Assembly: GCA_013359135.1 (NCBI GenBank)
Contig: JABWCN010000006.1
Location: 18,044-82,043, forward strand
Source: Pseudobdellovibrionaceae bacterium
GTDB taxonomy: Bacteria > Bdellovibrionota > Bdellovibrionia > Bdellovibrionales > Bdellovibrionaceae
DNA: 64,000 bases
Reading direction: 5' to 3'
Part shown: piece by piece, positions 1 to 64,000 of the stretch
Layout of the letters: every line of letters begins with the position of its first letter
How positions within the stretch are numbered: position 1 is the stretch's first letter
Notes under the pieces: generated by a model
What the model saw: only the letters and a program-made list of their open reading frames with translations
The model's database searches: none
What the model was told of the DNA's origin: nothing
Program-made: the position numbers and the translations under genes

Positions 1-207
1 TTGTAGTTCTAACTGTTCCAATATTTTTTCATAGAATAATTTTTCTTTTGTAATAGCTTGAAATTGTCCACTAGGGTACTGAGCTATTTCTTCTTCTCCA
101 TTAATAAACCCATCTTCTATATTTTTAATAATTTCTTGGGTCGTATAAGGACCTTTGATTTGTCCTTTGCTGGTTTTAACAATCCAAGTCATTGAAATTT
201 TTGCCAT
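1..207 (-). CDS. GYF_2-like domain protein, N-terminal part (runs off window)
   Basis: The minus strand is open from an ATG at 207 to the window edge, giving the first 69 residues of a longer protein. It begins MAKISMTWIVKTSKGQIKGP and continues with an 'IxxGPYTTQEI...G.I.GEEEIAQYPSGQF' pattern. This resembles the small GYF_2/DUF4339-like domain (W-x-V, K-G-x-x-x-G-P-Y/F, then a helix and a G-E-x-x-I-x-x-Y-P-x-G turn) that occurs at the start of large multidomain proteins in Bdellovibrio-like and myxobacterial genomes. There is no signal peptide, so the N-terminus is probably cytoplasmic. What follows the domain is not visible. The domain assignment is from pattern memory and is moderate; the reading frame itself is clear. 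Confidence 0.6.
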   Translation of the reverse strand, partial: MAKISMTWIVKTSKGQIKGPYTTQEIIKNIEDGFINGEEEIAQYPSGQFQAITKEKLFYEKILEQLELQ

Positions 208-599
208 GTTTAATCATAAAAAAAGGCCACTCAGGAGATAACCAAAAAATATTTTACTAGACCTTAGGGCTAAATTTTACACGGCGTTGCTTTGAAACCA
301 AAGTCCCTTTAGCAGATCCAAAATGAGTTTATCAAAGTCCTTCAAGTTCCAATTTGGAATCACCAAATGAAATTAAATCTTTTTATTTGAATTTGAAGTA
401 AAATTTTCATGGCAAAGAGTTTGCTTAACTCTAATTGTGTGTTGATAAAGACCAGTAAAGAATTCCCCCCGGCCCCTTCCTTAAATTTACTGAGTCTTTT
501 TCAACACATAGAAGTAAATACTCTAATGTCAACATATAACTGGGATGTGAATAATTTTGTTGCATTAGAAAGATTTTCTTATAGATTGTAATAGTAAAT

Positions 600-680
600 C
601 TTATAAATTCAGTCCCTTGGACCCCTCCAGGATTGATTTTTCAAAGCCTCTTGGACCCCTCCACAGAGGCTTTTTTTTTG
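600..680 (+). ncRNA. Candidate small RNA: two hairpins with an identical C-rich cap
   Basis: Hairpin 1 has stem TCAGTCC (609-615) paired with GGATTGA (630-636, one G-T pair). Hairpin 2 has stem AAAGCCTCT (643-651) paired with AGAGGCTTT (665-673), followed by a T run to 679. The stems are unrelated in sequence, yet both enclose the same 14-mer CTTGGACCCCTCCA (616-629 and 650-663). Inside the 14-mer TGGA can pair with TCCA, presenting a CCCC loop, with a short bulge on one side in each hairpin. Different stems around an identical cap is what selection on an RNA would leave. The cap could pair with GGAGG ribosome sites, or its GGA could bind CsrA; neither is shown. The 5' end is unknown, so the left boundary is approximate. 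Confidence 0.55.
643..679 (+). terminator. Rho-independent terminator (hairpin 2 of the candidate sRNA)
   Basis: A perfect 9-bp inverted repeat AAAGCCTCT / AGAGGCTTT with a 13-nt interior is followed directly by nine T residues. It stands about 50 bp before the next gene, so it ends an upstream transcript and not that gene. Confidence 0.8.
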
Positions 681-732
681 CCATTTCTTTGCTAGACACT
701 TGTTTTAAAAGCGCGCAAAAATAAATACACAA

Positions 733-2151
733 ATGATGACGTTACAAAAAGTGAAACATATTCTTATCATAGAAAAAAACCCTGCAGTGGCAGAGAGTTT
801 TACTTCTTATTTTTTTAAGAAAGATTTCATCTGTCATCTCTCCGCGAATCTGGAGGATGGACTAAATTATTTGAAGACTAAACTTCTGCCTGGCTGTTTT
901 GAACTTGGCCTCCTGATTTGCGAAATTGAAACTTTGGATCCCAAGGAATTAGTACAACTTTCTGAACTCAAAGCTCTCTTGCCCGCAACCCCATTCATAG
1001 CTATTGTTGACGAAAAACTGAAGACTAAAGTAAGCCAAGTTCTTGATCATGGTTTTTTTCACTATCTAATAAGACCTTTTGAGTTTTCTCAGATAGTTCA
1101 TCTTTTTGAACACGCCATCAACTATCAAATGATCAATAAAGAAATTTCTATTTTAAAAAAAGAACTTCTAAGCAAAAATACATTCCAAGGTGTCATCGGT
1201 AGAAGCTCTTCCATGAGAAAAGTTTTTGAACTTATAAAGCAAGTAGCTCCCTCGACAGCAAACATACTCATTCAAGGTCCAACTGGAAGTGGCAAAGAAG
1301 TCATAGCTAGAGCTCTTCATAACTTGAGTGAACGAAAAGACAAACCTTTCGTTGCGATTAACTGTTCTGCAATCCCAGAGAATTTACTAGAATCAGAACT
1401 CTTTGGCCATATCAAAGGAAGTTTCACAGGAGCTACACAAAATAAAAGAGGCCTTTTTGAAGAAGCAAATGGCGGCACTTTGTTCCTCGATGAAATTGGA
1501 GACTTTCCTCACAATCTTCAAGCAAAATTACTACGTGTTCTACAAGAAAGAACTGTGAGAGCTGTTGGAGATAATCATTTTAGACCTATTGATATTAGAA
1601 TTATTTGTGCTACTCACAAAAATTTGAAAGATTTAATTATCAATCAACAGTTTCGCGACGATTTGTATTACCGCTTAGCCGTCATTCCAGTTAACTTGCC
1701 TTCGTTAAGTGAAAGAACCGAAGATATTCCTCTTCTCGCGCACCACTTTTTAAGTAAATTTGCGATATTAAATCACAAAGACATTTCTACTTTTTCTGAG
1801 CCTGCACTTAACTTTCTATATACTTACTCTTGGCCTGGTAATGTCAGAGAACTTGAAAATGCTATTGAACGAGCTGTAGTCCTGTGCAAAACTAGACAAA
1901 TTGAATTAAAAGACATTCACTTCTCGGCGCTTGGAAGTAATGACATTATACTCTCACAACTTGAGTCTGAGTTGCCAACCCTAGAACAATTAGAAAAACG
2001 TTATATTGAGTTTGTTTTAAAAAAAACTAACTACAAAAAAGAAAAAGCTGCCGAAATTTTAGGTCTTAACCGAAAAACTCTTTATAGGAAAGAAAGAGAC
2101 TATGGTTGGGACAAATTGCCCCAATCTTCATCTGACAATGAAATTATTTAG
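733..2151 (+). CDS. Sigma-54-dependent activator (NtrC family) with a degenerate receiver domain
   Basis: 472 aa in three parts. Residues 8-125 have the fold pattern of a response-regulator receiver, but the acidic pocket reads E14-K15, the phospho-acceptor position is E64 (in LICEIE) and the usual Lys before Pro-Phe is R114. Phosphorylation in the normal way is therefore unlikely, and Glu may mimic the active state. Residues 150-390 are the AAA+ domain: Walker A GPTGSGKE (182-189), sigma-54 contact loop GSFTGA (229-234, a GAFTGA variant) and Walker B GGTLFLDEIG. The C-terminus (about 430-465) is a Fis-type helix-turn-helix with AAEILGLNRKTLYRK. It should activate RpoN promoters by ATP hydrolysis; the targets are unknown. 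Two ATGs occur in tandem and neither has a clear ribosome site. Confidence 0.9.
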   Translation: MMTLQKVKHILIIEKNPAVAESFTSYFFKKDFICHLSANLEDGLNYLKTKLLPGCFELGLLICEIETLDPKELVQLSELKALLPATPFIAIVDEKLKTKVSQVLDHGFFHYLIRPFEFSQIVHLFEHAINYQMINKEISILKKELLSKNTFQGVIGRSSSMRKVFELIKQVAPSTANILIQGPTGSGKEVIARALHNLSERKDKPFVAINCSAIPENLLESELFGHIKGSFTGATQNKRGLFEEANGGTLFLDEIGDFPHNLQAKLLRVLQERTVRAVGDNHFRPIDIRIICATHKNLKDLIINQQFRDDLYYRLAVIPVNLPSLSERTEDIPLLAHHFLSKFAILNHKDISTFSEPALNFLYTYSWPGNVRELENAIERAVVLCKTRQIELKDIHFSALGSNDIILSQLESELPTLEQLEKRYIEFVLKKTNYKKEKAAEILGLNRKTLYRKERDYGWDKLPQSSSDNEII

Positions 2152-2232
2152 TCTACACTTGGTCTGATAAATGCTCTCTACGAATGGTGTCCGAACAAAA
2201 AAGTGACGACGACCATTATCAAGGAGTGATTT

Positions 2233-2628
2233 ATGAGAGCCACAAGTTTTTTTTCCATATTATTTTTTATTGGTGCTGTGCTTTTACCAAAAGCAACAAT
2301 GGCCGCACAAACAAGAGAAGTAGTGGTGGGGATAAACGAGGCGTTCATACCTGGAGGGTTTGACATCTATTCTGATACCTATGTTATAGCAAGCGGTATA
2401 TTTCCAAACGGTTGTTATAAATGGAGTCGAGCAGATGTAAGGCATGTAGATGAATTTAATCATGAAATTAAATCCATCGCCAGCGTACAGCCTGGTATGT
2501 GCATAATGGTTCTAATTCCTTTTAATAAGGAAATCCGTCTCGGTAGATTCAATGCTGGCAAGCATTCCATTAAGTTTGTCAGTGGCGATGGTACTTTTAT
2601 CGAGAAAACCATGGTAGTGGAAGAATAG
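2233..2628 (+). CDS. Small secreted protein, unknown function
   Basis: 131 aa with a clear signal peptide (hydrophobic residues 5-18, likely cleavage after ATMAA near residue 25) and a mature part of about 105 residues predicted as beta-rich. Two cysteines (in NGCYKW and GMCIMV) could form a periplasmic disulfide. The start is set by a good ribosome site, AAGGAGTG, seven bases before ATG. It follows the sigma-54 activator by 81 bp on the same strand, and a strong terminator ends the transcript at 2701-2730. I do not recognise the family. Confidence 0.75.
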   Translation: MRATSFFSILFFIGAVLLPKATMAAQTREVVVGINEAFIPGGFDIYSDTYVIASGIFPNGCYKWSRADVRHVDEFNHEIKSIASVQPGMCIMVLIPFNKEIRLGRFNAGKHSIKFVSGDGTFIEKTMVVEE

Positions 2629-2700
2629 TTTATGCTTCAATATAATGAAGCGAAAAAAATTCCAAAGAAGTGTGCCTTCGGCATCTATCTCTGGGAATGC

Positions 2701-2730
2701 AGCCCGGCCTCTGCCGGGCTTTCTTTTTTT
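2701..2730 (+). terminator. Strong Rho-independent terminator
   Basis: A perfect 8-bp stem AGCCCGGC / GCCGGGCT with a CTCT loop is followed by TTCTTTTTTT. It ends the transcript of the small secreted protein. It also shows that the next gene starts downstream (ATG 2769) and not at an in-frame ATG at 2670, which would put the terminator inside the coding sequence. Confidence 0.92.
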
Positions 2731-2768
2731 GGTTTTCCGCTTATCTAATTTTTGAATGGAGTCAAAAA

Positions 2769-4160
2769 ATGGTAATCGTTGTCGCTAAAATCTTTAGAAT
2801 TTTTGTTTGTTTTTTTTCATCTGTAGTAATTTTTCTAATTTCTGCATGTAGCCAACGAGCAGCAACCAAATCAAGTAACTTTGTTGTTGGGTTGAATACA
2901 AAAAAAATTACGGAGCCTGTAATTCCAGCCCTAAGTCAAGAGAAATTTCAAAAAATAAATCAATACAAAATAACCACTTTTACTCAAAGTATTAACGACA
3001 GACCAATTTATAAGAGTTTCATCAAGCGTATATACACAATTGATGATACTAAGGAAGCAGCCTTCATTGCAGAGTATAGTGATCATAAAATTGATGACTC
3101 ACTGAAAGAGATCTTTGAAAAGAAAGATTTATCTGAAGTAAAAAAGCAGATTTTAAAAAAATATCCCCAATTCAATCACAACAAGTGGTTTAAACTCGAT
3201 TGGATTTATTATGCTTTTTCCAAAAAAATCACTCCTGTATATTTAGTTAAGAGTCTTTCTGAAAGTTTAGAGATGCAAGAGTTAATTCTTGACCACAAGC
3301 TAAACCAAATTAGCTCACAAAGAGTTGGCTCTTGCTTTAGTGATGTCTTAGTCAAGCTCTATCCCAGAGGCCCTAAATTAAGTACCCTAGAAAATGTAAC
3401 CCTGAAGAATGTTGAGCTTGGAAATAGTATTAAAAATCAAATAATTACTGTAAACTCTAGTTCAAACATCAAAACAATAACTAAAAATGAAATTCTCTCT
3501 ATCACTCCAGATGATCCAAGATTTGATCTTCTTCAAGTAAGCTATTTTTTACAGAACTCCTTTGATTGGTTTGAAAAAGAATTTACCGCCAATATTCCTC
3601 TATCTCTAGAAGTAGAACTTAATGTTGGTGCTCCTGAAAAAACAAATACTTTTTTTTACTACTCCAACAAAATACGCTTTGGCTCTGGCGATGAAGTTTA
3701 CTACGCACAAATTGCTAAAGATCCCTCAATTATTATTCATGAAGGAAATCACGCTTTGATTGATAAAATTGCCAATCTTCCATTTCAAAATGAAGGTGGT
3801 TCCATCAATGAAGGTTTCGCTGATTTCTTAACTACTTTACAACTCAACAATCCTAATCTTGGAGAAGTTGCCTACTTAAAGGGGCCATTTAAAAGAACCG
3901 TTAAAAACAGTGCTAAACTTTCTGATAAAAAAGGAAGTTTGTATGGAGACAGCTCGATCGTCTCTGGTTTGTTCTGGCAACTCAAAGAGGAACTGGGTGA
4001 CACAACCGCCGGTAAACTTGCCGTTGATACTTTGATATTGTTGGGACCAAAAACCAATTTTAAGGATCTACAACAAAAGATAAACTTTATTGTTAACAAG
4101 TCTCTCCATGGTAAAACCCTTGAGCAGGCTCAATTAATTCTCAACACCAGAGGTTGGTAG
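2769..4160 (+). CDS. Lipoprotein metalloprotease, HExxH gluzincin-like
   Basis: 463 aa from the ATG at 2769, which has GGAG about seven bases upstream. The protein starts with a lipoprotein signal (lipobox LISAC, Cys27). The zinc-site motif HEGNH (324-328) is followed about 20 residues later by NEGFADF (E348 and D351). HExxH plus N-E-G-x-x-D is the gluzincin arrangement of thermolysin-like (M4/M36-type) peptidases, so E348 is the probable third zinc ligand. The N-terminal 200 residues are not recognisable and may be a propeptide or spacer. As an outer-membrane-anchored protease it could act on envelope or prey proteins, which is inference. An in-frame start at 2670 was rejected because a terminator lies between. 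It converges with the following gene, 19 bp apart. Confidence 0.8.
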   Translation: MVIVVAKIFRIFVCFFSSVVIFLISACSQRAATKSSNFVVGLNTKKITEPVIPALSQEKFQKINQYKITTFTQSINDRPIYKSFIKRIYTIDDTKEAAFIAEYSDHKIDDSLKEIFEKKDLSEVKKQILKKYPQFNHNKWFKLDWIYYAFSKKITPVYLVKSLSESLEMQELILDHKLNQISSQRVGSCFSDVLVKLYPRGPKLSTLENVTLKNVELGNSIKNQIITVNSSSNIKTITKNEILSITPDDPRFDLLQVSYFLQNSFDWFEKEFTANIPLSLEVELNVGAPEKTNTFFYYSNKIRFGSGDEVYYAQIAKDPSIIIHEGNHALIDKIANLPFQNEGGSINEGFADFLTTLQLNNPNLGEVAYLKGPFKRTVKNSAKLSDKKGSLYGDSSIVSGLFWQLKEELGDTTAGKLAVDTLILLGPKTNFKDLQQKINFIVNKSLHGKTLEQAQLILNTRGW

Positions 4161-4179
4161 TTTAAATATCATATTATTT

Positions 4180-5175
4180 TCAGTAAAACTTAAAACAACT
4201 TCTTCTCTGATTCTTTTTTGTTTGTTCAAGTGTTTGTGATATGATTTTTTCACCAATAGGCTCAATCATCAGTTCAGGGTGAAATTGGACTAATAGAGCT
4301 TTTCCATGCTTATCTTCAAGCGCCTCAACCACTCCATCTTCACTTAATGCTGCTATCTCTAGTGGGCCATCATGATGAAATTGCACTGACTGGTGATGAA
4401 TTGACTTAACATTGACATTTTTATCGACTCCAACGGCCAAAGACAACATTTGGTTTCTTGTCGGTTTAAAAACTAAAGCGTGATAATCATTTTGATGTTT
4501 TATGGGATTCAAAATTTGAAATGGAATATCTTGAATAAGTTTATACCCTAAAGCAACCGCAGTTAGCTGCGCGCCCCTGCATATTCCAAAGATGAACCCC
4601 TTTCCGCGACGATAATAGTTTTGTATAAAACTAATTTCATGTTGATCTCTAACTGTTGATTGAGGATGAGAATGAAAATTTTTAGATTTATAATACTTTG
4701 GATCAACATCATCACCACCTAAAGCAAATGCGACAGGAAACTTATCTGCAACTAAATCATAAAATTCTTGTTTTTCTTTCCCACTAAGAATTCCAACTAT
4801 AGCGACTGGTAAAAGATAGGTTGAACGCTTGTCCTTGACCAAAATTTTACTAAGGTTATTAACTCTCTCAGAGTTTTGAGTGTAGTCTTGTGCTCGATTT
4901 GCAAGTAATAAAACCTTGCTCCCTGTCATCTCTAATGGATAAAACCTTGAAGAACCAAGGTCAATTTTCGCATCCCACAATAACTCTGCTAACTCAGGGG
5001 TTGTATCGATCAGCCGTAGATATTGAGCTACTACTTGTTGAGGAGTCTTGCCTTCTTTGACTGGTATTAGAAAGGGTCTTGGCCAGTTATCACTATGCCA
5101 CTCCATTAACTGTAACTTGGCATGAGCTGAAATAACTAAAAAAATAAAAAATGCTAAAATACGAACATAAATCAT
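4180..5175 (-). CDS. Peptidase C26-type class I glutamine amidotransferase, secreted
   Basis: About 331 aa. The core matches the gamma-glutamyl-GABA hydrolase / PuuD group: ALGGDDVDPKYY, a nucleophile elbow GICRGAQL with catalytic Cys, and FHPELM with the His and Glu of the triad. These enzymes hydrolyse gamma-glutamyl bonds. Here an N-terminal signal sequence (MIYVRILAFFIFLVISAHA) places the enzyme outside the cytoplasm, which is unusual for PuuD, so the substrate may be a peptidoglycan or glutathione-type gamma-glutamyl compound instead (inference). I chose the ATG at 5175 because it gives a clean signal peptide; a TTG ten codons upstream (5205) is possible. Confidence 0.78.
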   Translation of the reverse strand: MIYVRILAFFIFLVISAHAKLQLMEWHSDNWPRPFLIPVKEGKTPQQVVAQYLRLIDTTPELAELLWDAKIDLGSSRFYPLEMTGSKVLLLANRAQDYTQNSERVNNLSKILVKDKRSTYLLPVAIVGILSGKEKQEFYDLVADKFPVAFALGGDDVDPKYYKSKNFHSHPQSTVRDQHEISFIQNYYRRGKGFIFGICRGAQLTAVALGYKLIQDIPFQILNPIKHQNDYHALVFKPTRNQMLSLAVGVDKNVNVKSIHHQSVQFHHDGPLEIAALSEDGVVEALEDKHGKALLVQFHPELMIEPIGEKIISQTLEQTKKNQRRSCFKFY

Positions 5176-5314
5176 CAGGTTGATAAATATCAAAAAAGAA
5201 GCCAACTGAGCTTCATTTTATTAACTTTAGAAATAAAAAAATGTTCAATTTTATGACACTTTTAAAAAATATTGATATTTATTTCAACGCTTCTGAACAA
5301 TAACTCTCTAGTTT

Positions 5315-6568
5315 TTATGATTTTCTGGAAATACTTGCGCCTAATTTGCCTAGTTTAATTTCCATCTTTTCATAACCACGATCTAAGTGATAAATCCTAT
5401 TGATCGTCGTTTCGCCCTTGGCTACAAGTCCAGCCAAAACCAAGCAAGCGCTAGCTCTTAAATCCGTAGCCATTACTGGAGCACCAGTTAAACCATTGGG
5501 GTTTCCCCTGACCACTGCCACTCGAGATTTGGGTGTTATATCTGCTCCAAGTCTCATCAACTCTTGAACGTGCATAAAGCGATTTTCAAAAACAGTTTCA
5601 GAGATTACACTGGTTCCATTTGCTACAGTCATTAACGACATAAACTGTGCCTGTAGATCAGTAGGAAACTGAGGGTATGGAGAGGTTGTGATATCCACGG
5701 CATCCCACTGTTTCAGTGGTTGCACCGTTACAGAACTTGCTGTCGTAGAAATTTTAAAACCAGCTTCTTTGAGTTTGAAAATTAAAGATTCAATGTGGTG
5801 TGGAACACAGTCCATGACAGTTACCTCACCACCAGTAATAGCTCCAGCAATTAATAAAGTTCCAGCTTCAATACGATCAGGCATTACAGAGTGTGAGGCT
5901 GGTTTTAACTTCTCAACTCCTTCAATTTTCATAACAGCAGTGCCATGGCCTGAAATTTTAGCTCCCATTTTATTTAAATACTCAGCTAAATCAATAATCT
6001 CTGGCTCTTTAGCTACATTTTCTAAAATTGTCGTACCTTCAGCAAGAGTTGCTGCCATCATCACATTTTCTGTTCCACCCACGGTTATGTTCTCAAATAA
6101 AAATGTCGTTCCTCTAAGTTTTTTTGCTTTAGCTCGTACATAACCTTCTTTAAGTTCAATTTCTGCACCCAACGCTTTCATTCCTTCGATGTGTAAGTCG
6201 ATAGGTCTTGAGCCAATAGCACAACCTCCAGGTAGTGACACTACGGCCTCGCCATACTTAGCTAACATTGGACCCAGGCACAAAATACTTGCACGCATTT
6301 TTCTGACTAGATCATAACTTGCTTCCATGCTTTTTAGAGATCCTGAATGTACCAAAAAATCTTGTCCATTGCGTTCACAATGAATCCCAAGACTGGCCAA
6401 CAACTCACTTGTAGATTGAATATCCTTAAGATCAGGCACGTTTTGAAATTGGTGTGTTCCTTCTGCTAGAATAGTTGAAAATAAAACTTTCAAAGCTGAA
6501 TTCTTTGCGCCACTAGTTCTAACTTCTCCGTTTAAAGTTTTTCCACCGACAACTACCATTTTATCCAT
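5315..6568 (-). CDS. murA: UDP-N-acetylglucosamine 1-carboxyvinyltransferase
   Basis: 417 aa, the usual length. MurA transfers enolpyruvate from PEP to UDP-GlcNAc, the first committed step of peptidoglycan synthesis in the cytoplasm. Recognisable parts are the N-terminal GAKNSALK motif, the active-site loop PGGCAIGSRPIDLHIEGM with catalytic Cys116 (the fosfomycin target), and TDLRASACLVLAGLVAKGET near the C-terminus. It is the last gene of a block prfA-prmC-murA on the minus strand, 15 bp after prmC, an order also seen in other bacteria. No terminator was seen after it. Confidence 0.97.
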   Translation of the reverse strand: MDKMVVVGGKTLNGEVRTSGAKNSALKVLFSTILAEGTHQFQNVPDLKDIQSTSELLASLGIHCERNGQDFLVHSGSLKSMEASYDLVRKMRASILCLGPMLAKYGEAVVSLPGGCAIGSRPIDLHIEGMKALGAEIELKEGYVRAKAKKLRGTTFLFENITVGGTENVMMAATLAEGTTILENVAKEPEIIDLAEYLNKMGAKISGHGTAVMKIEGVEKLKPASHSVMPDRIEAGTLLIAGAITGGEVTVMDCVPHHIESLIFKLKEAGFKISTTASSVTVQPLKQWDAVDITTSPYPQFPTDLQAQFMSLMTVANGTSVISETVFENRFMHVQELMRLGADITPKSRVAVVRGNPNGLTGAPVMATDLRASACLVLAGLVAKGETTINRIYHLDRGYEKMEIKLGKLGASISRKS

Positions 6569-6583
6569 AAACTATTCCTATTT

Positions 6584-7465
6584 TTATTTCGTTAACTTTA
6601 GAAATCTATCTTTACCACTCAGATCTTTCAAGACTTCAATTTTTGAATAAAGTTGCCATTCATTCACTCTACTTTTTAACTCTTCACCTTGCTTATAACC
6701 AATCTCAAAAAGAAAAATACCTTTTGGCTTTAAAGCTTGAAAATACTTTTTGGCCCATGAAAGAATAAAGTACAATCCACGTTCATCTGCAAATAAAGCC
6801 ATTGATGGCTCAAACTTTAAAACTTCACCAGAAAGCTCAGGATCATTTTTCTCAATGTAAGGAGGATTGGAAATTATCAAATCAAAAGAACTACCTATTT
6901 GCCCAAGGATTTGTTCTGAATTTTCAGCATCAACAAGAAGACTAGTAAATCTAGATTGTGTTTCTGTCTCCAAAATTGAATTCGCGTTTTGCCTAAGAAT
7001 GTCTATTGCTTCAGCTGACTTTTCTACTGCAAAAATCTGTGCCTGAGGATACTCCTTGGCCAATGAAATACCAATACAACCAGACCCAGAAGCTAAATCT
7101 AAAACTTTTAAATCTTCTGTTTTATCTAATGATAAGTTTCCCAGAAATTCTATGGCAAGCTCTACTAATGTTTCTGTTTCGGGCCTTGGAATTAAAACTG
7201 CTGGTGTAACTTTAAAGGTAGATTTATAAAACTCTTTTTCCCCAACAATGTAAGCCAAAGGCTCTCCTTGAGAACGACGTTTTACAAACTCTCTTAGTTT
7301 TTCTAATTCAACTTCTTTTAACGGTTGATCAAATTTTAAATAGAGTTGGATTCGCTCAATTCCAAGACCATAAGCCAATAGCAACTCGGCATCTAATCTT
7401 GGTGTTTCAAAACTTTTTTGCTTGAAGAAGTTGATGGTTTTATCCAGGACTTCTTTTAATATCAT
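6584..7465 (-). CDS. prmC: Release factor glutamine N5-methyltransferase
   Basis: 293 aa. PrmC (HemK) uses S-adenosylmethionine to methylate the Gln of the GGQ motif in release factors. The SAM-binding motif is [15 protein letters not shown] (about 123-136) and the substrate-binding NPPY is at 200-203; upstream is the conserved [14 protein letters not shown] and the IPRPETE motif. The ATG overlaps the prfA stop codon (ATGA), so enzyme and substrate are translationally coupled. Confidence 0.96.
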
Positions 7466-8538
7466 GATCCGCTCGTTTGTTTTTTCAAAGCCTCAGCTTG
7501 ATAATGGGCGCTAAGAGCATCAATAAGTATTTCCATCGATCCACTCATAATTTCAGGCAATTGATGAGAGGTCAAACCTATTCTATGATCAGTAACTCGA
7601 GTTTGAGGAAAATTATAAGTACGGATTCGCTCTGATCTGTCTCCAGTTCCAATCTGATCTAAGCGAGTGTCACTAGCTTCTTTGCGAACTTTTTCTTCTT
7701 CAAGCTGCTGTAACTTAGCATACAAAATTTGAAAAGCACGCTCTCTATTTGAAGTCTGAGATTTACCCTCTTGGCAATGTACAATAATGCCCGTAGGTAA
7801 GTGCACTACCCGAACTGCCGACTCAGTTCTATTTACCGACTGACCACCAGCCCCACTGGCTCTCATCACATCAATTCGGATTTCATTCATATTAATTTTC
7901 ACTTCGCTTTGTTCCACTTCAGGAATAACAGCAACAGTCACCGTAGAGGTATGAACTCGTCCAGCGGCTTCAGTTTTAGGAACACGCTGCACTCGATGAA
8001 CTCCACTTTCAAACTTTAACTTACTGTAAACACTGTCGCCAGCAATAGTAGCAATAACTTCCTTTGCTCCACCAACATTACCATCAGCATAGGAAAGTAA
8101 CTCTACTTTCCATCCCATTTTAGAAGCGTAATGGCCATAGGCTCTGTATAACTCATCAGCAAAAAGAGAAGCTTCATCTCCACCTGCTCCAGCACGAATT
8201 TCCAAAATGATATTTTTTTCGTCGTTGGGATCTTTTGGAATTAATAAAATTTTAAGATTATCTTCAATTGTTGGAATCGCCGTCTCGAGCTCTCTTATTT
8301 CTTCTCTGATCAGTTCTTTCATTTCCTGATCCGATTCGGCAGTTAGTAGTTCTTTGCTAGACCTCAAAGACTTTACCTTTGTTTTATAGTCTCTATAAAC
8401 AACAACAACCTTTTCAAGATCAGCAAGTTCTTTCATTAAGGAACGATATTGCTTCTGATCTGAAGCAATATCAGGCCTTTGTAAAGACATATTCACTTGT
8501 TCATAGCGTGATTCAACTTCATCTAATTTTGAAAACAT
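7462..8538 (-). CDS. prfA: Peptide chain release factor 1
   Basis: 358 aa. RF1 reads UAA and UAG. The codon-recognition tripeptide is P-K-T (187-189, in [14 protein letters not shown]), the position of PAT/PVT in RF1 proteins, and the catalytic loop GGQ is at 231-233 ([17 protein letters not shown]), whose Gln is the PrmC target. A ribosome site (GGAAGT) lies just before the ATG. The gene is separated from upstream rpmE by a Rho-independent terminator, so it should have its own promoter, although I could not identify one. Confidence 0.97.
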
Positions 8539-8585
8539 ATACTTCCTATGGATTGGAAAAAAAATCGTAAACCTAGGGTAGAATT

Positions 8586-8620
8586 AAAAAAAAATGCGGC
8601 TAGAACAACTAACCGCATTT
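8586..8620 (-). terminator. Rho-independent terminator after rpmE
   Basis: On the minus strand AAATGCGG and CCGCATTT form an 8-bp stem followed by an uninterrupted T run. It lies 22 bp after the rpmE stop and about 47 bp before the prfA start. Confidence 0.88.
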
Positions 8621-8642
8621 GACAAAGAAAACCTGAAAATAA

Positions 8643-8894
8643 CTATTTTGTTTGAGCGCCGTATTTCTTTTTAAATTTATCGATACGACCTTCAGTATCT
8701 AGAACTCTTTGTTTTCCAGTATAGAAAGGGTGTGAAGCTGAAGAGATCTCTACTTTAATTAAAGGATACTCTTTGCCGTCTTCCCATTTTATAGTTTCTT
8801 TAGAAGTTAAAGTTGTTGTGCCTAAAAACGCAAAATCACAAGAGATGTCTTTAAAAACAACTGTATTAATTTTAGGGTGAAGATTTTCTTTCAT
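8643..8894 (-). CDS. rpmE: 50S ribosomal protein L31, type B
   Basis: 83 aa. It begins [20 protein letters not shown] and contains [20 protein letters not shown], the signature of L31. Only one cysteine is present, so the zinc ribbon (two CxxC) of type A L31 is absent. This is the zinc-free C-minus (type B, often rpmE2) form with the typical internal insertion. It is a single-gene transcript between a strong promoter (8926-8955) and a terminator (8586-8620). Confidence 0.95.
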
Positions 8895-8925
8895 TTTTTA
8901 CCTCATTAAATTTAAATAAAAAAAC

Positions 8926-8955
8926 AATATAAGCTTGAATGCTTTAGCATGTCAA
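8926..8955 (-). promoter_or_regulatory. Sigma-70-type promoter of rpmE
   Basis: On the minus strand TTGACA (8955-8950) and TATATT (8931-8926) are separated by 18 bp. The -35 is a perfect match and the -10 has five of six. Transcription would start near 8919, giving a short leader that contains GAGGT before the rpmE ATG. Confidence 0.7.
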
Positions 8956-9034
8956 AATCCCTTTGTCGAGCTAAATTTTTAAGCATGAAGAGTTTTTTAT
9001 TGTGATTTTAACTTATTGAAATAACTAAGTATTT

Positions 9035-9502
9035 TTAATGTTTTTTAGAGCAAAAACTATCCAAACTTTCAATAGCTTTCTGGGCCTCAAAGCTGGGTTT
9101 TTTAATTTTTAAGGTATGGTTTTCATCCTCAAGTAAAATTTGGTTTTTTAACTTTTCACACCTTATCTTTAAATCTGTCATTTCTTTGGGCAGATTTTCT
9201 GCTAGCTCAAATAAAGGACTAAAGCTATACACAAAAGACAGCAAGACTTCTTCCTCAGCGGGTCCTTTTACTGGAAATTTCTCTTTAAACTGTTTTAGTT
9301 TTTCTTTCCACTCTTGATTCAGCTCTTCAACATGTTTTACCGCTTGAGTTATCTCTGAATCCTGAGATAAATAGCTAATAAAATTTTCCACTCGTTTATT
9401 TAAGTTTTCTTTGAATAAGCTCAATGAAGTCAAGTCGTCAGCTTTAACTACCTCAACACCAATTAAAAGAAGACAAAATGCAATGCAAACTATTTGCTTC
9501 AC
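9035..9502 (-). CDS. Small secreted protein, partner of the transglycosylase-like gene
   Basis: 155 aa from a GTG at 9502. This start is decided by a GGAGG six bases upstream, and the GTG overlaps the stop of the upstream gene as GTGA. It has a signal peptide (KQIVCIAFCLLLIGVEVVKA) and a mostly helical, charged mature part with two cysteines near the C-terminus (IRCEKL, SFCSKKH). No family recognised. Translational coupling to the lytic-transglycosylase-like gene suggests that the two act together in the periplasm. Confidence 0.7.
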   Translation of the reverse strand: MKQIVCIAFCLLLIGVEVVKADDLTSLSLFKENLNKRVENFISYLSQDSEITQAVKHVEELNQEWKEKLKQFKEKFPVKGPAEEEVLLSFVYSFSPLFELAENLPKEMTDLKIRCEKLKNQILLEDENHTLKIKKPSFEAQKAIESLDSFCSKKH

Positions 9503-10860
9503 TCTGTACCTCCAACACAATCCTCACCTAACAACTGCTTACGTGAATAATTTCTTTCCTGACATTCTTTTGAAGCTGGGCTAATGCCATCACGAAGACA
9601 CAAAACTTCACGCATTTTTTCTTTAATATTTTTCAAATACTGACTATTTTGATCTAATTTTTGACCAATAATTGCGGCCGGAGTTCGGGAAGAGAACCTA
9701 TTAATATCCAAAAACTTATACACTTCTTTGGCTCCCTCGGAACTGTAGGCTACCGCTATTAGTTTATTCAGCAAAGTTTCATTATTAATGATATGAGTTA
9801 AATTTCTTTTTTTCAATTGTGGAATTAAATATCGCTCTCGTAAAATTATATAATATCCTATAGAATAAATTGCACTTCTAGCCAAACCGTTTCCCGTGGC
9901 TATCCAACTACAGTAATTACCAGCATTAAACGCTGGAGGATCTGTCAGATCTTTCTTTGCTATCTTTTTAAAAGCGTCACATTTATGATTATCACTCTCG
10001 GCAATTGTAGATAAAATTTTTCTTCCATGAGTTATTTCTGTATCAAGCATGTCTTTAATAGCGGGAGTAGTTAATTGCGCAAAACCAACCCCTTTAGAAC
10101 TAGCAATGCTATAATTAAATCCTGACTCATTATTAAATTTTCTAAAAATAGCCGATGGATCAATGTCATACTTATCTGACAAGCAATCCAGAGCCGAGTT
10201 AATAACAAACTGAGTGTACTTTGACATATCTTCTGTTACACATTGTTTTTCATTTCCAGCGTACTTTCCATAAGACCTAGGGATTAAGCCCTGGCTAGGT
10301 AAAATAGCTCCTGCAATCTTTCGTCTATTGTTAGACTCACAACTGTAACCATCTCCGCTTGTGTCTCTTTTCAAAGCATTGTTAATACACTCCAGTTTAA
10401 TAAACTCATAGGGCGTATATTTTTTCCCAATTAAATCTACCTGCTTCTGCGGCAATTTTATAGGAAAAGTGATCGTTTCCATAATTTGAGCCTTGGCTTT
10501 ATTTAATAAGTTTTGAAAAAAATCAATAACTGTAGAAATTTGGTCTTTACTTTGAGGAACTAACTGACAACTAGACTCATCTCCCATTTTAAAATCATTC
10601 TCGTTAGCACTTTCTGAGTTCTCGTCTTTATTTTTATCTCTAAGCTCTGTAATCACAAAGTAAGATTTCGGTAAATCAAGGTTCCTTTCAAAATCATTAT
10701 AAAGACGACGGTTCTCTGGTCTAGCCCCATTGACACACTCCAAAGCACTGACCGTAGAGGCTTTGGAGTTTTGATAGGAAAACAAAAATAAAAATAGAAC
10801 TAAACAATTATAATTTCGTAAAAACACATTCCTTTTTCGGTAAATTTTTTTTAACCTCAA
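9499..10860 (-). CDS. Secreted lytic transglycosylase-like (SLT-fold) protein
   Basis: About 453 aa. After an N-terminal hydrophobic export signal (NCLVLFLFLFSYQ) and an unassigned cysteine-containing region, the middle carries FNNESGFNYSIASSKGVGFAQL. This is the E-S-x-F/Y ... G-x-x-Q-L pattern of SLT/lysozyme-fold transglycosylases, with Glu in NES as the catalytic acid. It should cleave peptidoglycan with formation of anhydro-muramyl ends. Many cysteines suggest disulfides in the periplasm. The start is uncertain: TTG at 10860 is used, while a GTG twelve codons in has AAGGA too close to it. Confidence 0.72.
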   Translation of the reverse strand: MRLKKIYRKRNVFLRNYNCLVLFLFLFSYQNSKASTVSALECVNGARPENRRLYNDFERNLDLPKSYFVITELRDKNKDENSESANENDFKMGDESSCQLVPQSKDQISTVIDFFQNLLNKAKAQIMETITFPIKLPQKQVDLIGKKYTPYEFIKLECINNALKRDTSGDGYSCESNNRRKIAGAILPSQGLIPRSYGKYAGNEKQCVTEDMSKYTQFVINSALDCLSDKYDIDPSAIFRKFNNESGFNYSIASSKGVGFAQLTTPAIKDMLDTEITHGRKILSTIAESDNHKCDAFKKIAKKDLTDPPAFNAGNYCSWIATGNGLARSAIYSIGYYIILRERYLIPQLKKRNLTHIINNETLLNKLIAVAYSSEGAKEVYKFLDINRFSSRTPAAIIGQKLDQNSQYLKNIKEKMREVLCLRDGISPASKECQERNYSRKQLLGEDCVGGTE

Positions 10861-10885
10861 GTAATCTTTTAGGCTCTAAAGCTTC

Positions 10886-10960
10886 CTCAATTGAGTTAGG
10901 TACAAACACCTTAAGTTAAACTAAACAAGACAGTAGAGAAAACAAAAAGCTCAAATTGAG
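10886..10960. promoter_or_regulatory. Pair of near-identical palindromes in a divergent promoter region
   Basis: CTCAATTGAG (10886-10895) and CTCAAATTGAG (10950-10960) are both self-complementary and lie 64 bp apart in the 218-bp gap between the divergent transglycosylase and ABC-F genes. They could be operator sites. Short AT-rich palindromes also arise by chance, so this is tentative. Confidence 0.3.
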
Positions 10961-11078
10961 ATGATCAAATTAGGAAGTGCCTGATTTGGACTACCCTCAA
11001 CGAGGAAATGAGGACAGACCCTAGAGATACTTATTTTTTTATTTCTATTGTTAAAAAGATTTGTTAATACCTTTGTCT

Positions 11079-12716
11079 ATGATTCATATTTCTAATATTT
11101 CAAAACAATACGGTAACAAAATACTTTATAAAAACGGTACATTTCAAATAAATCCTGGCGAAAAAATTGGTCTTGTTGGCCCCAATGGAGCTGGTAAATC
11201 CACAATTTTTCGTATCATAGTCAACGAGGAAGGACCAGACACTGGTACCATTAGCAAACCAGAAAAAACTGTTGTTGGTTATTTTTCTCAAAATATTGAA
11301 GAAATGAAAGGCAAGTCTGCTCTTCAAGAAGTTATCTCATCTGCTGGAAAAATTAGCGAACTTCAGCAAAAAATTGCACACTACGAACAACAACTTGCAG
11401 ATCCCAATTTAGATGAAGACAAGATGACTAAAATTCTTGAAGCCTATGGAGAAGCTCAAGGGGATTTTGAACGTCTTGGTGGCTATGACCTTGAGTCAAG
11501 AGCCCAAGAAATTTTGACAGGCTTAGGAATTGGTCCTGAAGATTATCATCGCCCAACAGAAAGTTTTAGCGGCGGATGGAAAATGAGAATTGCTTTAGCT
11601 AAAATTTTATTAATGAACCCCGACGTTCTCTTGATGGATGAGCCCACGAATCATCTTGATCTTGAATCTATCATTTGGCTGGAGGAATGGATTCGTCAAT
11701 TTAAAGGCTCTGTACTTATGACAAGTCATGACCGAGACTTTATGAATCGCTTAGTCAGTAAAATCGTCGAAGTAGCCTATCAGGCCATAACCGTTTATTC
11801 GGGAAATTATGATTTTTATGAAAAAGAAAAAGCCATAAGAAAAGAACAACTTATTGCCGCAGCCAAACGTCAAGAAGAAATGCTCGCCAAGGAGGAAGAA
11901 TTTATCGCTAGATTTGCTGCTCGCGCTTCTCACGCAGCACAAGTACAATCTCGAGTAAAAAAATTAGAAAAAATTGATCGCATTGAAATTCCCATCGAAG
12001 AAAAAGAAATTCAATTTGATTGGCCTACTCCTCCGCGTGGCGGGGATGAAGTTGTCAAATTTGAAAATTTAGAAAAAGTTTGGGAAACTCCAGAGGGTAA
12101 ACAAAAACTTGTTTTCAAAAATGCCAGCGCCTTAGTTAAAAGATCAGACAGAGTTGCTGTTGTTGGAGTCAATGGAGCGGGAAAATCTACACTTTTAAAA
12201 ATTATAGCAAATCACACTAAAGCAACCAGTGGATTTATTCAAATTGGATCAAGTATAGATATTGGTTACTTCAGTCAAAACTCACTTGATGTTTTAAATC
12301 CTCAAAATACTATTGTTGAAGAAATTCATACTCATATTCCCACAGCTGGTTTGGGCTATATTCGTAGTCTTCTTGGTGCTTTTAAATTTTCAGGGGAAGA
12401 GGCTGATAAAAAAATTTCCATCCTCTCGGGTGGAGAAAAAAGCAGGGTTGTTCTTGCAACCATTCTTTCCAAGCCAGTCAACTTATTAATTCTAGACGAG
12501 CCAACAAATCACTTGGATATTACCTCAAGAGAGGTGCTTCTTCAGGCAGTTAAAAATTTTCCAGGAACTGTTTTAATCGTAAGCCATGATCGTTTTTTCC
12601 TACGAGAAATCACGACCAGGGTCTTTGAGCTAGATAAAAATGTTCTGAACGTCTATGATGGCACCTGGGATTACTATTTAGAAAAATCAGAGAGACTAAA
12701 AGCTAATAAACATTAA
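11079..12716 (+). CDS. ABC-F family ATPase, YbiT/Uup-type
   Basis: About 545 aa, with no membrane segment. It has two ABC domains in one chain: Walker A GPNGAGKST and GVNGAGKST, signatures SFSGGWKMRIALAK and ILSGGEKSRVVLAT, Walker B LLMDEPTNHLD and LILDEPTNHLD, and a charged P-site linker between them (KEKAIRKEQLIAAAKRQEEM...). ABC-F proteins bind the ribosomal E site and relieve stalling; some confer antibiotic resistance. The lack of a C-terminal coiled coil and the MIHISNISKQYG start fit the YbiT-like group. I chose the ATG at 11079 since the first domain begins there. There is no clear ribosome site. Confidence 0.9.
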   Translation: MIHISNISKQYGNKILYKNGTFQINPGEKIGLVGPNGAGKSTIFRIIVNEEGPDTGTISKPEKTVVGYFSQNIEEMKGKSALQEVISSAGKISELQQKIAHYEQQLADPNLDEDKMTKILEAYGEAQGDFERLGGYDLESRAQEILTGLGIGPEDYHRPTESFSGGWKMRIALAKILLMNPDVLLMDEPTNHLDLESIIWLEEWIRQFKGSVLMTSHDRDFMNRLVSKIVEVAYQAITVYSGNYDFYEKEKAIRKEQLIAAAKRQEEMLAKEEEFIARFAARASHAAQVQSRVKKLEKIDRIEIPIEEKEIQFDWPTPPRGGDEVVKFENLEKVWETPEGKQKLVFKNASALVKRSDRVAVVGVNGAGKSTLLKIIANHTKATSGFIQIGSSIDIGYFSQNSLDVLNPQNTIVEEIHTHIPTAGLGYIRSLLGAFKFSGEEADKKISILSGGEKSRVVLATILSKPVNLLILDEPTNHLDITSREVLLQAVKNFPGTVLIVSHDRFFLREITTRVFELDKNVLNVYDGTWDYYLEKSERLKANKH

Positions 12717-12817
12717 AAATATACGAGCGCTGTTTGGTTAAGCCTGTGACATTTCATTCTGTGATATTTCGCTATTGTAAAGAAAATAGCCAAGTAAGTT
12801 AGGTATGTAATCTTGAT

Positions 12818-14872
12818 CTAGTGGGCACCTAGTAGATCATTTACAATTCGATCGGCTTTATAAATTTTTTTCAATGCCTCGACTAATGCCGCACTATGAA
12901 CTGAAACAGCGCGGTTGACTGAATCATCAAAGCCATAATCACCACCTAGTGATTGAAGATTTCCGTCAAAAATCAAACCTACAATTTCTGCGTTCTTATT
13001 GATAACTGGAGAACCAGAGTTACCACCGATAATATCGTTGTCTGAAACAAAATTCATAGGTGTGTTCAAATCCAATATAGTTTTTGCATCTAACCATGAT
13101 TTGGGTAATGCAAATGGATCGCTGCCAGTATGACGATCAAATGCTCCCTGCATTTTTGTGATCGGATTTATCTGAGTAGCGCCCTCTGCATAACCACGAA
13201 TTTTTCCATAGGACACCCTTAATGTGAACGTTGCATCTGGATATGTATTGGCTCCATTCACGGCAAATTGCGCGTGAGCCACTCGCTCACTTTGCTTTTT
13301 AATAATTGGTTCAATGTCATCTTCAAATTTTTTCCGAATTGCTCGGCCATCAGGGTCAATAGCAAGAGCCAATTGAATCATTGGATCCTTTGAAGACTCA
13401 ATCGCCTTCTGCCCGCCTTCAAAAAGCTCTTTACGAACCTTTGGGTCTTTTAATCTAGTACCCTTTACCAACTCTTGAGCCAATGTCGCAGGAGACTTAA
13501 GACCTAGCACCTTTTTTACAAACGGATGATCTGCTTTTAAATCCTCTCTCATTTTTGTTAACCCAAAAGTCATTTTCGCGATTTCAAATTCTTCATAGAT
13601 AGGTGCTTCGCTGAACAATTCTTGTTTCAACTGAGGTAAACGTGAATCATTGAACTCGCGATATCTTTTCTCATTTGGCTTCTGCAATTCTTCAGCGGCT
13701 CGAACCAATCTCTTAGCCTTCCAAAACAAATCCGATCCATAACTTGTTTGTTCAATTTTTTCTAAAGAAATTTTTATGTTTTTTAAAGCTAATTGAGCCT
13801 TAGCAAGCTCATCCCAGGCAGAACCATATGCAACTTTCCATTTTGGATTCATATTTATCTTTTGACGTAATTTGGTTTCTTCAGCAACCTTTTTTCCAAA
13901 AAAATTCTTATCTAGTAAAGCTTCTTCTTTTCCTTTCGTCTTTTTCAGACTGTTTTCAACACCGAATAAATCAGTTTCAGAGGTCCGACGTTGCTCAATT
14001 CCGCGGTTGCCATATTCTTTTAAAAATCCACGGTATTCAGATAGGCTTAAAAGGTTACGAATTAAGCCAAAATCTCGCAGGTATTCAAGTTCTGCAACTG
14101 TAAGCAATCTTGAGGTGTTACCTGGATGTCCCGAAACAAAAGTTAAGTCTCCGTCTTTAGCGACATCATTTGACCATTTAAAAAAGTTTTTATTCACCAA
14201 AGGCCTATTATTTTCATAAACACGCAAAAATGAAACATCTAAATCATACCGAGGAAAATTAAAATTATCTGGATCTCCACCAAAAAATGCAATGGCCATT
14301 TCAGGAGCAAAAACTAAACGCACATCTTGATATCGATGATATTTGTACAAATGGTATTCCCCTCCATGAAACAACGTAACAACATCGCAGCGAATATTGT
14401 CGTCACCACCCGAGCAATTTTTTTCAATTTTAGCCATTTCTGCTTTTTGCGCATCATTATAGGCTTGTCCTTTTAAATTTTTGGTCGCTGCTGTGATTTG
14501 TTGGGTAACATTTGAAATATTAACCAATCGATTCACTTCAATTTCAGGACAACGAACTTCGTCGTTTTCAGTTTTTGCATAAAACCCCTCAGAGACGTAA
14601 TCCTTGTTCGCATTCGAAAGCTGTTCGATACATGAATGGGCACAGTGATGATTCGTCATAACCAGTCCATTCGCAGAAACAAAGCTTCCTGAGCAACCAC
14701 CGGCCAGGCGAGCAGAGGCTAGCCTAACATGATCAAGCCATTCAGGAGTTGCTAAAAAATTGTATTTTTTTTGAACCGTATTCGTTGGAAAATTATTTAA
14801 AAGCCACATGCCTTCGTCAGCAAAGGAAGTGATCGAATTCAAAACAACAAAAGAGAAGATAAAAAACTTCAT
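12818..14872 (-). CDS. S46 family dipeptidyl peptidase (DPP7/DPP11 type)
   Basis: 684 aa with a signal peptide (residues 1-18). S46 enzymes are periplasmic or secreted serine peptidases that release dipeptides. The chymotrypsin-like elements are visible: GGCSGSFVSANGLVMTNHHC (catalytic His in HH, 75-76), DLDVSFLRVYENNRP with the Asp, and GGNSGSPV with Ser619. The specificity residue 18 positions after the Ser is Gly (G637, in LIFDGN). In the family Gly there goes with DPP7 (hydrophobic P1) and Arg with DPP11 (acidic P1), so DPP7-like specificity is expected. The role is probably digestion of imported or prey-derived peptides. It converges with the ABC-F gene. Confidence 0.92.
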   Translation of the reverse strand: MKFFIFSFVVLNSITSFADEGMWLLNNFPTNTVQKKYNFLATPEWLDHVRLASARLAGGCSGSFVSANGLVMTNHHCAHSCIEQLSNANKDYVSEGFYAKTENDEVRCPEIEVNRLVNISNVTQQITAATKNLKGQAYNDAQKAEMAKIEKNCSGGDDNIRCDVVTLFHGGEYHLYKYHRYQDVRLVFAPEMAIAFFGGDPDNFNFPRYDLDVSFLRVYENNRPLVNKNFFKWSNDVAKDGDLTFVSGHPGNTSRLLTVAELEYLRDFGLIRNLLSLSEYRGFLKEYGNRGIEQRRTSETDLFGVENSLKKTKGKEEALLDKNFFGKKVAEETKLRQKINMNPKWKVAYGSAWDELAKAQLALKNIKISLEKIEQTSYGSDLFWKAKRLVRAAEELQKPNEKRYREFNDSRLPQLKQELFSEAPIYEEFEIAKMTFGLTKMREDLKADHPFVKKVLGLKSPATLAQELVKGTRLKDPKVRKELFEGGQKAIESSKDPMIQLALAIDPDGRAIRKKFEDDIEPIIKKQSERVAHAQFAVNGANTYPDATFTLRVSYGKIRGYAEGATQINPITKMQGAFDRHTGSDPFALPKSWLDAKTILDLNTPMNFVSDNDIIGGNSGSPVINKNAEIVGLIFDGNLQSLGGDYGFDDSVNRAVSVHSAALVEALKKIYKADRIVNDLLGAH

Positions 14873-15223
14873 AAAAACATCCTTCGTTCCTAATCAAAAA
14901 TATTTTTCAATTTATTCAACTATATTTTCTTGTTAGATTTTAGAATACCTTATTTTTAAAAATAGACATGAAGTAGCATGGCTTCAGGACTTTTGTTATA
15001 GTTATATACGACTTACCTACTTAACTGTAGTTTAAATGTGATTTACCTGGTCAAAAGATTTCTTCTAGACTTTAAAACTGTTTCTAGTTTTTATTATTGA
15101 TCAAATCTGTTTTCTTATCTGAAATTTGTCATTTAATTATCCATTCCAGACCTATTTCATATTGAGATTTTTTCTGCTTTACCGAAACGATATGTGATGA
15201 AAAAAATATCGTTAGGTGGTTAT
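14873..15223. other. Intergenic region, 351 bp, upstream of the FliF-FliG-like operon
   Basis: This AT-rich divergent region must hold the promoters of the S46 peptidase and of the large plus-strand operon. I found no good sigma-70, sigma-54 or FliA (TAAA-N15-GCCGATAA) promoter and no strong hairpin. An imperfect direct repeat (ACTTACCTACT / ATTTACCTGGT, near 15010-15055) is the only pattern noted. Confidence 0.4.
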
Positions 15224-17002
15224 ATGAAAATAATGAAGAATCCTTCGCGATTCAGTACTATAAGTGCTTGTCTTGTAGTTCTTTTATTAGTTCTTTCACC
15301 GGCCATTGCTCAATTTCGAGAGGAAATGGCAACACTCGAGACTATGTATGAATCGCGTGCAAGAGCTGTTGTGAATACCGTGCTAAGACCTTATGAATAT
15401 TCACTAGTCGTTGCTGTTGACATTGATAAAGATGAAACAAGACTTGCTAAGCTTCAAGAAGAATTTGAAAAAGACCTATTGCCTGGAATGCCCGGTGGAA
15501 TTAACTCTGAAAATCCCGCAATTGCTAATCAACTTCATGAAATGAAAAGTAAAGTAGATATACACCTTGTCCTTGCTAATAAAATTACTAAAGAAAAAGA
15601 AGAAACTATTTCCTCTTTGCTTAAAATGAAACTTCATCTTGACGAGAAAAATGGAGACTCCTTAACGATTGTTCGCTCTGAACTACCTTCAGAAAAAGAA
15701 GAAGTTAGTGCTACTAAATTGCCTGAATTATCTTGGAAAATGTGGGGCATGATCACTGCAACTATTTTACTTTTGTTGTCAGGATTGTTTTTCTACTTAA
15801 GTCGTAAAACCAATAAGTCTGATAAAAAAGAAGATGAGAAAAAAGATAAAGAAGAAAATGTAAAACCAGATTTAGAAAAACAAAAAACTGACGCCAATGA
15901 AGCCACCGCTGAAAATAAAGACAATGACACTTTGCCTGAACTAGATCCCACAGAAATCATGTTTGAGCAAAAACAACAAATACTTTCACTAGCTTCTCAA
16001 TATCCTGAGGCAACCATTCAAGCGCTTACTGAACACTTTCAAAAAGGCCATGAACATGATGTCCTTTATCTTTGTGAAGCTTTCGGTTGGGAATTAGCTA
16101 AGAAAATTTTTGCTGGTTTTTCTCCCCGTATATGGGGTCGTATGGGACACATGTTAATTGCTGAACAAGAAAAACCTGATGTTAATAAGATGATTAAAGC
16201 TCTAGAGGTTTGTAACAAGAATATTCTTAAAAAATTCTTAGAGCTTGGTGATGTTGATTCTAAAAATCCTTTCGCTTTCATTTGGAAGTTAGGTTCCTAT
16301 GACCGCAGTAAACTTCTGGCTAATGAATCTGCTCAAAATATTGCATTAATTTGTGCGCATGGCGATAGTGAGCAAGTCGGAGAAATCATGGAATCTTTGG
16401 ATCCCATCACTCAGGAAGCTGTTACTGTGTGTATTTCTAGATTGCAAAGTTTTAATGAACAACAAACTCGAGCGGTCAACGATTCTCTAATTAAAAAACT
16501 GAAACAATTAAAAGAAAACCCTGAGGTTAAAGCTAATGGTATCGAAATCGTATCTGATCTATTAAGAGCATTACCAGCCGAAAAAGAATCTGCTTTTTTT
16601 GAAAAAATACTCCTTGAAAATCCTGTTGATGCAGAAAAAGTGAGAAGAAGAATTTTACTTTATGCAGATATAAAATATGTCCCAGCAGATATTATTTCTG
16701 AAGTTTCTGCAATGTTAGACATCAGTGTTTTAGTAAATGCCCTTAGAAAGGGAAATCCAGAAACTAAAGAATATATTCTCAAAGCTCTACCTCCAAAAAA
16801 ATCTTACATGATTCAAAGAGATCTCGAATTGGATGTCTCGATTAGCGACAGACAATCTGCTTTGTCTCAACGTGAAATTGTAAAAACGATTACAGCCCTC
16901 CTTAAGGCAAAAAATCTTGAGCTGGTTGAGCTATTAAAAGATTCCAAATATAATAAAATAGTTGGCTCTAAACCAAAAATGGAACGTCCAAAGGCGGCAT
17001 AA
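15224..17002 (+). CDS. FliF(C-terminal)-FliG fusion-like membrane protein
   Basis: 592 aa. Residues 1-30 are a signal peptide. Residues 31-152 match the C-terminal periplasmic part of FliF: a RARAVVNTVLRPYEYSLVVA segment (VGPGKVRVxVSVD region), PGMPGGINSENPA (compare GVPGALSNQPP), and LHLDEKNGDSLTIVRSELP (compare the RGDSVTVVNMPF ending). One membrane helix (174-193) and a charged linker follow. From about 242 to the end it reads as FliG: a middle domain LLANESAQNIALICAHGDS (EHPQ replaced by ESAQ), and a C-terminal domain with NPVDAEKVRRRILLYADI, VLVNALRKGNPETKEYILKA and SDRQSALSQREIVKTITALL. The charged torque helix (DDRxIQRVLREVD) is largely uncharged (PADIISEVSAMLD). FliF ring-building motifs are absent. 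The ATG at 15224 is chosen for AGGTGG upstream and the signal peptide; an ATG at 15197 is possible. Confidence 0.78.
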   Translation: MKIMKNPSRFSTISACLVVLLLVLSPAIAQFREEMATLETMYESRARAVVNTVLRPYEYSLVVAVDIDKDETRLAKLQEEFEKDLLPGMPGGINSENPAIANQLHEMKSKVDIHLVLANKITKEKEETISSLLKMKLHLDEKNGDSLTIVRSELPSEKEEVSATKLPELSWKMWGMITATILLLLSGLFFYLSRKTNKSDKKEDEKKDKEENVKPDLEKQKTDANEATAENKDNDTLPELDPTEIMFEQKQQILSLASQYPEATIQALTEHFQKGHEHDVLYLCEAFGWELAKKIFAGFSPRIWGRMGHMLIAEQEKPDVNKMIKALEVCNKNILKKFLELGDVDSKNPFAFIWKLGSYDRSKLLANESAQNIALICAHGDSEQVGEIMESLDPITQEAVTVCISRLQSFNEQQTRAVNDSLIKKLKQLKENPEVKANGIEIVSDLLRALPAEKESAFFEKILLENPVDAEKVRRRILLYADIKYVPADIISEVSAMLDISVLVNALRKGNPETKEYILKALPPKKSYMIQRDLELDVSISDRQSALSQREIVKTITALLKAKNLELVELLKDSKYNKIVGSKPKMERPKAA

Positions 17003-17005
17003 TTA

Positions 17006-20000
17006 ATGAAAATTAATTTAGACTCTTTTTTTAAAATAAAATACGGCCTCATTAAGGTTTTAATACCCATAGTGCTGTCTTTGGGCGCACTTACAAGCTG
17101 TAGTAATTCTGGATTACAAGGCACAAGTCTTTATAGCAAGTTTCAAGGAATTTCTTCTGCTGAAGCCCTAAGCCCAAGTTCTATTAGACTCACTTGGGGT
17201 CTGGATGCAAAATACACAGAATATCGTATTTACGAAAATGACGCCGTGACACCAGCTAAAAAAGAAACCTTTGGAATGACAACAGTTAGTAATCTACAAG
17301 CTGGGACAACTTATTATTATCTTATTTCAGGATATTCTGAGGCTGCTGGAGAAAATTTTGTAGGTGATAAAATTTCTGTTATGACCATGAATCACTTCAC
17401 AGGTTTAAAAAGTGATGGAATCATTTTGAAATCTAGCAACGAAGTCAAGTTGTCTTGGACTATGAATTCTGCAACAACTAAATTTAAAATTTACTATAAA
17501 AATAAAACTGGAACTTGGGACCTAAATTCTCCTGCAACAATTGTAGAAAATGATAATCAATACACATTAACTGGTTTAACAACTGGACAAGAGTATTGCT
17601 TCTATATAAAAGCTGAATATCTTGATGGAACTTCAGAACCAGCAGCTTCCTCTGAGGCTGATTTAAACTCAGCAGCTCCTTGTCAGTTGATTACAGCTCC
17701 AATGCCATCACTTCCAACAATAAGTATCAACTCAGTTACCTTTGGTGATTTTCCATGGTTTTGGACAGCTAATGGAGATACCACTTACAAAACTGAAATT
17801 TATGATTCCTCTACAAATAATCGTATTGCCAGTCGTATTGGAAATGGTTATTTCCGTTCTACAGTTAGTTTAAATCAAGGAAATAAAAACTTTTATGCTC
17901 TTGTTTCAAATGCCACAGGAAATGTGTCTCGCGTTGATTTAAATATTATTAGCAATAAAGCTGTCACCTCAACAGCAGTAAGAAAAATGAATTCCACTGG
18001 CAGTATTGGACCCATTTTTCCGCCTATTCTTTCTGATGGAAAAGGCCCTCAAAATCTTGGTACTCAAGTTGTAAGTGGTGACTTCAACTGTGATGGTCTT
18101 CCTGATATCGCGGTTTCTGCTAACGCTTCGGTCCCATTTAGCACCAAGGAGCATTATTCTGGAATAGGCTCTGTAACTGTCTATTACACTCGTCAATATA
18201 TTGAAAATGATGCTAACGGCGATCCTGTTACCAAATATGGTTTAAAAACAGACGTGGCTCCTTCTGCCACTGCAGTAGCTCCTAATCCACAACTTATATC
18301 CTATCCTATAGACACCTCTTCTGCATCGATTGGAACTAAACTCGCTGTTGGTAACTTCAATGGTGATTGCTACCAAAAAGGTTACGATGCGGCTTCACCA
18401 AATGGTTCTCCTGCAAGAGGTAACTGTGATTATATCTACACTCACTTTACCACTCCGACAGCTCAGTTGATAAGAAATACTAAAAAGTGCGATGATTTAG
18501 TTGTTAATACTAAAGCGGGGTATTTTTATGTCGTTTATGGAGACCCAGTTCTGGGATTGGTTTCAGGATCAATGTCAAATACGGCAGGTTCTGATGAACA
18601 AACTTGTGATTCGGCATCTTCTTCATGTAGAACCTCAAAATACAATGTCCCTACAGGTTATAATAGTTCTTCATTTGGCCGTGCGATTGCCGTAGGAGAT
18701 TTTAATAATGATGGTTTTGACGATATCGCCGTTTCCGCTCCATTAAATGGAACAAATATTGACGACATTTTGGTTTATCGAGGCGATAGCCTTGGGATTT
18801 ATCCTTATGGAAGCTCTTATTCTTTTAGTAATATAAGGGCTGATTCAAGTGTTGGATTAGCAGGTGCTGAAATCATTTCATCTTCTTCTAATGACTTCGG
18901 ATTTTCACTTACAGCAGTTCCCAACTCAAGACTCTGTAAAAACGGTAGTCCAGCATCTTCTGTTTACCGAACTCAATTTCTTTCTGATGGATCAAATCAA
19001 AATATTAATGGCTTAGACACCACAAAATGCGCAGACTTAATTATTGGCTCTCCGAAGAAAGCTCATGGTTCTAATACAGGTTCCATCTATAGCTGTCGCG
19101 GAAGTCAGCCAACTGTAGGAGATAAACAAAAAATCACCTCTTGGACTTGCAGAGAACACTATCCCAATTCCATAGCTAGTGAACTAATTTCTGATTTCGG
19201 TTACTCTTTAGTAGGTGTTGCTAATCAAAATGGTTATCCCGTTGGACCGAACGTCCTAGGAACTGCGCTGAGCCTTCGTCGTCCAAATGTCTGGGGAGCT
19301 CTGTTCGTTGGGGCCCCATCATCAACTATCAATACTCAAACTAATGTTGGAAGTGTTTATGGATATTATTTAACCGATAGTAATGGAAATAATGTGAGCA
19401 AAGGAATTCAAACAGTTCTGGGTTCTGCGGGAGGAGCTCACACTGTTGGAGCAGATAATGCTGTTCCTTGTGATCGCGTTAACTCAACTTGTGTTGTACA
19501 AAGAATTTATCCTTCACCGGCCCAAGTGGGTATGAAGTTTGGATTTACTTTAAGTTCTGTTGGTGAAAAAGCTGGAAGTGATGATCCATGGATGCCGATG
19601 TTAGCTGTGGGCTCTCCTTACAGAGATAACATTAATACCAGTGGACAAACTGTTACTGATGCTGGTGCTTTATATCTTTTCCGTGGAGACATCTCTACTT
19701 TTATGAACCAAATCGATAACGGTATTGAAATCACTCAACCAAAATATAACCCCACCAAGCTCACAGCTTGTAGTAATGGAGATTGTACTTGGCTTTCGGG
19801 CGGAGTGAGTCCTTTTGGTAGCACTATCGTTTATTCTAATACTGTTTCAACTAGTGCTAATCTTGGACTTGGTGGAGCTGCTGGTTTTAATTCTCTGGCT
19901 GATTACAGCTTTAATAATGACACGCAAACAGATGTTTTTGTTTCAGCCCCTAATGACAACACGGCTTCTACCGCAAATGGCAGTTTGTTTGGATTTTTCT

Positions 20001-21706
20001 CGACAGCAGGTTCTTTTAGTCCAACGGTTGTAACTCCCAGCTTGACTATTAACACAAATCAAAGCCTTGAGGGGAACTATAAATTTGAAGAGGCAAAGGT
20101 CGTTGGTGACATTAATGGTGATGGATATGATGATGTCATGACTCACATTAATAATAATAATCAATGGGTTGTTGCTATTTATTATGGAAGTGCCAATGGA
20201 TTAATTCAATCCCCAACACCATCTTACAACGCAGTTGGAACTCAACCAAAACTTTTTAAGTCTATAACTGACACTAAACTTGGCGAACAAATTTTTAGAG
20301 CCGGAGATTTGAATGGTGATGGCTATGCAGATGTCTTAATTTTGAGTTCTAATGGTCTTGGAAGCTATATTTACTATGGTTCATCAAATGGTTTAGTTAC
20401 AAATGTTGAACCAGATATCTCTCCTGTAGGTAAAAATCCCCTTCGCTTTGCTGTTAATGGAACTAACGCAGTGACTTTTGATATTAACAAAATCACCTAT
20501 GAGCAGAATGGAATGACCGCTGTTCAATCTTATAATGGCAAAGTCCAATCTGTTACAGTGGGTAAGTTTAATAACGACATTTACGACGACATCGCTATTA
20601 GAGTTCGAGATAATTATACTATTCCTGCTAGCATCCAAAGTGGTTCCTTAAATTATTCGGGAACAGGACGTGTATTTATTCTCTATGGTAGCTCTTCTGG
20701 TCCAAAAATCAACACAGCAACTGGTAGAATTCTTCTGCAGGATGGATCAGGAAACCCTGCGGATGTTGTTAGTACCAATCCTTGCGACGCTCTTGATAAC
20801 TCCAATTGTAAGATACAAATGTTGACATCACCTAACGCTAGTTCATTGAATTTTGGATTTTCACTGGCTAGAAGAAACCTTTATAGTGTCGCAACCAGTG
20901 AATATGATGGTCTTTTGGTTTCAGATCCAACTTATAATAGCAATGCTGGTATTGTTTATGTTTTTAAAGGAGACGTAAGAGGACTTAACCCAGTGCCTAT
21001 ACAAAACTTAACTCCAAGAGACACAAATACTAACTTTGGATACACAATTGTTGAAGTTGGAGATATTAATGGAGACTTAAAAAAAGATATCGCCGTGAGT
21101 GCATACAACGTACCTAGTTCTTCTACTCGTGCTCAAGTTATTACGATATTTTTTGGAAAACAAGTACAGTCTCAATCCGCCTATGGGGGCGCTAATACAG
21201 ATTCTTTATCTGATACAAGTTTCTGGACGCCAGCCATTTTAGATAATCAAATTTCTACAGACTTCAAACCACAAGTCATCAATCCAGTATCTTCTGTTTC
21301 TACAGACTACTTTGGCTATGGCATGACTGGGTTAGGAGACTTTAATCGCGATGGCTATGCTGATCTAGCTATTAACGTCTCTAATGGAGATTACAATGTT
21401 AGTGGTAATGTTTCTCAAACAGGTTATGTTCTAATCTTTTTTGGAAGTGCAGATGGTTTGCAAATTCAAGAAAGTAAAATTACTCCGACTCCTTATCCTC
21501 GATGTTATCAAGGTACATCTGCAGTTTGTGATCCATATCAAGTCTTTTTGCCACAATTTTCAGAAAATGATTTTACTCATATTAATCCTTTCTCTGTGGG
21601 CGACTTAAACGGTGATGGTCTTCCTGATTTAGTTGTTGGAGCAGCAGGAAGATCTCACCCAAGTGGAAAAGGTATTTCAACAGGAGTTATCTATGTCCTT
21701 TATTAA
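17006..21706 (+). CDS. Giant FN3/FG-GAP repeat lipoprotein, paralogue 1
   Basis: 1566 aa. Lipoprotein signal with lipobox ALTSC (Cys32). Two fibronectin-III-like domains follow (from about residue 47: SPSSIRLTWGLDAKYTEYRI, and KSSNEVKLSWTMNSATTKFK). The rest is FG-GAP/integrin-alpha-type propeller blades with Ca-binding D-x-N-x-D-G-x-x-D loops, for example GDFNCDGLPDIAVSA, GDFNNDGFDDIAVSAP, GDINGDGYDDVM, GDLNGDGYADVLILS and GDLNGDGLPDLVVGA; I count about nine or ten. This suggests a calcium-stabilised adhesive surface protein. It starts 3 bp after the FliF-FliG-like gene, so the two are co-transcribed, and it overlaps the next paralogue by 14 bp. Function in adhesion is inference. Confidence 0.85.
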   Translation: MKINLDSFFKIKYGLIKVLIPIVLSLGALTSCSNSGLQGTSLYSKFQGISSAEALSPSSIRLTWGLDAKYTEYRIYENDAVTPAKKETFGMTTVSNLQAGTTYYYLISGYSEAAGENFVGDKISVMTMNHFTGLKSDGIILKSSNEVKLSWTMNSATTKFKIYYKNKTGTWDLNSPATIVENDNQYTLTGLTTGQEYCFYIKAEYLDGTSEPAASSEADLNSAAPCQLITAPMPSLPTISINSVTFGDFPWFWTANGDTTYKTEIYDSSTNNRIASRIGNGYFRSTVSLNQGNKNFYALVSNATGNVSRVDLNIISNKAVTSTAVRKMNSTGSIGPIFPPILSDGKGPQNLGTQVVSGDFNCDGLPDIAVSANASVPFSTKEHYSGIGSVTVYYTRQYIENDANGDPVTKYGLKTDVAPSATAVAPNPQLISYPIDTSSASIGTKLAVGNFNGDCYQKGYDAASPNGSPARGNCDYIYTHFTTPTAQLIRNTKKCDDLVVNTKAGYFYVVYGDPVLGLVSGSMSNTAGSDEQTCDSASSSCRTSKYNVPTGYNSSSFGRAIAVGDFNNDGFDDIAVSAPLNGTNIDDILVYRGDSLGIYPYGSSYSFSNIRADSSVGLAGAEIISSSSNDFGFSLTAVPNSRLCKNGSPASSVYRTQFLSDGSNQNINGLDTTKCADLIIGSPKKAHGSNTGSIYSCRGSQPTVGDKQKITSWTCREHYPNSIASELISDFGYSLVGVANQNGYPVGPNVLGTALSLRRPNVWGALFVGAPSSTINTQTNVGSVYGYYLTDSNGNNVSKGIQTVLGSAGGAHTVGADNAVPCDRVNSTCVVQRIYPSPAQVGMKFGFTLSSVGEKAGSDDPWMPMLAVGSPYRDNINTSGQTVTDAGALYLFRGDISTFMNQIDNGIEITQPKYNPTKLTACSNGDCTWLSGGVSPFGSTIVYSNTVSTSANLGLGGAAGFNSLADYSFNNDTQTDVFVSAPNDNTASTANGSLFGFFSTAGSFSPTVVTPSLTINTNQSLEGNYKFEEAKVVGDINGDGYDDVMTHINNNNQWVVAIYYGSANGLIQSPTPSYNAVGTQPKLFKSITDTKLGEQIFRAGDLNGDGYADVLILSSNGLGSYIYYGSSNGLVTNVEPDISPVGKNPLRFAVNGTNAVTFDINKITYEQNGMTAVQSYNGKVQSVTVGKFNNDIYDDIAIRVRDNYTIPASIQSGSLNYSGTGRVFILYGSSSGPKINTATGRILLQDGSGNPADVVSTNPCDALDNSNCKIQMLTSPNASSLNFGFSLARRNLYSVATSEYDGLLVSDPTYNSNAGIVYVFKGDVRGLNPVPIQNLTPRDTNTNFGYTIVEVGDINGDLKKDIAVSAYNVPSSSTRAQVITIFFGKQVQSQSAYGGANTDSLSDTSFWTPAILDNQISTDFKPQVINPVSSVSTDYFGYGMTGLGDFNRDGYADLAINVSNGDYNVSGNVSQTGYVLIFFGSADGLQIQESKITPTPYPRCYQGTSAVCDPYQVFLPQFSENDFTHINPFSVGDLNGDGLPDLVVGAAGRSHPSGKGISTGVIYVLY

Positions 21707-24700
21707 AACTCACGTTGGCAGCACATTAGCTTTTGTTGGATTGTTTTTACTTACTCTAACATCTTGTTCAGATGGAGGATTGCAAACAGGTTCTTCCACC
21801 GCCACATTTAGTGGAGTTACAACAGCTACCGTTCTTTCACCAACAAGTATTAAACTCAGCTGGGTGAAAAACTCTTCTGCTAAAGAATATCAAATTTATA
21901 TTAACTCAAGTACTTCTCCCGTCGGAAGTACAGCTCTTGATTATTATGTCGTTGAAAATCTAACTCCAGAAACTTCTTATTCATTCAAAGTTATTGGAAC
22001 ATCTGACTCAAATATTTTTGGCGCAGATAAGGAAATGCAAGCGACTACTTGGCCCAGGTTCACTGGTGTGACTTCAGCAAGTGCAGACAATCAAGGAAAT
22101 ATTTTACTTAGTTGGAACTTTCCTTACTCAGCTCAAAAATATTTAATTTTTTATAAAAAAAATTCTGCACCTGATGCAACATCTACTAACAACTGGGAAA
22201 CTGCCAACGTAGAATCAACAACCAACAGCGCTTCTATTAGTGGTCTTGATACCGCCAGTAAATACTATTTTATGGTTCATGCTGTATATAAAGAAGGTGA
22301 AAAAGAAATCACAACGAAATCAATTTCAGTCACAACACAAACAAGTTTTGCTGCCCCAACGTATACAATTTCAGAAGTTTCAATTGGAAATGTTCCAACG
22401 GTAACAGTAGACCCAACAGAAGATACTACGCATGGAGAAAACTTTTTTAAAACTACTGTCCTGTGGAATGGAGTTGCCGTTTCAGATCCTCTTATTGGAA
22501 AAGGCCAAGTTGTTCTTTCTGCGAATGCCAACCTCCCCTTGGGAAAAGTTGAGAATTTAGCTCTAAAAGTTGAATACTCTGATGGAAACAGATCTGAAAG
22601 TATGACAATTGAGGGACTAACAACCTATATTAAAGGTATCCCTACAAACATCGAAACGCCTGCCACTAGCTCCCTTGCTCAAGGCTCAAGCTATATGGGA
22701 AAAGTTTTAGCAAAAGGTGATTTTAATTGTGATGGTTTAGATGATTTAGCTATTGGAATGCCAGATGTATCTGTGGCCGATTTAGGCGTAAAATCAAATT
22801 TAGCTGGAGCTGTTATCGTTTACTACTCTAAGGAAACATCGCCAGGAGTGTTACAATTAAACACAACTGGAACACCTTCTGTTAATCCCGCGTCGGGGGA
22901 TCCTCAAATTATTACTTTTGATGATTTAACTCAGCGTGAACAATTTGGCTATTCTTTAGCTTCGGGAAACTTAAATGGTGATAAAAATGGTCAGTTCAGT
23001 TGTGATGATCTTATCGTAGGAGCGCCTTATTCACTTTCAAATTATGTGGGTGTGAGTGGTAGCTTCCAAGCACAAAATGGTGCTGCTTATGTCTTCTTTG
23101 GAAGTACAAAAGGTTTGTCTACAGCATCACATATTTCCGATATTGCTTCAAATACTTCAACTTGTGATGGAAGCTTAAATAATGCAATTTGTTCACCAGT
23201 AAAACTTTTTGAAAATCCAATGACCATTCCAACAAGTCTAACTGGTGGCCAACAGCTAAATAAAAGTTTCTCTGGAAATGGCAACTGGGAAAGATTTGGC
23301 TACTCTATTACTTTCATCGGTGATTTCAATGCTGATGGATATGATGATATCGCTATAGGTGCTCCTTACGCTCACTATGATGGGCGACTATCAAATTTGC
23401 CCACTACTTCTAAATTAATTGAAAATGCAGGAGCAGTTTATATTTACTTTGGTTCGAAGTTTGGTCTTGGATATGAATACCCAGCTGCCACTTCTACACC
23501 AACAGTATTAGATGCTGCTGTTAGGTATTTGAAAATTTACGCTCCAATTCCTCAAGCTAATGCTTTATTTGGTGCTGCTGTGGCTGGTGGTGGAGATATT
23601 GACGGTCGATATAAAATTAGAGCTAACGGTGGAGCTAATTTTTACGGTGGTGGTGATCTTGTTGTTGGTTCTCCTGGATTTAAATACTCGGACTATATTA
23701 ATACAAACTTACTTGCAACATCTCCTTACACCGTAGGTACGGACAAAGATTCTAATAGTATCTTGAGTTCGCCTTCGGGGAATTGGTGGGATGTTGGAGG
23801 AGTTTCTTTATCAGCTGGAACTAACTACTATGGATTCCCACAATCAACTAGCTCTGTGGGTGCAGCTTACATCTATTTTGGAAGAAGTGCCTCTTCTGCT
23901 CCTTCATCTGATGAAACTCCAAGCCGTTCTGCATTTTGGAAATGCGGTAGAAGAGGAATGTCAGTTAATGAACATTATTCCTGCTTGTTTGATAATTCAA
24001 ATGTCAAAATGTTAACTCCAAGAAAATCAAGTGTAGCTACCAATATCACTGGTTTTGGCTCAGCAGTTGCAGTTCTTGGGTCAAAATCTCGTTTTAAAGA
24101 AAACTCTGGAACAGACATATTAACTGTTGCTCCAACACCTGGTAATCCAAAACAGTATTTTGCTGACTCAAATGAAGATGGTTTTGCTGATGTGGTTGTT
24201 TCAGCGCCAAGCACTACTGTCAGTGGTAAAACTGGAGTCGGTATTTTGCAGGTTTACTATGGAAACTCTTCTCGGCTGTTTAACCCAAGCGATCTTTACA
24301 ACCTCTTTTCAGATACTAATCCATTAAGTGACTCTGGAAGTAATTCAGTTACCTGTTCTGATTTTACCACTATCAACTCTACATCTAAGCAACTATGTAA
24401 ACCTGTGATCATAAGCTCAACATCCCTTTCTTCAGGTGCTACTATTGGAAGCTCTCAATCACAATTTGCTGTTGGAGATGTAACAGGAGATGGTTTATTA
24501 GATCTTGCTGTTGGTGCTCCTGGAGAAAATGTCATCGGTACTGGTTCGGGAGCTGCCCTTGTCTTTGCAAGTGTTAAAAATGGTGGTCTGAGTCCAACTT
24601 ATAGAAAAATTTATACAACATTTGCAGATACTTCTGATGCTTTTGGAACTTCTGTTATTATTGGAAATTTTAATGGTGACAAGAGTAATGATCAATTAGC

Positions 24701-26981
24701 TAAAGGAAATAACACTCCACCTTTTGTTGATTTTCCTTATGGAGATCTTTTTGCTGGTGCACCTAATGATGAAATCTCACGTCCAGGTGGTGGAGCCGTT
24801 TATGGATTTTACACACAAGACACAGCTTTACCTTCTACACTAAGTACTCATACGCAATTGATCACAGAATCTTTAGCTTCATTTACTGAGTATGGACTTG
24901 GAGAAACAAAACTTGTTGGCGATATCAATAATGATGGTTATGTTGATGCTGTTTCTAAAGTAACTAGTTTTGGCCAAAAAGGCGAAAAAACCTACGATGC
25001 GGTTATATACTATGGAAGCTCGATTGGGCTGATAACCACTTCTTTTTGTCTGGCAAATCAAACTAAGATTTTCAAATCTGGAAGCCATACAGCCGACTGC
25101 TATCCTTCAAGATCTCCAACTCAAGGAATTACAAATCTTGATATCGCTTTACCTCAAAAAATTGAGCGCCCATCAAATTTAGATCCCTTATGGAGTTTTA
25201 TTGGAATAGATGCGGGTGACGTTAATCACGATGGTTTTGCTGATGTTTTATTTATTCCAGCTCCAGGAGCCACCACTAAATATTCTTCTTTATATTTTGG
25301 ATCAAGAACTGGATTGCTTAGCGTAGTTGATCCATCATGGATTCCTGCAGCTGGAGATCCTCAAATTGTAAGTGCCATCCTAACTGCACAAACTGCAAAT
25401 GGACAAGATACTTATGGAAACTCATCTACAAATAACAGATCACCCTTCGTAGCCGCAGATTTCAATGGTGACGGTTATTCCGACTTAGCTTTTGGCTTAC
25501 CCTATATTAGCAGTCGAAGAATGAATATGACTGCTGGTGACACGCCTGACCCAGCTGGCCTTATTGGTGGTCCATCAAAAGCGCTAGGAACTGGATGGGA
25601 ATGTTCTGGTTCTGTGACTTACTCATCATGCACAAATGGAGATGCGGTTCCTTGGGCTGGTTCGATCAGAATTCTTTATGGGTCTTCTTCTGGATACCAA
25701 ACTCCAAAGAAAAATGGTTCCACTGGAGATATTAATCGTGGTGAACCTTACCCTCTAAATATGGAAGGAACTGAAGAAGCTGCTGAGGCAAGCAAGCCTT
25801 GTGAATCAAGTGCTAATAATTCTGATCCAATTTGTAAACCAACCTATATGGATAATCCTGTTTTTGAAAACATCAGTTTTGGATATGATAAATTAGGACA
25901 TAATTTTGGAGCCAGCATCACCACTGCAGATGTAAATCACGACGGCTATCTTGACTTGTTGGTGGCAGCTCCTGGTTTTGAAGATCTTAGCTGTTATTCA
26001 GGAACAACTTATAGTAATTATGGCCGAGTCTATGTATTCTACGGCAGTCAATACGGCTTGCTCGCCACAACCGCAAGGAAGTACTACACTGCTGACTTGA
26101 CAGCCCCTTGTCCAGGAACTTTTGCAACAGACAAAGCTCTGCAAAATACCAACGGAGGCAAAGTGCGAGCTATAATGCCAACGTTAGTGGATTATGGTTT
26201 TGCAAATAACAAAACTGAAAGAAATTTTGGATTTTCTCTAATGTCTGCAGGAGATGTCAATGGTGATGGTTTTGATGACTTTATTATTGCTACTCCAAAT
26301 GACTCCTTTACGACCCTAACTAAAGCTGGATCTGCCTACATCTATTATGGGCCACTTTGTCCTGCTGATAACTATGATCAAATTACTGATGAGTTTCAAA
26401 ATGCTGATAATTTAAATATTCAAAAATTTTTTAAAGGGCAATTGCCAGTTGGTGCTTCGACAACTCAAGAATCAAATATCACGATAGCCGACACTACAAT
26501 AACTAATTCTTGCTTTAGAGGAGCTTCTACTAAAATGAAGCCAATGCCTCAAAAATTTTACGTTTACGGCGCTATAAGTAATGAACAGTGGGGTCTTTCG
26601 ATTATTGCCGGTAAACCTAAAAAAGGTGATTTTAACAGGGATGGATATGATGACATAATCATAGGAACGCCTTACTATAATGATGTCGTCAGAAATCTTG
26701 TGGACATAGGTCAAGGAGTTGTATTTTTTGGAAGTCCTCTTGGGTTATACACCAACGATTATCCAGCAACTTCAGTGGTACTTACAAACTCAAATCAAAT
26801 ACGACCTTATTCCATAGTACCGACTAATTATCCATCCAACTCGAAGTTTTTTATCAAAATGAGTACCAGTGGTGATATAAATGGCGATGGAACTATGGAT
26901 ATTTTAGTTCCATCTATACACTATAATGGCCAAACTCCCTTTAAAGGAGTCAGTTTAGGAACGTTTTTTATATTTAATTAA
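21693..26981 (+). CDS. Giant FN3/FG-GAP repeat lipoprotein, paralogue 2
   Basis: 1762 aa. The start is the ATG at 21693, set by CAGGAG six bases upstream; it lies inside the end of paralogue 1. Lipobox TLTSC (Cys25) is followed by DGGLQTGSS, very like NSGLQGTS in the first copy, then FN3-like domains (LSPTSIKLSWVKNSSAKEYQ) and about 14 FG-GAP blades (GDFNCDGLDDLAIGMP, GDFNADGYDDIAIGAP, GDVTGDGLLDLAVGAP, ADVNHDGYLDLLVAAP, GDFNRDGYDDIIIGTP and others), enough for two seven-bladed propellers. Tandem duplication from a common ancestor followed by strong divergence is likely. Confidence 0.87.
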   Translation: MSFIKTHVGSTLAFVGLFLLTLTSCSDGGLQTGSSTATFSGVTTATVLSPTSIKLSWVKNSSAKEYQIYINSSTSPVGSTALDYYVVENLTPETSYSFKVIGTSDSNIFGADKEMQATTWPRFTGVTSASADNQGNILLSWNFPYSAQKYLIFYKKNSAPDATSTNNWETANVESTTNSASISGLDTASKYYFMVHAVYKEGEKEITTKSISVTTQTSFAAPTYTISEVSIGNVPTVTVDPTEDTTHGENFFKTTVLWNGVAVSDPLIGKGQVVLSANANLPLGKVENLALKVEYSDGNRSESMTIEGLTTYIKGIPTNIETPATSSLAQGSSYMGKVLAKGDFNCDGLDDLAIGMPDVSVADLGVKSNLAGAVIVYYSKETSPGVLQLNTTGTPSVNPASGDPQIITFDDLTQREQFGYSLASGNLNGDKNGQFSCDDLIVGAPYSLSNYVGVSGSFQAQNGAAYVFFGSTKGLSTASHISDIASNTSTCDGSLNNAICSPVKLFENPMTIPTSLTGGQQLNKSFSGNGNWERFGYSITFIGDFNADGYDDIAIGAPYAHYDGRLSNLPTTSKLIENAGAVYIYFGSKFGLGYEYPAATSTPTVLDAAVRYLKIYAPIPQANALFGAAVAGGGDIDGRYKIRANGGANFYGGGDLVVGSPGFKYSDYINTNLLATSPYTVGTDKDSNSILSSPSGNWWDVGGVSLSAGTNYYGFPQSTSSVGAAYIYFGRSASSAPSSDETPSRSAFWKCGRRGMSVNEHYSCLFDNSNVKMLTPRKSSVATNITGFGSAVAVLGSKSRFKENSGTDILTVAPTPGNPKQYFADSNEDGFADVVVSAPSTTVSGKTGVGILQVYYGNSSRLFNPSDLYNLFSDTNPLSDSGSNSVTCSDFTTINSTSKQLCKPVIISSTSLSSGATIGSSQSQFAVGDVTGDGLLDLAVGAPGENVIGTGSGAALVFASVKNGGLSPTYRKIYTTFADTSDAFGTSVIIGNFNGDKSNDQLAKGNNTPPFVDFPYGDLFAGAPNDEISRPGGGAVYGFYTQDTALPSTLSTHTQLITESLASFTEYGLGETKLVGDINNDGYVDAVSKVTSFGQKGEKTYDAVIYYGSSIGLITTSFCLANQTKIFKSGSHTADCYPSRSPTQGITNLDIALPQKIERPSNLDPLWSFIGIDAGDVNHDGFADVLFIPAPGATTKYSSLYFGSRTGLLSVVDPSWIPAAGDPQIVSAILTAQTANGQDTYGNSSTNNRSPFVAADFNGDGYSDLAFGLPYISSRRMNMTAGDTPDPAGLIGGPSKALGTGWECSGSVTYSSCTNGDAVPWAGSIRILYGSSSGYQTPKKNGSTGDINRGEPYPLNMEGTEEAAEASKPCESSANNSDPICKPTYMDNPVFENISFGYDKLGHNFGASITTADVNHDGYLDLLVAAPGFEDLSCYSGTTYSNYGRVYVFYGSQYGLLATTARKYYTADLTAPCPGTFATDKALQNTNGGKVRAIMPTLVDYGFANNKTERNFGFSLMSAGDVNGDGFDDFIIATPNDSFTTLTKAGSAYIYYGPLCPADNYDQITDEFQNADNLNIQKFFKGQLPVGASTTQESNITIADTTITNSCFRGASTKMKPMPQKFYVYGAISNEQWGLSIIAGKPKKGDFNRDGYDDIIIGTPYYNDVVRNLVDIGQGVVFFGSPLGLYTNDYPATSVVLTNSNQIRPYSIVPTNYPSNSKFFIKMSTSGDINGDGTMDILVPSIHYNGQTPFKGVSLGTFFIFN

Positions 26982-27002
26982 GTTGAGTACGTTGGGGGAA
27001 AA

Positions 27003-30000
27003 TTGAAAGCCGTAAAAAAATATTTATTTTTTATATTTTTAATAGTCTCTACATTACTTGTAACTTCTTGTAAAAAAGATTCCTCATCTCCTATTGTTTT
27101 ACCTCCAGGTACTGAAGTTACTTACTCCACAAATGACTATGTTAGCTTATCTCAGGCTTATTACAAAGTAGAACTGCAACAATATAACTCCCTTGATAAA
27201 ACCTTTAACACTCTTTCTGATATTACCCCCAAAGTAAACTTAGACCTAGGTCAAAATGTATCTTATGTTCTTCCAAAAGATAAAAACACAGCTGGTATTT
27301 TTCTTATAAAAGTTAATCTATCAAGACAACCATTGAACTTTGAAGCCTTTGTTGTTCCAGGACGAACAACATTTCCAAGTATGGCAACAACTCTTGCTGT
27401 CGAACTCATTAAAAAATATTCTAATAAATCAATCGATACTTATCGTGAAGATACTGTCATTGCCATTGAAAATTTCATAAAAGAATACATACTCACTCAA
27501 AATAACAAATATACTGAAATTAAGGATCAAACTTTAGAAGTACAATACAAATTCATGAAGAATGGTCTTAGTTCTAATTACGACTTCCTTTCTTTATTAA
27601 AAGACTACGAAATTAATTTTAGCTTTAATGATAATGGGATTGTAAGTTCTGCGCCCTTTCCATTTTCTTTTAAAAATAATTTTCCCTCTCTGGACATGTC
27701 TAACTCAACTCCTGTATCAAAAATATATTATGGTATAGAAAAACAAGAAGTCCTTATTCGTGGTCAAGGAATTGACTTAGATAATGATTTTTTAATTTAT
27801 AGATGGAGCTTAGAAGGAGCTCCTATGAAAACACTAGAAAAAACAGAATTTCGTTGGACACCAGATTATGATGGTTTTAGAGCCACTCCATATGTTGTGT
27901 CTTTAGTGATAACTGATGGCAGTAAAGAACAAGCGCTTAAGTGGAATGTTCAAATTGCAAATTTTAATAGACTTCCAAAAGTTTCGTCTGACTGCCCCAA
28001 AGAAATAAAAGAAAATCAAACCGTAAAATGTAAAATTTCGGCTGTTGATTTTGACTCTGAAGCTACCAATATAAGCCTCAGAGATACAGGAGTTAATTCA
28101 AGAGCCACAATCAACTCATTGAAAACTGATGACTCTACAAGAGTCATCAAAATAAATAATACCACATCAGTTGATTTTGAGTTTACCCCCAACAACAAAG
28201 ACGCATTAGCACGATCTGCTTATTTTCAATTCGAAGTTGAAGATGCTGGTGGAGGAACAAGTAACTTTCCTCTGGCTTTTTCAATTGAGGACATCAACTC
28301 ACCCCCTGATATTGTTGGAACTTATACAGAAATAACTCCAGACAAAGATCATGAGTGGGATTACTGTGCATTAGAAAATCCCGATGGTGGTTTGATCCCT
28401 TTTGATTTCTCTATTAAAGTTCAAGATCCTGACAATATCACCGCCACAGCTGATGGTGGTTTTGATATTATTTCCACTCCTCGCTTAGGTGGTTCACTCA
28501 GCTGCTCGGGAGATGGTTGTGTTGAAGCGATTACATGTCCAGCTGGAATTATTTCCACTCCACAAGAGCAATATTTCTGTTATCGATGGAAGGCTTCTGA
28601 ATCAAAAAAAACAGGTACTCTTTCTTTCACGTTTAAAGATGATCATGGAGGAACTTCCGAACTTAGACAAATTTCTCTCGTTGCTTCTGACCGCAATGAA
28701 AAACCATGCGTAAGAGATATTCCTGGTGCCTATGGAAGATCCTTAAGTTTAAACCAAAATCAATATGATTACACTCTAAATGCTGATGATTTTGATCTTG
28801 ATGTGCCATTTGTTTCAATTACCTCAAATCAATCTTCAAATTCAAGCGATGTTTACCCCTTCCTTTATGATTCCAACACTTCAAAACCATTAATTTTTAG
28901 AAAAAAATATTTTGGAAATACTTTAAATAAAGCTCATTATAGAACTCGTTTTACTGACTTAAATACCCCTGGTGGTGCAAAGGTAAATCTTCGGGTCAAC
29001 TATCAATCTCCTTATAGTGGTGTAGTCAAATTTTATCGATCCACTACCTTCTCTTCTGATGTTACCATTCCACAAGATTTTCCAATTGAAACTAATGCCG
29101 GACTGCTGCCAACTTTACACTACAAGTACAAAACAGCTCAAACAGTTACTATGGAAAAAGATGATCTAGAGGTGTGGGTACCAGTTACCGTTTATGATCA
29201 AACGATTGCTGTAAACAAATTAAACTCTATAAAACCTACCACTATTGATGGTATTTCCGTAACAACTGCAGGCTTATCTGTTACTAATTCATCACCCATA
29301 ACTGATTTTGGAACAATAACTATTTCAAGAGTGAGTACCGCAACTAGCTTATCACTACCAAAGTATATGGAATTTTTCAGTAGTGATGAGTCTATACCAT
29401 CAAATAGTACAATGCATTTTTACAACTTTGCTAAAGTTGATTTCGCCGTTGGACAAAGTAGTGCTACGGTCAGTGTTTCAGCATTTAAAAATCACTTAAC
29501 TCATAGTTTTTCTAGCTCAAATACATTAAGTGTAAATAAGAACTTCATTCCTTACATTGATTTTGGTATCACCTCTGCGATAGGAACTCCACAAAATGAA
29601 ATGATCTTGGGTTCAACATTATCTGATAATTCAATAAAAGTTTCTTATGAAAACCTTTATAATTATACTAACTTTTCTTTAAATCCTATCAATGGATCCG
29701 CAAATAGATCTCTGACGGTAACCGCCGAAGATTCATTCACTTTATCTCAAAATTCTATTTTGAAGGATCAAAATGGAGATCAATATAAACTAGTTGGCAC
29801 TGATTTAACTTTATTTGGAACCCGTCAACTGCAACGCTTAGGTTCAGCAACTAATCCATTAAGTACTGCAATAACACTAACTGCTGCATCTACTATTTTT
29901 AATAGCTTGAACAATACTAAGTATGTTTTAGATCAAGACATTAATTTTCCTGCAAACACCACAACGGTGAATGCTAATTTAAAAAGAACTAATCACACAA

Positions 30001-33000
30001 ACCCATTGACTAACAAAGATGGATTAAGTGTTGGAATAATTTCTTTTGATTTTTTTGACAAAAACTTTAAACCAATTTTTATTTCGCCTGTAGGTGCTTT
30101 AAATTTAACTGTTAATGAAGGTGATAGAATAAATGATTTCTTGATGGAAGTTAATGATAATGAAAGTAATCCTGGATTTCCAAATGATCCTTATGACAGA
30201 CATTCTTTCACAATCACTCCACAAGGCGGCACTACACCAAATGGTCAATTGCTTTTTTGTCGAGAAAAAGGTGACAGTCTTGTCAGTATTTCATCTCCTT
30301 CTTGTACCCCTTGCAACACCCCTATTTCTACAGATTATTGGGATTCTGCTAGGTGCTATATTAGATTTTTTCCTAGCATTACTCACAACACTACAACTGA
30401 TATTGATCAATCTTATACTTATGTTGTAACTGCTCAAGACAATAGCCCTCTTAACTTTGGTGAAGCTCATGATAATCAGCAAATTTTGACTATCAAAGTA
30501 ACTGAAACTAACGATGCTCCCTATTTTACTGATAGCAGTTGGAACACAATTAGTTCTTCACAAGTATCTCCCTATGTCTGCGGGGGAACAAGCTGCGGAG
30601 ATTTCGTAGAGAAAACAACTCTTGAATTTCCAGTCTACGCTATGGATACTGATAAAAATTTAAATAATAAGTCGCTAACATTCAGCCTTGAGCCACAAGT
30701 GTATGACTTAACAACTAATCAATGGGTTACTCGGCCTTCAGGAATTGCGATTATCACCGACGCCCCTATTTCAATAAATGCTTTTGGTGGTAATTGGGGC
30801 TCAAAATACCGCGCTAGGATAGCATGGACCCCTAATGACCAAGAAGCTAAATCACTGGCTGGTACTGGCTTCATCATTAAAGTCAAAGTCACTGATGCTG
30901 CCACCTCACCAAGCTCACCTCTTTCAGCGTATGCTTTTTACAAAGTAACAGTTAAAAATATTAACAATCCTCCTAAATTAAAAACAGCTGTTTCCCTTAC
31001 TGTAACAACAGACCAGTACTTTAAAAACACATCTGCGATTGTCTTGACAGACTCTGACTTTAACTCTTTAGCAGCTCCAATTAATTTTACAACCTCACTA
31101 AGTTTGTGCAAAAGTGATACTACATTTAATTGCGCAGCTCCCTTGGATGGATGGCCAGATGAACTAAAGACCTATGATCCACTCTATATTAGAAATTCAT
31201 CTGTGACCCAATGCCGCTCTGGCGCTAATTTAAATGCAACTTTAGCTTTACCTTACTTAACCAGACTTACATCAAGCTTTAATTCGGCTACTAAAGAAAT
31301 TCAATACCCTTATCAATTTGAATGGTGCTCTCAACGCGGACACATTGGAAATTACAATGTATATCTTCAACTTAACGATAATGGCGATAAAGACAGAAAC
31401 AATCAAAGTTCTCCAAAACAGCAACTGATAAGTCCTTTAAGCCTAAATGTGGTAGCTCCCATTTTTTTCAAAAGTCCCAAAAAAAATGATAGCAATGTTG
31501 TTGTAAATGCACCCAACCAAGCTTTCATTGGTAAGCAATTTACCTATCAAACGCTGATTTTAAACTCAAAAAAAGGGAATGTTAAATTCGAACTTTTAAC
31601 TTATCCAAGTGGAATGACATTAGATAATAATCTGCTGGTAAAAAACGATACTAACTCTGCCATTGGTGTTGGTTTAAAATGGACTCCCACAGCGGAACAG
31701 CTTTCAACTGCAAATACAGCTACTTGGCACACTGTTAGATTAGCGGTTACTGACACAACTAACGCTAACGAATCAGACTCTGTAACTTTTCAAATTCAAG
31801 TCAAAGACCCATTGAACCCAGTTCAAAGTAAACCAACGTTAACAAAAAATCCTAATCTTGCAGTTGTCACTGTTGATGAAAAGACTCACAATACTTTTTC
31901 AGTGTTAGCAACTGACTCAAATACTTCTGATCGTTTATTTTATTCTTGGTTTGTCGATAATATTAAAAAATATGATGAAGGTTCAAGCTTTGACTACTTT
32001 CCAGGAATCAATGACTTTGGTCCACATACTATTCGTGTTGATGTTACTGATGGATATTATACTGAAACAACGAGTTGGACTGTAAATGTCAGAAACACCG
32101 TTCCAAATATAGTTGATGCAAGTGTGCCTGACTTTAATTTAGCTACTTTCAACTCCTCTAAACTAGGAAAAACTATTACTAATCTTATTTGGGCTACTGA
32201 AGCTAAAGTTGAAACCAAATCAGGTAGTGATACATTTAATTCGATTCTTTTTAGTGGAAGTTACACCAAATCTGGAACTAATAATGAATTTGTCTATAAT
32301 CTCAAGCTTAAAAATGGATCAATTAATCCAGCTCTCGCTTCTGGATCTACCGGCAATCCACTATTAGCTGAGTCACTTCCTTGGAATGCTGGTCAAAAAA
32401 CAAAGAGAATTTCTTACAAGCTTGGTGGTGGTACTGCTTTTAATATTCTACTCACCCCACTAGAAGATAGAGCTGGGTCTTTCACAACTGGATTAACAAA
32501 TGCAGTTTGCTTGCCACAAGCTTTGACTATAACCACTTCTGGTTTTAATCCCTCACATATCTGTTCTAATTCTTCTGATGCTGGATTGATTTATAAAAAT
32601 GAAGACTCTTATGGAAATCTTGTTTCAGCCATTTATAAATTTGGTGGTATCTCTTATGATATTTCAACAACAAAAGACTATAGAACTATTCAGTGGACAA
32701 ACTCTGGATTACCAACAATTTTTTTTGATGCTACTTCAATTACAAGTTGTGGCTTTGCTGGATGCGGTAATGGTCTTCGTTTTGCCGGACTTGCAGTGAG
32801 TAGTAAATATCATAGAATTTATGCTTCAGTAAGAGATGTTGCAAACAGTATTAACAAACTACTTGTTTTTGATTCATATCCCATAACAACGGGCTCAAAC
32901 CCAGCTTTATTAGCTACTCTTAACATTAGTGATGGTATTGATCCTGATAATAAAGCCTCAGACCTTGTGCTAGTAAACGATACCGTTAATGGCACAAGCA

Positions 33001-33356
33001 TTGATCAACTCTATATTTTACTTCCAGGCACTGGAGGACTAGCTATTTTACCTGACAGAACTATTACTCCAGTTGTTACTGATATAACTTTTATAGGAAA
33101 CACAGGGTCCATTGGAAAATCACCAACAGATGGTGCAAACTCTGGTAGAAGATTAGTTTATAATACAACTTCAAAACTACTTTATGGACTAAGTAAAGAT
33201 TCTAATCAGGTCTTTAGTGTAAATGTCTACAACAACACTTTTCAGGTACAACCATTAACCGTAAGTGGAGGTTTAGACTCCATAATATCATTCAATAACG
33301 ACCAGTCAGTTTATGGTGTTAGTCGCACCTTGGGCCAGATTTTTAAATTAAAGTGA
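27003..33356 (+). CDS. Giant Ig/cadherin-like repeat lipoprotein
   Basis: 2117 aa from a TTG start; GGGGGAA five or so bases upstream supports it. Lipobox LVTSC (Cys23). The body is a chain of beta-sandwich repeats: segments such as DLDNDFLIYRWSLEG, FRWTPDYDG...PYVVSLVITDG, NEGDRINDFLMEVNDNES and SDRLFYSWFVDN...HTIRVDVTDGYYTETTSWTVNV match the Ig-like / cadherin-like / PKD-like pattern. The last 350 residues look like a repeat propeller (LVFDSYPITT, LLYGLSKDSNQVFSVNV, SVYGVSRTLGQIFKLK). It follows paralogue 2 by 21 bp. It is probably a long, outward-extending adhesin-like stalk anchored by lipid; exact domain boundaries cannot be set by eye. Confidence 0.8.
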   Translation: MKAVKKYLFFIFLIVSTLLVTSCKKDSSSPIVLPPGTEVTYSTNDYVSLSQAYYKVELQQYNSLDKTFNTLSDITPKVNLDLGQNVSYVLPKDKNTAGIFLIKVNLSRQPLNFEAFVVPGRTTFPSMATTLAVELIKKYSNKSIDTYREDTVIAIENFIKEYILTQNNKYTEIKDQTLEVQYKFMKNGLSSNYDFLSLLKDYEINFSFNDNGIVSSAPFPFSFKNNFPSLDMSNSTPVSKIYYGIEKQEVLIRGQGIDLDNDFLIYRWSLEGAPMKTLEKTEFRWTPDYDGFRATPYVVSLVITDGSKEQALKWNVQIANFNRLPKVSSDCPKEIKENQTVKCKISAVDFDSEATNISLRDTGVNSRATINSLKTDDSTRVIKINNTTSVDFEFTPNNKDALARSAYFQFEVEDAGGGTSNFPLAFSIEDINSPPDIVGTYTEITPDKDHEWDYCALENPDGGLIPFDFSIKVQDPDNITATADGGFDIISTPRLGGSLSCSGDGCVEAITCPAGIISTPQEQYFCYRWKASESKKTGTLSFTFKDDHGGTSELRQISLVASDRNEKPCVRDIPGAYGRSLSLNQNQYDYTLNADDFDLDVPFVSITSNQSSNSSDVYPFLYDSNTSKPLIFRKKYFGNTLNKAHYRTRFTDLNTPGGAKVNLRVNYQSPYSGVVKFYRSTTFSSDVTIPQDFPIETNAGLLPTLHYKYKTAQTVTMEKDDLEVWVPVTVYDQTIAVNKLNSIKPTTIDGISVTTAGLSVTNSSPITDFGTITISRVSTATSLSLPKYMEFFSSDESIPSNSTMHFYNFAKVDFAVGQSSATVSVSAFKNHLTHSFSSSNTLSVNKNFIPYIDFGITSAIGTPQNEMILGSTLSDNSIKVSYENLYNYTNFSLNPINGSANRSLTVTAEDSFTLSQNSILKDQNGDQYKLVGTDLTLFGTRQLQRLGSATNPLSTAITLTAASTIFNSLNNTKYVLDQDINFPANTTTVNANLKRTNHTNPLTNKDGLSVGIISFDFFDKNFKPIFISPVGALNLTVNEGDRINDFLMEVNDNESNPGFPNDPYDRHSFTITPQGGTTPNGQLLFCREKGDSLVSISSPSCTPCNTPISTDYWDSARCYIRFFPSITHNTTTDIDQSYTYVVTAQDNSPLNFGEAHDNQQILTIKVTETNDAPYFTDSSWNTISSSQVSPYVCGGTSCGDFVEKTTLEFPVYAMDTDKNLNNKSLTFSLEPQVYDLTTNQWVTRPSGIAIITDAPISINAFGGNWGSKYRARIAWTPNDQEAKSLAGTGFIIKVKVTDAATSPSSPLSAYAFYKVTVKNINNPPKLKTAVSLTVTTDQYFKNTSAIVLTDSDFNSLAAPINFTTSLSLCKSDTTFNCAAPLDGWPDELKTYDPLYIRNSSVTQCRSGANLNATLALPYLTRLTSSFNSATKEIQYPYQFEWCSQRGHIGNYNVYLQLNDNGDKDRNNQSSPKQQLISPLSLNVVAPIFFKSPKKNDSNVVVNAPNQAFIGKQFTYQTLILNSKKGNVKFELLTYPSGMTLDNNLLVKNDTNSAIGVGLKWTPTAEQLSTANTATWHTVRLAVTDTTNANESDSVTFQIQVKDPLNPVQSKPTLTKNPNLAVVTVDEKTHNTFSVLATDSNTSDRLFYSWFVDNIKKYDEGSSFDYFPGINDFGPHTIRVDVTDGYYTETTSWTVNVRNTVPNIVDASVPDFNLATFNSSKLGKTITNLIWATEAKVETKSGSDTFNSILFSGSYTKSGTNNEFVYNLKLKNGSINPALASGSTGNPLLAESLPWNAGQKTKRISYKLGGGTAFNILLTPLEDRAGSFTTGLTNAVCLPQALTITTSGFNPSHICSNSSDAGLIYKNEDSYGNLVSAIYKFGGISYDISTTKDYRTIQWTNSGLPTIFFDATSITSCGFAGCGNGLRFAGLAVSSKYHRIYASVRDVANSINKLLVFDSYPITTGSNPALLATLNISDGIDPDNKASDLVLVNDTVNGTSIDQLYILLPGTGGLAILPDRTITPVVTDITFIGNTGSIGKSPTDGANSGRRLVYNTTSKLLYGLSKDSNQVFSVNVYNNTFQVQPLTVSGGLDSIISFNNDQSVYGVSRTLGQIFKLK

Positions 33357-33399
33357 TTCCATATAGAAGTCATTATTAACTTCTTTTAGAATTATAAGT

Positions 33400-33960
33400 A
33401 TGACGTGGATTTTATTTATTATACCAATGATTGTGCTTTACACTCTAACCGCATTCTTAAATAAGTGGCCTGTGCAGAGCCTCTGGGTTTTGTTAGTTAT
33501 GCTTGCGGGACCAATTTGGATGTTTATATCTGAAAGCTTTCCTGGCTTTTTTAAGAACCTTCGATCTAAAACAAATTTTATTTTTTATCTGCAAAAATCT
33601 TCAAAAAAAAAGGATTTAGAAATTGCTAAATTAAAAAATAAAATTGTGGAATTAAATGAAGAACTTGACGGAATTCATAAAATTTGGACTCAATCTAACA
33701 ACGAAACAACATTTAAAAAATCGACGAAAAATCAACAAACTAACGAACACTTCGAAGATTCACAAACTCAAGTTTCTAATAAGCTGCTAGAAATTGTTTA
33801 CAGCCCAATAAAATCAAGATCTGATTCTATGAAAAATGATTTTGTTTTAAAAAACGAAGACATTCTTGAAATTGACACCTATGAATTCTTAAGTGATCTT
33901 CCTAAAGAATATCACTTGCACTCAAAAGAAGAAAAGAAACCAGAAGAACCTTCTCTTTGA
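33400..33960 (+). CDS. Membrane protein with cytoplasmic coiled coil, unknown
   Basis: 186 aa. Two hydrophobic helices (residues 2-20 and 27-45) are followed by a positively charged segment, a predicted coiled coil (KKKDLEIAKLKNKIVELNEELDGI, about 68-93) and an acidic, disordered tail ending KKPEEPSL. The arrangement suits an inner-membrane anchor with a cytoplasmic rod. It is 43 bp after the giant lipoprotein gene and closes the plus-strand run. Its last 49 bp overlap the 3' end of the convergent gene. No family recognised. Confidence 0.65.
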   Translation: MTWILFIIPMIVLYTLTAFLNKWPVQSLWVLLVMLAGPIWMFISESFPGFFKNLRSKTNFIFYLQKSSKKKDLEIAKLKNKIVELNEELDGIHKIWTQSNNETTFKKSTKNQQTNEHFEDSQTQVSNKLLEIVYSPIKSRSDSMKNDFVLKNEDILEIDTYEFLSDLPKEYHLHSKEEKKPEEPSL

Positions 33961-35090
33961 AGAAAAACATATCCTTGTTTTGGAGAGTAAAAATTAAGAT
34001 CTAATTGAATAAATTTTTTCTTAAAAAAATTACGATAAAGCGGTATCTTTCTAATGGCACTATTTTTTAAGTCAAACATTTCAATCTTATCTTTTGATAA
34101 AAACCCACCTGTTGTATAAATCAAAATACTATCCATAGAGCTTAGCGCTTTAATTTGGACTATGTTTTCGTGAGCTAAATTTTCAAAAAAGCTAGAGCTT
34201 ACTTTATCAAGTATAACTTCACTTTGATCGACGACATTAGTAATAAAGATATTTTTTAAGTCTGTATATAAAAAGGCTTCATTTTTTTCATCTTTCATTG
34301 TTAAAAATACAGAGCTTTTAGTTTTTATTCTTGGAATAAAATCTTGGCCATAGGAATATATCCATCCAGGTTTATTCGTCTTAAAAACAAACAACTGATT
34401 TTTAGAACTTTCTATGTTGTAGACATCTACTTGGTTAGCAAGCTCGTGTTCACAGCTTGAGACTAGCAAAGATCCTTGATCTACAATAGTGTATATCTTT
34501 TCTGCATCAACAATACCTGAACTCATTGTTGCGCCGGAGAATTTATTAGCATCATAAAATCCAAGAATATTTCTTTGATAATCATATACAAATAAATGAT
34601 TACCAAAGCTGAATACTTTAATGTTTTTTATCTGACTGAGTTCTTTTCTACAGAGCGCAAGAGGTGCCCCCATCCTTAGTTCTTTTTGACTATTCCAAGT
34701 AAATGGGAATAACTTTTCATTATTAGCTTGCAGCAAACCTACTGGTGGTGAAAAAAACTTTACATTGATATTTTCTTTTTGAGATAAACAGTTATAGTTT
34801 GGTTTTTCACAAGCTAATTTAATGTGAGATATATTGCTAGGTAAAAATTTTTCTGAGTTTATTGCCCAACTGTAAAGTCCCAGTTGAAAGTCTTTGGTAT
34901 TATATTGAATAAAATATTTTGAGTCACTCCAAAGAGTCTTCTTATTTTCATCAAAAACTGTATTGACTTTCCTTTCACATGCGACCACTTCTTTATCTGC
35001 TTCTTGCTCGCTAAGAATCATTGCGGCTAAGAAAATAATTACACTCACACCAGCAAACAATAAGATAATTGCTACATTCCTTTTGGACAT
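33912..35090 (-). CDS. Bitopic membrane protein with large extracytoplasmic domain, unknown
   Basis: 392 aa. One N-terminal membrane helix (about 5-27, AIILLFAGVSVIIFLAAMIL) and a roughly 360-residue exported domain rich in short beta segments with recurring patterns such as NHLFVYDYQRNILGFYDA and GSLLVSSCEHELANQVDVYN. This is suggestive of a beta-propeller, but I cannot name it. The ATG overlaps the stop of the upstream gene by one base (TAATG), so it is coupled to it. It is the last gene of a likely motA-motB-two-gene unit. Confidence 0.65.
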   Translation of the reverse strand: MSKRNVAIILLFAGVSVIIFLAAMILSEQEADKEVVACERKVNTVFDENKKTLWSDSKYFIQYNTKDFQLGLYSWAINSEKFLPSNISHIKLACEKPNYNCLSQKENINVKFFSPPVGLLQANNEKLFPFTWNSQKELRMGAPLALCRKELSQIKNIKVFSFGNHLFVYDYQRNILGFYDANKFSGATMSSGIVDAEKIYTIVDQGSLLVSSCEHELANQVDVYNIESSKNQLFVFKTNKPGWIYSYGQDFIPRIKTKSSVFLTMKDEKNEAFLYTDLKNIFITNVVDQSEVILDKVSSSFFENLAHENIVQIKALSSMDSILIYTTGGFLSKDKIEMFDLKNSAIRKIPLYRNFFKKKFIQLDLNFYSPKQGYVFLQREGSSGFFSSFECK

Positions 35091-35848
35091 TACTTTCGAC
35101 CTTTAAGCCCTGATAATTGGGATTTTACATACTGCTGTTGACTCACTTCAAGAATCTTAGAGTTTTTTTTCACATAATCAATGAGTCTTATTTTTGCATT
35201 AGTATCTTTGGTCTTTTGTAAATAATAAAAATAATCAGAGATCAAATCACTTCTTTTAGGTTTTACATAGGACTTTAGCGTTTTTTCTGTTTCACCCATC
35301 ATAGGAACCCACTCAATCGAGGTATCAAGCCACAAAGATTTTTCATAAAGTTTTAGATTACCATAAGTTTCACGAACTACTTTTTTTTGCTTCACATCTA
35401 ACTCCAGCTTGCCAATAATTTTTGACAATAAAATTTTTCCTCGGGGTGACAAATCTTTATTCTGGTTAAGCTGCTCCAACAGTGGAGCCAGCAAAAAACC
35501 TCCCTTTTTACTATCAATTAATTTAGAGTCTAGACAAAATATCACCTGGGAGAGATAGCCTTCTAGTTCATTGGCTTTTAACTGAATATTCTTTAATTTG
35601 CTCTCAACTAATGGAATATTATTACTTTTTATTGCCTCTACGATTTCGCCAGAGGGGATATTAATATTGGCTTTATTAAGACCTTGGTCTTCAGCGACTA
35701 AAGGATTTAAATTACGACTTTCATTATTTTTTGAGATTACAGAGTTTTTCTCAACATTTTGGTTTTTCTGAGTTACTTGAAAATACCATATCCCGATAGC
35801 TAGTGTTAAAATAGCGACAATTTCAAAAATAATTTTTTTCTTTTTCAT
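35090..35848 (-). CDS. Bitopic membrane protein downstream of motB, unknown
   Basis: 252 aa. A Lys-rich start (MKKKKIIFE) and one membrane helix (about 7-23) are followed by a polar linker and a mostly helical periplasmic domain with repeated Leu/Lys heptad-like spacing (VESKLKNIQLKANELEGYLS). It lies 44 bp after motB in the same direction and overlaps the next gene by one base. The position suggests a periplasmic partner of the stator; I recognise no family. Confidence 0.65.
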   Translation of the reverse strand: MKKKKIIFEIVAILTLAIGIWYFQVTQKNQNVEKNSVISKNNESRNLNPLVAEDQGLNKANINIPSGEIVEAIKSNNIPLVESKLKNIQLKANELEGYLSQVIFCLDSKLIDSKKGGFLLAPLLEQLNQNKDLSPRGKILLSKIIGKLELDVKQKKVVRETYGNLKLYEKSLWLDTSIEWVPMMGETEKTLKSYVKPKRSDLISDYFYYLQKTKDTNAKIRLIDYVKKNSKILEVSQQQYVKSQLSGLKGRK

Positions 35849-35892
35849 TTTTTTTCTTCTTAAAACTTAAGTTAATTTTAAGAATCATGGTA

Positions 35893-36924
35893 CTATTTTT
35901 TCTCTACTTGTCCACTATCAATTTTTTTTAATTCTTTGGTTTGGCTTTCAACGCTTTGTACTTTTCTTTCAAGTTCTTCAGTTTTCTTAACAATTTTATC
36001 CATTTCTTTTACTGATTTTTCTAATTCTTTTGCTGCCTTCAATTTTTCATTCATTTCTTTATATCTTTGTTGTGCCTCTTCAATTTTTTTCTTAACTTCG
36101 GCTAGCTTATCATTACTTTTTTTAATTTCTTCTTTTGCTTCTTGGCTTTCTGGTGTTTCAGAACTAACTGTACGAAATCCTATTTTGTTCATCTCTTCCA
36201 AAGAAAGATTTCCGTCTGGTTTGAGTCTGATATTAATTACAACTCTTCTGTTTTTAACTTTATTTTCTTGGATTGAATTACCGCTTGGATCTAAATGTGG
36301 AGCATTTGGTCTAGAGGAGCCATATCCAACAGCAGTAAACCATTTATCATCCATTCTATTTTCGATAAATCTTCTTACGATACGTGATGACCTAGCCGTT
36401 GAAAGCTCCCAATTAGAAGGGAAATAAGCTGATTGTATCGCATCTATATCGGTATGACCTTCAACTTCAATTTGTTCAACAGGCAACTTTTTGACTTCTG
36501 TGGCCACTTTGTCAATAACTTTTGCCGATAAAGGCGTTAGCTCTGCAGAGCCAGGGTTAAAAAGAATCTGACTTTCAAAATTCATCTGAATATAATTATC
36601 TTTGATCTTAATTTTAACTTGATCTTTAAACCCACCTTCGCCCATCATTTTAGATATTTCTGCATCAAGAACTTTTTTTAAATTTGAAGCTCCTGGGTTT
36701 TCTTTCAAAGTTCCTCCAAAATACTTCACCAAATCTTTTCTTACGACTTCAAATTTATCTTCATCAACTTTTGAAAAAGCATACATCAACACAAAAAAAC
36801 CAAATAGCAGGGTCATCATATCAGCATAGGAAACCAGCCAATTTGACTCATCATGTGCCATATTAGAAGAACTGTGTTCTTCATGGTTATTATTACGTCT
36901 TGAAGCGCTTCTTCTAGGCTGCAC
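35893..36924 (-). CDS. motB: Flagellar-type motor protein MotB with C-terminal coiled-coil tail
   Basis: 343 aa from a GTG at 36924, chosen because GGAGGAG lies six bases upstream; a GTG 13 codons earlier has no such site. The single membrane helix has the proton/sodium-binding Asp35 in SNWLVSYADMMTLLFGFFVL. The OmpA-like peptidoglycan-binding domain follows (FNPGSAELTPLSAKVIDKVA, VEGHTDIDAIQ, NWELSTARSSRIV, NRRVVINIRL). Unusually, about 105 further residues of charged coiled coil (EEIKKSNDKLAEVKKKIEEA...) extend beyond the OmpA domain, where ordinary MotB ends. The start overlaps the motA stop by 11 bp. Confidence 0.93.
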   Translation of the reverse strand: MQPRRSASRRNNNHEEHSSSNMAHDESNWLVSYADMMTLLFGFFVLMYAFSKVDEDKFEVVRKDLVKYFGGTLKENPGASNLKKVLDAEISKMMGEGGFKDQVKIKIKDNYIQMNFESQILFNPGSAELTPLSAKVIDKVATEVKKLPVEQIEVEGHTDIDAIQSAYFPSNWELSTARSSRIVRRFIENRMDDKWFTAVGYGSSRPNAPHLDPSGNSIQENKVKNRRVVINIRLKPDGNLSLEEMNKIGFRTVSSETPESQEAKEEIKKSNDKLAEVKKKIEEAQQRYKEMNEKLKAAKELEKSVKEMDKIVKKTEELERKVQSVESQTKELKKIDSGQVEKK

Positions 36925-37723
36925 GCTTAGCTCCTCCAGATTCTGTTGAGTTTGTCGATCCACGTAAACTTGGTGCTAAAAACGATTTTAGGTATTCTTC
37001 AATATAAGTAGGATGCTTTTTTTCCACTATCATTAAGACACCGTCTTTAATGATCTGCCTCATAACTTTATCCGAGGTTGATAGTGCTGCTAATTTTTCA
37101 CTGATTGGAATTAAAATTAAATTTGCCACAACTAGACCATAGAATGTTGCAATCAATGCCGTTGCCATAGCTGGACCTATCCTAGACTGAGCTCCGGGTT
37201 CACCTAGCGTTTGAAGTAATGAAATCATACCAAGCGTAGCACCCAAAAGACCAAAGGCTGGTGGGAATCTAGAAATCGTATGCCACACCTTTAGTTCGTC
37301 TTCATCTCGCTTTGTTTTTCCTTTAATTGCATTAGAAAGAATGTCATCTAACTCGTCTACATTGAATCCATAGTTACAAACCATCTGAACTGCGTCCCGA
37401 AGAAATGGATGTGCTTTTGGAGGAAGTAATGCTTCTAAACCTTTTGGATTTGTCCTATATGTCTCAGAAAGTTTAACAACAAGACTGATAACACTTAAAT
37501 AATCATCGCTCTCATTGCTTAAGATTTTCCTGACGAGAATTTTAAAAGCACTCGCCAAACGTTTAAAGGTAAAGCTGAGTAAGGCGACAGTGATAGTTCC
37601 ACCCAAAACAATAACAATCCCGTGAACATCAGCAAAAATTTTAGGGTTTTTTGTGGAATCAAGTATAGCGAAAGCAGCTATACTGAATGCGGCTATAATA
37701 CCTAAAATACCAGCAAAATTCAT
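36914..37723 (-). CDS. motA: Flagellar-type motor stator protein MotA
   Basis: 269 aa from the ATG at 37723, which has GGAG six bases upstream; an ATG four codons earlier lacks a site. Four membrane helices are visible, with the MotA/PomA signature in the second pair: RFPPAFGLLGATLGMISLLQ and MATALIATFYGLVVANLILI, including the prolines needed for ion-driven change. The cytoplasmic loop is charged (KTKRDEDELKVWHTISR). It forms the ion channel with MotB. It is the first gene of the minus-strand stator unit, and divergent genes start only about 70 bp away. Confidence 0.94.
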   Translation of the reverse strand: MNFAGILGIIAAFSIAAFAILDSTKNPKIFADVHGIVIVLGGTITVALLSFTFKRLASAFKILVRKILSNESDDYLSVISLVVKLSETYRTNPKGLEALLPPKAHPFLRDAVQMVCNYGFNVDELDDILSNAIKGKTKRDEDELKVWHTISRFPPAFGLLGATLGMISLLQTLGEPGAQSRIGPAMATALIATFYGLVVANLILIPISEKLAALSTSDKVMRQIIKDGVLMIVEKKHPTYIEEYLKSFLAPSLRGSTNSTESGGAKRAA

Positions 37724-37792
37724 TTGATTCTCCATTCAAATTTTTAAATTTATCAATTGACCTTTCGGCATTCTATTAAAACAATAAACTAG

Positions 37793-39007
37793 ATGAAGGA
37801 CTATTTTCGGGTTTTTAGCCATCTTAGCAATTTTCTATTAATCTCATTTTGTTTTATTTTTTTTCTTCAGGCTGAAGATCTTGCATTACTAAAGCAAAAA
37901 GCTTTTAGAATTCTTAAAGAAGAAAATGGTAACGTTATTCTATCTATTGGGGATCTAGCCCAAGGTCAAAAAATCCTTTTCGTCAGGCCTATTGAAGAGC
38001 TCCAAGAGTTTGAGGTTATTGCAAATGGTATCGTTAGTATCTCAAGTTCTAAAACAAGTATCGTGCGTCTAAATACGGACACCTTAAAAAAATTCCCAAC
38101 TAAAACAGATTTTGCTGTTTTTCTTGGGCAACCTAAAAAATTTATCACTCCACCAGTCAAATCTGGTTTAGAGGGCTATAGTGCTGAATCTAATAATCCT
38201 GAAGATCCTGAGCCTGGGTTTATGCAAATGGGTTTTTCCTACGACCAAGGAAAGTTTTCATCAACATCTAGTAACCGAGCAAATTCATATAAATCTTTCT
38301 CCTATAAAGATTTTACTGGATTTCACTTTATATGGCACCCTGAGTTTCTACCAAATTATGGCGCTGAATTTTCACACACAAGTATGGATATCCCTATCTA
38401 CGACTATTTTAATTCATTAAAATCTTCGTCTCTCAGCTTAACCAGTTTGCGCGTTTCTTATCGAAATCGTGTCAAAGCAAATAAAATAAGATGGAAAATA
38501 TTTTTACAATCAAACTATCAAGAGTTTAAAACAGAAAATGCTGATGAGTACGTGATTACTTCTAATAATGCAGGTTTTGGATTTGGTGGGCAGATCGGCT
38601 ACGAAAAGGGACAGTCTTTACTCACTTCAAAAACAAGTTTATGGGGACAACCTTTAGGAATTTACTTAGAGCTTTTTTACCAACCCACTCTCATCGTAAT
38701 CGATGGTCCCTATATTCAAAGAGGCTCGGCCAGTGTTAGTTCTAACTTCACTACTTTTTCTCTTTTTTATATACATCAGTTCTATTATGATTTTATTCCT
38801 TGGTTTAAAAAGTATTTTTTTGAAATTAGATATACTACAAGTACATCAAATATTAAATTTAATGGTAATACAAAAAATGTAAGCTCTAATTTTTATACTA
38901 TTCCTGAGGGTGGTTCCTACAGTGAAAAAAATGATTATATTAGCGTCGTCTTTGGATTAAAATTTGAAGATTGGTTTGGTCGATCACTTAAACCTAGAAC
39001 CAAATAG
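37793..39007 (+). CDS. Secreted, probable outer-membrane beta-barrel protein next to motAB
   Basis: 404 aa. Signal peptide (hydrophobic 12-26, LLISFCFIFFLQA). Residues 30-120 form a beta-rich periplasmic-type domain (ENGNVILSIGDLAQGQKILFV). From about 135 on, alternating aromatic/polar strands (SLTSLRVSYRNRVKANKIRW, KIFLQSNYQEF, GFGFGGQIGYEKG, FSLFYIHQFYYDF, ISVVFGLKFEDWF) look like an outer-membrane barrel. It begins a plus-strand trio with the VWA and PEGA/TPR genes, divergent from motA. No named family. Confidence 0.65.
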   Translation: MKDYFRVFSHLSNFLLISFCFIFFLQAEDLALLKQKAFRILKEENGNVILSIGDLAQGQKILFVRPIEELQEFEVIANGIVSISSSKTSIVRLNTDTLKKFPTKTDFAVFLGQPKKFITPPVKSGLEGYSAESNNPEDPEPGFMQMGFSYDQGKFSSTSSNRANSYKSFSYKDFTGFHFIWHPEFLPNYGAEFSHTSMDIPIYDYFNSLKSSSLSLTSLRVSYRNRVKANKIRWKIFLQSNYQEFKTENADEYVITSNNAGFGFGGQIGYEKGQSLLTSKTSLWGQPLGIYLELFYQPTLIVIDGPYIQRGSASVSSNFTTFSLFYIHQFYYDFIPWFKKYFFEIRYTTSTSNIKFNGNTKNVSSNFYTIPEGGSYSEKNDYISVVFGLKFEDWFGRSLKPRTK

Positions 39008-39021
39008 ATCTGAAAGGTCTT

Positions 39022-40386
39022 ATGAAAAGTTTTTTTATTTTTTTATTTTTTTCTCAGCTATTAACTGCAAATCCTATTATCTCTATAGACGAAAGTGAGC
39101 TTGTAAAAGATTCTGATATTTTATTAAAAGCAGAGGCAAATCAAAAAGCTCAAAGAATCGAGGAAGATCTTACAAAGGCAACAACTCCTATGAAAATTGA
39201 GGTAGTTGTTGATAGTAGCGGTTCTATGGGACAAATTCTTGCGAAGAATAAAACCAAAATGTATTATTTAAAAGAACTGATGAAAGAATTTTTTAAGGCA
39301 AGATGGAAAGAAAAAAATACTATCGGGTTACGAGTTTATAGTGGAATCACTAAAGATAAATGTACTGATATCAGAATGACCGTTCCTTTTGGTCAGACAA
39401 ATATAGATAAGATGGATAAAGCAGTTCAAAGCCTTAGTCCTCTAGGAATGACACCTCTGCATGAAAGTTTAAAATATGCTTTTGAAGATTTAAAGACATT
39501 TTCAGGTCCTAAAAGAGTTGTTGTTGTGACTGATGGACAAGATACCTGTGGCGGAGACCCTTGTAAAACAGTAGAAGAGTGGAAAAAGCAGAATCTTGAT
39601 CTTAAGTTTTATGTGATTGCTTTGGGCTTCAAGGGCGACTCTGAATCATTTAAAAAAATTCAATGTATTGGAGATACTCATGTAGCCAACGATGACCAAA
39701 GCTTTAACGATGCCATGTCTCAGATTGGAAGTAAGCTTAGTAACAAAACAAATCTTGAAGTCGTTAGTCCAAATCCAGGAGCTAGTGTTTATTTGTACAA
39801 AATTGAAGGAAAAGAAAAAAAGTTATTCAAAGTTTTTTATGCTTATTCTCAGCAAACCGTTCCCCCTGGTGAATATGAAGCTGTTATTAATTTACAACCC
39901 GCTTACAAATTTTCACAATTTACAATTCCACCAAATAAAAAAATCACACTTAAGGCAATTGGTGATGGGCAGTTTATTGTTAACTATTTTAATCACCTTG
40001 TTAATGTCGAGGTATTAGATAAAAACAACAGAGTTGTTAGTCGTTTTAAGAGTGATAAGCCAGAACTTATCCCAACAGGAAAATGGCAAATAAGAATATT
40101 TAAAGATCCATTTTACGAGTATCTTTTACCCAACTACTACATTTACCCCATGGGGAAGCATGAGTTTAATGTTTCCGGTGTAGGAGCCGTAAAAATTAAT
40201 TCTGAAAACATTGAAGGGATTTATGTATATGATGAAAGTAAAAAAGATATTGGAAACTACTTATCAAATACCACGGCGATTTTAAAAGATGGAGTTTATA
40301 CTTTTCACGTCAATGACAAATGCTCTTTTCCTGATATTCAAATTAAAGACAAAAAGGAAATCATTGTTTTGACATGCCCAAAATGA
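39022..40386 (+). CDS. Secreted von Willebrand factor A domain protein
   Basis: 454 aa. Signal peptide (residues 1-16). The VWA domain spans about 56-235 with a complete metal-ion-dependent adhesion site: DSSGSMG (64-70), the Thr in LSPLGMTPLHESL and VVVVTDGQDTCGG. Such domains bind protein ligands through a bound Mg ion. The C-terminal half is beta-rich and unassigned (PNPGASVYLYKIEG, HLVNVEVLDKNNRVVSRFKS), resembling PEGA-like or carboxypeptidase-regulatory repeats. It is 14 bp after the barrel-like gene with AAAGG before the ATG. It may bridge the barrel and the stator or bind surface ligands (inference). Confidence 0.85.
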   Translation: MKSFFIFLFFSQLLTANPIISIDESELVKDSDILLKAEANQKAQRIEEDLTKATTPMKIEVVVDSSGSMGQILAKNKTKMYYLKELMKEFFKARWKEKNTIGLRVYSGITKDKCTDIRMTVPFGQTNIDKMDKAVQSLSPLGMTPLHESLKYAFEDLKTFSGPKRVVVVTDGQDTCGGDPCKTVEEWKKQNLDLKFYVIALGFKGDSESFKKIQCIGDTHVANDDQSFNDAMSQIGSKLSNKTNLEVVSPNPGASVYLYKIEGKEKKLFKVFYAYSQQTVPPGEYEAVINLQPAYKFSQFTIPPNKKITLKAIGDGQFIVNYFNHLVNVEVLDKNNRVVSRFKSDKPELIPTGKWQIRIFKDPFYEYLLPNYYIYPMGKHEFNVSGVGAVKINSENIEGIYVYDESKKDIGNYLSNTTAILKDGVYTFHVNDKCSFPDIQIKDKKEIIVLTCPK

Positions 40387-40482
40387 GTGAATTTCATCTA
40401 ACCTTCGTCCAAAATTACTAGACTAACGTTGTAATAGATTTTCTAGACTGTAGCAAAGTGAAATTGTACCGAATAGACGCGT

Positions 40483-41337
40483 ATGAAAAATAGTCATTTT
40501 TTAATTATTTTACTAAGTTTGTTTTTAAATGCATGCGCTGGAAAATATATAGTTAAATCATTTCCTGCTGATGCTAAGTTATACCTTAAAGACATTAACA
40601 CCAATGAAAAGAAACTCATTGGAAATACTCCAACTCAAATCGAAGAAGATGGAAAGTTAGGAGAAGTTTTTTTTATTGTTCTTGAAAAGGATAACTATAA
40701 ACCTAAAGAAATTATGGTGAAGGTCAATGAAGGTGAAAGTCTTTCAATTTCTGCTAAAATGGACCCTCTATCTCCTGCAGATCTTGATAACCAAAATCTA
40801 GCCAAAAAAAAGGATGACGATCAAAAAAACCAAGGATCTCCAAACAAAGAAAAAGAACCTAAAGATTGGCAAAAAGAATTTGAAGATCTTCGTCTTCGAG
40901 TTGCTCTTTTGGAGAACACTTCTTCGTTTACTAAAGAAGCTCTTTTCTCTCCAAGACTATCAGGTGGTGTTAGCTCTCAAGATAGAGACAGAAAAGAAAG
41001 GGTTATTGCCCATGTTTTTGATGCTCAAAAATCAATCCGTCTAGGGCGTTTTGATGAAGCTCTGAAGTCTATTGATTCAGCTCTTCAGCTTGACGAGTAT
41101 TCAACAAATGCTTGGTTGCTAAAAGGTTCTGCAAGTTATTTGAAAAAAGACTATACAGGTGCTCGCAATGCCTGGGAAAGAACTTTAAAGCTTGATCCTT
41201 ATAATAAGGCCGCCTTCAGGTATCTTAATAGCGTCTACAAGTTAATGAATGTTCAACCCTTAGTGGAAACTGCCGCCGACTTAAGAGAGCCAGCATCAAC
41301 CCTAGAAATTAAAAAAAGACAAGAAGCAAAGAAATAA
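40483..41337 (+). CDS. PEGA-domain and TPR lipoprotein
   Basis: 284 aa. Lipobox FLNAC (Cys18). A PEGA-like domain follows at once (KSFPADAKLYLKD...IGNTPTQIEED...VFFIVLEKDNYKPKEI), then a charged, probably coiled-coil linker (about 95-165), then two TPR units (AQKSIRLGRFDEALKSIDSA and ASYLKKDYTGARNAWERTLK). PEGA/TPR lipoproteins are common scaffolds in motility and secretion machines of delta-type bacteria. It ends the trio divergent from motA, 96 bp after the VWA gene. Confidence 0.8.
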   Translation: MKNSHFLIILLSLFLNACAGKYIVKSFPADAKLYLKDINTNEKKLIGNTPTQIEEDGKLGEVFFIVLEKDNYKPKEIMVKVNEGESLSISAKMDPLSPADLDNQNLAKKKDDDQKNQGSPNKEKEPKDWQKEFEDLRLRVALLENTSSFTKEALFSPRLSGGVSSQDRDRKERVIAHVFDAQKSIRLGRFDEALKSIDSALQLDEYSTNAWLLKGSASYLKKDYTGARNAWERTLKLDPYNKAAFRYLNSVYKLMNVQPLVETAADLREPASTLEIKKRQEAKK

Positions 41338-41348
41338 AGTTAAGATAG

Positions 41349-41966
41349 CTACATCTCTCCAACGCCGGAAATGATGATTCCAACGGTAGCTACTGTTCCT
41401 GAGTAACTTATATTTTTTGCATCACCAACGCTGGAACTTCCAAAACTTTCACTAAAACCATATTGCGCATTAAGTAGCAGTCTTGGGGTTAATGGAATTT
41501 CAACTCCAAAACGAAATCCCAAATCAAACATGGATGCGTTGTAGACTTGAGTTGAAATATTAGTCAGCCCCATGCTTCCGCCAATATAAGGTGTAGCTTT
41601 CCAAATTTTTGCGACCACGTCGTTATCAATAATGACCTTATTGCCATTCATTCCCATGGGATAATATCTTGGCCCCACAGAAAATCTTGTTAATGCCAAT
41701 GCGCCTTCTTTAGAGTTTACAACCTCAAAAAATGACATAGCGTAAGCCAATCCCATAGAGGAGTTCCTTAAACAATAATTCATTTCTATGGTAGAAAAAG
41801 ATCCAATAGTCCTACTGTCATTACTAGTTTTTGCACTAAAACTAGATTGCCCTATATTCATATCAAAACTGGAAGTCAGGTAAGCATGACTTAATTTTGA
41901 TATTAAGAGCATTGTCACAAGAACTCTAAAAAAAAGAAAAGTTGCATTACTTATAAATAAAATCAT
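41349..41966 (-). CDS. Small outer-membrane beta-barrel-like protein
   Basis: About 205 aa. An export signal of one long hydrophobic stretch (MILFISNATFLFFRV...SHA) precedes eight or so alternating strands (SSFDMNIGQSSFSAK, TIEMNYCLRNSSMGLAYAMS, FGVEIPLTPRLLLNAQYGFS, GTVATVGIIISG), as in OmpW/OmpA-sized barrels. The start is uncertain: ATG 41966 is used, and a TTG three codons earlier is possible. The divergent gene starts only 13 bp away, so the promoters must overlap the opposing coding regions. Confidence 0.6.
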   Translation of the reverse strand: MILFISNATFLFFRVLVTMLLISKLSHAYLTSSFDMNIGQSSFSAKTSNDSRTIGSFSTIEMNYCLRNSSMGLAYAMSFFEVVNSKEGALALTRFSVGPRYYPMGMNGNKVIIDNDVVAKIWKATPYIGGSMGLTNISTQVYNASMFDLGFRFGVEIPLTPRLLLNAQYGFSESFGSSSVGDAKNISYSGTVATVGIIISGVGEM

Positions 41967-41979
41967 AATTATCAATAGT

Positions 41980-42609
41980 ATGGTATCAACGAACTTCTTA
42001 AGTATACAATTAATTTGTTTTCTTTTTCTGCCTTTTCATTTTCTGTATGCAAAGACGTCTGTCTTACGACTTAAAACAGGTATGTCTAGTTTATCTATCA
42101 CCTCTGGAGACAGACTTTCTGGGGAAAAATTAAACTCTATGGTAAATTTAACCCCATCAGTATTATGGGACTTTCCAAGCTTTAGTTCTCGCTTTGGGAT
42201 ACACTATATGATGGAGCTTAATAGCCCCTATGGATTAACTCCTATGTCTGGAATAGGCTTATCAGCTTATTATCATATTCTTGGTATAACCACAGGATAC
42301 GAGCTAACTAAAGATGATGTTTTGTTTCAAAAATCAAAACCAGGGCCTTACATTTATGCTGGATTTACTCCAGTAAATATTAATATTAATAAATTTAATA
42401 CAGATAATAACACTGCTGATAATTATTTCTTTTCAGCATTAATTAATGATATCAGTTTTGGTTTAGGCTACGATTATCCTATTTTTCAAAATATGACTTT
42501 ATCAGGAGAGTTTATTTTAAGATCTGGAAAAACTGTTGATTCCTCTAAAGACCAAGTGCAATACAGTGGTTGGACTGTGTTCTTAACACTGGCAACAAGT
42601 TATTTTTAA
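41980..42609 (+). CDS. Small outer-membrane beta-barrel-like protein, divergent partner
   Basis: 209 aa. Signal peptide (about 1-24, ICFLFLPFHFLYA). The mature part alternates hydrophobic/polar strands (GIHYMMELNSPYGLTPMSGI, PGPYIYAGFTPVNININ, INDISFGLGYDYPI, MTLSGEFILRSG, WTVFLTLATSYF) and ends in Phe, which is typical for barrel assembly. It is divergent from a similar-sized barrel-like gene. No ribosome site is obvious at the ATG. Confidence 0.62.
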   Translation: MVSTNFLSIQLICFLFLPFHFLYAKTSVLRLKTGMSSLSITSGDRLSGEKLNSMVNLTPSVLWDFPSFSSRFGIHYMMELNSPYGLTPMSGIGLSAYYHILGITTGYELTKDDVLFQKSKPGPYIYAGFTPVNININKFNTDNNTADNYFFSALINDISFGLGYDYPIFQNMTLSGEFILRSGKTVDSSKDQVQYSGWTVFLTLATSYF

Positions 42610-42732
42610 AATCAACGAATGAGCGTTCACCTTGCAGATTTTACTGTCTTTTTTTAATTCACTTTCAATAATCTAAAGAAAGTTTAATATTACTTCTGTA
42701 TTCATCTTATAATAATAGTTTTAGGAGTTCTC

Positions 42733-43035
42733 ATGAAAACTTTTTTGATTGTTCCGTTTTTTTTAATATCATCTATATCCTTTGCAAAAAACGAATGTAT
42801 TAATTCTGCTTATAAAATTGCAAAAGTTAACATGGACCTAAAGGCTATCTCTTATGGTGATGAAGCCTCTGATTTGATAACTGACCCTGTTGAGATTAAA
42901 GAAAAAAACGATGGAACACAAACCACAACCTTCGAGTTCTACGGTTACATCAACAATAAAAACTATTCTGCATTGGTAACCGTAGATTCGCTTTGTAGTA
43001 TTGAGTCTATTTTTATCTCTGAAATCAAAAAATGA
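42733..43035 (+). CDS. Small secreted protein, unknown
   Basis: 100 aa with a signal peptide (FLIVPFFLISSISFA, cleavage near residue 18). The mature domain of about 80 residues has two cysteines (NECINS and DSLCSI) that could bridge. The ribosome site TTAGGAG lies just before the ATG. It resembles in size the small periplasmic proteins common in this group; no family recognised. It converges with the DUF2892 gene 3 bp away. Confidence 0.7.
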   Translation: MKTFLIVPFFLISSISFAKNECINSAYKIAKVNMDLKAISYGDEASDLITDPVEIKEKNDGTQTTTFEFYGYINNKNYSALVTVDSLCSIESIFISEIKK

Positions 43036-43038
43036 TTC

Positions 43039-43236
43039 TTATTTTTTTAAACTACAGGTGTTAATTCCAAGTAATGTATAAAGTGGACAAAAATTAATAA
43101 TCCCAGTTGCTAATGGCACAACACCAATAAATCCCCACATTCTTATACCTTCTGGGCCCAAGAAGGCAAATGCCAAAAGCGCAAGTCCTAAAATCACTCT
43201 CAAAATTCTATCAACGTTTCCAACATTTTTTTTCAT
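43039..43236 (-). CDS. DUF2892 inner-membrane protein (YgaP membrane-part-like)
   Basis: 65 aa. The sequence MKKNVGNVDRILRVILGLAL, then a second helix and INFCPLYTLLGINTC, is the DUF2892 signature: N-V-G-x-x-D-R-x-x-R at the start and C-P-x-Y-x-x-x-G-x-x-T-C at the end. It has two membrane helices. In other bacteria the domain accompanies rhodanese or is linked to respiration and sulfur handling. A perfect CRP-type palindrome lies upstream and a Crp/Fnr regulator gene is next door, so it is a likely target of that regulator. Confidence 0.9.
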   Translation of the reverse strand: MKKNVGNVDRILRVILGLALLAFAFLGPEGIRMWGFIGVVPLATGIINFCPLYTLLGINTCSLKK

Positions 43237-43271
43237 AAAATTTACTCCTTTATATTAGATTTCTTGATTAC

Positions 43272-43314
43272 AGAATAACCGAAGCTGCTCCTATGGTATG
43301 TGATTTTGATCACA
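43272..43314 (-). promoter_or_regulatory. CRP/FNR-family operator and class II-type promoter
   Basis: TGTGATTTTGATCACA at 43299-43314 is a perfect TGTGA-N6-TCACA palindrome. On the minus strand a -10-like TATTCT lies at 43277-43272, so transcription would start near 43265, about 41 bp from the palindrome centre. That is the class II activator spacing. It would drive the DUF2892 gene (start 43236). Confidence 0.65.
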
Positions 43315-43334
43315 GAGTCGCGGCTTTCTTTTGT

Positions 43335-44003
43335 TTAAAAATTATTGTTTAAATTCAATAACTTATCTTTATATATAAGAATACGCTCTCTTTCTAAGAC
43401 AATAAGATTATCTTTTTCAAAGCGTTTTAGAAGACGAGATATAATTTCTCTGGAACTTCCCAGGTCATCAGCAATTTTTTGATGTGTTGATTTTAGCTCA
43501 GGTGCTTTTTCTAAAAGATATTTAATCAGTCGATGATCAAGTTTTTGAAAACTGACTTCTTCGATCATTTCTAATAAATGATTTAACCGATGAGAAAATA
43601 TTTTAAATACATACTCTCTAAACATCGTGCTTTTATCAACCAGTTGATAAAATAAATCTTTTGGAACCCCAATCGCAACCAACTCATTTTCAACCTTGCC
43701 TGAAGCTGGATAATTTGTCTTACCAAGTAAACTGCTTGTTGAAAGCACACATCCTTCTCCAGGATTTACTTCATAAAGCACTACAGATTTACCATTAGGC
43801 TCCATTTTATATACTTTGATACTGCCAGAGAGTACTAAGGGAAAAATTTCAACAGGGTCTGTTTCAGCAAACAACTGATCTCCAGGTTTTGCTTTTAGAA
43901 CCAGAGCTTGTTGCTTAAAAGAAACGGAAAGAGATGAGTTAAACATCTCTTTCAGGTCGGGAAAAAGTTTAAGGACCTCTTGATGATACTTTTCTTCTAT
44001 CAA
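43335..44003 (-). CDS. Crp/Fnr-family transcription regulator
   Basis: 222 aa. The N-terminal cyclic-nucleotide-binding-like barrel (about 25-140: LKAKPGDQLFAETDPVEIFP, LSGSIKVYKMEPNGKSVVLY) is joined by the dimer helix to a winged helix-turn-helix (STHQKIADDLGSSREIISRLLKRFEKDNLI, about 172-200). The recognition helix has S-R-E-x-x-S-R, close to the CRP/FNR type, which fits the TGTGA-N6-TCACA site nearby. It lacks the N-terminal Cys cluster of FNR, so it is not an Fe-S oxygen sensor; the effector is unknown. It starts 16 bp after rho in the same direction. Confidence 0.92.
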   Translation of the reverse strand: MIEEKYHQEVLKLFPDLKEMFNSSLSVSFKQQALVLKAKPGDQLFAETDPVEIFPLVLSGSIKVYKMEPNGKSVVLYEVNPGEGCVLSTSSLLGKTNYPASGKVENELVAIGVPKDLFYQLVDKSTMFREYVFKIFSHRLNHLLEMIEEVSFQKLDHRLIKYLLEKAPELKSTHQKIADDLGSSREIISRLLKRFEKDNLIVLERERILIYKDKLLNLNNNF

Positions 44004-44019
44004 AACTAATCCTTACTTT

Positions 44020-46053
44020 TTAACCACCACTCATACTTTGCAAAAATTGTGTGTTAGTTTTAGTTTGAGCTACTTTGGATAATAAGAATTCCATGGCATC
44101 AACAGGATTCATTGGGGCAAGAACTTTTCTTAAAATCCATAGCCTTGCTAGATCATTTTTATCTACTAACAAGTCTTCTTTTCTAGTTCCTGATTTATTG
44201 ATGTCCATACATGGAAAAATTCTTTTTTCCATTAATTTCCTATCAAGATGAATTTCAGAGTTACCAGTTCCTTTAAACTCCTCAAAAATAACTTCATCCA
44301 TTCTAGAGCCAGTATCAATTAATGCTGTCGCAATAATCGTTAGAGATCCACCCTCTTCAATATTTCTAGCAGCACCAAAGAATCTTTTTGGTTTGTGAAG
44401 AGCATTCGAATCCACACCACCTGATAAAATTTTTCCAGAAGGAGGAACAACAGTGTTATAAGCACGCGCCAAACGTGTAATTGAATCTAGTAAAATCACG
44501 ACATCATGTTTATGTTCAACAAGTCTTTTCGCTTTTTCTAACACCATCTCTGCAACCTGAACGTGTCGAGTAGGTGGTTCGTCAAAGGTCGATGAAACCA
44601 CTTCACCCTTCACTGTTCTTTGCATATCAGTTACCTCTTCGGGACGCTCATCGATAAGTAAAACAATCAATTTTACTTCTGGATGATTCGTAGTAATCGC
44701 ATTAGCAATATTTTGCAGAAGCACTGTTTTACCGGTTCTTGGTGGCGCAACTATTAATGCTCTCTGCCCTTTACCTAATGGACTCATTAAATCAACAACA
44801 CGTGTTGTGTATTCACCAGGACCATGTTCAAGCTTTAATCTTTCCTGAGGATAAAGAGGAGTTAGATTATCAAAAAGAATTTTATCTTTACCAGTTTCTG
44901 AGTTTTCAAAATTAAGCGAATCCACCTTCAATAAGGCAAAATATCTTTCTCCTTCTTTGGGTGGTCTCACAGTGCCTGTTACCGTGTCACCGGTTCTTAA
45001 GCCAAATCGTCTTATTTGCGAAGGAGAGACATAAATATCATCAGGTCCTGGCAAATAATTATAGTCAGGAGATCTTAAAAAACCATAACCATCAGGCAGA
45101 ATTTCTAAAACTCCTGAGCCATAAATATCAACACCTAATTTAGCTGATCTTTTTAAAATTTCAAAGATCATGTCTTGACGTCTAAGGCCTGCAGCATTTT
45201 CAATTTTCAACTTAACGGCCAAACCCGTTAGCTCTTGAATGTTTTTAGTTTTTAAATCTTTAGAAGAAAGCCAGCTTTTTTCCTCTTCAGTTAAATTGAT
45301 GTCAGATACATCGATTTCACCTGTTTCTGGATTTTGCTTTAAATTAAGATCCTCAGCTGGATTACTCGCTGGAACAGCTGCTGTGGGATTCTCTGAATCA
45401 TAGGCTGGATTATTTCTCTGTTGTTGGCGTTGCAAATACTGCTCTCTTAGCTCTTCTCTCTCTTTGCGATCTGTTCGATCATTTCTATCGCCACGATCAT
45501 ATCTATCATTACGGTCAAAACGATCATTACGATTATCATTTCTATTATTATCACGGCGATTATTATTATTGCGATTATCGTATTGCTGCTTGTGATTGTT
45601 TTTGTAGTAATTATTGCGATTGTTATTGTTGTTGTTATTATTGTTTCGATTATTGTCGTATTTGTTCTGCTTGTGCTCATGATGGCGTTCAGCTTTTCCA
45701 CTCGGATTACCCTGTTGTGGGACTGTTGGTTCTACTTTAGCTGTCACCTCACCCGAAGCTACCTTTTCTTCTGGAGTGCTTTTTTCTACAACATTTGTTA
45801 TTACCTCAGCAACAGGAACTTGTTCTTGTGGTTTTGCATATACCTTTTCGCTTTCAACTTTAACTTCCACTTCCACGTTCTTTTCCATTGCTATTGATGG
45901 TTGATTTTTAGGTTCTGAACTTTCAACAACTTCACTCTCTGTATGACCTTTAGCTTTTTTGGCCTCATCGCCTGCGGCTTTAGGACGGCCTCTTTTTTTA
46001 ATAACTTCTGCTGATGATTTTGACTCGCCGGTTTGATTTTTAGAATCAGACAA
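44020..46053 (-). CDS. rho: Transcription termination factor Rho with long disordered N-terminal extension
   Basis: 677 aa against about 420 for ordinary Rho. The core (about 258-677) is complete: RNA-binding N domain and cold-shock fold ([20 protein letters not shown]), Walker [10 protein letters not shown]- and R-loop region, Walker [21 protein letters not shown] and [10 protein letters not shown]. Rho is an RNA-dependent ATPase that ends transcription. The first 255 residues are low complexity: an AT-hook-like KKRGRPKA (19-26), Val/Glu/Lys-rich stretches, then an Asn/Arg/Asp-rich part with a run of nine Asn. The start is TTG with AAGGAG nine bases upstream. The intact reading frame shows that the extension is real. 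Confidence 0.95.
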
Positions 46054-46462
46054 ACAAACTCTCCTTGATATTGGGAAATAAAGATTTATGACGGAAAACC
46101 ATGATAATTTTTTCTTTAGAATCTTTAGTTGTACATTTTTTTGATTTTAAAGATGTGATATATTTATCAGATGATTTTCTTGAAATAAGTACTATATGCT
46201 TGTTAAAGATTATCATCGAATTAGACTTTTTAGTCAAGACCAAAATCCAGTTTGGTTTTTTATCATATTAAAACAATAGTACAAATATTCTTTTTTTATA
46301 AATTAACCTATTGAAATAATTAATAATTTTAAATACGCATACAAACACCACAGTTTCTTATGTTTCAATTTTTTTTCGAGAATATGTAAAGTTTTTTTCC
46401 ACAAAACCGATTTTAAATTAGATCCAATCTTACAAGTTTATTTATCTCGAAAGGAGATTTTA
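46054..46462. other. Intergenic region, 409 bp, between rho and the PilZ gene
   Basis: This AT-rich divergent region must carry the rho leader and promoter and the PilZ promoter. Rho leaders are often long and autoregulated. A weak hairpin ACCAAA...TTTGGT followed by six T lies at about 46239-46261 on the plus strand. A 65-codon minus-strand frame (46046-46243) overlaps the rho start and has no ribosome site or protein-like composition; I do not accept it as a gene. Confidence 0.4.
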
Positions 46463-46831
46463 GTGGACTCTTCAGAACAAGTTCCTGCACCTAGAACCCC
46501 ACTCTTATTGCCGGTTTCATTTAAAAAGAATTACTCAAGAGAGGATGCTAAAGGAAATCTTAGAAACATCAGTTTAACTGGAGCTTTTTTAGAACACACT
46601 CAAGAGGTTTTCAAGTCCCACGAAAAAATTGTAATCTATCTTCAGGTAGCGGGCCGAGAAAGAAAGCTATCAGCAACCGTAATATGGTCTAACTCTGTTG
46701 GCTGTGGTATTAAGTTCAATCCAACAAACAATAGAGATGTGCAAATCATTGATGATCTTATTTACTTTGTAGAAACTCAACGCTCCGACCGACGAAGCGT
46801 TATTGATAAAATCTTTAAAAAAGTGGGTTAA
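46463..46831 (+). CDS. PilZ domain protein
   Basis: 122 aa from a GTG with AAGGAG eight bases upstream. The PilZ fold is recognised from R-x-x-x-x-NISLTGAFL (the D/N-x-S-x-x-G motif) and VIWSNSVGCGIKF. The first Arg of the RxxxR c-di-GMP motif is replaced by Lys (KNYSR), so binding may be weakened. PilZ proteins relay c-di-GMP signals, for example to motility. Its stop directly abuts the stop of the convergent LysM gene. Confidence 0.82.
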   Translation: MDSSEQVPAPRTPLLLPVSFKKNYSREDAKGNLRNISLTGAFLEHTQEVFKSHEKIVIYLQVAGRERKLSATVIWSNSVGCGIKFNPTNNRDVQIIDDLIYFVETQRSDRRSVIDKIFKKVG

Positions 46832-48244
46832 TTAACCCACTTGTGTTTCATTCATTGCTTGTTCGAATTGTTCTCTTTGTTTATTTTTTCTTCTCACTAG
46901 AAATATCGCCAGAGCTAGTAGTACTGCAGCTCCTCCGGCAGCCATGATAATCATATCTTGATCCATTCCCGCGATTCCCCCAGCATGTTCTTCAGATGCC
47001 GGCTTGTTTTTAACCTGACCAGCTCCTTCTTGTTCAACAGATGCCTCATGTGGTGGAGGTGGTGGTGGCATATCTGGTGGCGGCGGCGGTGGTGGCTGAT
47101 TTGCTGCCACATCTGGTGGTGGTGGCGGCGGTGGCATATCAGATGCTGGCGGTGGAGGGGGTGGAGTTACTGCAGCCTCTTGATGGGGGGGCGGTGGCGG
47201 CGGAGTCATCTCATTAGCTGGAGGGGGAGGGGGTGGTGGCTGTGAGTTCGCCATATCTGGTGGAGGTGGCAATGTCCCACTTGCTGAATGATTTTCTGTT
47301 GGAGTGTTTTGGGCCAGAGATCCCGCAGAAGGAGCCTCGTCTTTCCAATATTTAATCTCTACACCTGGATCAAGTTTTTTATTAGACTCAAAGCTGTTAG
47401 AAGCCCAAACCTCTTTCCAACCATCCTTAAATCCAAGAAATTCTTTAGCCAAAGTTCTTAAATTATCACCCTCTTTTGTAGTGTATGTCTGCGCCTGCAT
47501 TCCTTTATCTTCATAATAGGTGATAATCTTAGAGGAATCATCTGGTCGATTAGGAGAGTTATAGTATATTTTATCTCCAGGTCTTAAAGATCGCTTTGCA
47601 ATTCCAGTGTTTGCTTTCTTCAAGTCCTTAGCGCGTTTTTTATCACCATAAATTTTTTCAGCAACGGAATTAAAATTATCTCCGGGTCTTGCAAAATAAA
47701 CAGTGTTCATCATTTTGCCGCCAACAGGCCATGGTGTGGTTTCCATCTTTTTATATTCAGCTTTAACGACAGGAGTTGCTTCAACGGGAGCAGGTGGTGG
47801 TGCAGTCTCTGTAACTGTTGCTGGTGGTAGAGTCTCATGAGGAACTGTTTCAACAGGTGCTGGTGTATCTGAAGGCTTAGCTTCATTCGTTGCTAGTGAT
47901 TCTGTGGGAGCCGGCTGCGTTTGAGCGTTAGGATCGGTTAGAGCTGCTTGAGAGTTTTGATCTGGTGCCGCAGTTGCTGGAGCATCTGTCACCTGAGCTG
48001 TGTTTTGATCCGCAGGATGAGCATTAGGATCTGTGAGGCTATTTTCAGAAACAGTTTCAGGGGAGCCTAGATCTGTTGAGGCAGCGGTATCACCTTCTAC
48101 AGGAGCTGATTCCGCATTTGCTGTGTCTCCACCTTCAGTTGCAATTTGCTCTCCCCCCTCAGCCTGTGTGTCAGAAGAAGTACAACCTGTGTGAGAGACA
48201 ATCATAGCTATAGTAGCTAAAAAAATTATCAATTGTTTTTTCAT
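46832..48244 (-). CDS. LysM-repeat, polyproline lipoprotein with C-terminal membrane helix
   Basis: 470 aa. An export signal with lipobox-like SHTGC (Cys21) is followed by an Ala/Pro/Thr-rich low-complexity region (25-165), two LysM modules (PGDNFNSVAEKIYGDKKRAK... and EGDNLRTLAKEFLGF...), a polyproline region with runs of six to seven Pro (about 315-405), one membrane helix (IIMAAGGAAVLLALAIFLV) and a basic cytoplasmic tail. LysM binds peptidoglycan; a periplasmic LysM plus a C-terminal helix recalls FimV. If both the lipid anchor and the helix are used, the protein spans the periplasm. A promoter candidate lies at 48301-48328. Confidence 0.8.
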   Translation of the reverse strand: MKKQLIIFLATIAMIVSHTGCTSSDTQAEGGEQIATEGGDTANAESAPVEGDTAASTDLGSPETVSENSLTDPNAHPADQNTAQVTDAPATAAPDQNSQAALTDPNAQTQPAPTESLATNEAKPSDTPAPVETVPHETLPPATVTETAPPPAPVEATPVVKAEYKKMETTPWPVGGKMMNTVYFARPGDNFNSVAEKIYGDKKRAKDLKKANTGIAKRSLRPGDKIYYNSPNRPDDSSKIITYYEDKGMQAQTYTTKEGDNLRTLAKEFLGFKDGWKEVWASNSFESNKKLDPGVEIKYWKDEAPSAGSLAQNTPTENHSASGTLPPPPDMANSQPPPPPPPANEMTPPPPPPHQEAAVTPPPPPPASDMPPPPPPPDVAANQPPPPPPPDMPPPPPPHEASVEQEGAGQVKNKPASEEHAGGIAGMDQDMIIMAAGGAAVLLALAIFLVRRKNKQREQFEQAMNETQVG

Positions 48245-48300
48245 GCATTCATCCTTGATGTAGATTTGAAACTTACTGTTTCATACATTCTTACATTCTG

Positions 48301-48328
48301 ATTAGATCACATATATAAACACAATCAA
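48301..48328 (-). promoter_or_regulatory. Candidate promoter of the LysM/polyproline gene
   Basis: On the minus strand TTGATT (48328-48323) and TCTAAT (48306-48301) are 16 bp apart. Transcription would start near 48294, about 50 bp before the ATG. The match is fair, not perfect. Confidence 0.42.
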
Positions 48329-48381
48329 TTAATTTATAAATCTAGACTTAAATTCATACCAAGGACTTAGATTTCTTGACC

Positions 48382-48915
48382 TTAATAGGAAAATTCTTTG
48401 AATTTATCACCGACTTTAATATTGTTTTTTCTGAACCACCCCTGTCCCATTTCTAGCGCATACTTAGCAGGACCCAGACTAGGATAGTTTGGAAGGTTAT
48501 CGTCGAGCGAGCTTTTAACTGCTTTCATATCCTGAATATCAATAATTTTTTTTTCTTTATCGATATACGCTATCGATAACTCAACGAACGTGTTCTTCAT
48601 CCAAAAAGACCGCGGCTGTTCCTCTTCAAAAACAAATAACATGCCTCCATTTTCTGGCAGACTAAGACGATTCATTAATCCATATGCATGTTGTTCGGGA
48701 GTAACAGCGACTTCCACGCTAAAGCTTTTGTTTTTAATTTTGATCGTTCCTTGTTTAAATTGAACTTTTTCTTGAACCGCGCCCAGATGAGAATTCCTCT
48801 TTTTTGTTAAGCGGTGAGCTTCTTCTTGGGCTGTTACCTTAAAAAGGCCACTAAAAAGAAAAAAAACACTAAAAATTAAAACCCAACTTTTTTGACAAAA
48901 TTCTCTTACGAACAT
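48382..48915 (-). CDS. DUF192 family secreted protein
   Basis: 177 aa with a signal peptide (WVLIFSVFFLFSGLFKVTAQ). The DUF192 domain is clear: EVAVTPEQHAYGLMNRLSLP, NGGMLFVFEEEQPRSFWMKN and the C-terminal ALEMGQGWFRKNNIKVGD. The biochemical role of DUF192 is not established. It starts 7 bp after the Ppx/GppA gene and so belongs to the gatC-gatA-gatB-ppx run. Confidence 0.92.
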   Translation of the reverse strand: MFVREFCQKSWVLIFSVFFLFSGLFKVTAQEEAHRLTKKRNSHLGAVQEKVQFKQGTIKIKNKSFSVEVAVTPEQHAYGLMNRLSLPENGGMLFVFEEEQPRSFWMKNTFVELSIAYIDKEKKIIDIQDMKAVKSSLDDNLPNYPSLGPAKYALEMGQGWFRKNNIKVGDKFKEFSY

Positions 48916-48922
48916 ATTTTAG

Positions 48923-49855
48923 TCACTCCCTAATTTGTTCTAGAAAAAAATTAGCTACAACTCCATAACGTACTCCACGAGTTGACACCACAACCTCTGG
49001 TAACTTAAAAACTTCAAGAATTGTTTTTAAAATAACAATTCCCGATAGTAAAATGTCCGCACGGCCTCTGGGAATGCCAAATTTAGTAGTAATTTCTTCT
49101 AAATTCGAACTCGACAAAATCTCTATCCATCGTTCCAACATCTCAGGAGTAAAAACATAACCATCAACTTTTTCTGGGACATACCCACCCAATTCAGCTG
49201 CAGCCAAAGTTGTTGGCGTCCCCGCAACAGCAAGCACTCTCTGTGGAGGGCTTTGCTTAACCCAGCTAAGCTGATTTGAAACTTCTTCCAGTACATGGCT
49301 CTTTAATAACTGAAGTTCCGTTGCTTTTACTGGATAACCAGTCAACCATTTTTCAGTTAAACGAACTGCGCCAATATCAATACTGACTGCATTTAAAAGA
49401 TTCATCTCTTGGCCCAAAATAACCTCAGTTGAGCCACCTCCTATATCAATTAGAAGATTCTTTTCTGACATTTTTGATTCACTTGAGAATCCCCAAAAGA
49501 CCCCTCTGTAGGTGGTTAAGGCTTCTTTATCTCCACTGATAATCTCGATATGGATTCCTAAGTCTCGGCCTATTTTAAAAAATTCCTCGCTGTTTGTAGC
49601 ATCCCTAGCTGCAGAAGTTGCATAGGCTAAAACTTTATCTGGATTAAACAAATCAATTTCTTTCTTAAAGTTTTCCAAACATACCTTAGCTCTTTGCAGA
49701 GATTCTCTAGAAATAACCTGTGTTTTGTTTAAATCCTTACCCAATCTCACAATCTCCACAAGGTCTTTATGAACTCTCGTTATACCTTGATGATTAGCCT
49801 CTGCTAGAAGACAGAGAAAAGAGTTAGAGCCTAAATCAAGTGCCGCGATTCTCAT
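48923..49855 (-). CDS. Ppx/GppA family phosphatase
   Basis: 310 aa with the ASKHA fold motifs: AALDLGSNSFLCLLAE (phosphate 1), YATSAARDATNS, LLIDIGGGSTEVILG (phosphate 2) and LAVAGTPTTLAA. It lacks the C-terminal HD domain of long Ppx/GppA and is the short form. It should hydrolyse polyphosphate or the 5'-phosphate of pppGpp. The ATG follows the gatB stop directly (TAAATG), so the two are coupled. Confidence 0.92.
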   Translation of the reverse strand: MRIAALDLGSNSFLCLLAEANHQGITRVHKDLVEIVRLGKDLNKTQVISRESLQRAKVCLENFKKEIDLFNPDKVLAYATSAARDATNSEEFFKIGRDLGIHIEIISGDKEALTTYRGVFWGFSSESKMSEKNLLIDIGGGSTEVILGQEMNLLNAVSIDIGAVRLTEKWLTGYPVKATELQLLKSHVLEEVSNQLSWVKQSPPQRVLAVAGTPTTLAAAELGGYVPEKVDGYVFTPEMLERWIEILSSSNLEEITTKFGIPRGRADILLSGIVILKTILEVFKLPEVVVSTRGVRYGVVANFFLEQIRE

Positions 49856-51325
49856 TTACGACAACTTTCTTTTAAGTAATTCATTTACGAGATCAGGATT
49901 TGCCTGACCTTTGGTAGCCTTCATAATAGCACCAACAAAAAAACCTAAAAGTTTAGTTTTACCTTTTTTGTACTCCTCTACGGAGTTTTGATTAGCTGCT
50001 AAGACTTCATCTACAACTTTTTCCAAAGCTCCTGTATCTGTTATTTGGGTTAGCCCTTTTTCCTTAACAATTTCACTCGGTGATTTTTTTAAAAGAAGCA
50101 TTTCTGCAAATACTTGTTTTGCTATTTTTCCAGAAATTTGCTGACTATCTATCATCTTAATAAGTTCCCCCAACATTGCTGGAGTAATTATAAAACCTGA
50201 CAATTTTGAAGGATCAGAATTAATCTCTCTCATAACATCTGTCATGATCCAATTTGATGCTGCCTTGTAATTACCACAAAACTTCGCCACTTCGTCGTAA
50301 TAATCCGCAATTTCTTTTTCAGCTGTCAATACCGCAGCATCATACTCTGGAAGCTTGTGATCAGCTTGTAGGCGCGACATTCTTTGAGTGGGCAACTCGG
50401 GTAAGGTTTTTCTGATAGCCTCTATGTAGGACTCAGAAATGATAACAGGAAGTAGATCAGGATCTGGAAAGTAACGATAGTCTTGAGCATCCTCTTTTGT
50501 TCTCATGGAAAAAGTTCTATTTTTGTCTGGATCATAAAGACGAGTTTCCTGGACTATTTTTTCATTTCTCTCTACAAGGTCAATTTGACGTTCTATTTCA
50601 TATTCAATAGCTTTTTCTACAAATCTAAAAGAATTGATGTTTTTCAACTCTACTTTAGTGCCAAGTTTTTCTTGTCCTACTTTTCTAACGCTCACATTAC
50701 AATCACAACGAAGAGATCCCTCTTCTAAGTTGCCATCGCAAACGTTCAAATAACGTACAATTTGTCTGATAGTTTTAGCGTACTCAGCAGCCTCTTTTGG
50801 AGAGCTCATATCTGGACCTGAGACAATTTCAAGTAAAGGAATTCCAGCCCTATTATAATTTAACAGAGTGAACTCACCACTATGGTTGGATTTTCCAGCA
50901 TCTTCTTCCATATGAGCTCTAGTAATTGATATTTTTTTAACTTTATCATCTAGCTTTATATAAATATACCCATGCTCACAAATGGGTTCTTCATACTGAG
51001 AAATTTGATACCCCTTAGGTAAATCAGGATAAAAATAATTTTTTCTAGCAAAGATTGATTTTTTTCTAATTTCACAATTTAAAGCCATTCCTGTTTTTAC
51101 AGAATACTCAACAACTTTTTCATTTAGGACGGGTAGGGTTCCTGGCATCCCCGCCGTCAAAGGAGAAACATTTTCATTATCTCCAGAATTGAATGTGGTA
51201 GCGTCAGAACAAAATATCTTACTCAGAGTATTAAGCTGAACATGAATTTCTATCCCAATGGTTGCTAAAAATCCTCTATAGATAGGCGCCTGGATTGTTT
51301 GGCTTTGTGCTTGTATGTCTGTCAT
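49856..51325 (-). CDS. gatB: Asp/Glu-tRNA amidotransferase subunit B
   Basis: 489 aa. GatB phosphorylates misacylated Glu-tRNA(Gln) or Asp-tRNA(Asn) and accepts ammonia from GatA. Motifs: TIGIEIHVQLNTLSKIFCSD, KNYFYPDLPKGYQISQY, EEDAGKSNHS, YNRAGIPLLEIVS and the C-terminal YqeY-like tail domain (GKTKLLGFFVGAIMKATKGQANP). The order gatC-gatA-gatB is complete, 68 bp after gatA. It implies indirect tRNA amidation in this organism. Confidence 0.97.
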   Translation of the reverse strand: MTDIQAQSQTIQAPIYRGFLATIGIEIHVQLNTLSKIFCSDATTFNSGDNENVSPLTAGMPGTLPVLNEKVVEYSVKTGMALNCEIRKKSIFARKNYFYPDLPKGYQISQYEEPICEHGYIYIKLDDKVKKISITRAHMEEDAGKSNHSGEFTLLNYNRAGIPLLEIVSGPDMSSPKEAAEYAKTIRQIVRYLNVCDGNLEEGSLRCDCNVSVRKVGQEKLGTKVELKNINSFRFVEKAIEYEIERQIDLVERNEKIVQETRLYDPDKNRTFSMRTKEDAQDYRYFPDPDLLPVIISESYIEAIRKTLPELPTQRMSRLQADHKLPEYDAAVLTAEKEIADYYDEVAKFCGNYKAASNWIMTDVMREINSDPSKLSGFIITPAMLGELIKMIDSQQISGKIAKQVFAEMLLLKKSPSEIVKEKGLTQITDTGALEKVVDEVLAANQNSVEEYKKGKTKLLGFFVGAIMKATKGQANPDLVNELLKRKLS

Positions 51326-51393
51326 AAATTCATTCTCCCACTAAGACTAACCTAATAAATTAATATAATATTTTGACTTAATTTTAGCTGCTT

Positions 51394-52872
51394 TTAACTC
51401 AAGGTTACCATTTGTTTACTAGCATTGGTTGTCATTTCAAGGGCATTAGCCACATCTAACATTTTCTTTTCTTGAAAAGGTGCTGCCATCAACTGCACAC
51501 CAATTGGAAGGTTATTTTTTGAAAACCCATAAGGTAAACTCATTCCTGGAAGTCCAGCAAGATTTGTGGCCACGGTAAAAATATCGTTCAAATACATCGT
51601 TAAAGGATCATCAATTCGTTCACCAATTTTAAAAGCAGGTGAGGTGGTCACAGGTGATAAAATTACATCACAACTTTTAAATTGCTCATCAAATTGATTT
51701 TTAAGTAATCTTCTTACCTGACAAGCTTTCTTGTAATAAGCATCAAAATAGCCAGAAGAAAGACAGTAGGTTCCAAGCATAATCCTTCTTTTGACTTCAT
51801 CTCCAAAACCTTCTGATCTTGTTTGAGAATAAAACTTATCCAAATCTATAGAAGATAAGTCTTTAAATTCAGATCTATAGCCATACTTCACACCATCATA
51901 TCTGGCTAAATTTGAAGAGGCTTCACTTGAAGCAATTAAATAATATATCGGAATTGAGTGCTCAATCATCGGAATAGAAATTTCAATGATCTCTGCTCCC
52001 AATTTTTTTGCATTTTCAAGTGCCAAATTAAAAGTTTTCGTAACTTCAGGATCTATTTTATCAGAATGAAATTCTTTTATAATTCCAATCTTAATCCCTT
52101 TTAAATCCCTGGCTAAGTTATCTGAAAACTTCTCAACGGGTTTTTCAGAAGAGGTGGAATCTAATGGATCTTGCCCTGAAATAACTTCTAACATTACAGC
52201 CGCATCTTCTACAGAGTTTGTCATTGGCCCAGCCTGATCTAGGCTAGATGCATACGCCACAATTCCAAAGCGACTCACTCTACCGTATGTAGGCTTTAGC
52301 CCTACAACATTACAAAAACCTGCTGGTTGGCGAATAGATCCACCAGTGTCAGTTCCAATCGTTGCGGCTGCTAAATGTGCAGCCTGCGCTGCTGCAGAGC
52401 CCCCACTCGACCCTCCCGCAACGCGAGTTAAGTCCCATGGATTCTTACAAACTCCAAAATAAGAAGTCTCATTTGAGCTTCCCATGGCAAATTCATCCAG
52501 ATTTAATTTTCCCAACAACAAACCACCATGATCTTTAATTTTTTTAACTACAGTGGCATCATAGGGGGGGATGAAGTTTTGTAAAATCTTCGATGCTGCA
52601 GTTGTTGGGATTCCCTTGGTACAAAGCATATCTTTAATGCCCAAAGGTATTCCAAAAAGTAGACGTTCTTTTGAATTAGTTTTTTCGTTGTTATTTTGAT
52701 CTAATTGTTTTGCTTGATTCAAAACATCTTCATTCACGTGTATGTAAGCATTTAATATTGAATTAACCTCATGAATTCTTTTAAGAAAAATATTGGCAAG
52801 CTCAAAGCATGAAATTTTTTTTGTTTTTATAGCCGAAGATAATTCCTTTAAAGAAGCTTTTTCAATTTCCAT
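51394..52872 (-). CDS. gatA: Asp/Glu-tRNA amidotransferase subunit A
   Basis: 492 aa. Amidase-signature glutaminase that releases ammonia from Gln for GatB. The Lys-Ser-Ser triad is intact: K80 (FGIPLGIKDM), S155 (RVAGGSSGGSAAA) and nucleophile S179 (GTDTGGSIRQPAG). Length is normal. It follows gatC with a 64-bp gap and precedes gatB. Confidence 0.97.
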   Translation of the reverse strand: MEIEKASLKELSSAIKTKKISCFELANIFLKRIHEVNSILNAYIHVNEDVLNQAKQLDQNNNEKTNSKERLLFGIPLGIKDMLCTKGIPTTAASKILQNFIPPYDATVVKKIKDHGGLLLGKLNLDEFAMGSSNETSYFGVCKNPWDLTRVAGGSSGGSAAAQAAHLAAATIGTDTGGSIRQPAGFCNVVGLKPTYGRVSRFGIVAYASSLDQAGPMTNSVEDAAVMLEVISGQDPLDSTSSEKPVEKFSDNLARDLKGIKIGIIKEFHSDKIDPEVTKTFNLALENAKKLGAEIIEISIPMIEHSIPIYYLIASSEASSNLARYDGVKYGYRSEFKDLSSIDLDKFYSQTRSEGFGDEVKRRIMLGTYCLSSGYFDAYYKKACQVRRLLKNQFDEQFKSCDVILSPVTTSPAFKIGERIDDPLTMYLNDIFTVATNLAGLPGMSLPYGFSKNNLPIGVQLMAAPFQEKKMLDVANALEMTTNASKQMVTLS

Positions 52873-52936
52873 ATATAAATTCTCTTTTTTGAAATGGTAT
52901 TATTATAAATTCAGACTTGTTAATCAAATTTCTTGG

Positions 52937-53218
52937 CTAAACAACGGGAGGAACCTTGAACAAATTTCCTGCTTTAGCTGGAGCATTGGCCAACATTTCT
53001 TCGGGAGTATATATGTTATTAACTACATCTTTCCTTAAGACTTTCTCTTGGTCCAAAGGAGTTGTCATAGGCTCGATATGATTGGTATTAATATTTGATA
53101 TCTGATTAAAGTATTCTAAAACTCTAGATAAATCTTTGGCATATTGAACTGCGTGAACTTCATCAAGCTCAATACGACTTAATTTAGCAATATTATTGAT
53201 GATTTTTTTATCGATCAT
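52937..53218 (-). CDS. gatC: Asp/Glu-tRNA amidotransferase subunit C
   Basis: 93 aa. The small stabilising subunit that wraps around GatA/GatB. MIDKKIINNIAKLSRIELDE, then LSRVLEYFNQISNINTNHIE and a PMTTPLDQEKVLRKD...PEEMLANAPA ending, is the family pattern. It is the first gene of the gatCAB run. Confidence 0.95.
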   Translation of the reverse strand: MIDKKIINNIAKLSRIELDEVHAVQYAKDLSRVLEYFNQISNINTNHIEPMTTPLDQEKVLRKDVVNNIYTPEEMLANAPAKAGNLFKVPPVV

Positions 53219-53281
53219 ACTAACTCCTAGTAATGCACCTACAAAATAAGTCTACTGAGTTAGTTTTAACATGTCTATGGT

Positions 53282-54349
53282 CTATTTAGTTATTTTTTCC
53301 ATGCTAATTCCCACGGAATCAAGCCAATCTTTAATTTCGCTGATTACTGTTTGAGTCGTTTGTGGGGAAGTGAACTCACCCGCTAAAATCGGGTCAGGAG
53401 TCAATATGGATATCAATTTTTTCTTAGTCAAAATTTGAGATGAGTTCATATTAGAATTACCGTTTTTCAAATCATCAGTGGTTTCATACCCACCAATTTG
53501 ATTAAACTTAGCCTCTATCAAGGACGGCAAGCCCTCTTTATCCAATTTGGTATATAAAACTAACGTTGGCAATTTCAAATCATGCAGATCCATGCGGTTA
53601 ATAGCCTCAACAGTCTTGGCTAATTGTATCAACCCATCACGATGGTATTTGGTGTCCCAATATTTAAAAATATCTGGATTTTTTGGCCGCCTCTCAATAA
53701 ACTCATTAGCATAAAAAGGCGCAAGTAATGGCCCAAGAGGCGAGGCTAGATACTTGAGTTTATCAGGCAACATAGAATAAATCGGAGAAATAAGCACTAC
53801 GGCTTTAAGATGACTCTCTGGCTCTGTTCCCTTCAGGGTGGCAGTTAATTTAGAATCAAGTATAGCCATAGTGCTTGCCATACTTGCACCCAATCCAGTT
53901 CCAACAATAATAACCTCATCTCCCAGTTTCTTTCCAACCGTTAGTGCCTCCTGGGCCGTATCAAATAAATCTTGAGCCGATAAATTTTTATAATCTTCAG
54001 CAAGCCCACCATGACCAGCCCATCTAGTAAAAAAAACATTTGCTCTTAAATCATTCGCTAGCGTCTCAATAACAGGATAAATTTCTTTTCTTCCAGCCGC
54101 AAAAGAGGGGAGGTAAACTAACACGTATTTAGTTTTCTTTTTATCTGCACTCGTCCAAATGATTTTTTTCTCTGAATCTTTTTTAAGATTTTTAAACGCT
54201 TTTTCTGATTTTTCTATATACTTTTCAACATCATCAGCAATTTCTGCAGTTTTATGTTCTGGATGAAAACTACGCACTTGCAAAAGAAAATAAATCCCCA
54301 ATACACTGAGCAAAACAAAAAAGGCCGCCAAGATGTGCTTTTTAAACAT
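53282..54349 (-). CDS. Alpha/beta-hydrolase-like protein lacking the nucleophile
   Basis: 355 aa with an N-terminal signal/anchor (6-24). The alpha/beta-hydrolase layout is present: a YVLVYLP strand, VFFTRWAGHGG (like the AGHG of lysophospholipase-type enzymes), the elbow region IIVGTGLGASMAS, VVLISPIYSML and LPTLVLYTKLDKEG. The elbow G-x-Ser-x-G reads G150-T-G-L-G154, so the nucleophile Ser is Gly152. No His sits at the usual spot near the C-terminus (LTPDPILAGEF). It is therefore probably not a classical hydrolase but a binding or structural relative. It precedes gatC by about 60 bp on the same strand. Confidence 0.75.
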   Translation of the reverse strand: MFKKHILAAFFVLLSVLGIYFLLQVRSFHPEHKTAEIADDVEKYIEKSEKAFKNLKKDSEKKIIWTSADKKKTKYVLVYLPSFAAGRKEIYPVIETLANDLRANVFFTRWAGHGGLAEDYKNLSAQDLFDTAQEALTVGKKLGDEVIIVGTGLGASMASTMAILDSKLTATLKGTEPESHLKAVVLISPIYSMLPDKLKYLASPLGPLLAPFYANEFIERRPKNPDIFKYWDTKYHRDGLIQLAKTVEAINRMDLHDLKLPTLVLYTKLDKEGLPSLIEAKFNQIGGYETTDDLKNGNSNMNSSQILTKKKLISILTPDPILAGEFTSPQTTQTVISEIKDWLDSVGISMEKITK

Positions 54350-54425
54350 GGGCTTTTTTTAACTTAAAAACCAAGCCCTGTAAACCTAACTCTAAGTTGA
54401 TTTCATAGATTTTTTGTTGTGTATT

Positions 54426-56570
54426 ATGACTATGTCTAAAACTCTTAATACTGAACAATTGTTTAAAAACTCTGACTTCTTCCTAAAAAAATACTTTACA
54501 GATTCTTCAGGCAGCGCTCAAGAAAATGGCTCTGAGCGTTGGAGTTCTGCTAAAATTACTTTTATTGCAAATCTGGAAAAAAGCTTTACTGAGACCGACT
54601 ACAAACTTCTTTGCGAGCTTATCACACAACATGATAAGCTTTACCATCAACAAGACAAACCAATTCTAACGGATTTTGACTATGATCGTCTTTATCAGCT
54701 ACTACTTCATGTTGAAAAACTTAATCCCACTTGGATCATTCCAAGTTCTCCATCTAAAAAAGTAGGCGGACAAGTCCTAACTCATTTTGAAAAAGCTTCT
54801 CACAGAAAACCCATGTTAAGCCTTGCAAATAGTTATAATGGACAAGATTTACTAGCATTTGATGAGCGCGTTAGGAAGTTTTTAAATCTAGAGACTGAAA
54901 TTACTTACTTCTGTGAGCCCAAATTTGACGGTCTTTCAATGGAATTAGTTTATGAAAATGGTCTCTTGACTAAAGCCATCACTAGAGGCGATGGCCTCAT
55001 CGGCGAATTGGTCACTGAAAATATAAAAACAATTAAATCTATTCCTCACAAATTGAAAATAAAAAATCCTCCTGCCTTGCTCGAAGTTCGAGGAGAAGTT
55101 CTTATTCACAAAAAAGATTTTCTTGATTTAAATCTATCTCAAGAAAACCTTGGCTTACAAACCTTTGCCAATCCACGAAATGCAGCTGCTGGTACGGTCA
55201 GACAACTTGACACGGCAGTTACTGCCGATCGCCCTCTAAAATTCTATGCATATGCACTTGGCGACTATCAAGGTGTTGAGTTTAAAACTCAATCCGATAT
55301 TTATTCCTTATTTAAATCTTTCTCTTTACCAACAAAAGAAGACCTCACTCAAATTTGTCATTCAGCAACTGAGGTTGTTGAGTATTACAACTCTTTTATG
55401 GAAAAACGTCACTCCCTGGAGTTTGATACAGATGGCATCGTTGTTAAGGTTTTCTCTTTGAAACTACAAGAAGAGCTTGGATTTTTAGCCAGAAGTCCGC
55501 GCTGGGCAACCGCTGCCAAATTCCCTCCCGAGCAAGGAAAAACACAAATTTTAGAAATTGTTTGTCAAGTTGGTAGAACCGGCGCCATCACCCCAGTTGC
55601 AATCATGAAGCCCGTCAAAATAGCTGGAGTTACTATTTCAAATGCAACTCTTCATAACCAAGAAGAAATTGATAGAAAAGATGTGCGCGTTGGTGACACT
55701 ATTATCATCCAAAGAGCTGGAGATGTGATTCCAGAAATAGTTGAGGTTGTATTGTCTGCGCGACAAGCTGATAGTATTCCCTATAAAATTCCTGATTTTT
55801 GCCCAAGCTGTCATCATTCCTTAAGCTTTTCCGAAGAAGAAGTTGCGGTCAGGTGCACCAACTCTCATTGTCCAGGCAAATTAAAAGAGAGTTTGAAACA
55901 TTTTGCTTCTAGAAGAGCGATGAATATTGAAAAACTTGGTGATCGTTGGATTGATATTTTTGTTGATAAAGGTCTGGTAAAACATTTTTCTGATTTTTAC
56001 AAACTGCGCAGAGAAGATCTACTTCAACTTGAGCGCCAAGGCGAAAAATCTGCGGACAATATGATAGCTAGTATTGAAAAAAGTAAAAAAACAACCTTGG
56101 CTAGATTTATTTTTAGCTTAGGTATTCGATTTATTGGAGAAACAACGGCAAAACATATAGCTAATCACTTTATAAAAATTGATAATTTCATTAATGCTTC
56201 GGAAGAAGAGCTGCGACAAGTTCCTGAAATTGGTCCTAAAGTAACCTCAGCTATTTTCGAATGGTTTCTAAACAAAGAAAACTTAAATGAAATCAAGTCT
56301 CTTATTGCTTGTGGTGTTAGTTTTGAAGAAGTCACCAGAAACACAGAGGGCCCGCTAAAAGGGAAAAGCTTCCTTATTACTGGCACCTTGCCATTATCAC
56401 GAGATGACGCCAAGAACATCATTGAAAAAAACGGCGGTAAAATTTTAAGTTCAGTCTCTTCTAAACTTAATTACCTAGTAGTAGGAGATGACCCTGGTTC
56501 TAAACTGGAAAAAGCCCAAAACTTGAAAGTAACCATTATTAATTGGAATGAAGTCGAAAAAATGCTCTAA
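54426..56570 (+). CDS. ligA: NAD-dependent DNA ligase
   Basis: About 714 aa, a little longer than the usual 670 because of an N-terminal extension of about 50 residues before the domain Ia helix (LCELITQHDKLYHQQDKP). The AMP-accepting Lys is in YFCEPKFDGLSMEL (KxDG). OB fold, a four-Cys zinc finger (CPSCHHSL...VRCTNSHCPG), helix-hairpin-helix repeats (LRQVPEIGPKVTSAIFEW) and a C-terminal BRCT domain (PLKGKSFLITGTLPLSRDDA) are all present. It seals nicks in replication and repair. The start is uncertain between ATG 54426 and ATG 54432, and neither has a good ribosome site. Divergent from the hydrolase-like gene. Confidence 0.96.
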   Translation: MTMSKTLNTEQLFKNSDFFLKKYFTDSSGSAQENGSERWSSAKITFIANLEKSFTETDYKLLCELITQHDKLYHQQDKPILTDFDYDRLYQLLLHVEKLNPTWIIPSSPSKKVGGQVLTHFEKASHRKPMLSLANSYNGQDLLAFDERVRKFLNLETEITYFCEPKFDGLSMELVYENGLLTKAITRGDGLIGELVTENIKTIKSIPHKLKIKNPPALLEVRGEVLIHKKDFLDLNLSQENLGLQTFANPRNAAAGTVRQLDTAVTADRPLKFYAYALGDYQGVEFKTQSDIYSLFKSFSLPTKEDLTQICHSATEVVEYYNSFMEKRHSLEFDTDGIVVKVFSLKLQEELGFLARSPRWATAAKFPPEQGKTQILEIVCQVGRTGAITPVAIMKPVKIAGVTISNATLHNQEEIDRKDVRVGDTIIIQRAGDVIPEIVEVVLSARQADSIPYKIPDFCPSCHHSLSFSEEEVAVRCTNSHCPGKLKESLKHFASRRAMNIEKLGDRWIDIFVDKGLVKHFSDFYKLRREDLLQLERQGEKSADNMIASIEKSKKTTLARFIFSLGIRFIGETTAKHIANHFIKIDNFINASEEELRQVPEIGPKVTSAIFEWFLNKENLNEIKSLIACGVSFEEVTRNTEGPLKGKSFLITGTLPLSRDDAKNIIEKNGGKILSSVSSKLNYLVVGDDPGSKLEKAQNLKVTIINWNEVEKML

Positions 56571-56593
56571 AGAATTTAAAAAACTCTTTAGAG
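56557..56593 (-). terminator. Terminator of the histone gene overlapping the ligA stop codon
   Basis: GCTCTAAAGA (56564-56573) and TCTTTAGAGC (56584-56593) form a perfect 10-bp stem. On the minus strand it is followed by a run of T (A run at 56557-56562 on the plus strand), so it ends the histone transcript. The last ligA codons lie inside the stem. Confidence 0.75.
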
Positions 56594-56601
56594 CCCAAAC
56601 A

Positions 56602-56802
56602 TTAAATATGATCTATAACAATATCTCTATCCATAACAGTTTTTCTGCCATCAGCTTTTGCGCTTTCAATACCTTTTAAACAAAGTCTCTCCACAGCTTT
56701 ACTTAAAACTTCGATAGTAGCTGCTGATGTGTTCATATCGCCTTTTTCTTTGATTAATTTTTTAACTTTACTTGTAACAACTAACACTAATTCTTCTGAC
56801 AT
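56602..56802 (-). CDS. Bacterial histone (single histone fold)
   Basis: 66 aa from the ATG at 56802, fixed by GGAGG five bases upstream. The sequence reads as one histone fold: helix 1 VTSKVKKLIKEKG, loop 1 DMNTSAAT, long helix 2 IEVLSKAVERLCLKGIESAK, loop 2 DGRKTVMDRDI (the GRKT-x-x-x-x-DI of archaeal histones such as HMfB) and a short helix 3. It should form dimers and bind DNA. Bdellovibrio bacteriovorus is known to have a small essential histone (HBb, Bd0055) of similar length, and this is probably its relative. It lacks the long third helix of archaeal histones. It is a single-gene transcript with a 35-bp palindrome just upstream. Confidence 0.88.
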   Translation of the reverse strand: MSEELVLVVTSKVKKLIKEKGDMNTSAATIEVLSKAVERLCLKGIESAKADGRKTVMDRDIVIDHI

Positions 56803-56814
56803 CCTTGCCTCCAT

Positions 56815-56849
56815 TTGAATATATTCGTTTTAAAAACGCATATATTCAA
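56815..56849. promoter_or_regulatory. 35-bp imperfect palindrome at the histone gene ribosome site
   Basis: The outer arms TTGAATATAT and ATATATTCAA are exact complements (10 bp). Inside, after one mismatch, CGTTTT and AAAACG pair (6 bp) around a single central base. It ends 3 bp before the GGAGG of the histone gene. It could be an operator for autoregulation or an RNA hairpin that affects initiation. A second palindrome, GTCTGTGTTACAGAC, is at 56862-56876. Confidence 0.6.
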
Positions 56850-56885
56850 TCCTCACACAAAGTCTGTGTTACAGACAAAGAAATC

Positions 56886-58310
56886 TTAGCCGCCGTCGCG
56901 GTGCGTGGTATGTTTTAAAAGTTTCGCCTCTCGCGCTGACCCTTCAGAGTTTGGATAAATCCACACATAGTTTTTTTGACCAATTGGTTGTGTGCACTCG
57001 ATATCTAAGTATCCTGGCGACCACGTTCCAGAGTTAAGGTGCTCAATTGAACCAATCATTTCGTGTCGCGTAATGTGTGTGTGACCAAAAACAATTCTAG
57101 AAACTCCTGTTATATATCCTGCTGTAGCCAATATTTTTTCGTCAGGTTCTTTATAACCTGAGACCAAGGAAACTATCGATTTTGTATAAAACATGAAAAA
57201 GGGTACCAACATAAACAAAGGGATAAATCCCCAAAACAAAGAGATCCCAAAAATATTTTTCAAAACAGAGAAGATCTGAAAAATAACAAAGAAAGAAATA
57301 AAAATAAGAAAAGCTCTATCAAGCCATAGCTCTTTCATAATCAAAAATGGATCTCTATTGGCATTTTCTACAAACAGCTCTTTTAATTCTCTCACCTGCC
57401 TTGGAGTCGCATTGGACTTAAAAGCAATATAATTAACCCTTTCTTCAGTGGCTAATGGGTTGCGAATAGATTCAGCAAACTGGTCTTTTATAGTATAAAA
57501 TAAAGTCCAAATGGCTCCCATAAACCATGTCAAAATTAAAAATGGCTGAGCCTTAGCCATATATTTAATGAACATTTTTATATAATCCAAAAATCCCATA
57601 ATATAATTACTATCAGAGTGTGGATTAAAAAAACCCATTCCATTCATGATGTAACGACTTGCTAAATTTCCAAAAGGTAACTTCATATATAAATAGTTAT
57701 ATGCTTTAACGAACGGATTAATTGGATCATCAAAGACACAATAGGGATCATACTGATTCCCGTGTTCAATCAAGGTGTCCTTATTGGAAATATAAAACCA
57801 CTCATTGAAACGAATTTGATTTTTAAGATCATCCTTAAGATCTAAGCTTTTTAAAATTGCCTCCTGAACTACTTTGAAATGCAACTCCACATCGTGGTTA
57901 CCAAAAATAAATATGACTTTATTTCCACTCTCAATAAACTCTTTAATGCTTTTAAAAAAGAGATCATGATCAGTAATTATTTTATTTATCTTGTAAAGAG
58001 ATCTTTCTTCTCTTGGCTTTAATCCACGCATTTTTTCAAGCCAAGAAATTTTATAAATGGCATCCAATGGGTAACTGGTAATTGAATCAAAATCAAAAAT
58101 ATCTCCATTTAAAACTAATTCAATAGGCTCATAATTAGCCTGAGCCTGAATTTTTTTTAAAAATAATTGAATTTGATCATCATAAAAAAACTCTCGCGTT
58201 TTATATTTCTTCCAAAGCGGATATTTAGGACGAATAGGTTCTGCATCACATAGATGAAGATCACTAATAATCGCTGTATATTTTGCTTTACTGAAATCTG
58301 TATCCGACAT
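56886..58310 (-). CDS. Membrane-inserted metallophosphoesterase (LpxH-like core)
   Basis: 474 aa. The calcineurin-like metal site is complete: AIISDLHL (Asp/His), LVLNGDIFDFD, FIFGNHDVEL, LIEHGNQYDP and VFGHTHITRHE. These motifs resemble UDP-2,3-diacylglucosamine hydrolases. A long insertion before the last motif holds membrane-type helices (about 245-275 PFLILTWFMGAIWTLFYTI, and 325-375 with AFLIFISFFVIFQIFSV and GFIPLFMLVPFFMFY), so the catalytic domain is tied to the inner membrane. The substrate is unknown; a phospholipid or lipid A precursor is possible. Divergent from murD, 13 bp apart. Confidence 0.85.
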   Translation of the reverse strand: MSDTDFSKAKYTAIISDLHLCDAEPIRPKYPLWKKYKTREFFYDDQIQLFLKKIQAQANYEPIELVLNGDIFDFDSITSYPLDAIYKISWLEKMRGLKPREERSLYKINKIITDHDLFFKSIKEFIESGNKVIFIFGNHDVELHFKVVQEAILKSLDLKDDLKNQIRFNEWFYISNKDTLIEHGNQYDPYCVFDDPINPFVKAYNYLYMKLPFGNLASRYIMNGMGFFNPHSDSNYIMGFLDYIKMFIKYMAKAQPFLILTWFMGAIWTLFYTIKDQFAESIRNPLATEERVNYIAFKSNATPRQVRELKELFVENANRDPFLIMKELWLDRAFLIFISFFVIFQIFSVLKNIFGISLFWGFIPLFMLVPFFMFYTKSIVSLVSGYKEPDEKILATAGYITGVSRIVFGHTHITRHEMIGSIEHLNSGTWSPGYLDIECTQPIGQKNYVWIYPNSEGSAREAKLLKHTTHRDGG

Positions 58311-58323
58311 AAATACTTATTCT

Positions 58324-59658
58324 ATGCTAGCAAATTTAAAAACTCAAATACAACCTCCAGTTGGAATTATTGGACTAGGAAAAAGTGGACTTAGCGCCAA
58401 AAAACTTCTCTCTCTCGTGGGATACTCATCAAAAGAAATAGTTACTTTTGATAACAACCCTTCGGGTGCCTCATCAGCTAACACCCCAGACTATAGCTGC
58501 GATCAAGATTTTCTTTCACAGTCTGGGGTTCGAAGTGTTATTGTATCCCCTGGTTTCCCTTTAGAACATACCTTAATTAAATCCTTAAGAGAGCAGGGCG
58601 TAAAGATCACAAGTGAAATCAACTTAGCTAGTTTCTTCTTGAAAAACGAGAACGTCATTGGCATCACCGGGTCTCTTGGAAAAAGCACTACAACCTCTCT
58701 TATTGGTGCTGGTTTGAAAGCAATCGACGACAAGGCTTTTGTCGGGGGAAACTTAGGAACCCCTTTTTGCGAGTACGCTATAAATTTAGTTGAGAGTAGT
58801 TTTAAATCTCGAGCTCAATGGCTTGTATTAGAGTTATCAAGCTACCAATTAGAAAATATGTCTGAGCTTAAGCTCGCTATCGCTGCCATCACTTATTTAA
58901 CTCCGAATCATTTGGAACGTTATCAAAACTTGGAACACTACTATGAAACAAAATGGAGTATTTTTAATCACGGTCATGCTCAAGCTTTTCTAAACAAAAA
59001 AGGTGGTGACCTTTTTGCCTTTGCTAATAAAAAAATTTCTGCAATTAATAACACAAGGGCAGAACAGGAAATTATCTGGGCAGATCCTAATGATATGAAA
59101 TTAAAGGATTTTTCTCTAACCGAAGCAAACATTTTAGGAAAACACAATCAAGACAATCTGGCTCTTGCTGCTCATATACTTCTGGCGACAGGTTTAAATC
59201 AGAATTGCATCGATGCAATGAAAAAATTTTCTGGACTCAGTCATCGTCTTGAAGTCATAAAAAAAACTAAGGATATCTTGATCGTCAATGACAGCAAAGC
59301 AACTACCATTGATAGTGTTATGACTGCTGTTAATTCTTGTCTTGAAGAAAGACTTTACCAAAGAGTTTTGCTACTTTTGGGTGGCAAAGACAAACAACTT
59401 CCTTGGTTACAACTTAAATCCACTCTGCAAAATCCAAAAGTAAAGGTAATCTATTTTGGATATAGTGGTTTGGCCATAAAAAGTATTGTTGATATAGAAG
59501 GTCCTTACTTCAATACGTTAAATACTCTGTTAGAAAATATTGAAACCTTATTACAGCCAAAGGATATTTTACTTTTTAGCCCTGGCGGAACAAGTCATGA
59601 TGAATTTAAAAATTTTGAAGAACGTGGAGATTTTTTTAAAAAACATTTTAATCTTTAA
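58324..59658 (+). CDS. murD: UDP-N-acetylmuramoyl-L-alanine--D-glutamate ligase
   Basis: 444 aa. MurD adds D-Glu to UDP-MurNAc-L-Ala in the cytoplasm. The N-terminal Rossmann-like domain begins GIIGLGKSGLSAKKLL; the ATP loop is GITGSLGKSTTTSL (GTNGKST in most Mur ligases, here GSLGKST); then FVGGNLGTPF, VLELSSYQLE, ITYLTPNHLERY, GLSHRLEVI and VNDSKATTIDSV. All are diagnostic for MurD. It stands alone, apart from the dcw cluster partners. Confidence 0.93.
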   Translation: MLANLKTQIQPPVGIIGLGKSGLSAKKLLSLVGYSSKEIVTFDNNPSGASSANTPDYSCDQDFLSQSGVRSVIVSPGFPLEHTLIKSLREQGVKITSEINLASFFLKNENVIGITGSLGKSTTTSLIGAGLKAIDDKAFVGGNLGTPFCEYAINLVESSFKSRAQWLVLELSSYQLENMSELKLAIAAITYLTPNHLERYQNLEHYYETKWSIFNHGHAQAFLNKKGGDLFAFANKKISAINNTRAEQEIIWADPNDMKLKDFSLTEANILGKHNQDNLALAAHILLATGLNQNCIDAMKKFSGLSHRLEVIKKTKDILIVNDSKATTIDSVMTAVNSCLEERLYQRVLLLLGGKDKQLPWLQLKSTLQNPKVKVIYFGYSGLAIKSIVDIEGPYFNTLNTLLENIETLLQPKDILLFSPGGTSHDEFKNFEERGDFFKKHFNL

Positions 59659-59665
59659 AAAATTT

Positions 59666-61129
59666 TTAGGCAGTTTTTAAATCTATTGAAAATTCTTTAT
59701 CCACTTCACCATAAACCACTTGCACCAAATGGTTCACTAGCTTATGCAACTCTCTACTTTGTGCACTTAATTCTTCTGCTGTTGAGGACGTTTCCTCGGC
59801 GGCTGCGGCATTAGACTGAGTTGTTGTATCTAGCTGAGAAATAGCGATTGAAATTTGTTGCAAGCTAATTGATTGCTCTTTAGAAGAAACGGCGATTTCA
59901 TCATTTAAAGTTGCTAACTTAGCGATCACCTGGAAAACTTCTTTGAGCACCTGATGGCTTGAACTTGCAAGGTTAACTCCGAAGACTGTTTTTTCCGAAC
60001 TTTCTGAGATCAATTTACTTATCTCTTTAGCTGAGTTGGCCGTTCTTTGAGAAAGATTTCTAACGGCATCAGCTACTACAGCAAAGCCTTTTCCTTGATC
60101 ACCAGCTCTGGCGGCTTCAACAGCCGCATTTAAAGACAGTAAATTTGTTTGAAATGCAATGTCATCAATAATTCCAATAATATCTTGGATCTGTTTTGAA
60201 CTCTTATCTATCTCGTTAATTGAATTCAAAAGATTTTTTATCTGAGACTCACCAGATTGAGAGAGCTGTTTAGCTGAAAATCCCAAGCTCTGTGCCATTG
60301 AAGTTCTTTCTGTATTTAGTGAGATTTGAGTATTAATTTCATCTAGAGAAGCCACTGTTTGCTCCAAAGATGCCGCTCCCTCAATAGATGAGCTTGATAA
60401 CATATGACTTGATTTTGACATTTCTTCAGAGGCAGAGGCTACCTGAGTGCCCGCAAGTCCCAAATCGTCCGAAATTTTTGTAAACTGTTTACTTATTTGT
60501 TTATTCAAAAACAATACCCAAAGAAGTGATACAATGGAAAACATTATAGCACATAAAACCATTATCATCTTTACTTGAGACGTTAGCTCATCGGCTTGCT
60601 CTGTAGTTTTTTTATTAGTGTTTACCATAACTGTTCCCATTGCTAACAAAACTTCTGTCATCTGATTTGAAGATTCTATCGTTTCAATCATCTTATGTTG
60701 TAGTTCAATATTATTTAAACGAGAAAAACCACTCAGTAGGGACAAGTACTTTTGTTTCTGATTACTCCACTGGTCTTTGAGCTTCTGTAAGTTTCTCTTG
60801 TTTTCTTCAACCAAACCAATATTTTCTAATTCATTTAAACATTTTTCTAAATCAGAGATTCTTTTATAAATATGTTCATCAACTTTACTTTGTGCTTGTG
60901 TTGAGCTACTTGCAATATTTTGCCATATTAAGCGAGAGACTGCATTACTGTGAATTCTGACATCACCAATTAATTGAGTAATTGGAATTCTTTTTTGACT
61001 CAAACCATTGATTACTTTTTCTAACGATCTAATGCCATTGATCGCTATAAAAGCTGCTACCATCAGACCCACAACAGGAAGACCAGCTAATAATATCAAC
61101 TTTCCTCTAAGACCTTTAAAAATTTTCAT
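59666..61129 (-). CDS. Methyl-accepting chemotaxis protein without HAMP domain
   Basis: 487 aa. TM1 (about 12-30), a periplasmic helical sensor of about 150 residues (four-helix-bundle type, [20 protein letters not shown]), TM2 ([20 protein letters not shown], about 188-208), then directly the coiled-coil signalling domain. The hairpin tip is [20 protein letters not shown] and [20 protein letters not shown]. After TM2 the chain ([19 protein letters not shown]) enters the methylation helices at once, and no HAMP P-x-x-x-L ... DE-x-G pattern is seen. It should signal to CheA/CheW; ligand unknown. The C-terminus ([11 protein letters not shown]) lacks a CheR pentapeptide. Confidence 0.9.
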
Positions 61130-61336
61130 AAAAACTCCATTCTATTTCTTAGATAAAGTCACAATTAAGAATTAAGAGGTGCTATCAATAGTAAGTACTA
61201 ATTCGGTAGCTTTCTTGAAATATGAACAGATCGTTTTGAGATTTCTAATAGGGATATGATTTTTATCAGATCTAGTAATTAAAACTACTTACTTTAATGA
61301 GAATTTTTCAGAAATTTTTTCGTTCTTAGCTTTATT

Positions 61337-63490
61337 TTAAAACACATCTAATTTAAAGTTAAAGACAAAGGCCTCTTGGCTCTTAAGAGGCGCCAAACGC
61401 GAATATATTTTTTGCGACTTAGTACCAAGAACTAAAACTTCATAAACATTAGGTGGAAGATTGAACAATATAAAGCCTCCCCCTAAATTTCCATTCTTAG
61501 CCTTGGTAATTCTACCAGCATAGTCAAAATAGAGTATATTGTTCTTTAAATGCTCATTCTCTGGAAGCTCAACCGTGAAATCTTCATCATGAACAAAGCC
61601 AATAACCATAGCACTCTGAGGATGGATATTTATTTTTAGCTCAGAAAATAAATAATTAAGCCAGCCTCTGGAAATCAACGGGACGTTAATGAAGTCAGTT
61701 TTATCTATGTAAGAATAATACGCTGGTAGATAGTTAGGATCAGGATTAGCATGCAACAAACTCCAACGCTCTAAAGAAGGCAAAAAAATAGTCTTAAACC
61801 CTTCCTTATCTACTTCAATTTTTTCCTGTAGACTTTGCAAACTCAACTCAGCTGGTTTTGCGTCTCCAACAAAAGCATCAAATACTTTAACATCAACTGT
61901 TTCAGTCTTAATTGAACTCTCTAGCTTTGCGTAAGATACCACACCTGGATTTACTGTTATATTAACATGAGAAAAATAGTTTTCTCCTCTTTTGGCAACA
62001 ATATGGTGTAAATCTTCTGGAACTCCAATAAATGCAAAATATCCGTTTTCAGATGTTACTTTTAAAGTTTTATCTGGCAACATAAAAGAATTAAAATAGA
62101 TTGGCTCAATATCCACAAACTTTTCCACTTCAACTGTGACTCCAGATATAGCTTTTTTATCAAAAAGCACTTGGCCCATAATGACTGATAAGTTCTTATC
62201 GTTTAAATTTTGCTGTCTTTGCTCTGAAACCATAGCTTTTAGAGCATCTATCATTTTTTGCGGATAAATTATATTTTCAAACTCTGAACTTGCTAGAATA
62301 ATTTGCTGTGAAGGAACATGATTTTTAGCTTCACTAACAAGCACTGTAGATGAGCCTGCAACAACGTGGTCAAAACCAACAGATCCATCTTTTTCAATTT
62401 TTTTATTTAAATAGTTATTAAACAAACTAGCACTGCCTTTTTCTATAGAAGCATTTTTTTGCTCGATTTGGTAAGCACTAACAGTTTTACCTTTAACATC
62501 TATCTTTTTATTAATATTTATTTTGGGTCCTGTGTGGTAAGAGTTCTTGTTCCAAACCACTTCAGAAACACGACCAATACCTTCTCCTAAAATTCTTCCG
62601 TCAGAAGTCACAAGTCTTGCAAGGATAAAACCCTTAGGATTTTCGATTTGTAGTTGGTATGTGCCATTAACTAGATTAACTGTTCCTTTTTCCTTGAAAG
62701 AGCCTTCTTCATATCTTCGAATTTCTATGTGGTGCTCGTTGGTAATTGCAAGCCCATCTCTAATTTCAAGTAAACCAACAACACTGTTAGCGACATACGC
62801 TGATGTTTTTTGTGAGGCCTGCAAAGTTCCAGCTGAGGACTCCGTGGAATTTTTAGACTTACTATCTAGAACACTTTGTGCTGCCGAGGCTAGCCCCATA
62901 CTCACTAACTCTGCTTTTGATGCTACCATTGGTTCTGTTTCAATAACAGGATCAGCTACCATCTCTTCAATTTCATGATCTGAATAAGAGCCAAACTTTT
63001 TTCTAATAAACGGTTTTAAATCATGCAACCATGACTCTTCATCATTTTTATTATAAGTCTGTTGCTGTCGTGCCACCCTGGGGTCTAAGTAATTTCCATA
63101 GGAATCAATCTTGTTATCAAGCTCAATCCGGTCATTGTTACTGGATAAGTTAGCTTGATAAATTATTTTGGATTCTTTAACAATTCGCAGTGTAGGCAAA
63201 ACCATTCTTGCCAAGTTAGGGCGGGGATCCATCGTGTCTAGCTCAGTCTTCTCATCAGCAAGATCAATCTCACGAAAAGATTTAGATTTATTCTTCTCTA
63301 CCTTAGCTGTTTCTTCTGGTGCTGGTCTTCCTGTCATTGCAATAAAAGCGACATAAGGTGGAAAATTTTTATTAGCTTTAATAGATACTTGTCGATTTAC
63401 CATAACCACCTTCACGCCATCGATCGTCGAGGGAAAAAGGCAGACTGCTGTGAAGCAAAATGTAAGTACAAGTATTTTTAAAATAGTCAT
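61337..63490 (-). CDS. Large secreted protein with a carboxypeptidase-regulatory-like domain
   Basis: 717 aa with an N-terminal export signal (KILVLTFCFTAVCLFP). The region around 440-530 reads as a carboxypeptidase-regulatory / Cna-B-like beta-sandwich (VIMGQVLFDKKAISGVTVEV...TSENGYFAFIGVPEDLHHIV). Earlier there is a similar pattern (HIEIRRYEEGSF...GTYQLQIENPKGFILARLVT). The N-terminal 200 residues are charged and probably disordered. I cannot name it. It lies 15 bp after a small lipoprotein gene in the same direction; the two may act together in the envelope. Confidence 0.65.
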   Translation of the reverse strand: MTILKILVLTFCFTAVCLFPSTIDGVKVVMVNRQVSIKANKNFPPYVAFIAMTGRPAPEETAKVEKNKSKSFREIDLADEKTELDTMDPRPNLARMVLPTLRIVKESKIIYQANLSSNNDRIELDNKIDSYGNYLDPRVARQQQTYNKNDEESWLHDLKPFIRKKFGSYSDHEIEEMVADPVIETEPMVASKAELVSMGLASAAQSVLDSKSKNSTESSAGTLQASQKTSAYVANSVVGLLEIRDGLAITNEHHIEIRRYEEGSFKEKGTVNLVNGTYQLQIENPKGFILARLVTSDGRILGEGIGRVSEVVWNKNSYHTGPKININKKIDVKGKTVSAYQIEQKNASIEKGSASLFNNYLNKKIEKDGSVGFDHVVAGSSTVLVSEAKNHVPSQQIILASSEFENIIYPQKMIDALKAMVSEQRQQNLNDKNLSVIMGQVLFDKKAISGVTVEVEKFVDIEPIYFNSFMLPDKTLKVTSENGYFAFIGVPEDLHHIVAKRGENYFSHVNITVNPGVVSYAKLESSIKTETVDVKVFDAFVGDAKPAELSLQSLQEKIEVDKEGFKTIFLPSLERWSLLHANPDPNYLPAYYSYIDKTDFINVPLISRGWLNYLFSELKINIHPQSAMVIGFVHDEDFTVELPENEHLKNNILYFDYAGRITKAKNGNLGGGFILFNLPPNVYEVLVLGTKSQKIYSRLAPLKSQEAFVFNFKLDVF

Positions 63491-63505
63491 TACTTATTTA
63501 GAATC

Positions 63506-63943
63506 TTAAAAAGCTTTAAAATCGTCAATTATATTGCGGTTTTCGAGACTTTTGAGGAGCTCTTGATGTAGATTTTTAGCTAGCTCTTCGGACAAAAGTT
63601 CATCTGTATCTGTCTCTTCGTACTGGCCTGGACCGACTTGAGTCTCGATCACCACATTAAGAACCACGTCATAAGGCCTGCGCTCGCCTAAAATCGTTAT
63701 ATGTGCATATCGTCTTTGTTTGGCTTTTCTGGCAGTTTCAATTACTCGCCCTTTTTTATCCATAAAATCTGTAGTTAATTCACGTCCATTTTGAGAAACG
63801 ACTCTTGGCTCACCAAACAACTTAACTATAGTTTTTCTTGTTTCAGACAAGCTAAAGTTCGACTCTTTTATCACCGCACCAGGAGTAGAACAACTATTTA
63901 GCATCAAAGTAAAAGCTGATATTAAGAAAATAAATTTTATCAT
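63506..63943 (-). CDS. Small lipoprotein, unknown
   Basis: 145 aa with lipobox MLNSC (Cys18). The mature part has a basic middle (MDKKGRVIETARKAKQRRYA) and an acidic C-terminus (EETDTDELLSEELAKNLHQE). No family recognised. It is the first gene of a pair with the 717-residue secreted protein, and its promoter should lie in the last 57 bp of the window. Confidence 0.7.
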   Translation of the reverse strand: MIKFIFLISAFTLMLNSCSTPGAVIKESNFSLSETRKTIVKLFGEPRVVSQNGRELTTDFMDKKGRVIETARKAKQRRYAHITILGERRPYDVVLNVVIETQVGPGQYEETDTDELLSEELAKNLHQELLKSLENRNIIDDFKAF

Positions 63944-64000
63944 CTAATCCATTAGGAACTTTTTTTTTTTTAATGTCAATGTAGAGTAAAAATCTTTCTT

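Follow-up and report, generated by a model that had tools for sequence, protein, structure and literature searches.

FliG and the S-ring of FliF are regarded as flagellar parts. The gliding motor of Bdellovibrio is named as a major open challenge in a 2026 review (PMC13104615). Homologues of the Myxococcus agl/glt genes, of which Bdellovibrio genomes have several copies each, are the standing candidates (PMC3169522), and aglQ and a VWA gene go up on surfaces (PMC9140294). In B. bacteriovorus, each of the three motAB pairs has been assigned to the flagellum (Morehouse 2011); Bd3021/Bd3020 figure as flagellar MotA2/MotB2, and their expression is strongly altered in fliL mutants (PMC11323537). 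In 2012 FliG was counted as two copies in B. bacteriovorus HD100 and Tiberius and listed as flagellar (PMC3539863).

The window, a stretch of 64,000 nucleotides from a Pseudobdellovibrionaceae genome, contains a gene for a natural FliF-FliG fusion, which we call FliFG. We take FliFG to be FliG joined to a part predicted to fold as the S-ring domain of FliF, and probably (at roughly 55%) the rotor of a non-flagellar motor driven by MotAB. A search limited to open-access literature gave no description of a non-flagellar FliF-FliG fusion with MotAB; the fusion, with its own stator and lipoprotein locus, is apparently undescribed in that literature.

FliFG and its neighbourhood

As shown in Table 1, FliFG is followed on the same strand by giant lipoproteins, and MotA and MotB are encoded further downstream. 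AGGTGG stands ahead of the ATG at 15224. The conserved neighbours extend over 15.2–42.6 kb of the window. No flagellar gene, including FliM/FliN, rod, hook and export genes, was seen in this neighbourhood, and the earlier note was right to place the fusion outside a flagellar operon. The ordinary FliG of the same genome lies on contig C80, adjoining an ordinary FliF. For the 2117-aa lipoprotein-like protein, neither Pfam nor the PDB sequences gave a match at E 0.01.

Table 1. FliFG, its parts and its neighbours, in window coordinates.
Feature	Position	Strand	Basis or remark
FliFG, natural FliF(RBM3-TM)-FliG fusion, 592 aa	15224..17002	+	Pfam, PDB search, homologues, model
Signal peptide, residues 1-29	15224..15310	+	sequence and hydropathy; cleavage site by eye
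FliF RBM3-like periplasmic domain, model residues 24-155	15293..15688	+	predicted structure
Single membrane helix and extension, residues 171-203	15734..15832	+	model and hydropathy
Helix pair like FliF cytoplasmic tail (binds FliG_N), residues 242-273	15947..16042	+	helices in model
FliG N-M-C region, residues 274-567	16043..16924	+	Pfam, PDB sequence matches, fold match
S46 family peptidase, just upstream of FliFG	12818-14872	-	736 bits
FG-GAP/fn3 lipoprotein, 1566 aa, lipobox LTSC	17006..21706	+	starts 3 bases past FliFG stop
Second FG-GAP/fn3 lipoprotein, up to 1782 aa, lipobox LTSC	21633..26981	+	true start probably within listed ORF
Giant lipoprotein-like protein, 2117 aa	27003..33356	+	cluster c8, 13/16 loci
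186-aa protein with membrane segments	33400..33960	+	only 2/16 loci
392-aa protein	33912..35090	-	2/16 loci
252-aa protein	35090..35848	-	2/16 loci
MotB	35893..36963	-	MotB_plug 66.2 bits, OmpA 54.3 bits
MotA	36914..37735	-	MotA_ExbB 81.1 bits
Exported barrel-like protein, 404 aa	37793..39007	+	cluster c7, 13/16 loci; barrel by eye, without Pfam support
Exported VWA-domain protein	39022..40386	+	cluster c6, 13/16 loci
Lipoprotein, TPR and PEGA-like N-terminal part	40483..41337	+	TPR over cut-off; PEGA 16.0 bits, below 20.8 cut-off
Small barrel-like protein	41349..41975	-	OMP_b-brl 20.3 bits, under cut-off
Second small barrel-like protein	41980..42609	+	

The 31 other homologues of FliFG (P0002-P0032), 32-71% identical to it across 92-98% of its length, rule out a chance or mis-called ORF. 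A stray FliG paralogue was likewise rejected, because the periplasmic and membrane part is conserved together with the FliG part.

Domain structure

From sequence alone, the earlier note had described a signal peptide, a FliF-type C-terminal periplasmic domain ending in GDSLTIV, one membrane helix and a FliG-like middle and C-terminal region, with the ring-building domains of FliF missing. Most of this stands. The signal peptide ends in SPAIA/Q, GDSLTIV occupies residues 144-150, and beyond the signal peptide there is one hydrophobic helix, at about residues 172-194. FliG_C (42.8 bits) and FliG_M (38.7 bits) both scored above their Pfam cut-offs. FliG_N reached 22.9 bits, below its 25-bit cut-off and positioned on the middle region; the fold match of the model, over residues 274-567, takes in the N part too, besides the middle and C-terminal parts named in the earlier note. 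In a PDB sequence search (E up to 10), 10 of the 11 matches were FliG, two of them weak (E 0.6-0.8), and one was unrelated.

For the FliF part, YscJ_FliF_C gave no Pfam match in FliFG at E up to 10, and one Fibrobacterota relative (P0149) exceeded the cut-off (27.0 bits vs 23.8). When the periplasmic part was compared with FliF by hhalign, the probability was 8% for type 1, the family of FliFG (E 0.004, with three unrelated profiles at E 0.27-0.55), and 3% for a second family, type 2. Two independent models, one of type 1 and one of type 2, both show an RBM3 (S-ring domain) fold and keep the whole length of FliG; they are monomers built from 25-27 sequences, with pTM of 0.33 and 0.40 and, for type 2, a mean pLDDT of 70. 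RBM1, RBM2 and the beta-collar are absent from FliFG: there are no residues between the signal peptide and RBM3, and the insert of RBM3 is too short for the collar. The claim that ring-building domains are missing therefore holds for RBM1 and RBM2 but not for the periplasmic domain, which has the predicted RBM3 fold. Structure prediction found both the FliF-C and the FliG fold. Residues 242-273 look, by eye from the sequence, like the tail of FliF, with a weak register in hhalign.

Further families and FliG-like proteins

A search with P0033 gave 93 proteins including the query (P0033, P0069-P0160), several of them named from Fibrobacterota, which form a third FliF-FliG fusion family; its profile matched type 1 with a probability of 99.8 over 528 columns. 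The fusion occurs in at least three sequence families, namely types 1 and 2 of Bdellovibrionota and the Fibrobacterota family, the last from protein sequences.

The genome of the window also has a second, divergent module (L004:14029-19657 on G000 contig 22, and L003). It comprises VWA, an exported protein, a PEGA/TPR lipoprotein, a FliFG-like protein of 631 aa, a small exported protein and MotA, of which the start is present before the contig ends. Divergent FliFG-like ORFs of 576-585 aa were seen in G008 (two loci) and G090, at L151:7517-9274 (-), L152:7025-8755 (-) and L153:15577-17307 (-). They adjoin a PEGA lipoprotein, with MotA-MotB close by. Their matches to the fusion profiles were marginal or none (E 4e-4, none, 4e-5), the two G008 ORFs had FliG_C over cut-off (34.5 and 26.4 bits), and all were left out of the family counts.

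Short FliG_C proteins over cut-off, separate from both ordinary FliG and the fusion, are encoded at G000:C90:49049-49363 (frame of 268 aa, 46.2 bits) and G004:C1:828438-828740 (307 aa, 30.1 bits). HD100-like G004 has three FliG_C proteins over cut-off, and one of the two FliG copies counted in HD100 may be FliFG; the accessible part of that listing (PMC3539863) does not describe the fusion, the stator or the lipoprotein locus.

Torque and FliM-binding residues

The positions of the FliG torque residues K264, R281, D288, D289 and R297 were compared across 32 type-1 fusions, 15 ordinary FliGs from the class and the Fibrobacterota-family proteins longer than 550 aa (88 of 93). The position of R281 is basic in all 32 type-1 fusions and all 88 Fibrobacterota-family proteins. 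That of D289 is acidic in 32/32 and 0/88, respectively, the Fibrobacterota family having lost both D288 and D289. In type 1, D288 is replaced by R or K in 30/32, reversing the charge, the K264 position is basic in 19/32, and R297 is lost. A torque helix largely without charge, as the earlier note had it, is ruled out: 11 of its 28 residues are charged in FliFG (0.39), equal to the mean of the 15 ordinary FliGs (0.39), and the type-1 mean is 0.33.

The FliM-binding EHPQ was found in 14 of the 15 ordinary FliGs (one gap). FliFG itself reads ESAQ, as had been noted, and across the type-1 fusions E is present in 32/32, H in 1/32, P in 9/32 and Q in 2/32. Since the glutamate is kept and the rest lost, FliM binding by FliFG is probably gone. 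In E. coli, MotA R90 pairs with FliG D288-D289 and MotA E98 with R281 (PMC12505986). By eye, the arginine aligned with R90 is mostly retained in the MotAs of the locus and the E98 position is not conserved. Judged from these residues, the stator contact of FliFG would be partly kept.

Such changes bear on an alternative in which FliFG does not rotate. It would be a scaffold derived from FliG; MotAB would turn beside it, and FliFG would link the stator to proteins of the envelope, transmitting force or holding parts in position, much as Agl or GldLM motors act on their partners with no FliG ring. A scaffold would fit the alteration of half of the known charge contacts, the loss of the FliM-binding motif and the absence of RBM1, RBM2 and the beta-collar. 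However, RBM3 and the whole FliG length are kept in two divergent families, and the R281/D289 positions are still charged in every type-1 fusion. We consider a scaffold unlikely, while taking it more seriously than the other alternatives.

Conservation of the locus and its stator

Neighbourhoods were counted over 16 loci, from 15 genomes of the class plus L010; fragmentary G078 was left out. A single-protein FliFG search of the genome contigs gave no match, and an alignment-based search gave six loci, of which only L010 was counted separately. By BLAST clustering, the PEGA/TPR lipoprotein and small barrel-like proteins were near FliFG in 16/16 loci, MotB in 15/16, MotA in 14/16, the exported protein of 400 aa, the VWA protein and the giant lipoprotein in 13/16 each, and FG-GAP proteins in 12/16, some of these cut by a stretch end; several misses fall at contig or stretch ends. 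The earlier note had raised the question whether relatives sit beside the giant lipoproteins or motAB, and they mostly do. A membrane protein of about 585 aa (cluster c10; e.g. L044:1672-3423, +) adjoins FliFG in 9/16 loci; by eye it resembles a sensor-type protein whose C-terminal part is phosphatase-like, and it may be a regulator.

Type-1 FliFG was found in 16 of the 143 genomes of the class, full length in 15 and in fragments in one. Type-1 MotA was found in the same 16 genomes, at 414 bits or more in 15, with the next match at 280.5 bits; in the remaining one (G020) it is cut at the contig end and scored 208 bits for 117 residues. The PEGA lipoprotein was again in the same 16, at 421.7 bits or more (next match 54.5 bits). 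The MotA and PEGA profiles were built from FliFG loci, and it is therefore their absence from the remaining 127 genomes that is informative. The distribution is patchy (3 of 6 genomes of the window's genus, 9 of 24 in g4), with related genomes not being independent. Of the 33 genomes with the type-2 fusion, 24 have a MotA close to it on one contig.

The stator of the locus has MotA_ExbB, a MotB plug with its aspartate and an OmpA-like wall-binding domain; the aspartate and the wall-binding motif are present in all 14 type-1 MotBs and in 12/12 further MotBs. In a tree of 39 sequences, the deeper nodes of which are weak, the locus MotAs of types 1 and 2 form one clade, split with a support of 0.982 from MotA1, MotA3 and ExbB/TolQ-like proteins. 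The locus MotA groups with MotA, apart from six ExbB/TolQ-like proteins of the same genomes. The middle motA of G004 is presumably Bd3021. G120 has a further MotA-like protein outside its FliFG locus (G120:C15:60320-61072).

Genomes without detected flagellar genes

FlhA was found in 122 of the 143 genomes of the class and in 15 of the 16 with type-1 FliFG. In each of two genomes, G120 (97% complete) and G122 (99%), a single stretch encodes type-2 FliFG, MotAB, a PEGA lipoprotein and three giant proteins. Neither had a match to FlhA, FliP, FliM/FliN_C or YscJ_FliF_C, and the same searches were positive in flagellate comparison genomes. FliG_C gave nothing over cut-off in either; the best match (E 0.017), in G122, was the fusion itself. 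The absence of ordinary FliG rests on this FliG_C search, the fusion profile being unsafe for the purpose (it missed G006 and G029, which have FliG). Type 2 can therefore exist without a flagellum. For type 1, with FlhA in 15 of its 16 genomes, the same independence may be supposed only by analogy with type 2.

This also bears on an accessory or alternative rotor of the ordinary flagellum, in which MotAB2 and FliFG would at times take part in the flagellar motor, as when the cell is inside prey. MotAB2 was reported to contribute to flagellar motility of HD100 (Morehouse 2011), and its change of expression in fliL mutants (PMC11323537) speaks for a flagellar link, as does FlhA in nearly all type-1 genomes. 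Against it stand the related systems of G120 and G122, partners that are constantly outer-membrane proteins and lipoproteins, and a locus in which flagellar genes were not seen. FliL-Bd1076 showed no two-hybrid interaction with MotA2 or MotB2, in an assay in which MotA2-MotB2 interaction was likewise not seen (PMC11323537). We judge a flagellar role of this kind improbable. Least probable of all is a motor that places or exports the giant lipoproteins at the surface, with a division of labour like that of T9SS and no role in cell movement: giant lipoproteins directly follow FliFG on its strand, the first after 3 bases, and barrel-like proteins are constant partners, but no translocon-like giant barrel was recognised, and the short contigs of G142 and G115 showed no giant protein (at least 1000 aa) beside the core genes.

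A possible rotary motor

A related gene set in two genomes in which no flagellar genes were found makes FliFG a likely rotor of a non-flagellar rotary motor. Together with the predicted folds and a dedicated MotAB of the same distribution, it supports the core of what the earlier note suggested, a possible stand-alone rotor; the account there needed correction on the ring domains, the torque helix and the parts of FliG that are covered. From the observed gene content, co-occurrence and residue conservation, and from the predicted folds, we infer a ring, its rotation and an output. Each FliFG subunit would be held in the inner membrane by a single helix, RBM3 would join the subunits into a ring, and FliG would face the cytoplasm. 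Stator units of the dedicated MotA and MotB, anchored through MotB to the cell wall, would push against the torque helix of FliG_C. Since the FliM-binding motif is changed and the locus has no rod, hook or export gene, such a motor would have neither the known chemotaxis switch nor a filament. The RBM3 ring in the periplasm would pass its motion on to the PEGA/TPR lipoprotein, the outer-membrane proteins and the giant FG-GAP lipoproteins, and the output would most likely be movement of surface adhesins, in gliding or prey contact.

More tentatively, we suggest a new class of rotary machine, with at least three families, in which MotAB of the flagellar type, without a flagellum, turns a FliF-FliG ring made of a single protein, and the ring drives outer-membrane and giant surface lipoproteins; such a machine may supply the missing motor and adhesins for surface movement or prey contact of Bdellovibrio. 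If true, a stand-alone MotAB-FliFG would show the rotor-stator core living and evolving apart from export, rod and filament, and would bear on flagellar origins. The locus is a concrete motor candidate that can be deleted in a laboratory strain. It also raises the possibility that, of the three 'flagellar' MotAB pairs in HD100, one works outside the flagellum.

Comparison with known systems

Like T9SS/GldLM of Bacteroidota, the proposed motor would be a non-flagellar, ion-driven rotation that moves surface adhesins, but no FliF/FliG-type rotor is mentioned for T9SS/GldLM in the accessible part of the review (PMC13104615). Agl-Glt of Myxococcus and its Bdellovibrio homologues also have an ion-driven stator, and its partners span the envelope and include outer-membrane proteins. 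The accessible text on them mentions no FliG or FliF part (PMC3169522), and the MotA of the locus does not group with ExbB/TolQ-like proteins, the kind to which the AglQRS channel belongs. In a laboratory fusion from Vibrio, FliF is likewise joined to FliG and can still form the S-ring; unlike FliFG, that fusion is engineered, has full-length FliF and is flagellar (PMC11481574). With the flagellar rotor of FliF MS-ring, C-ring FliG and MotAB, FliFG has in common the predicted RBM3 and FliG N-M-C folds, one C-terminal membrane helix, a basic residue at R281 and an acidic one at D289; the stators share MotA and a MotB that has the plug, the aspartate and a domain for binding the wall. The difference is that FliFG is one fused protein, without RBM1, RBM2, beta-collar and EHPQR, and in place of FliM/FliN, rod and export genes the locus has giant lipoproteins, VWA, PEGA/TPR and barrel-like proteins.
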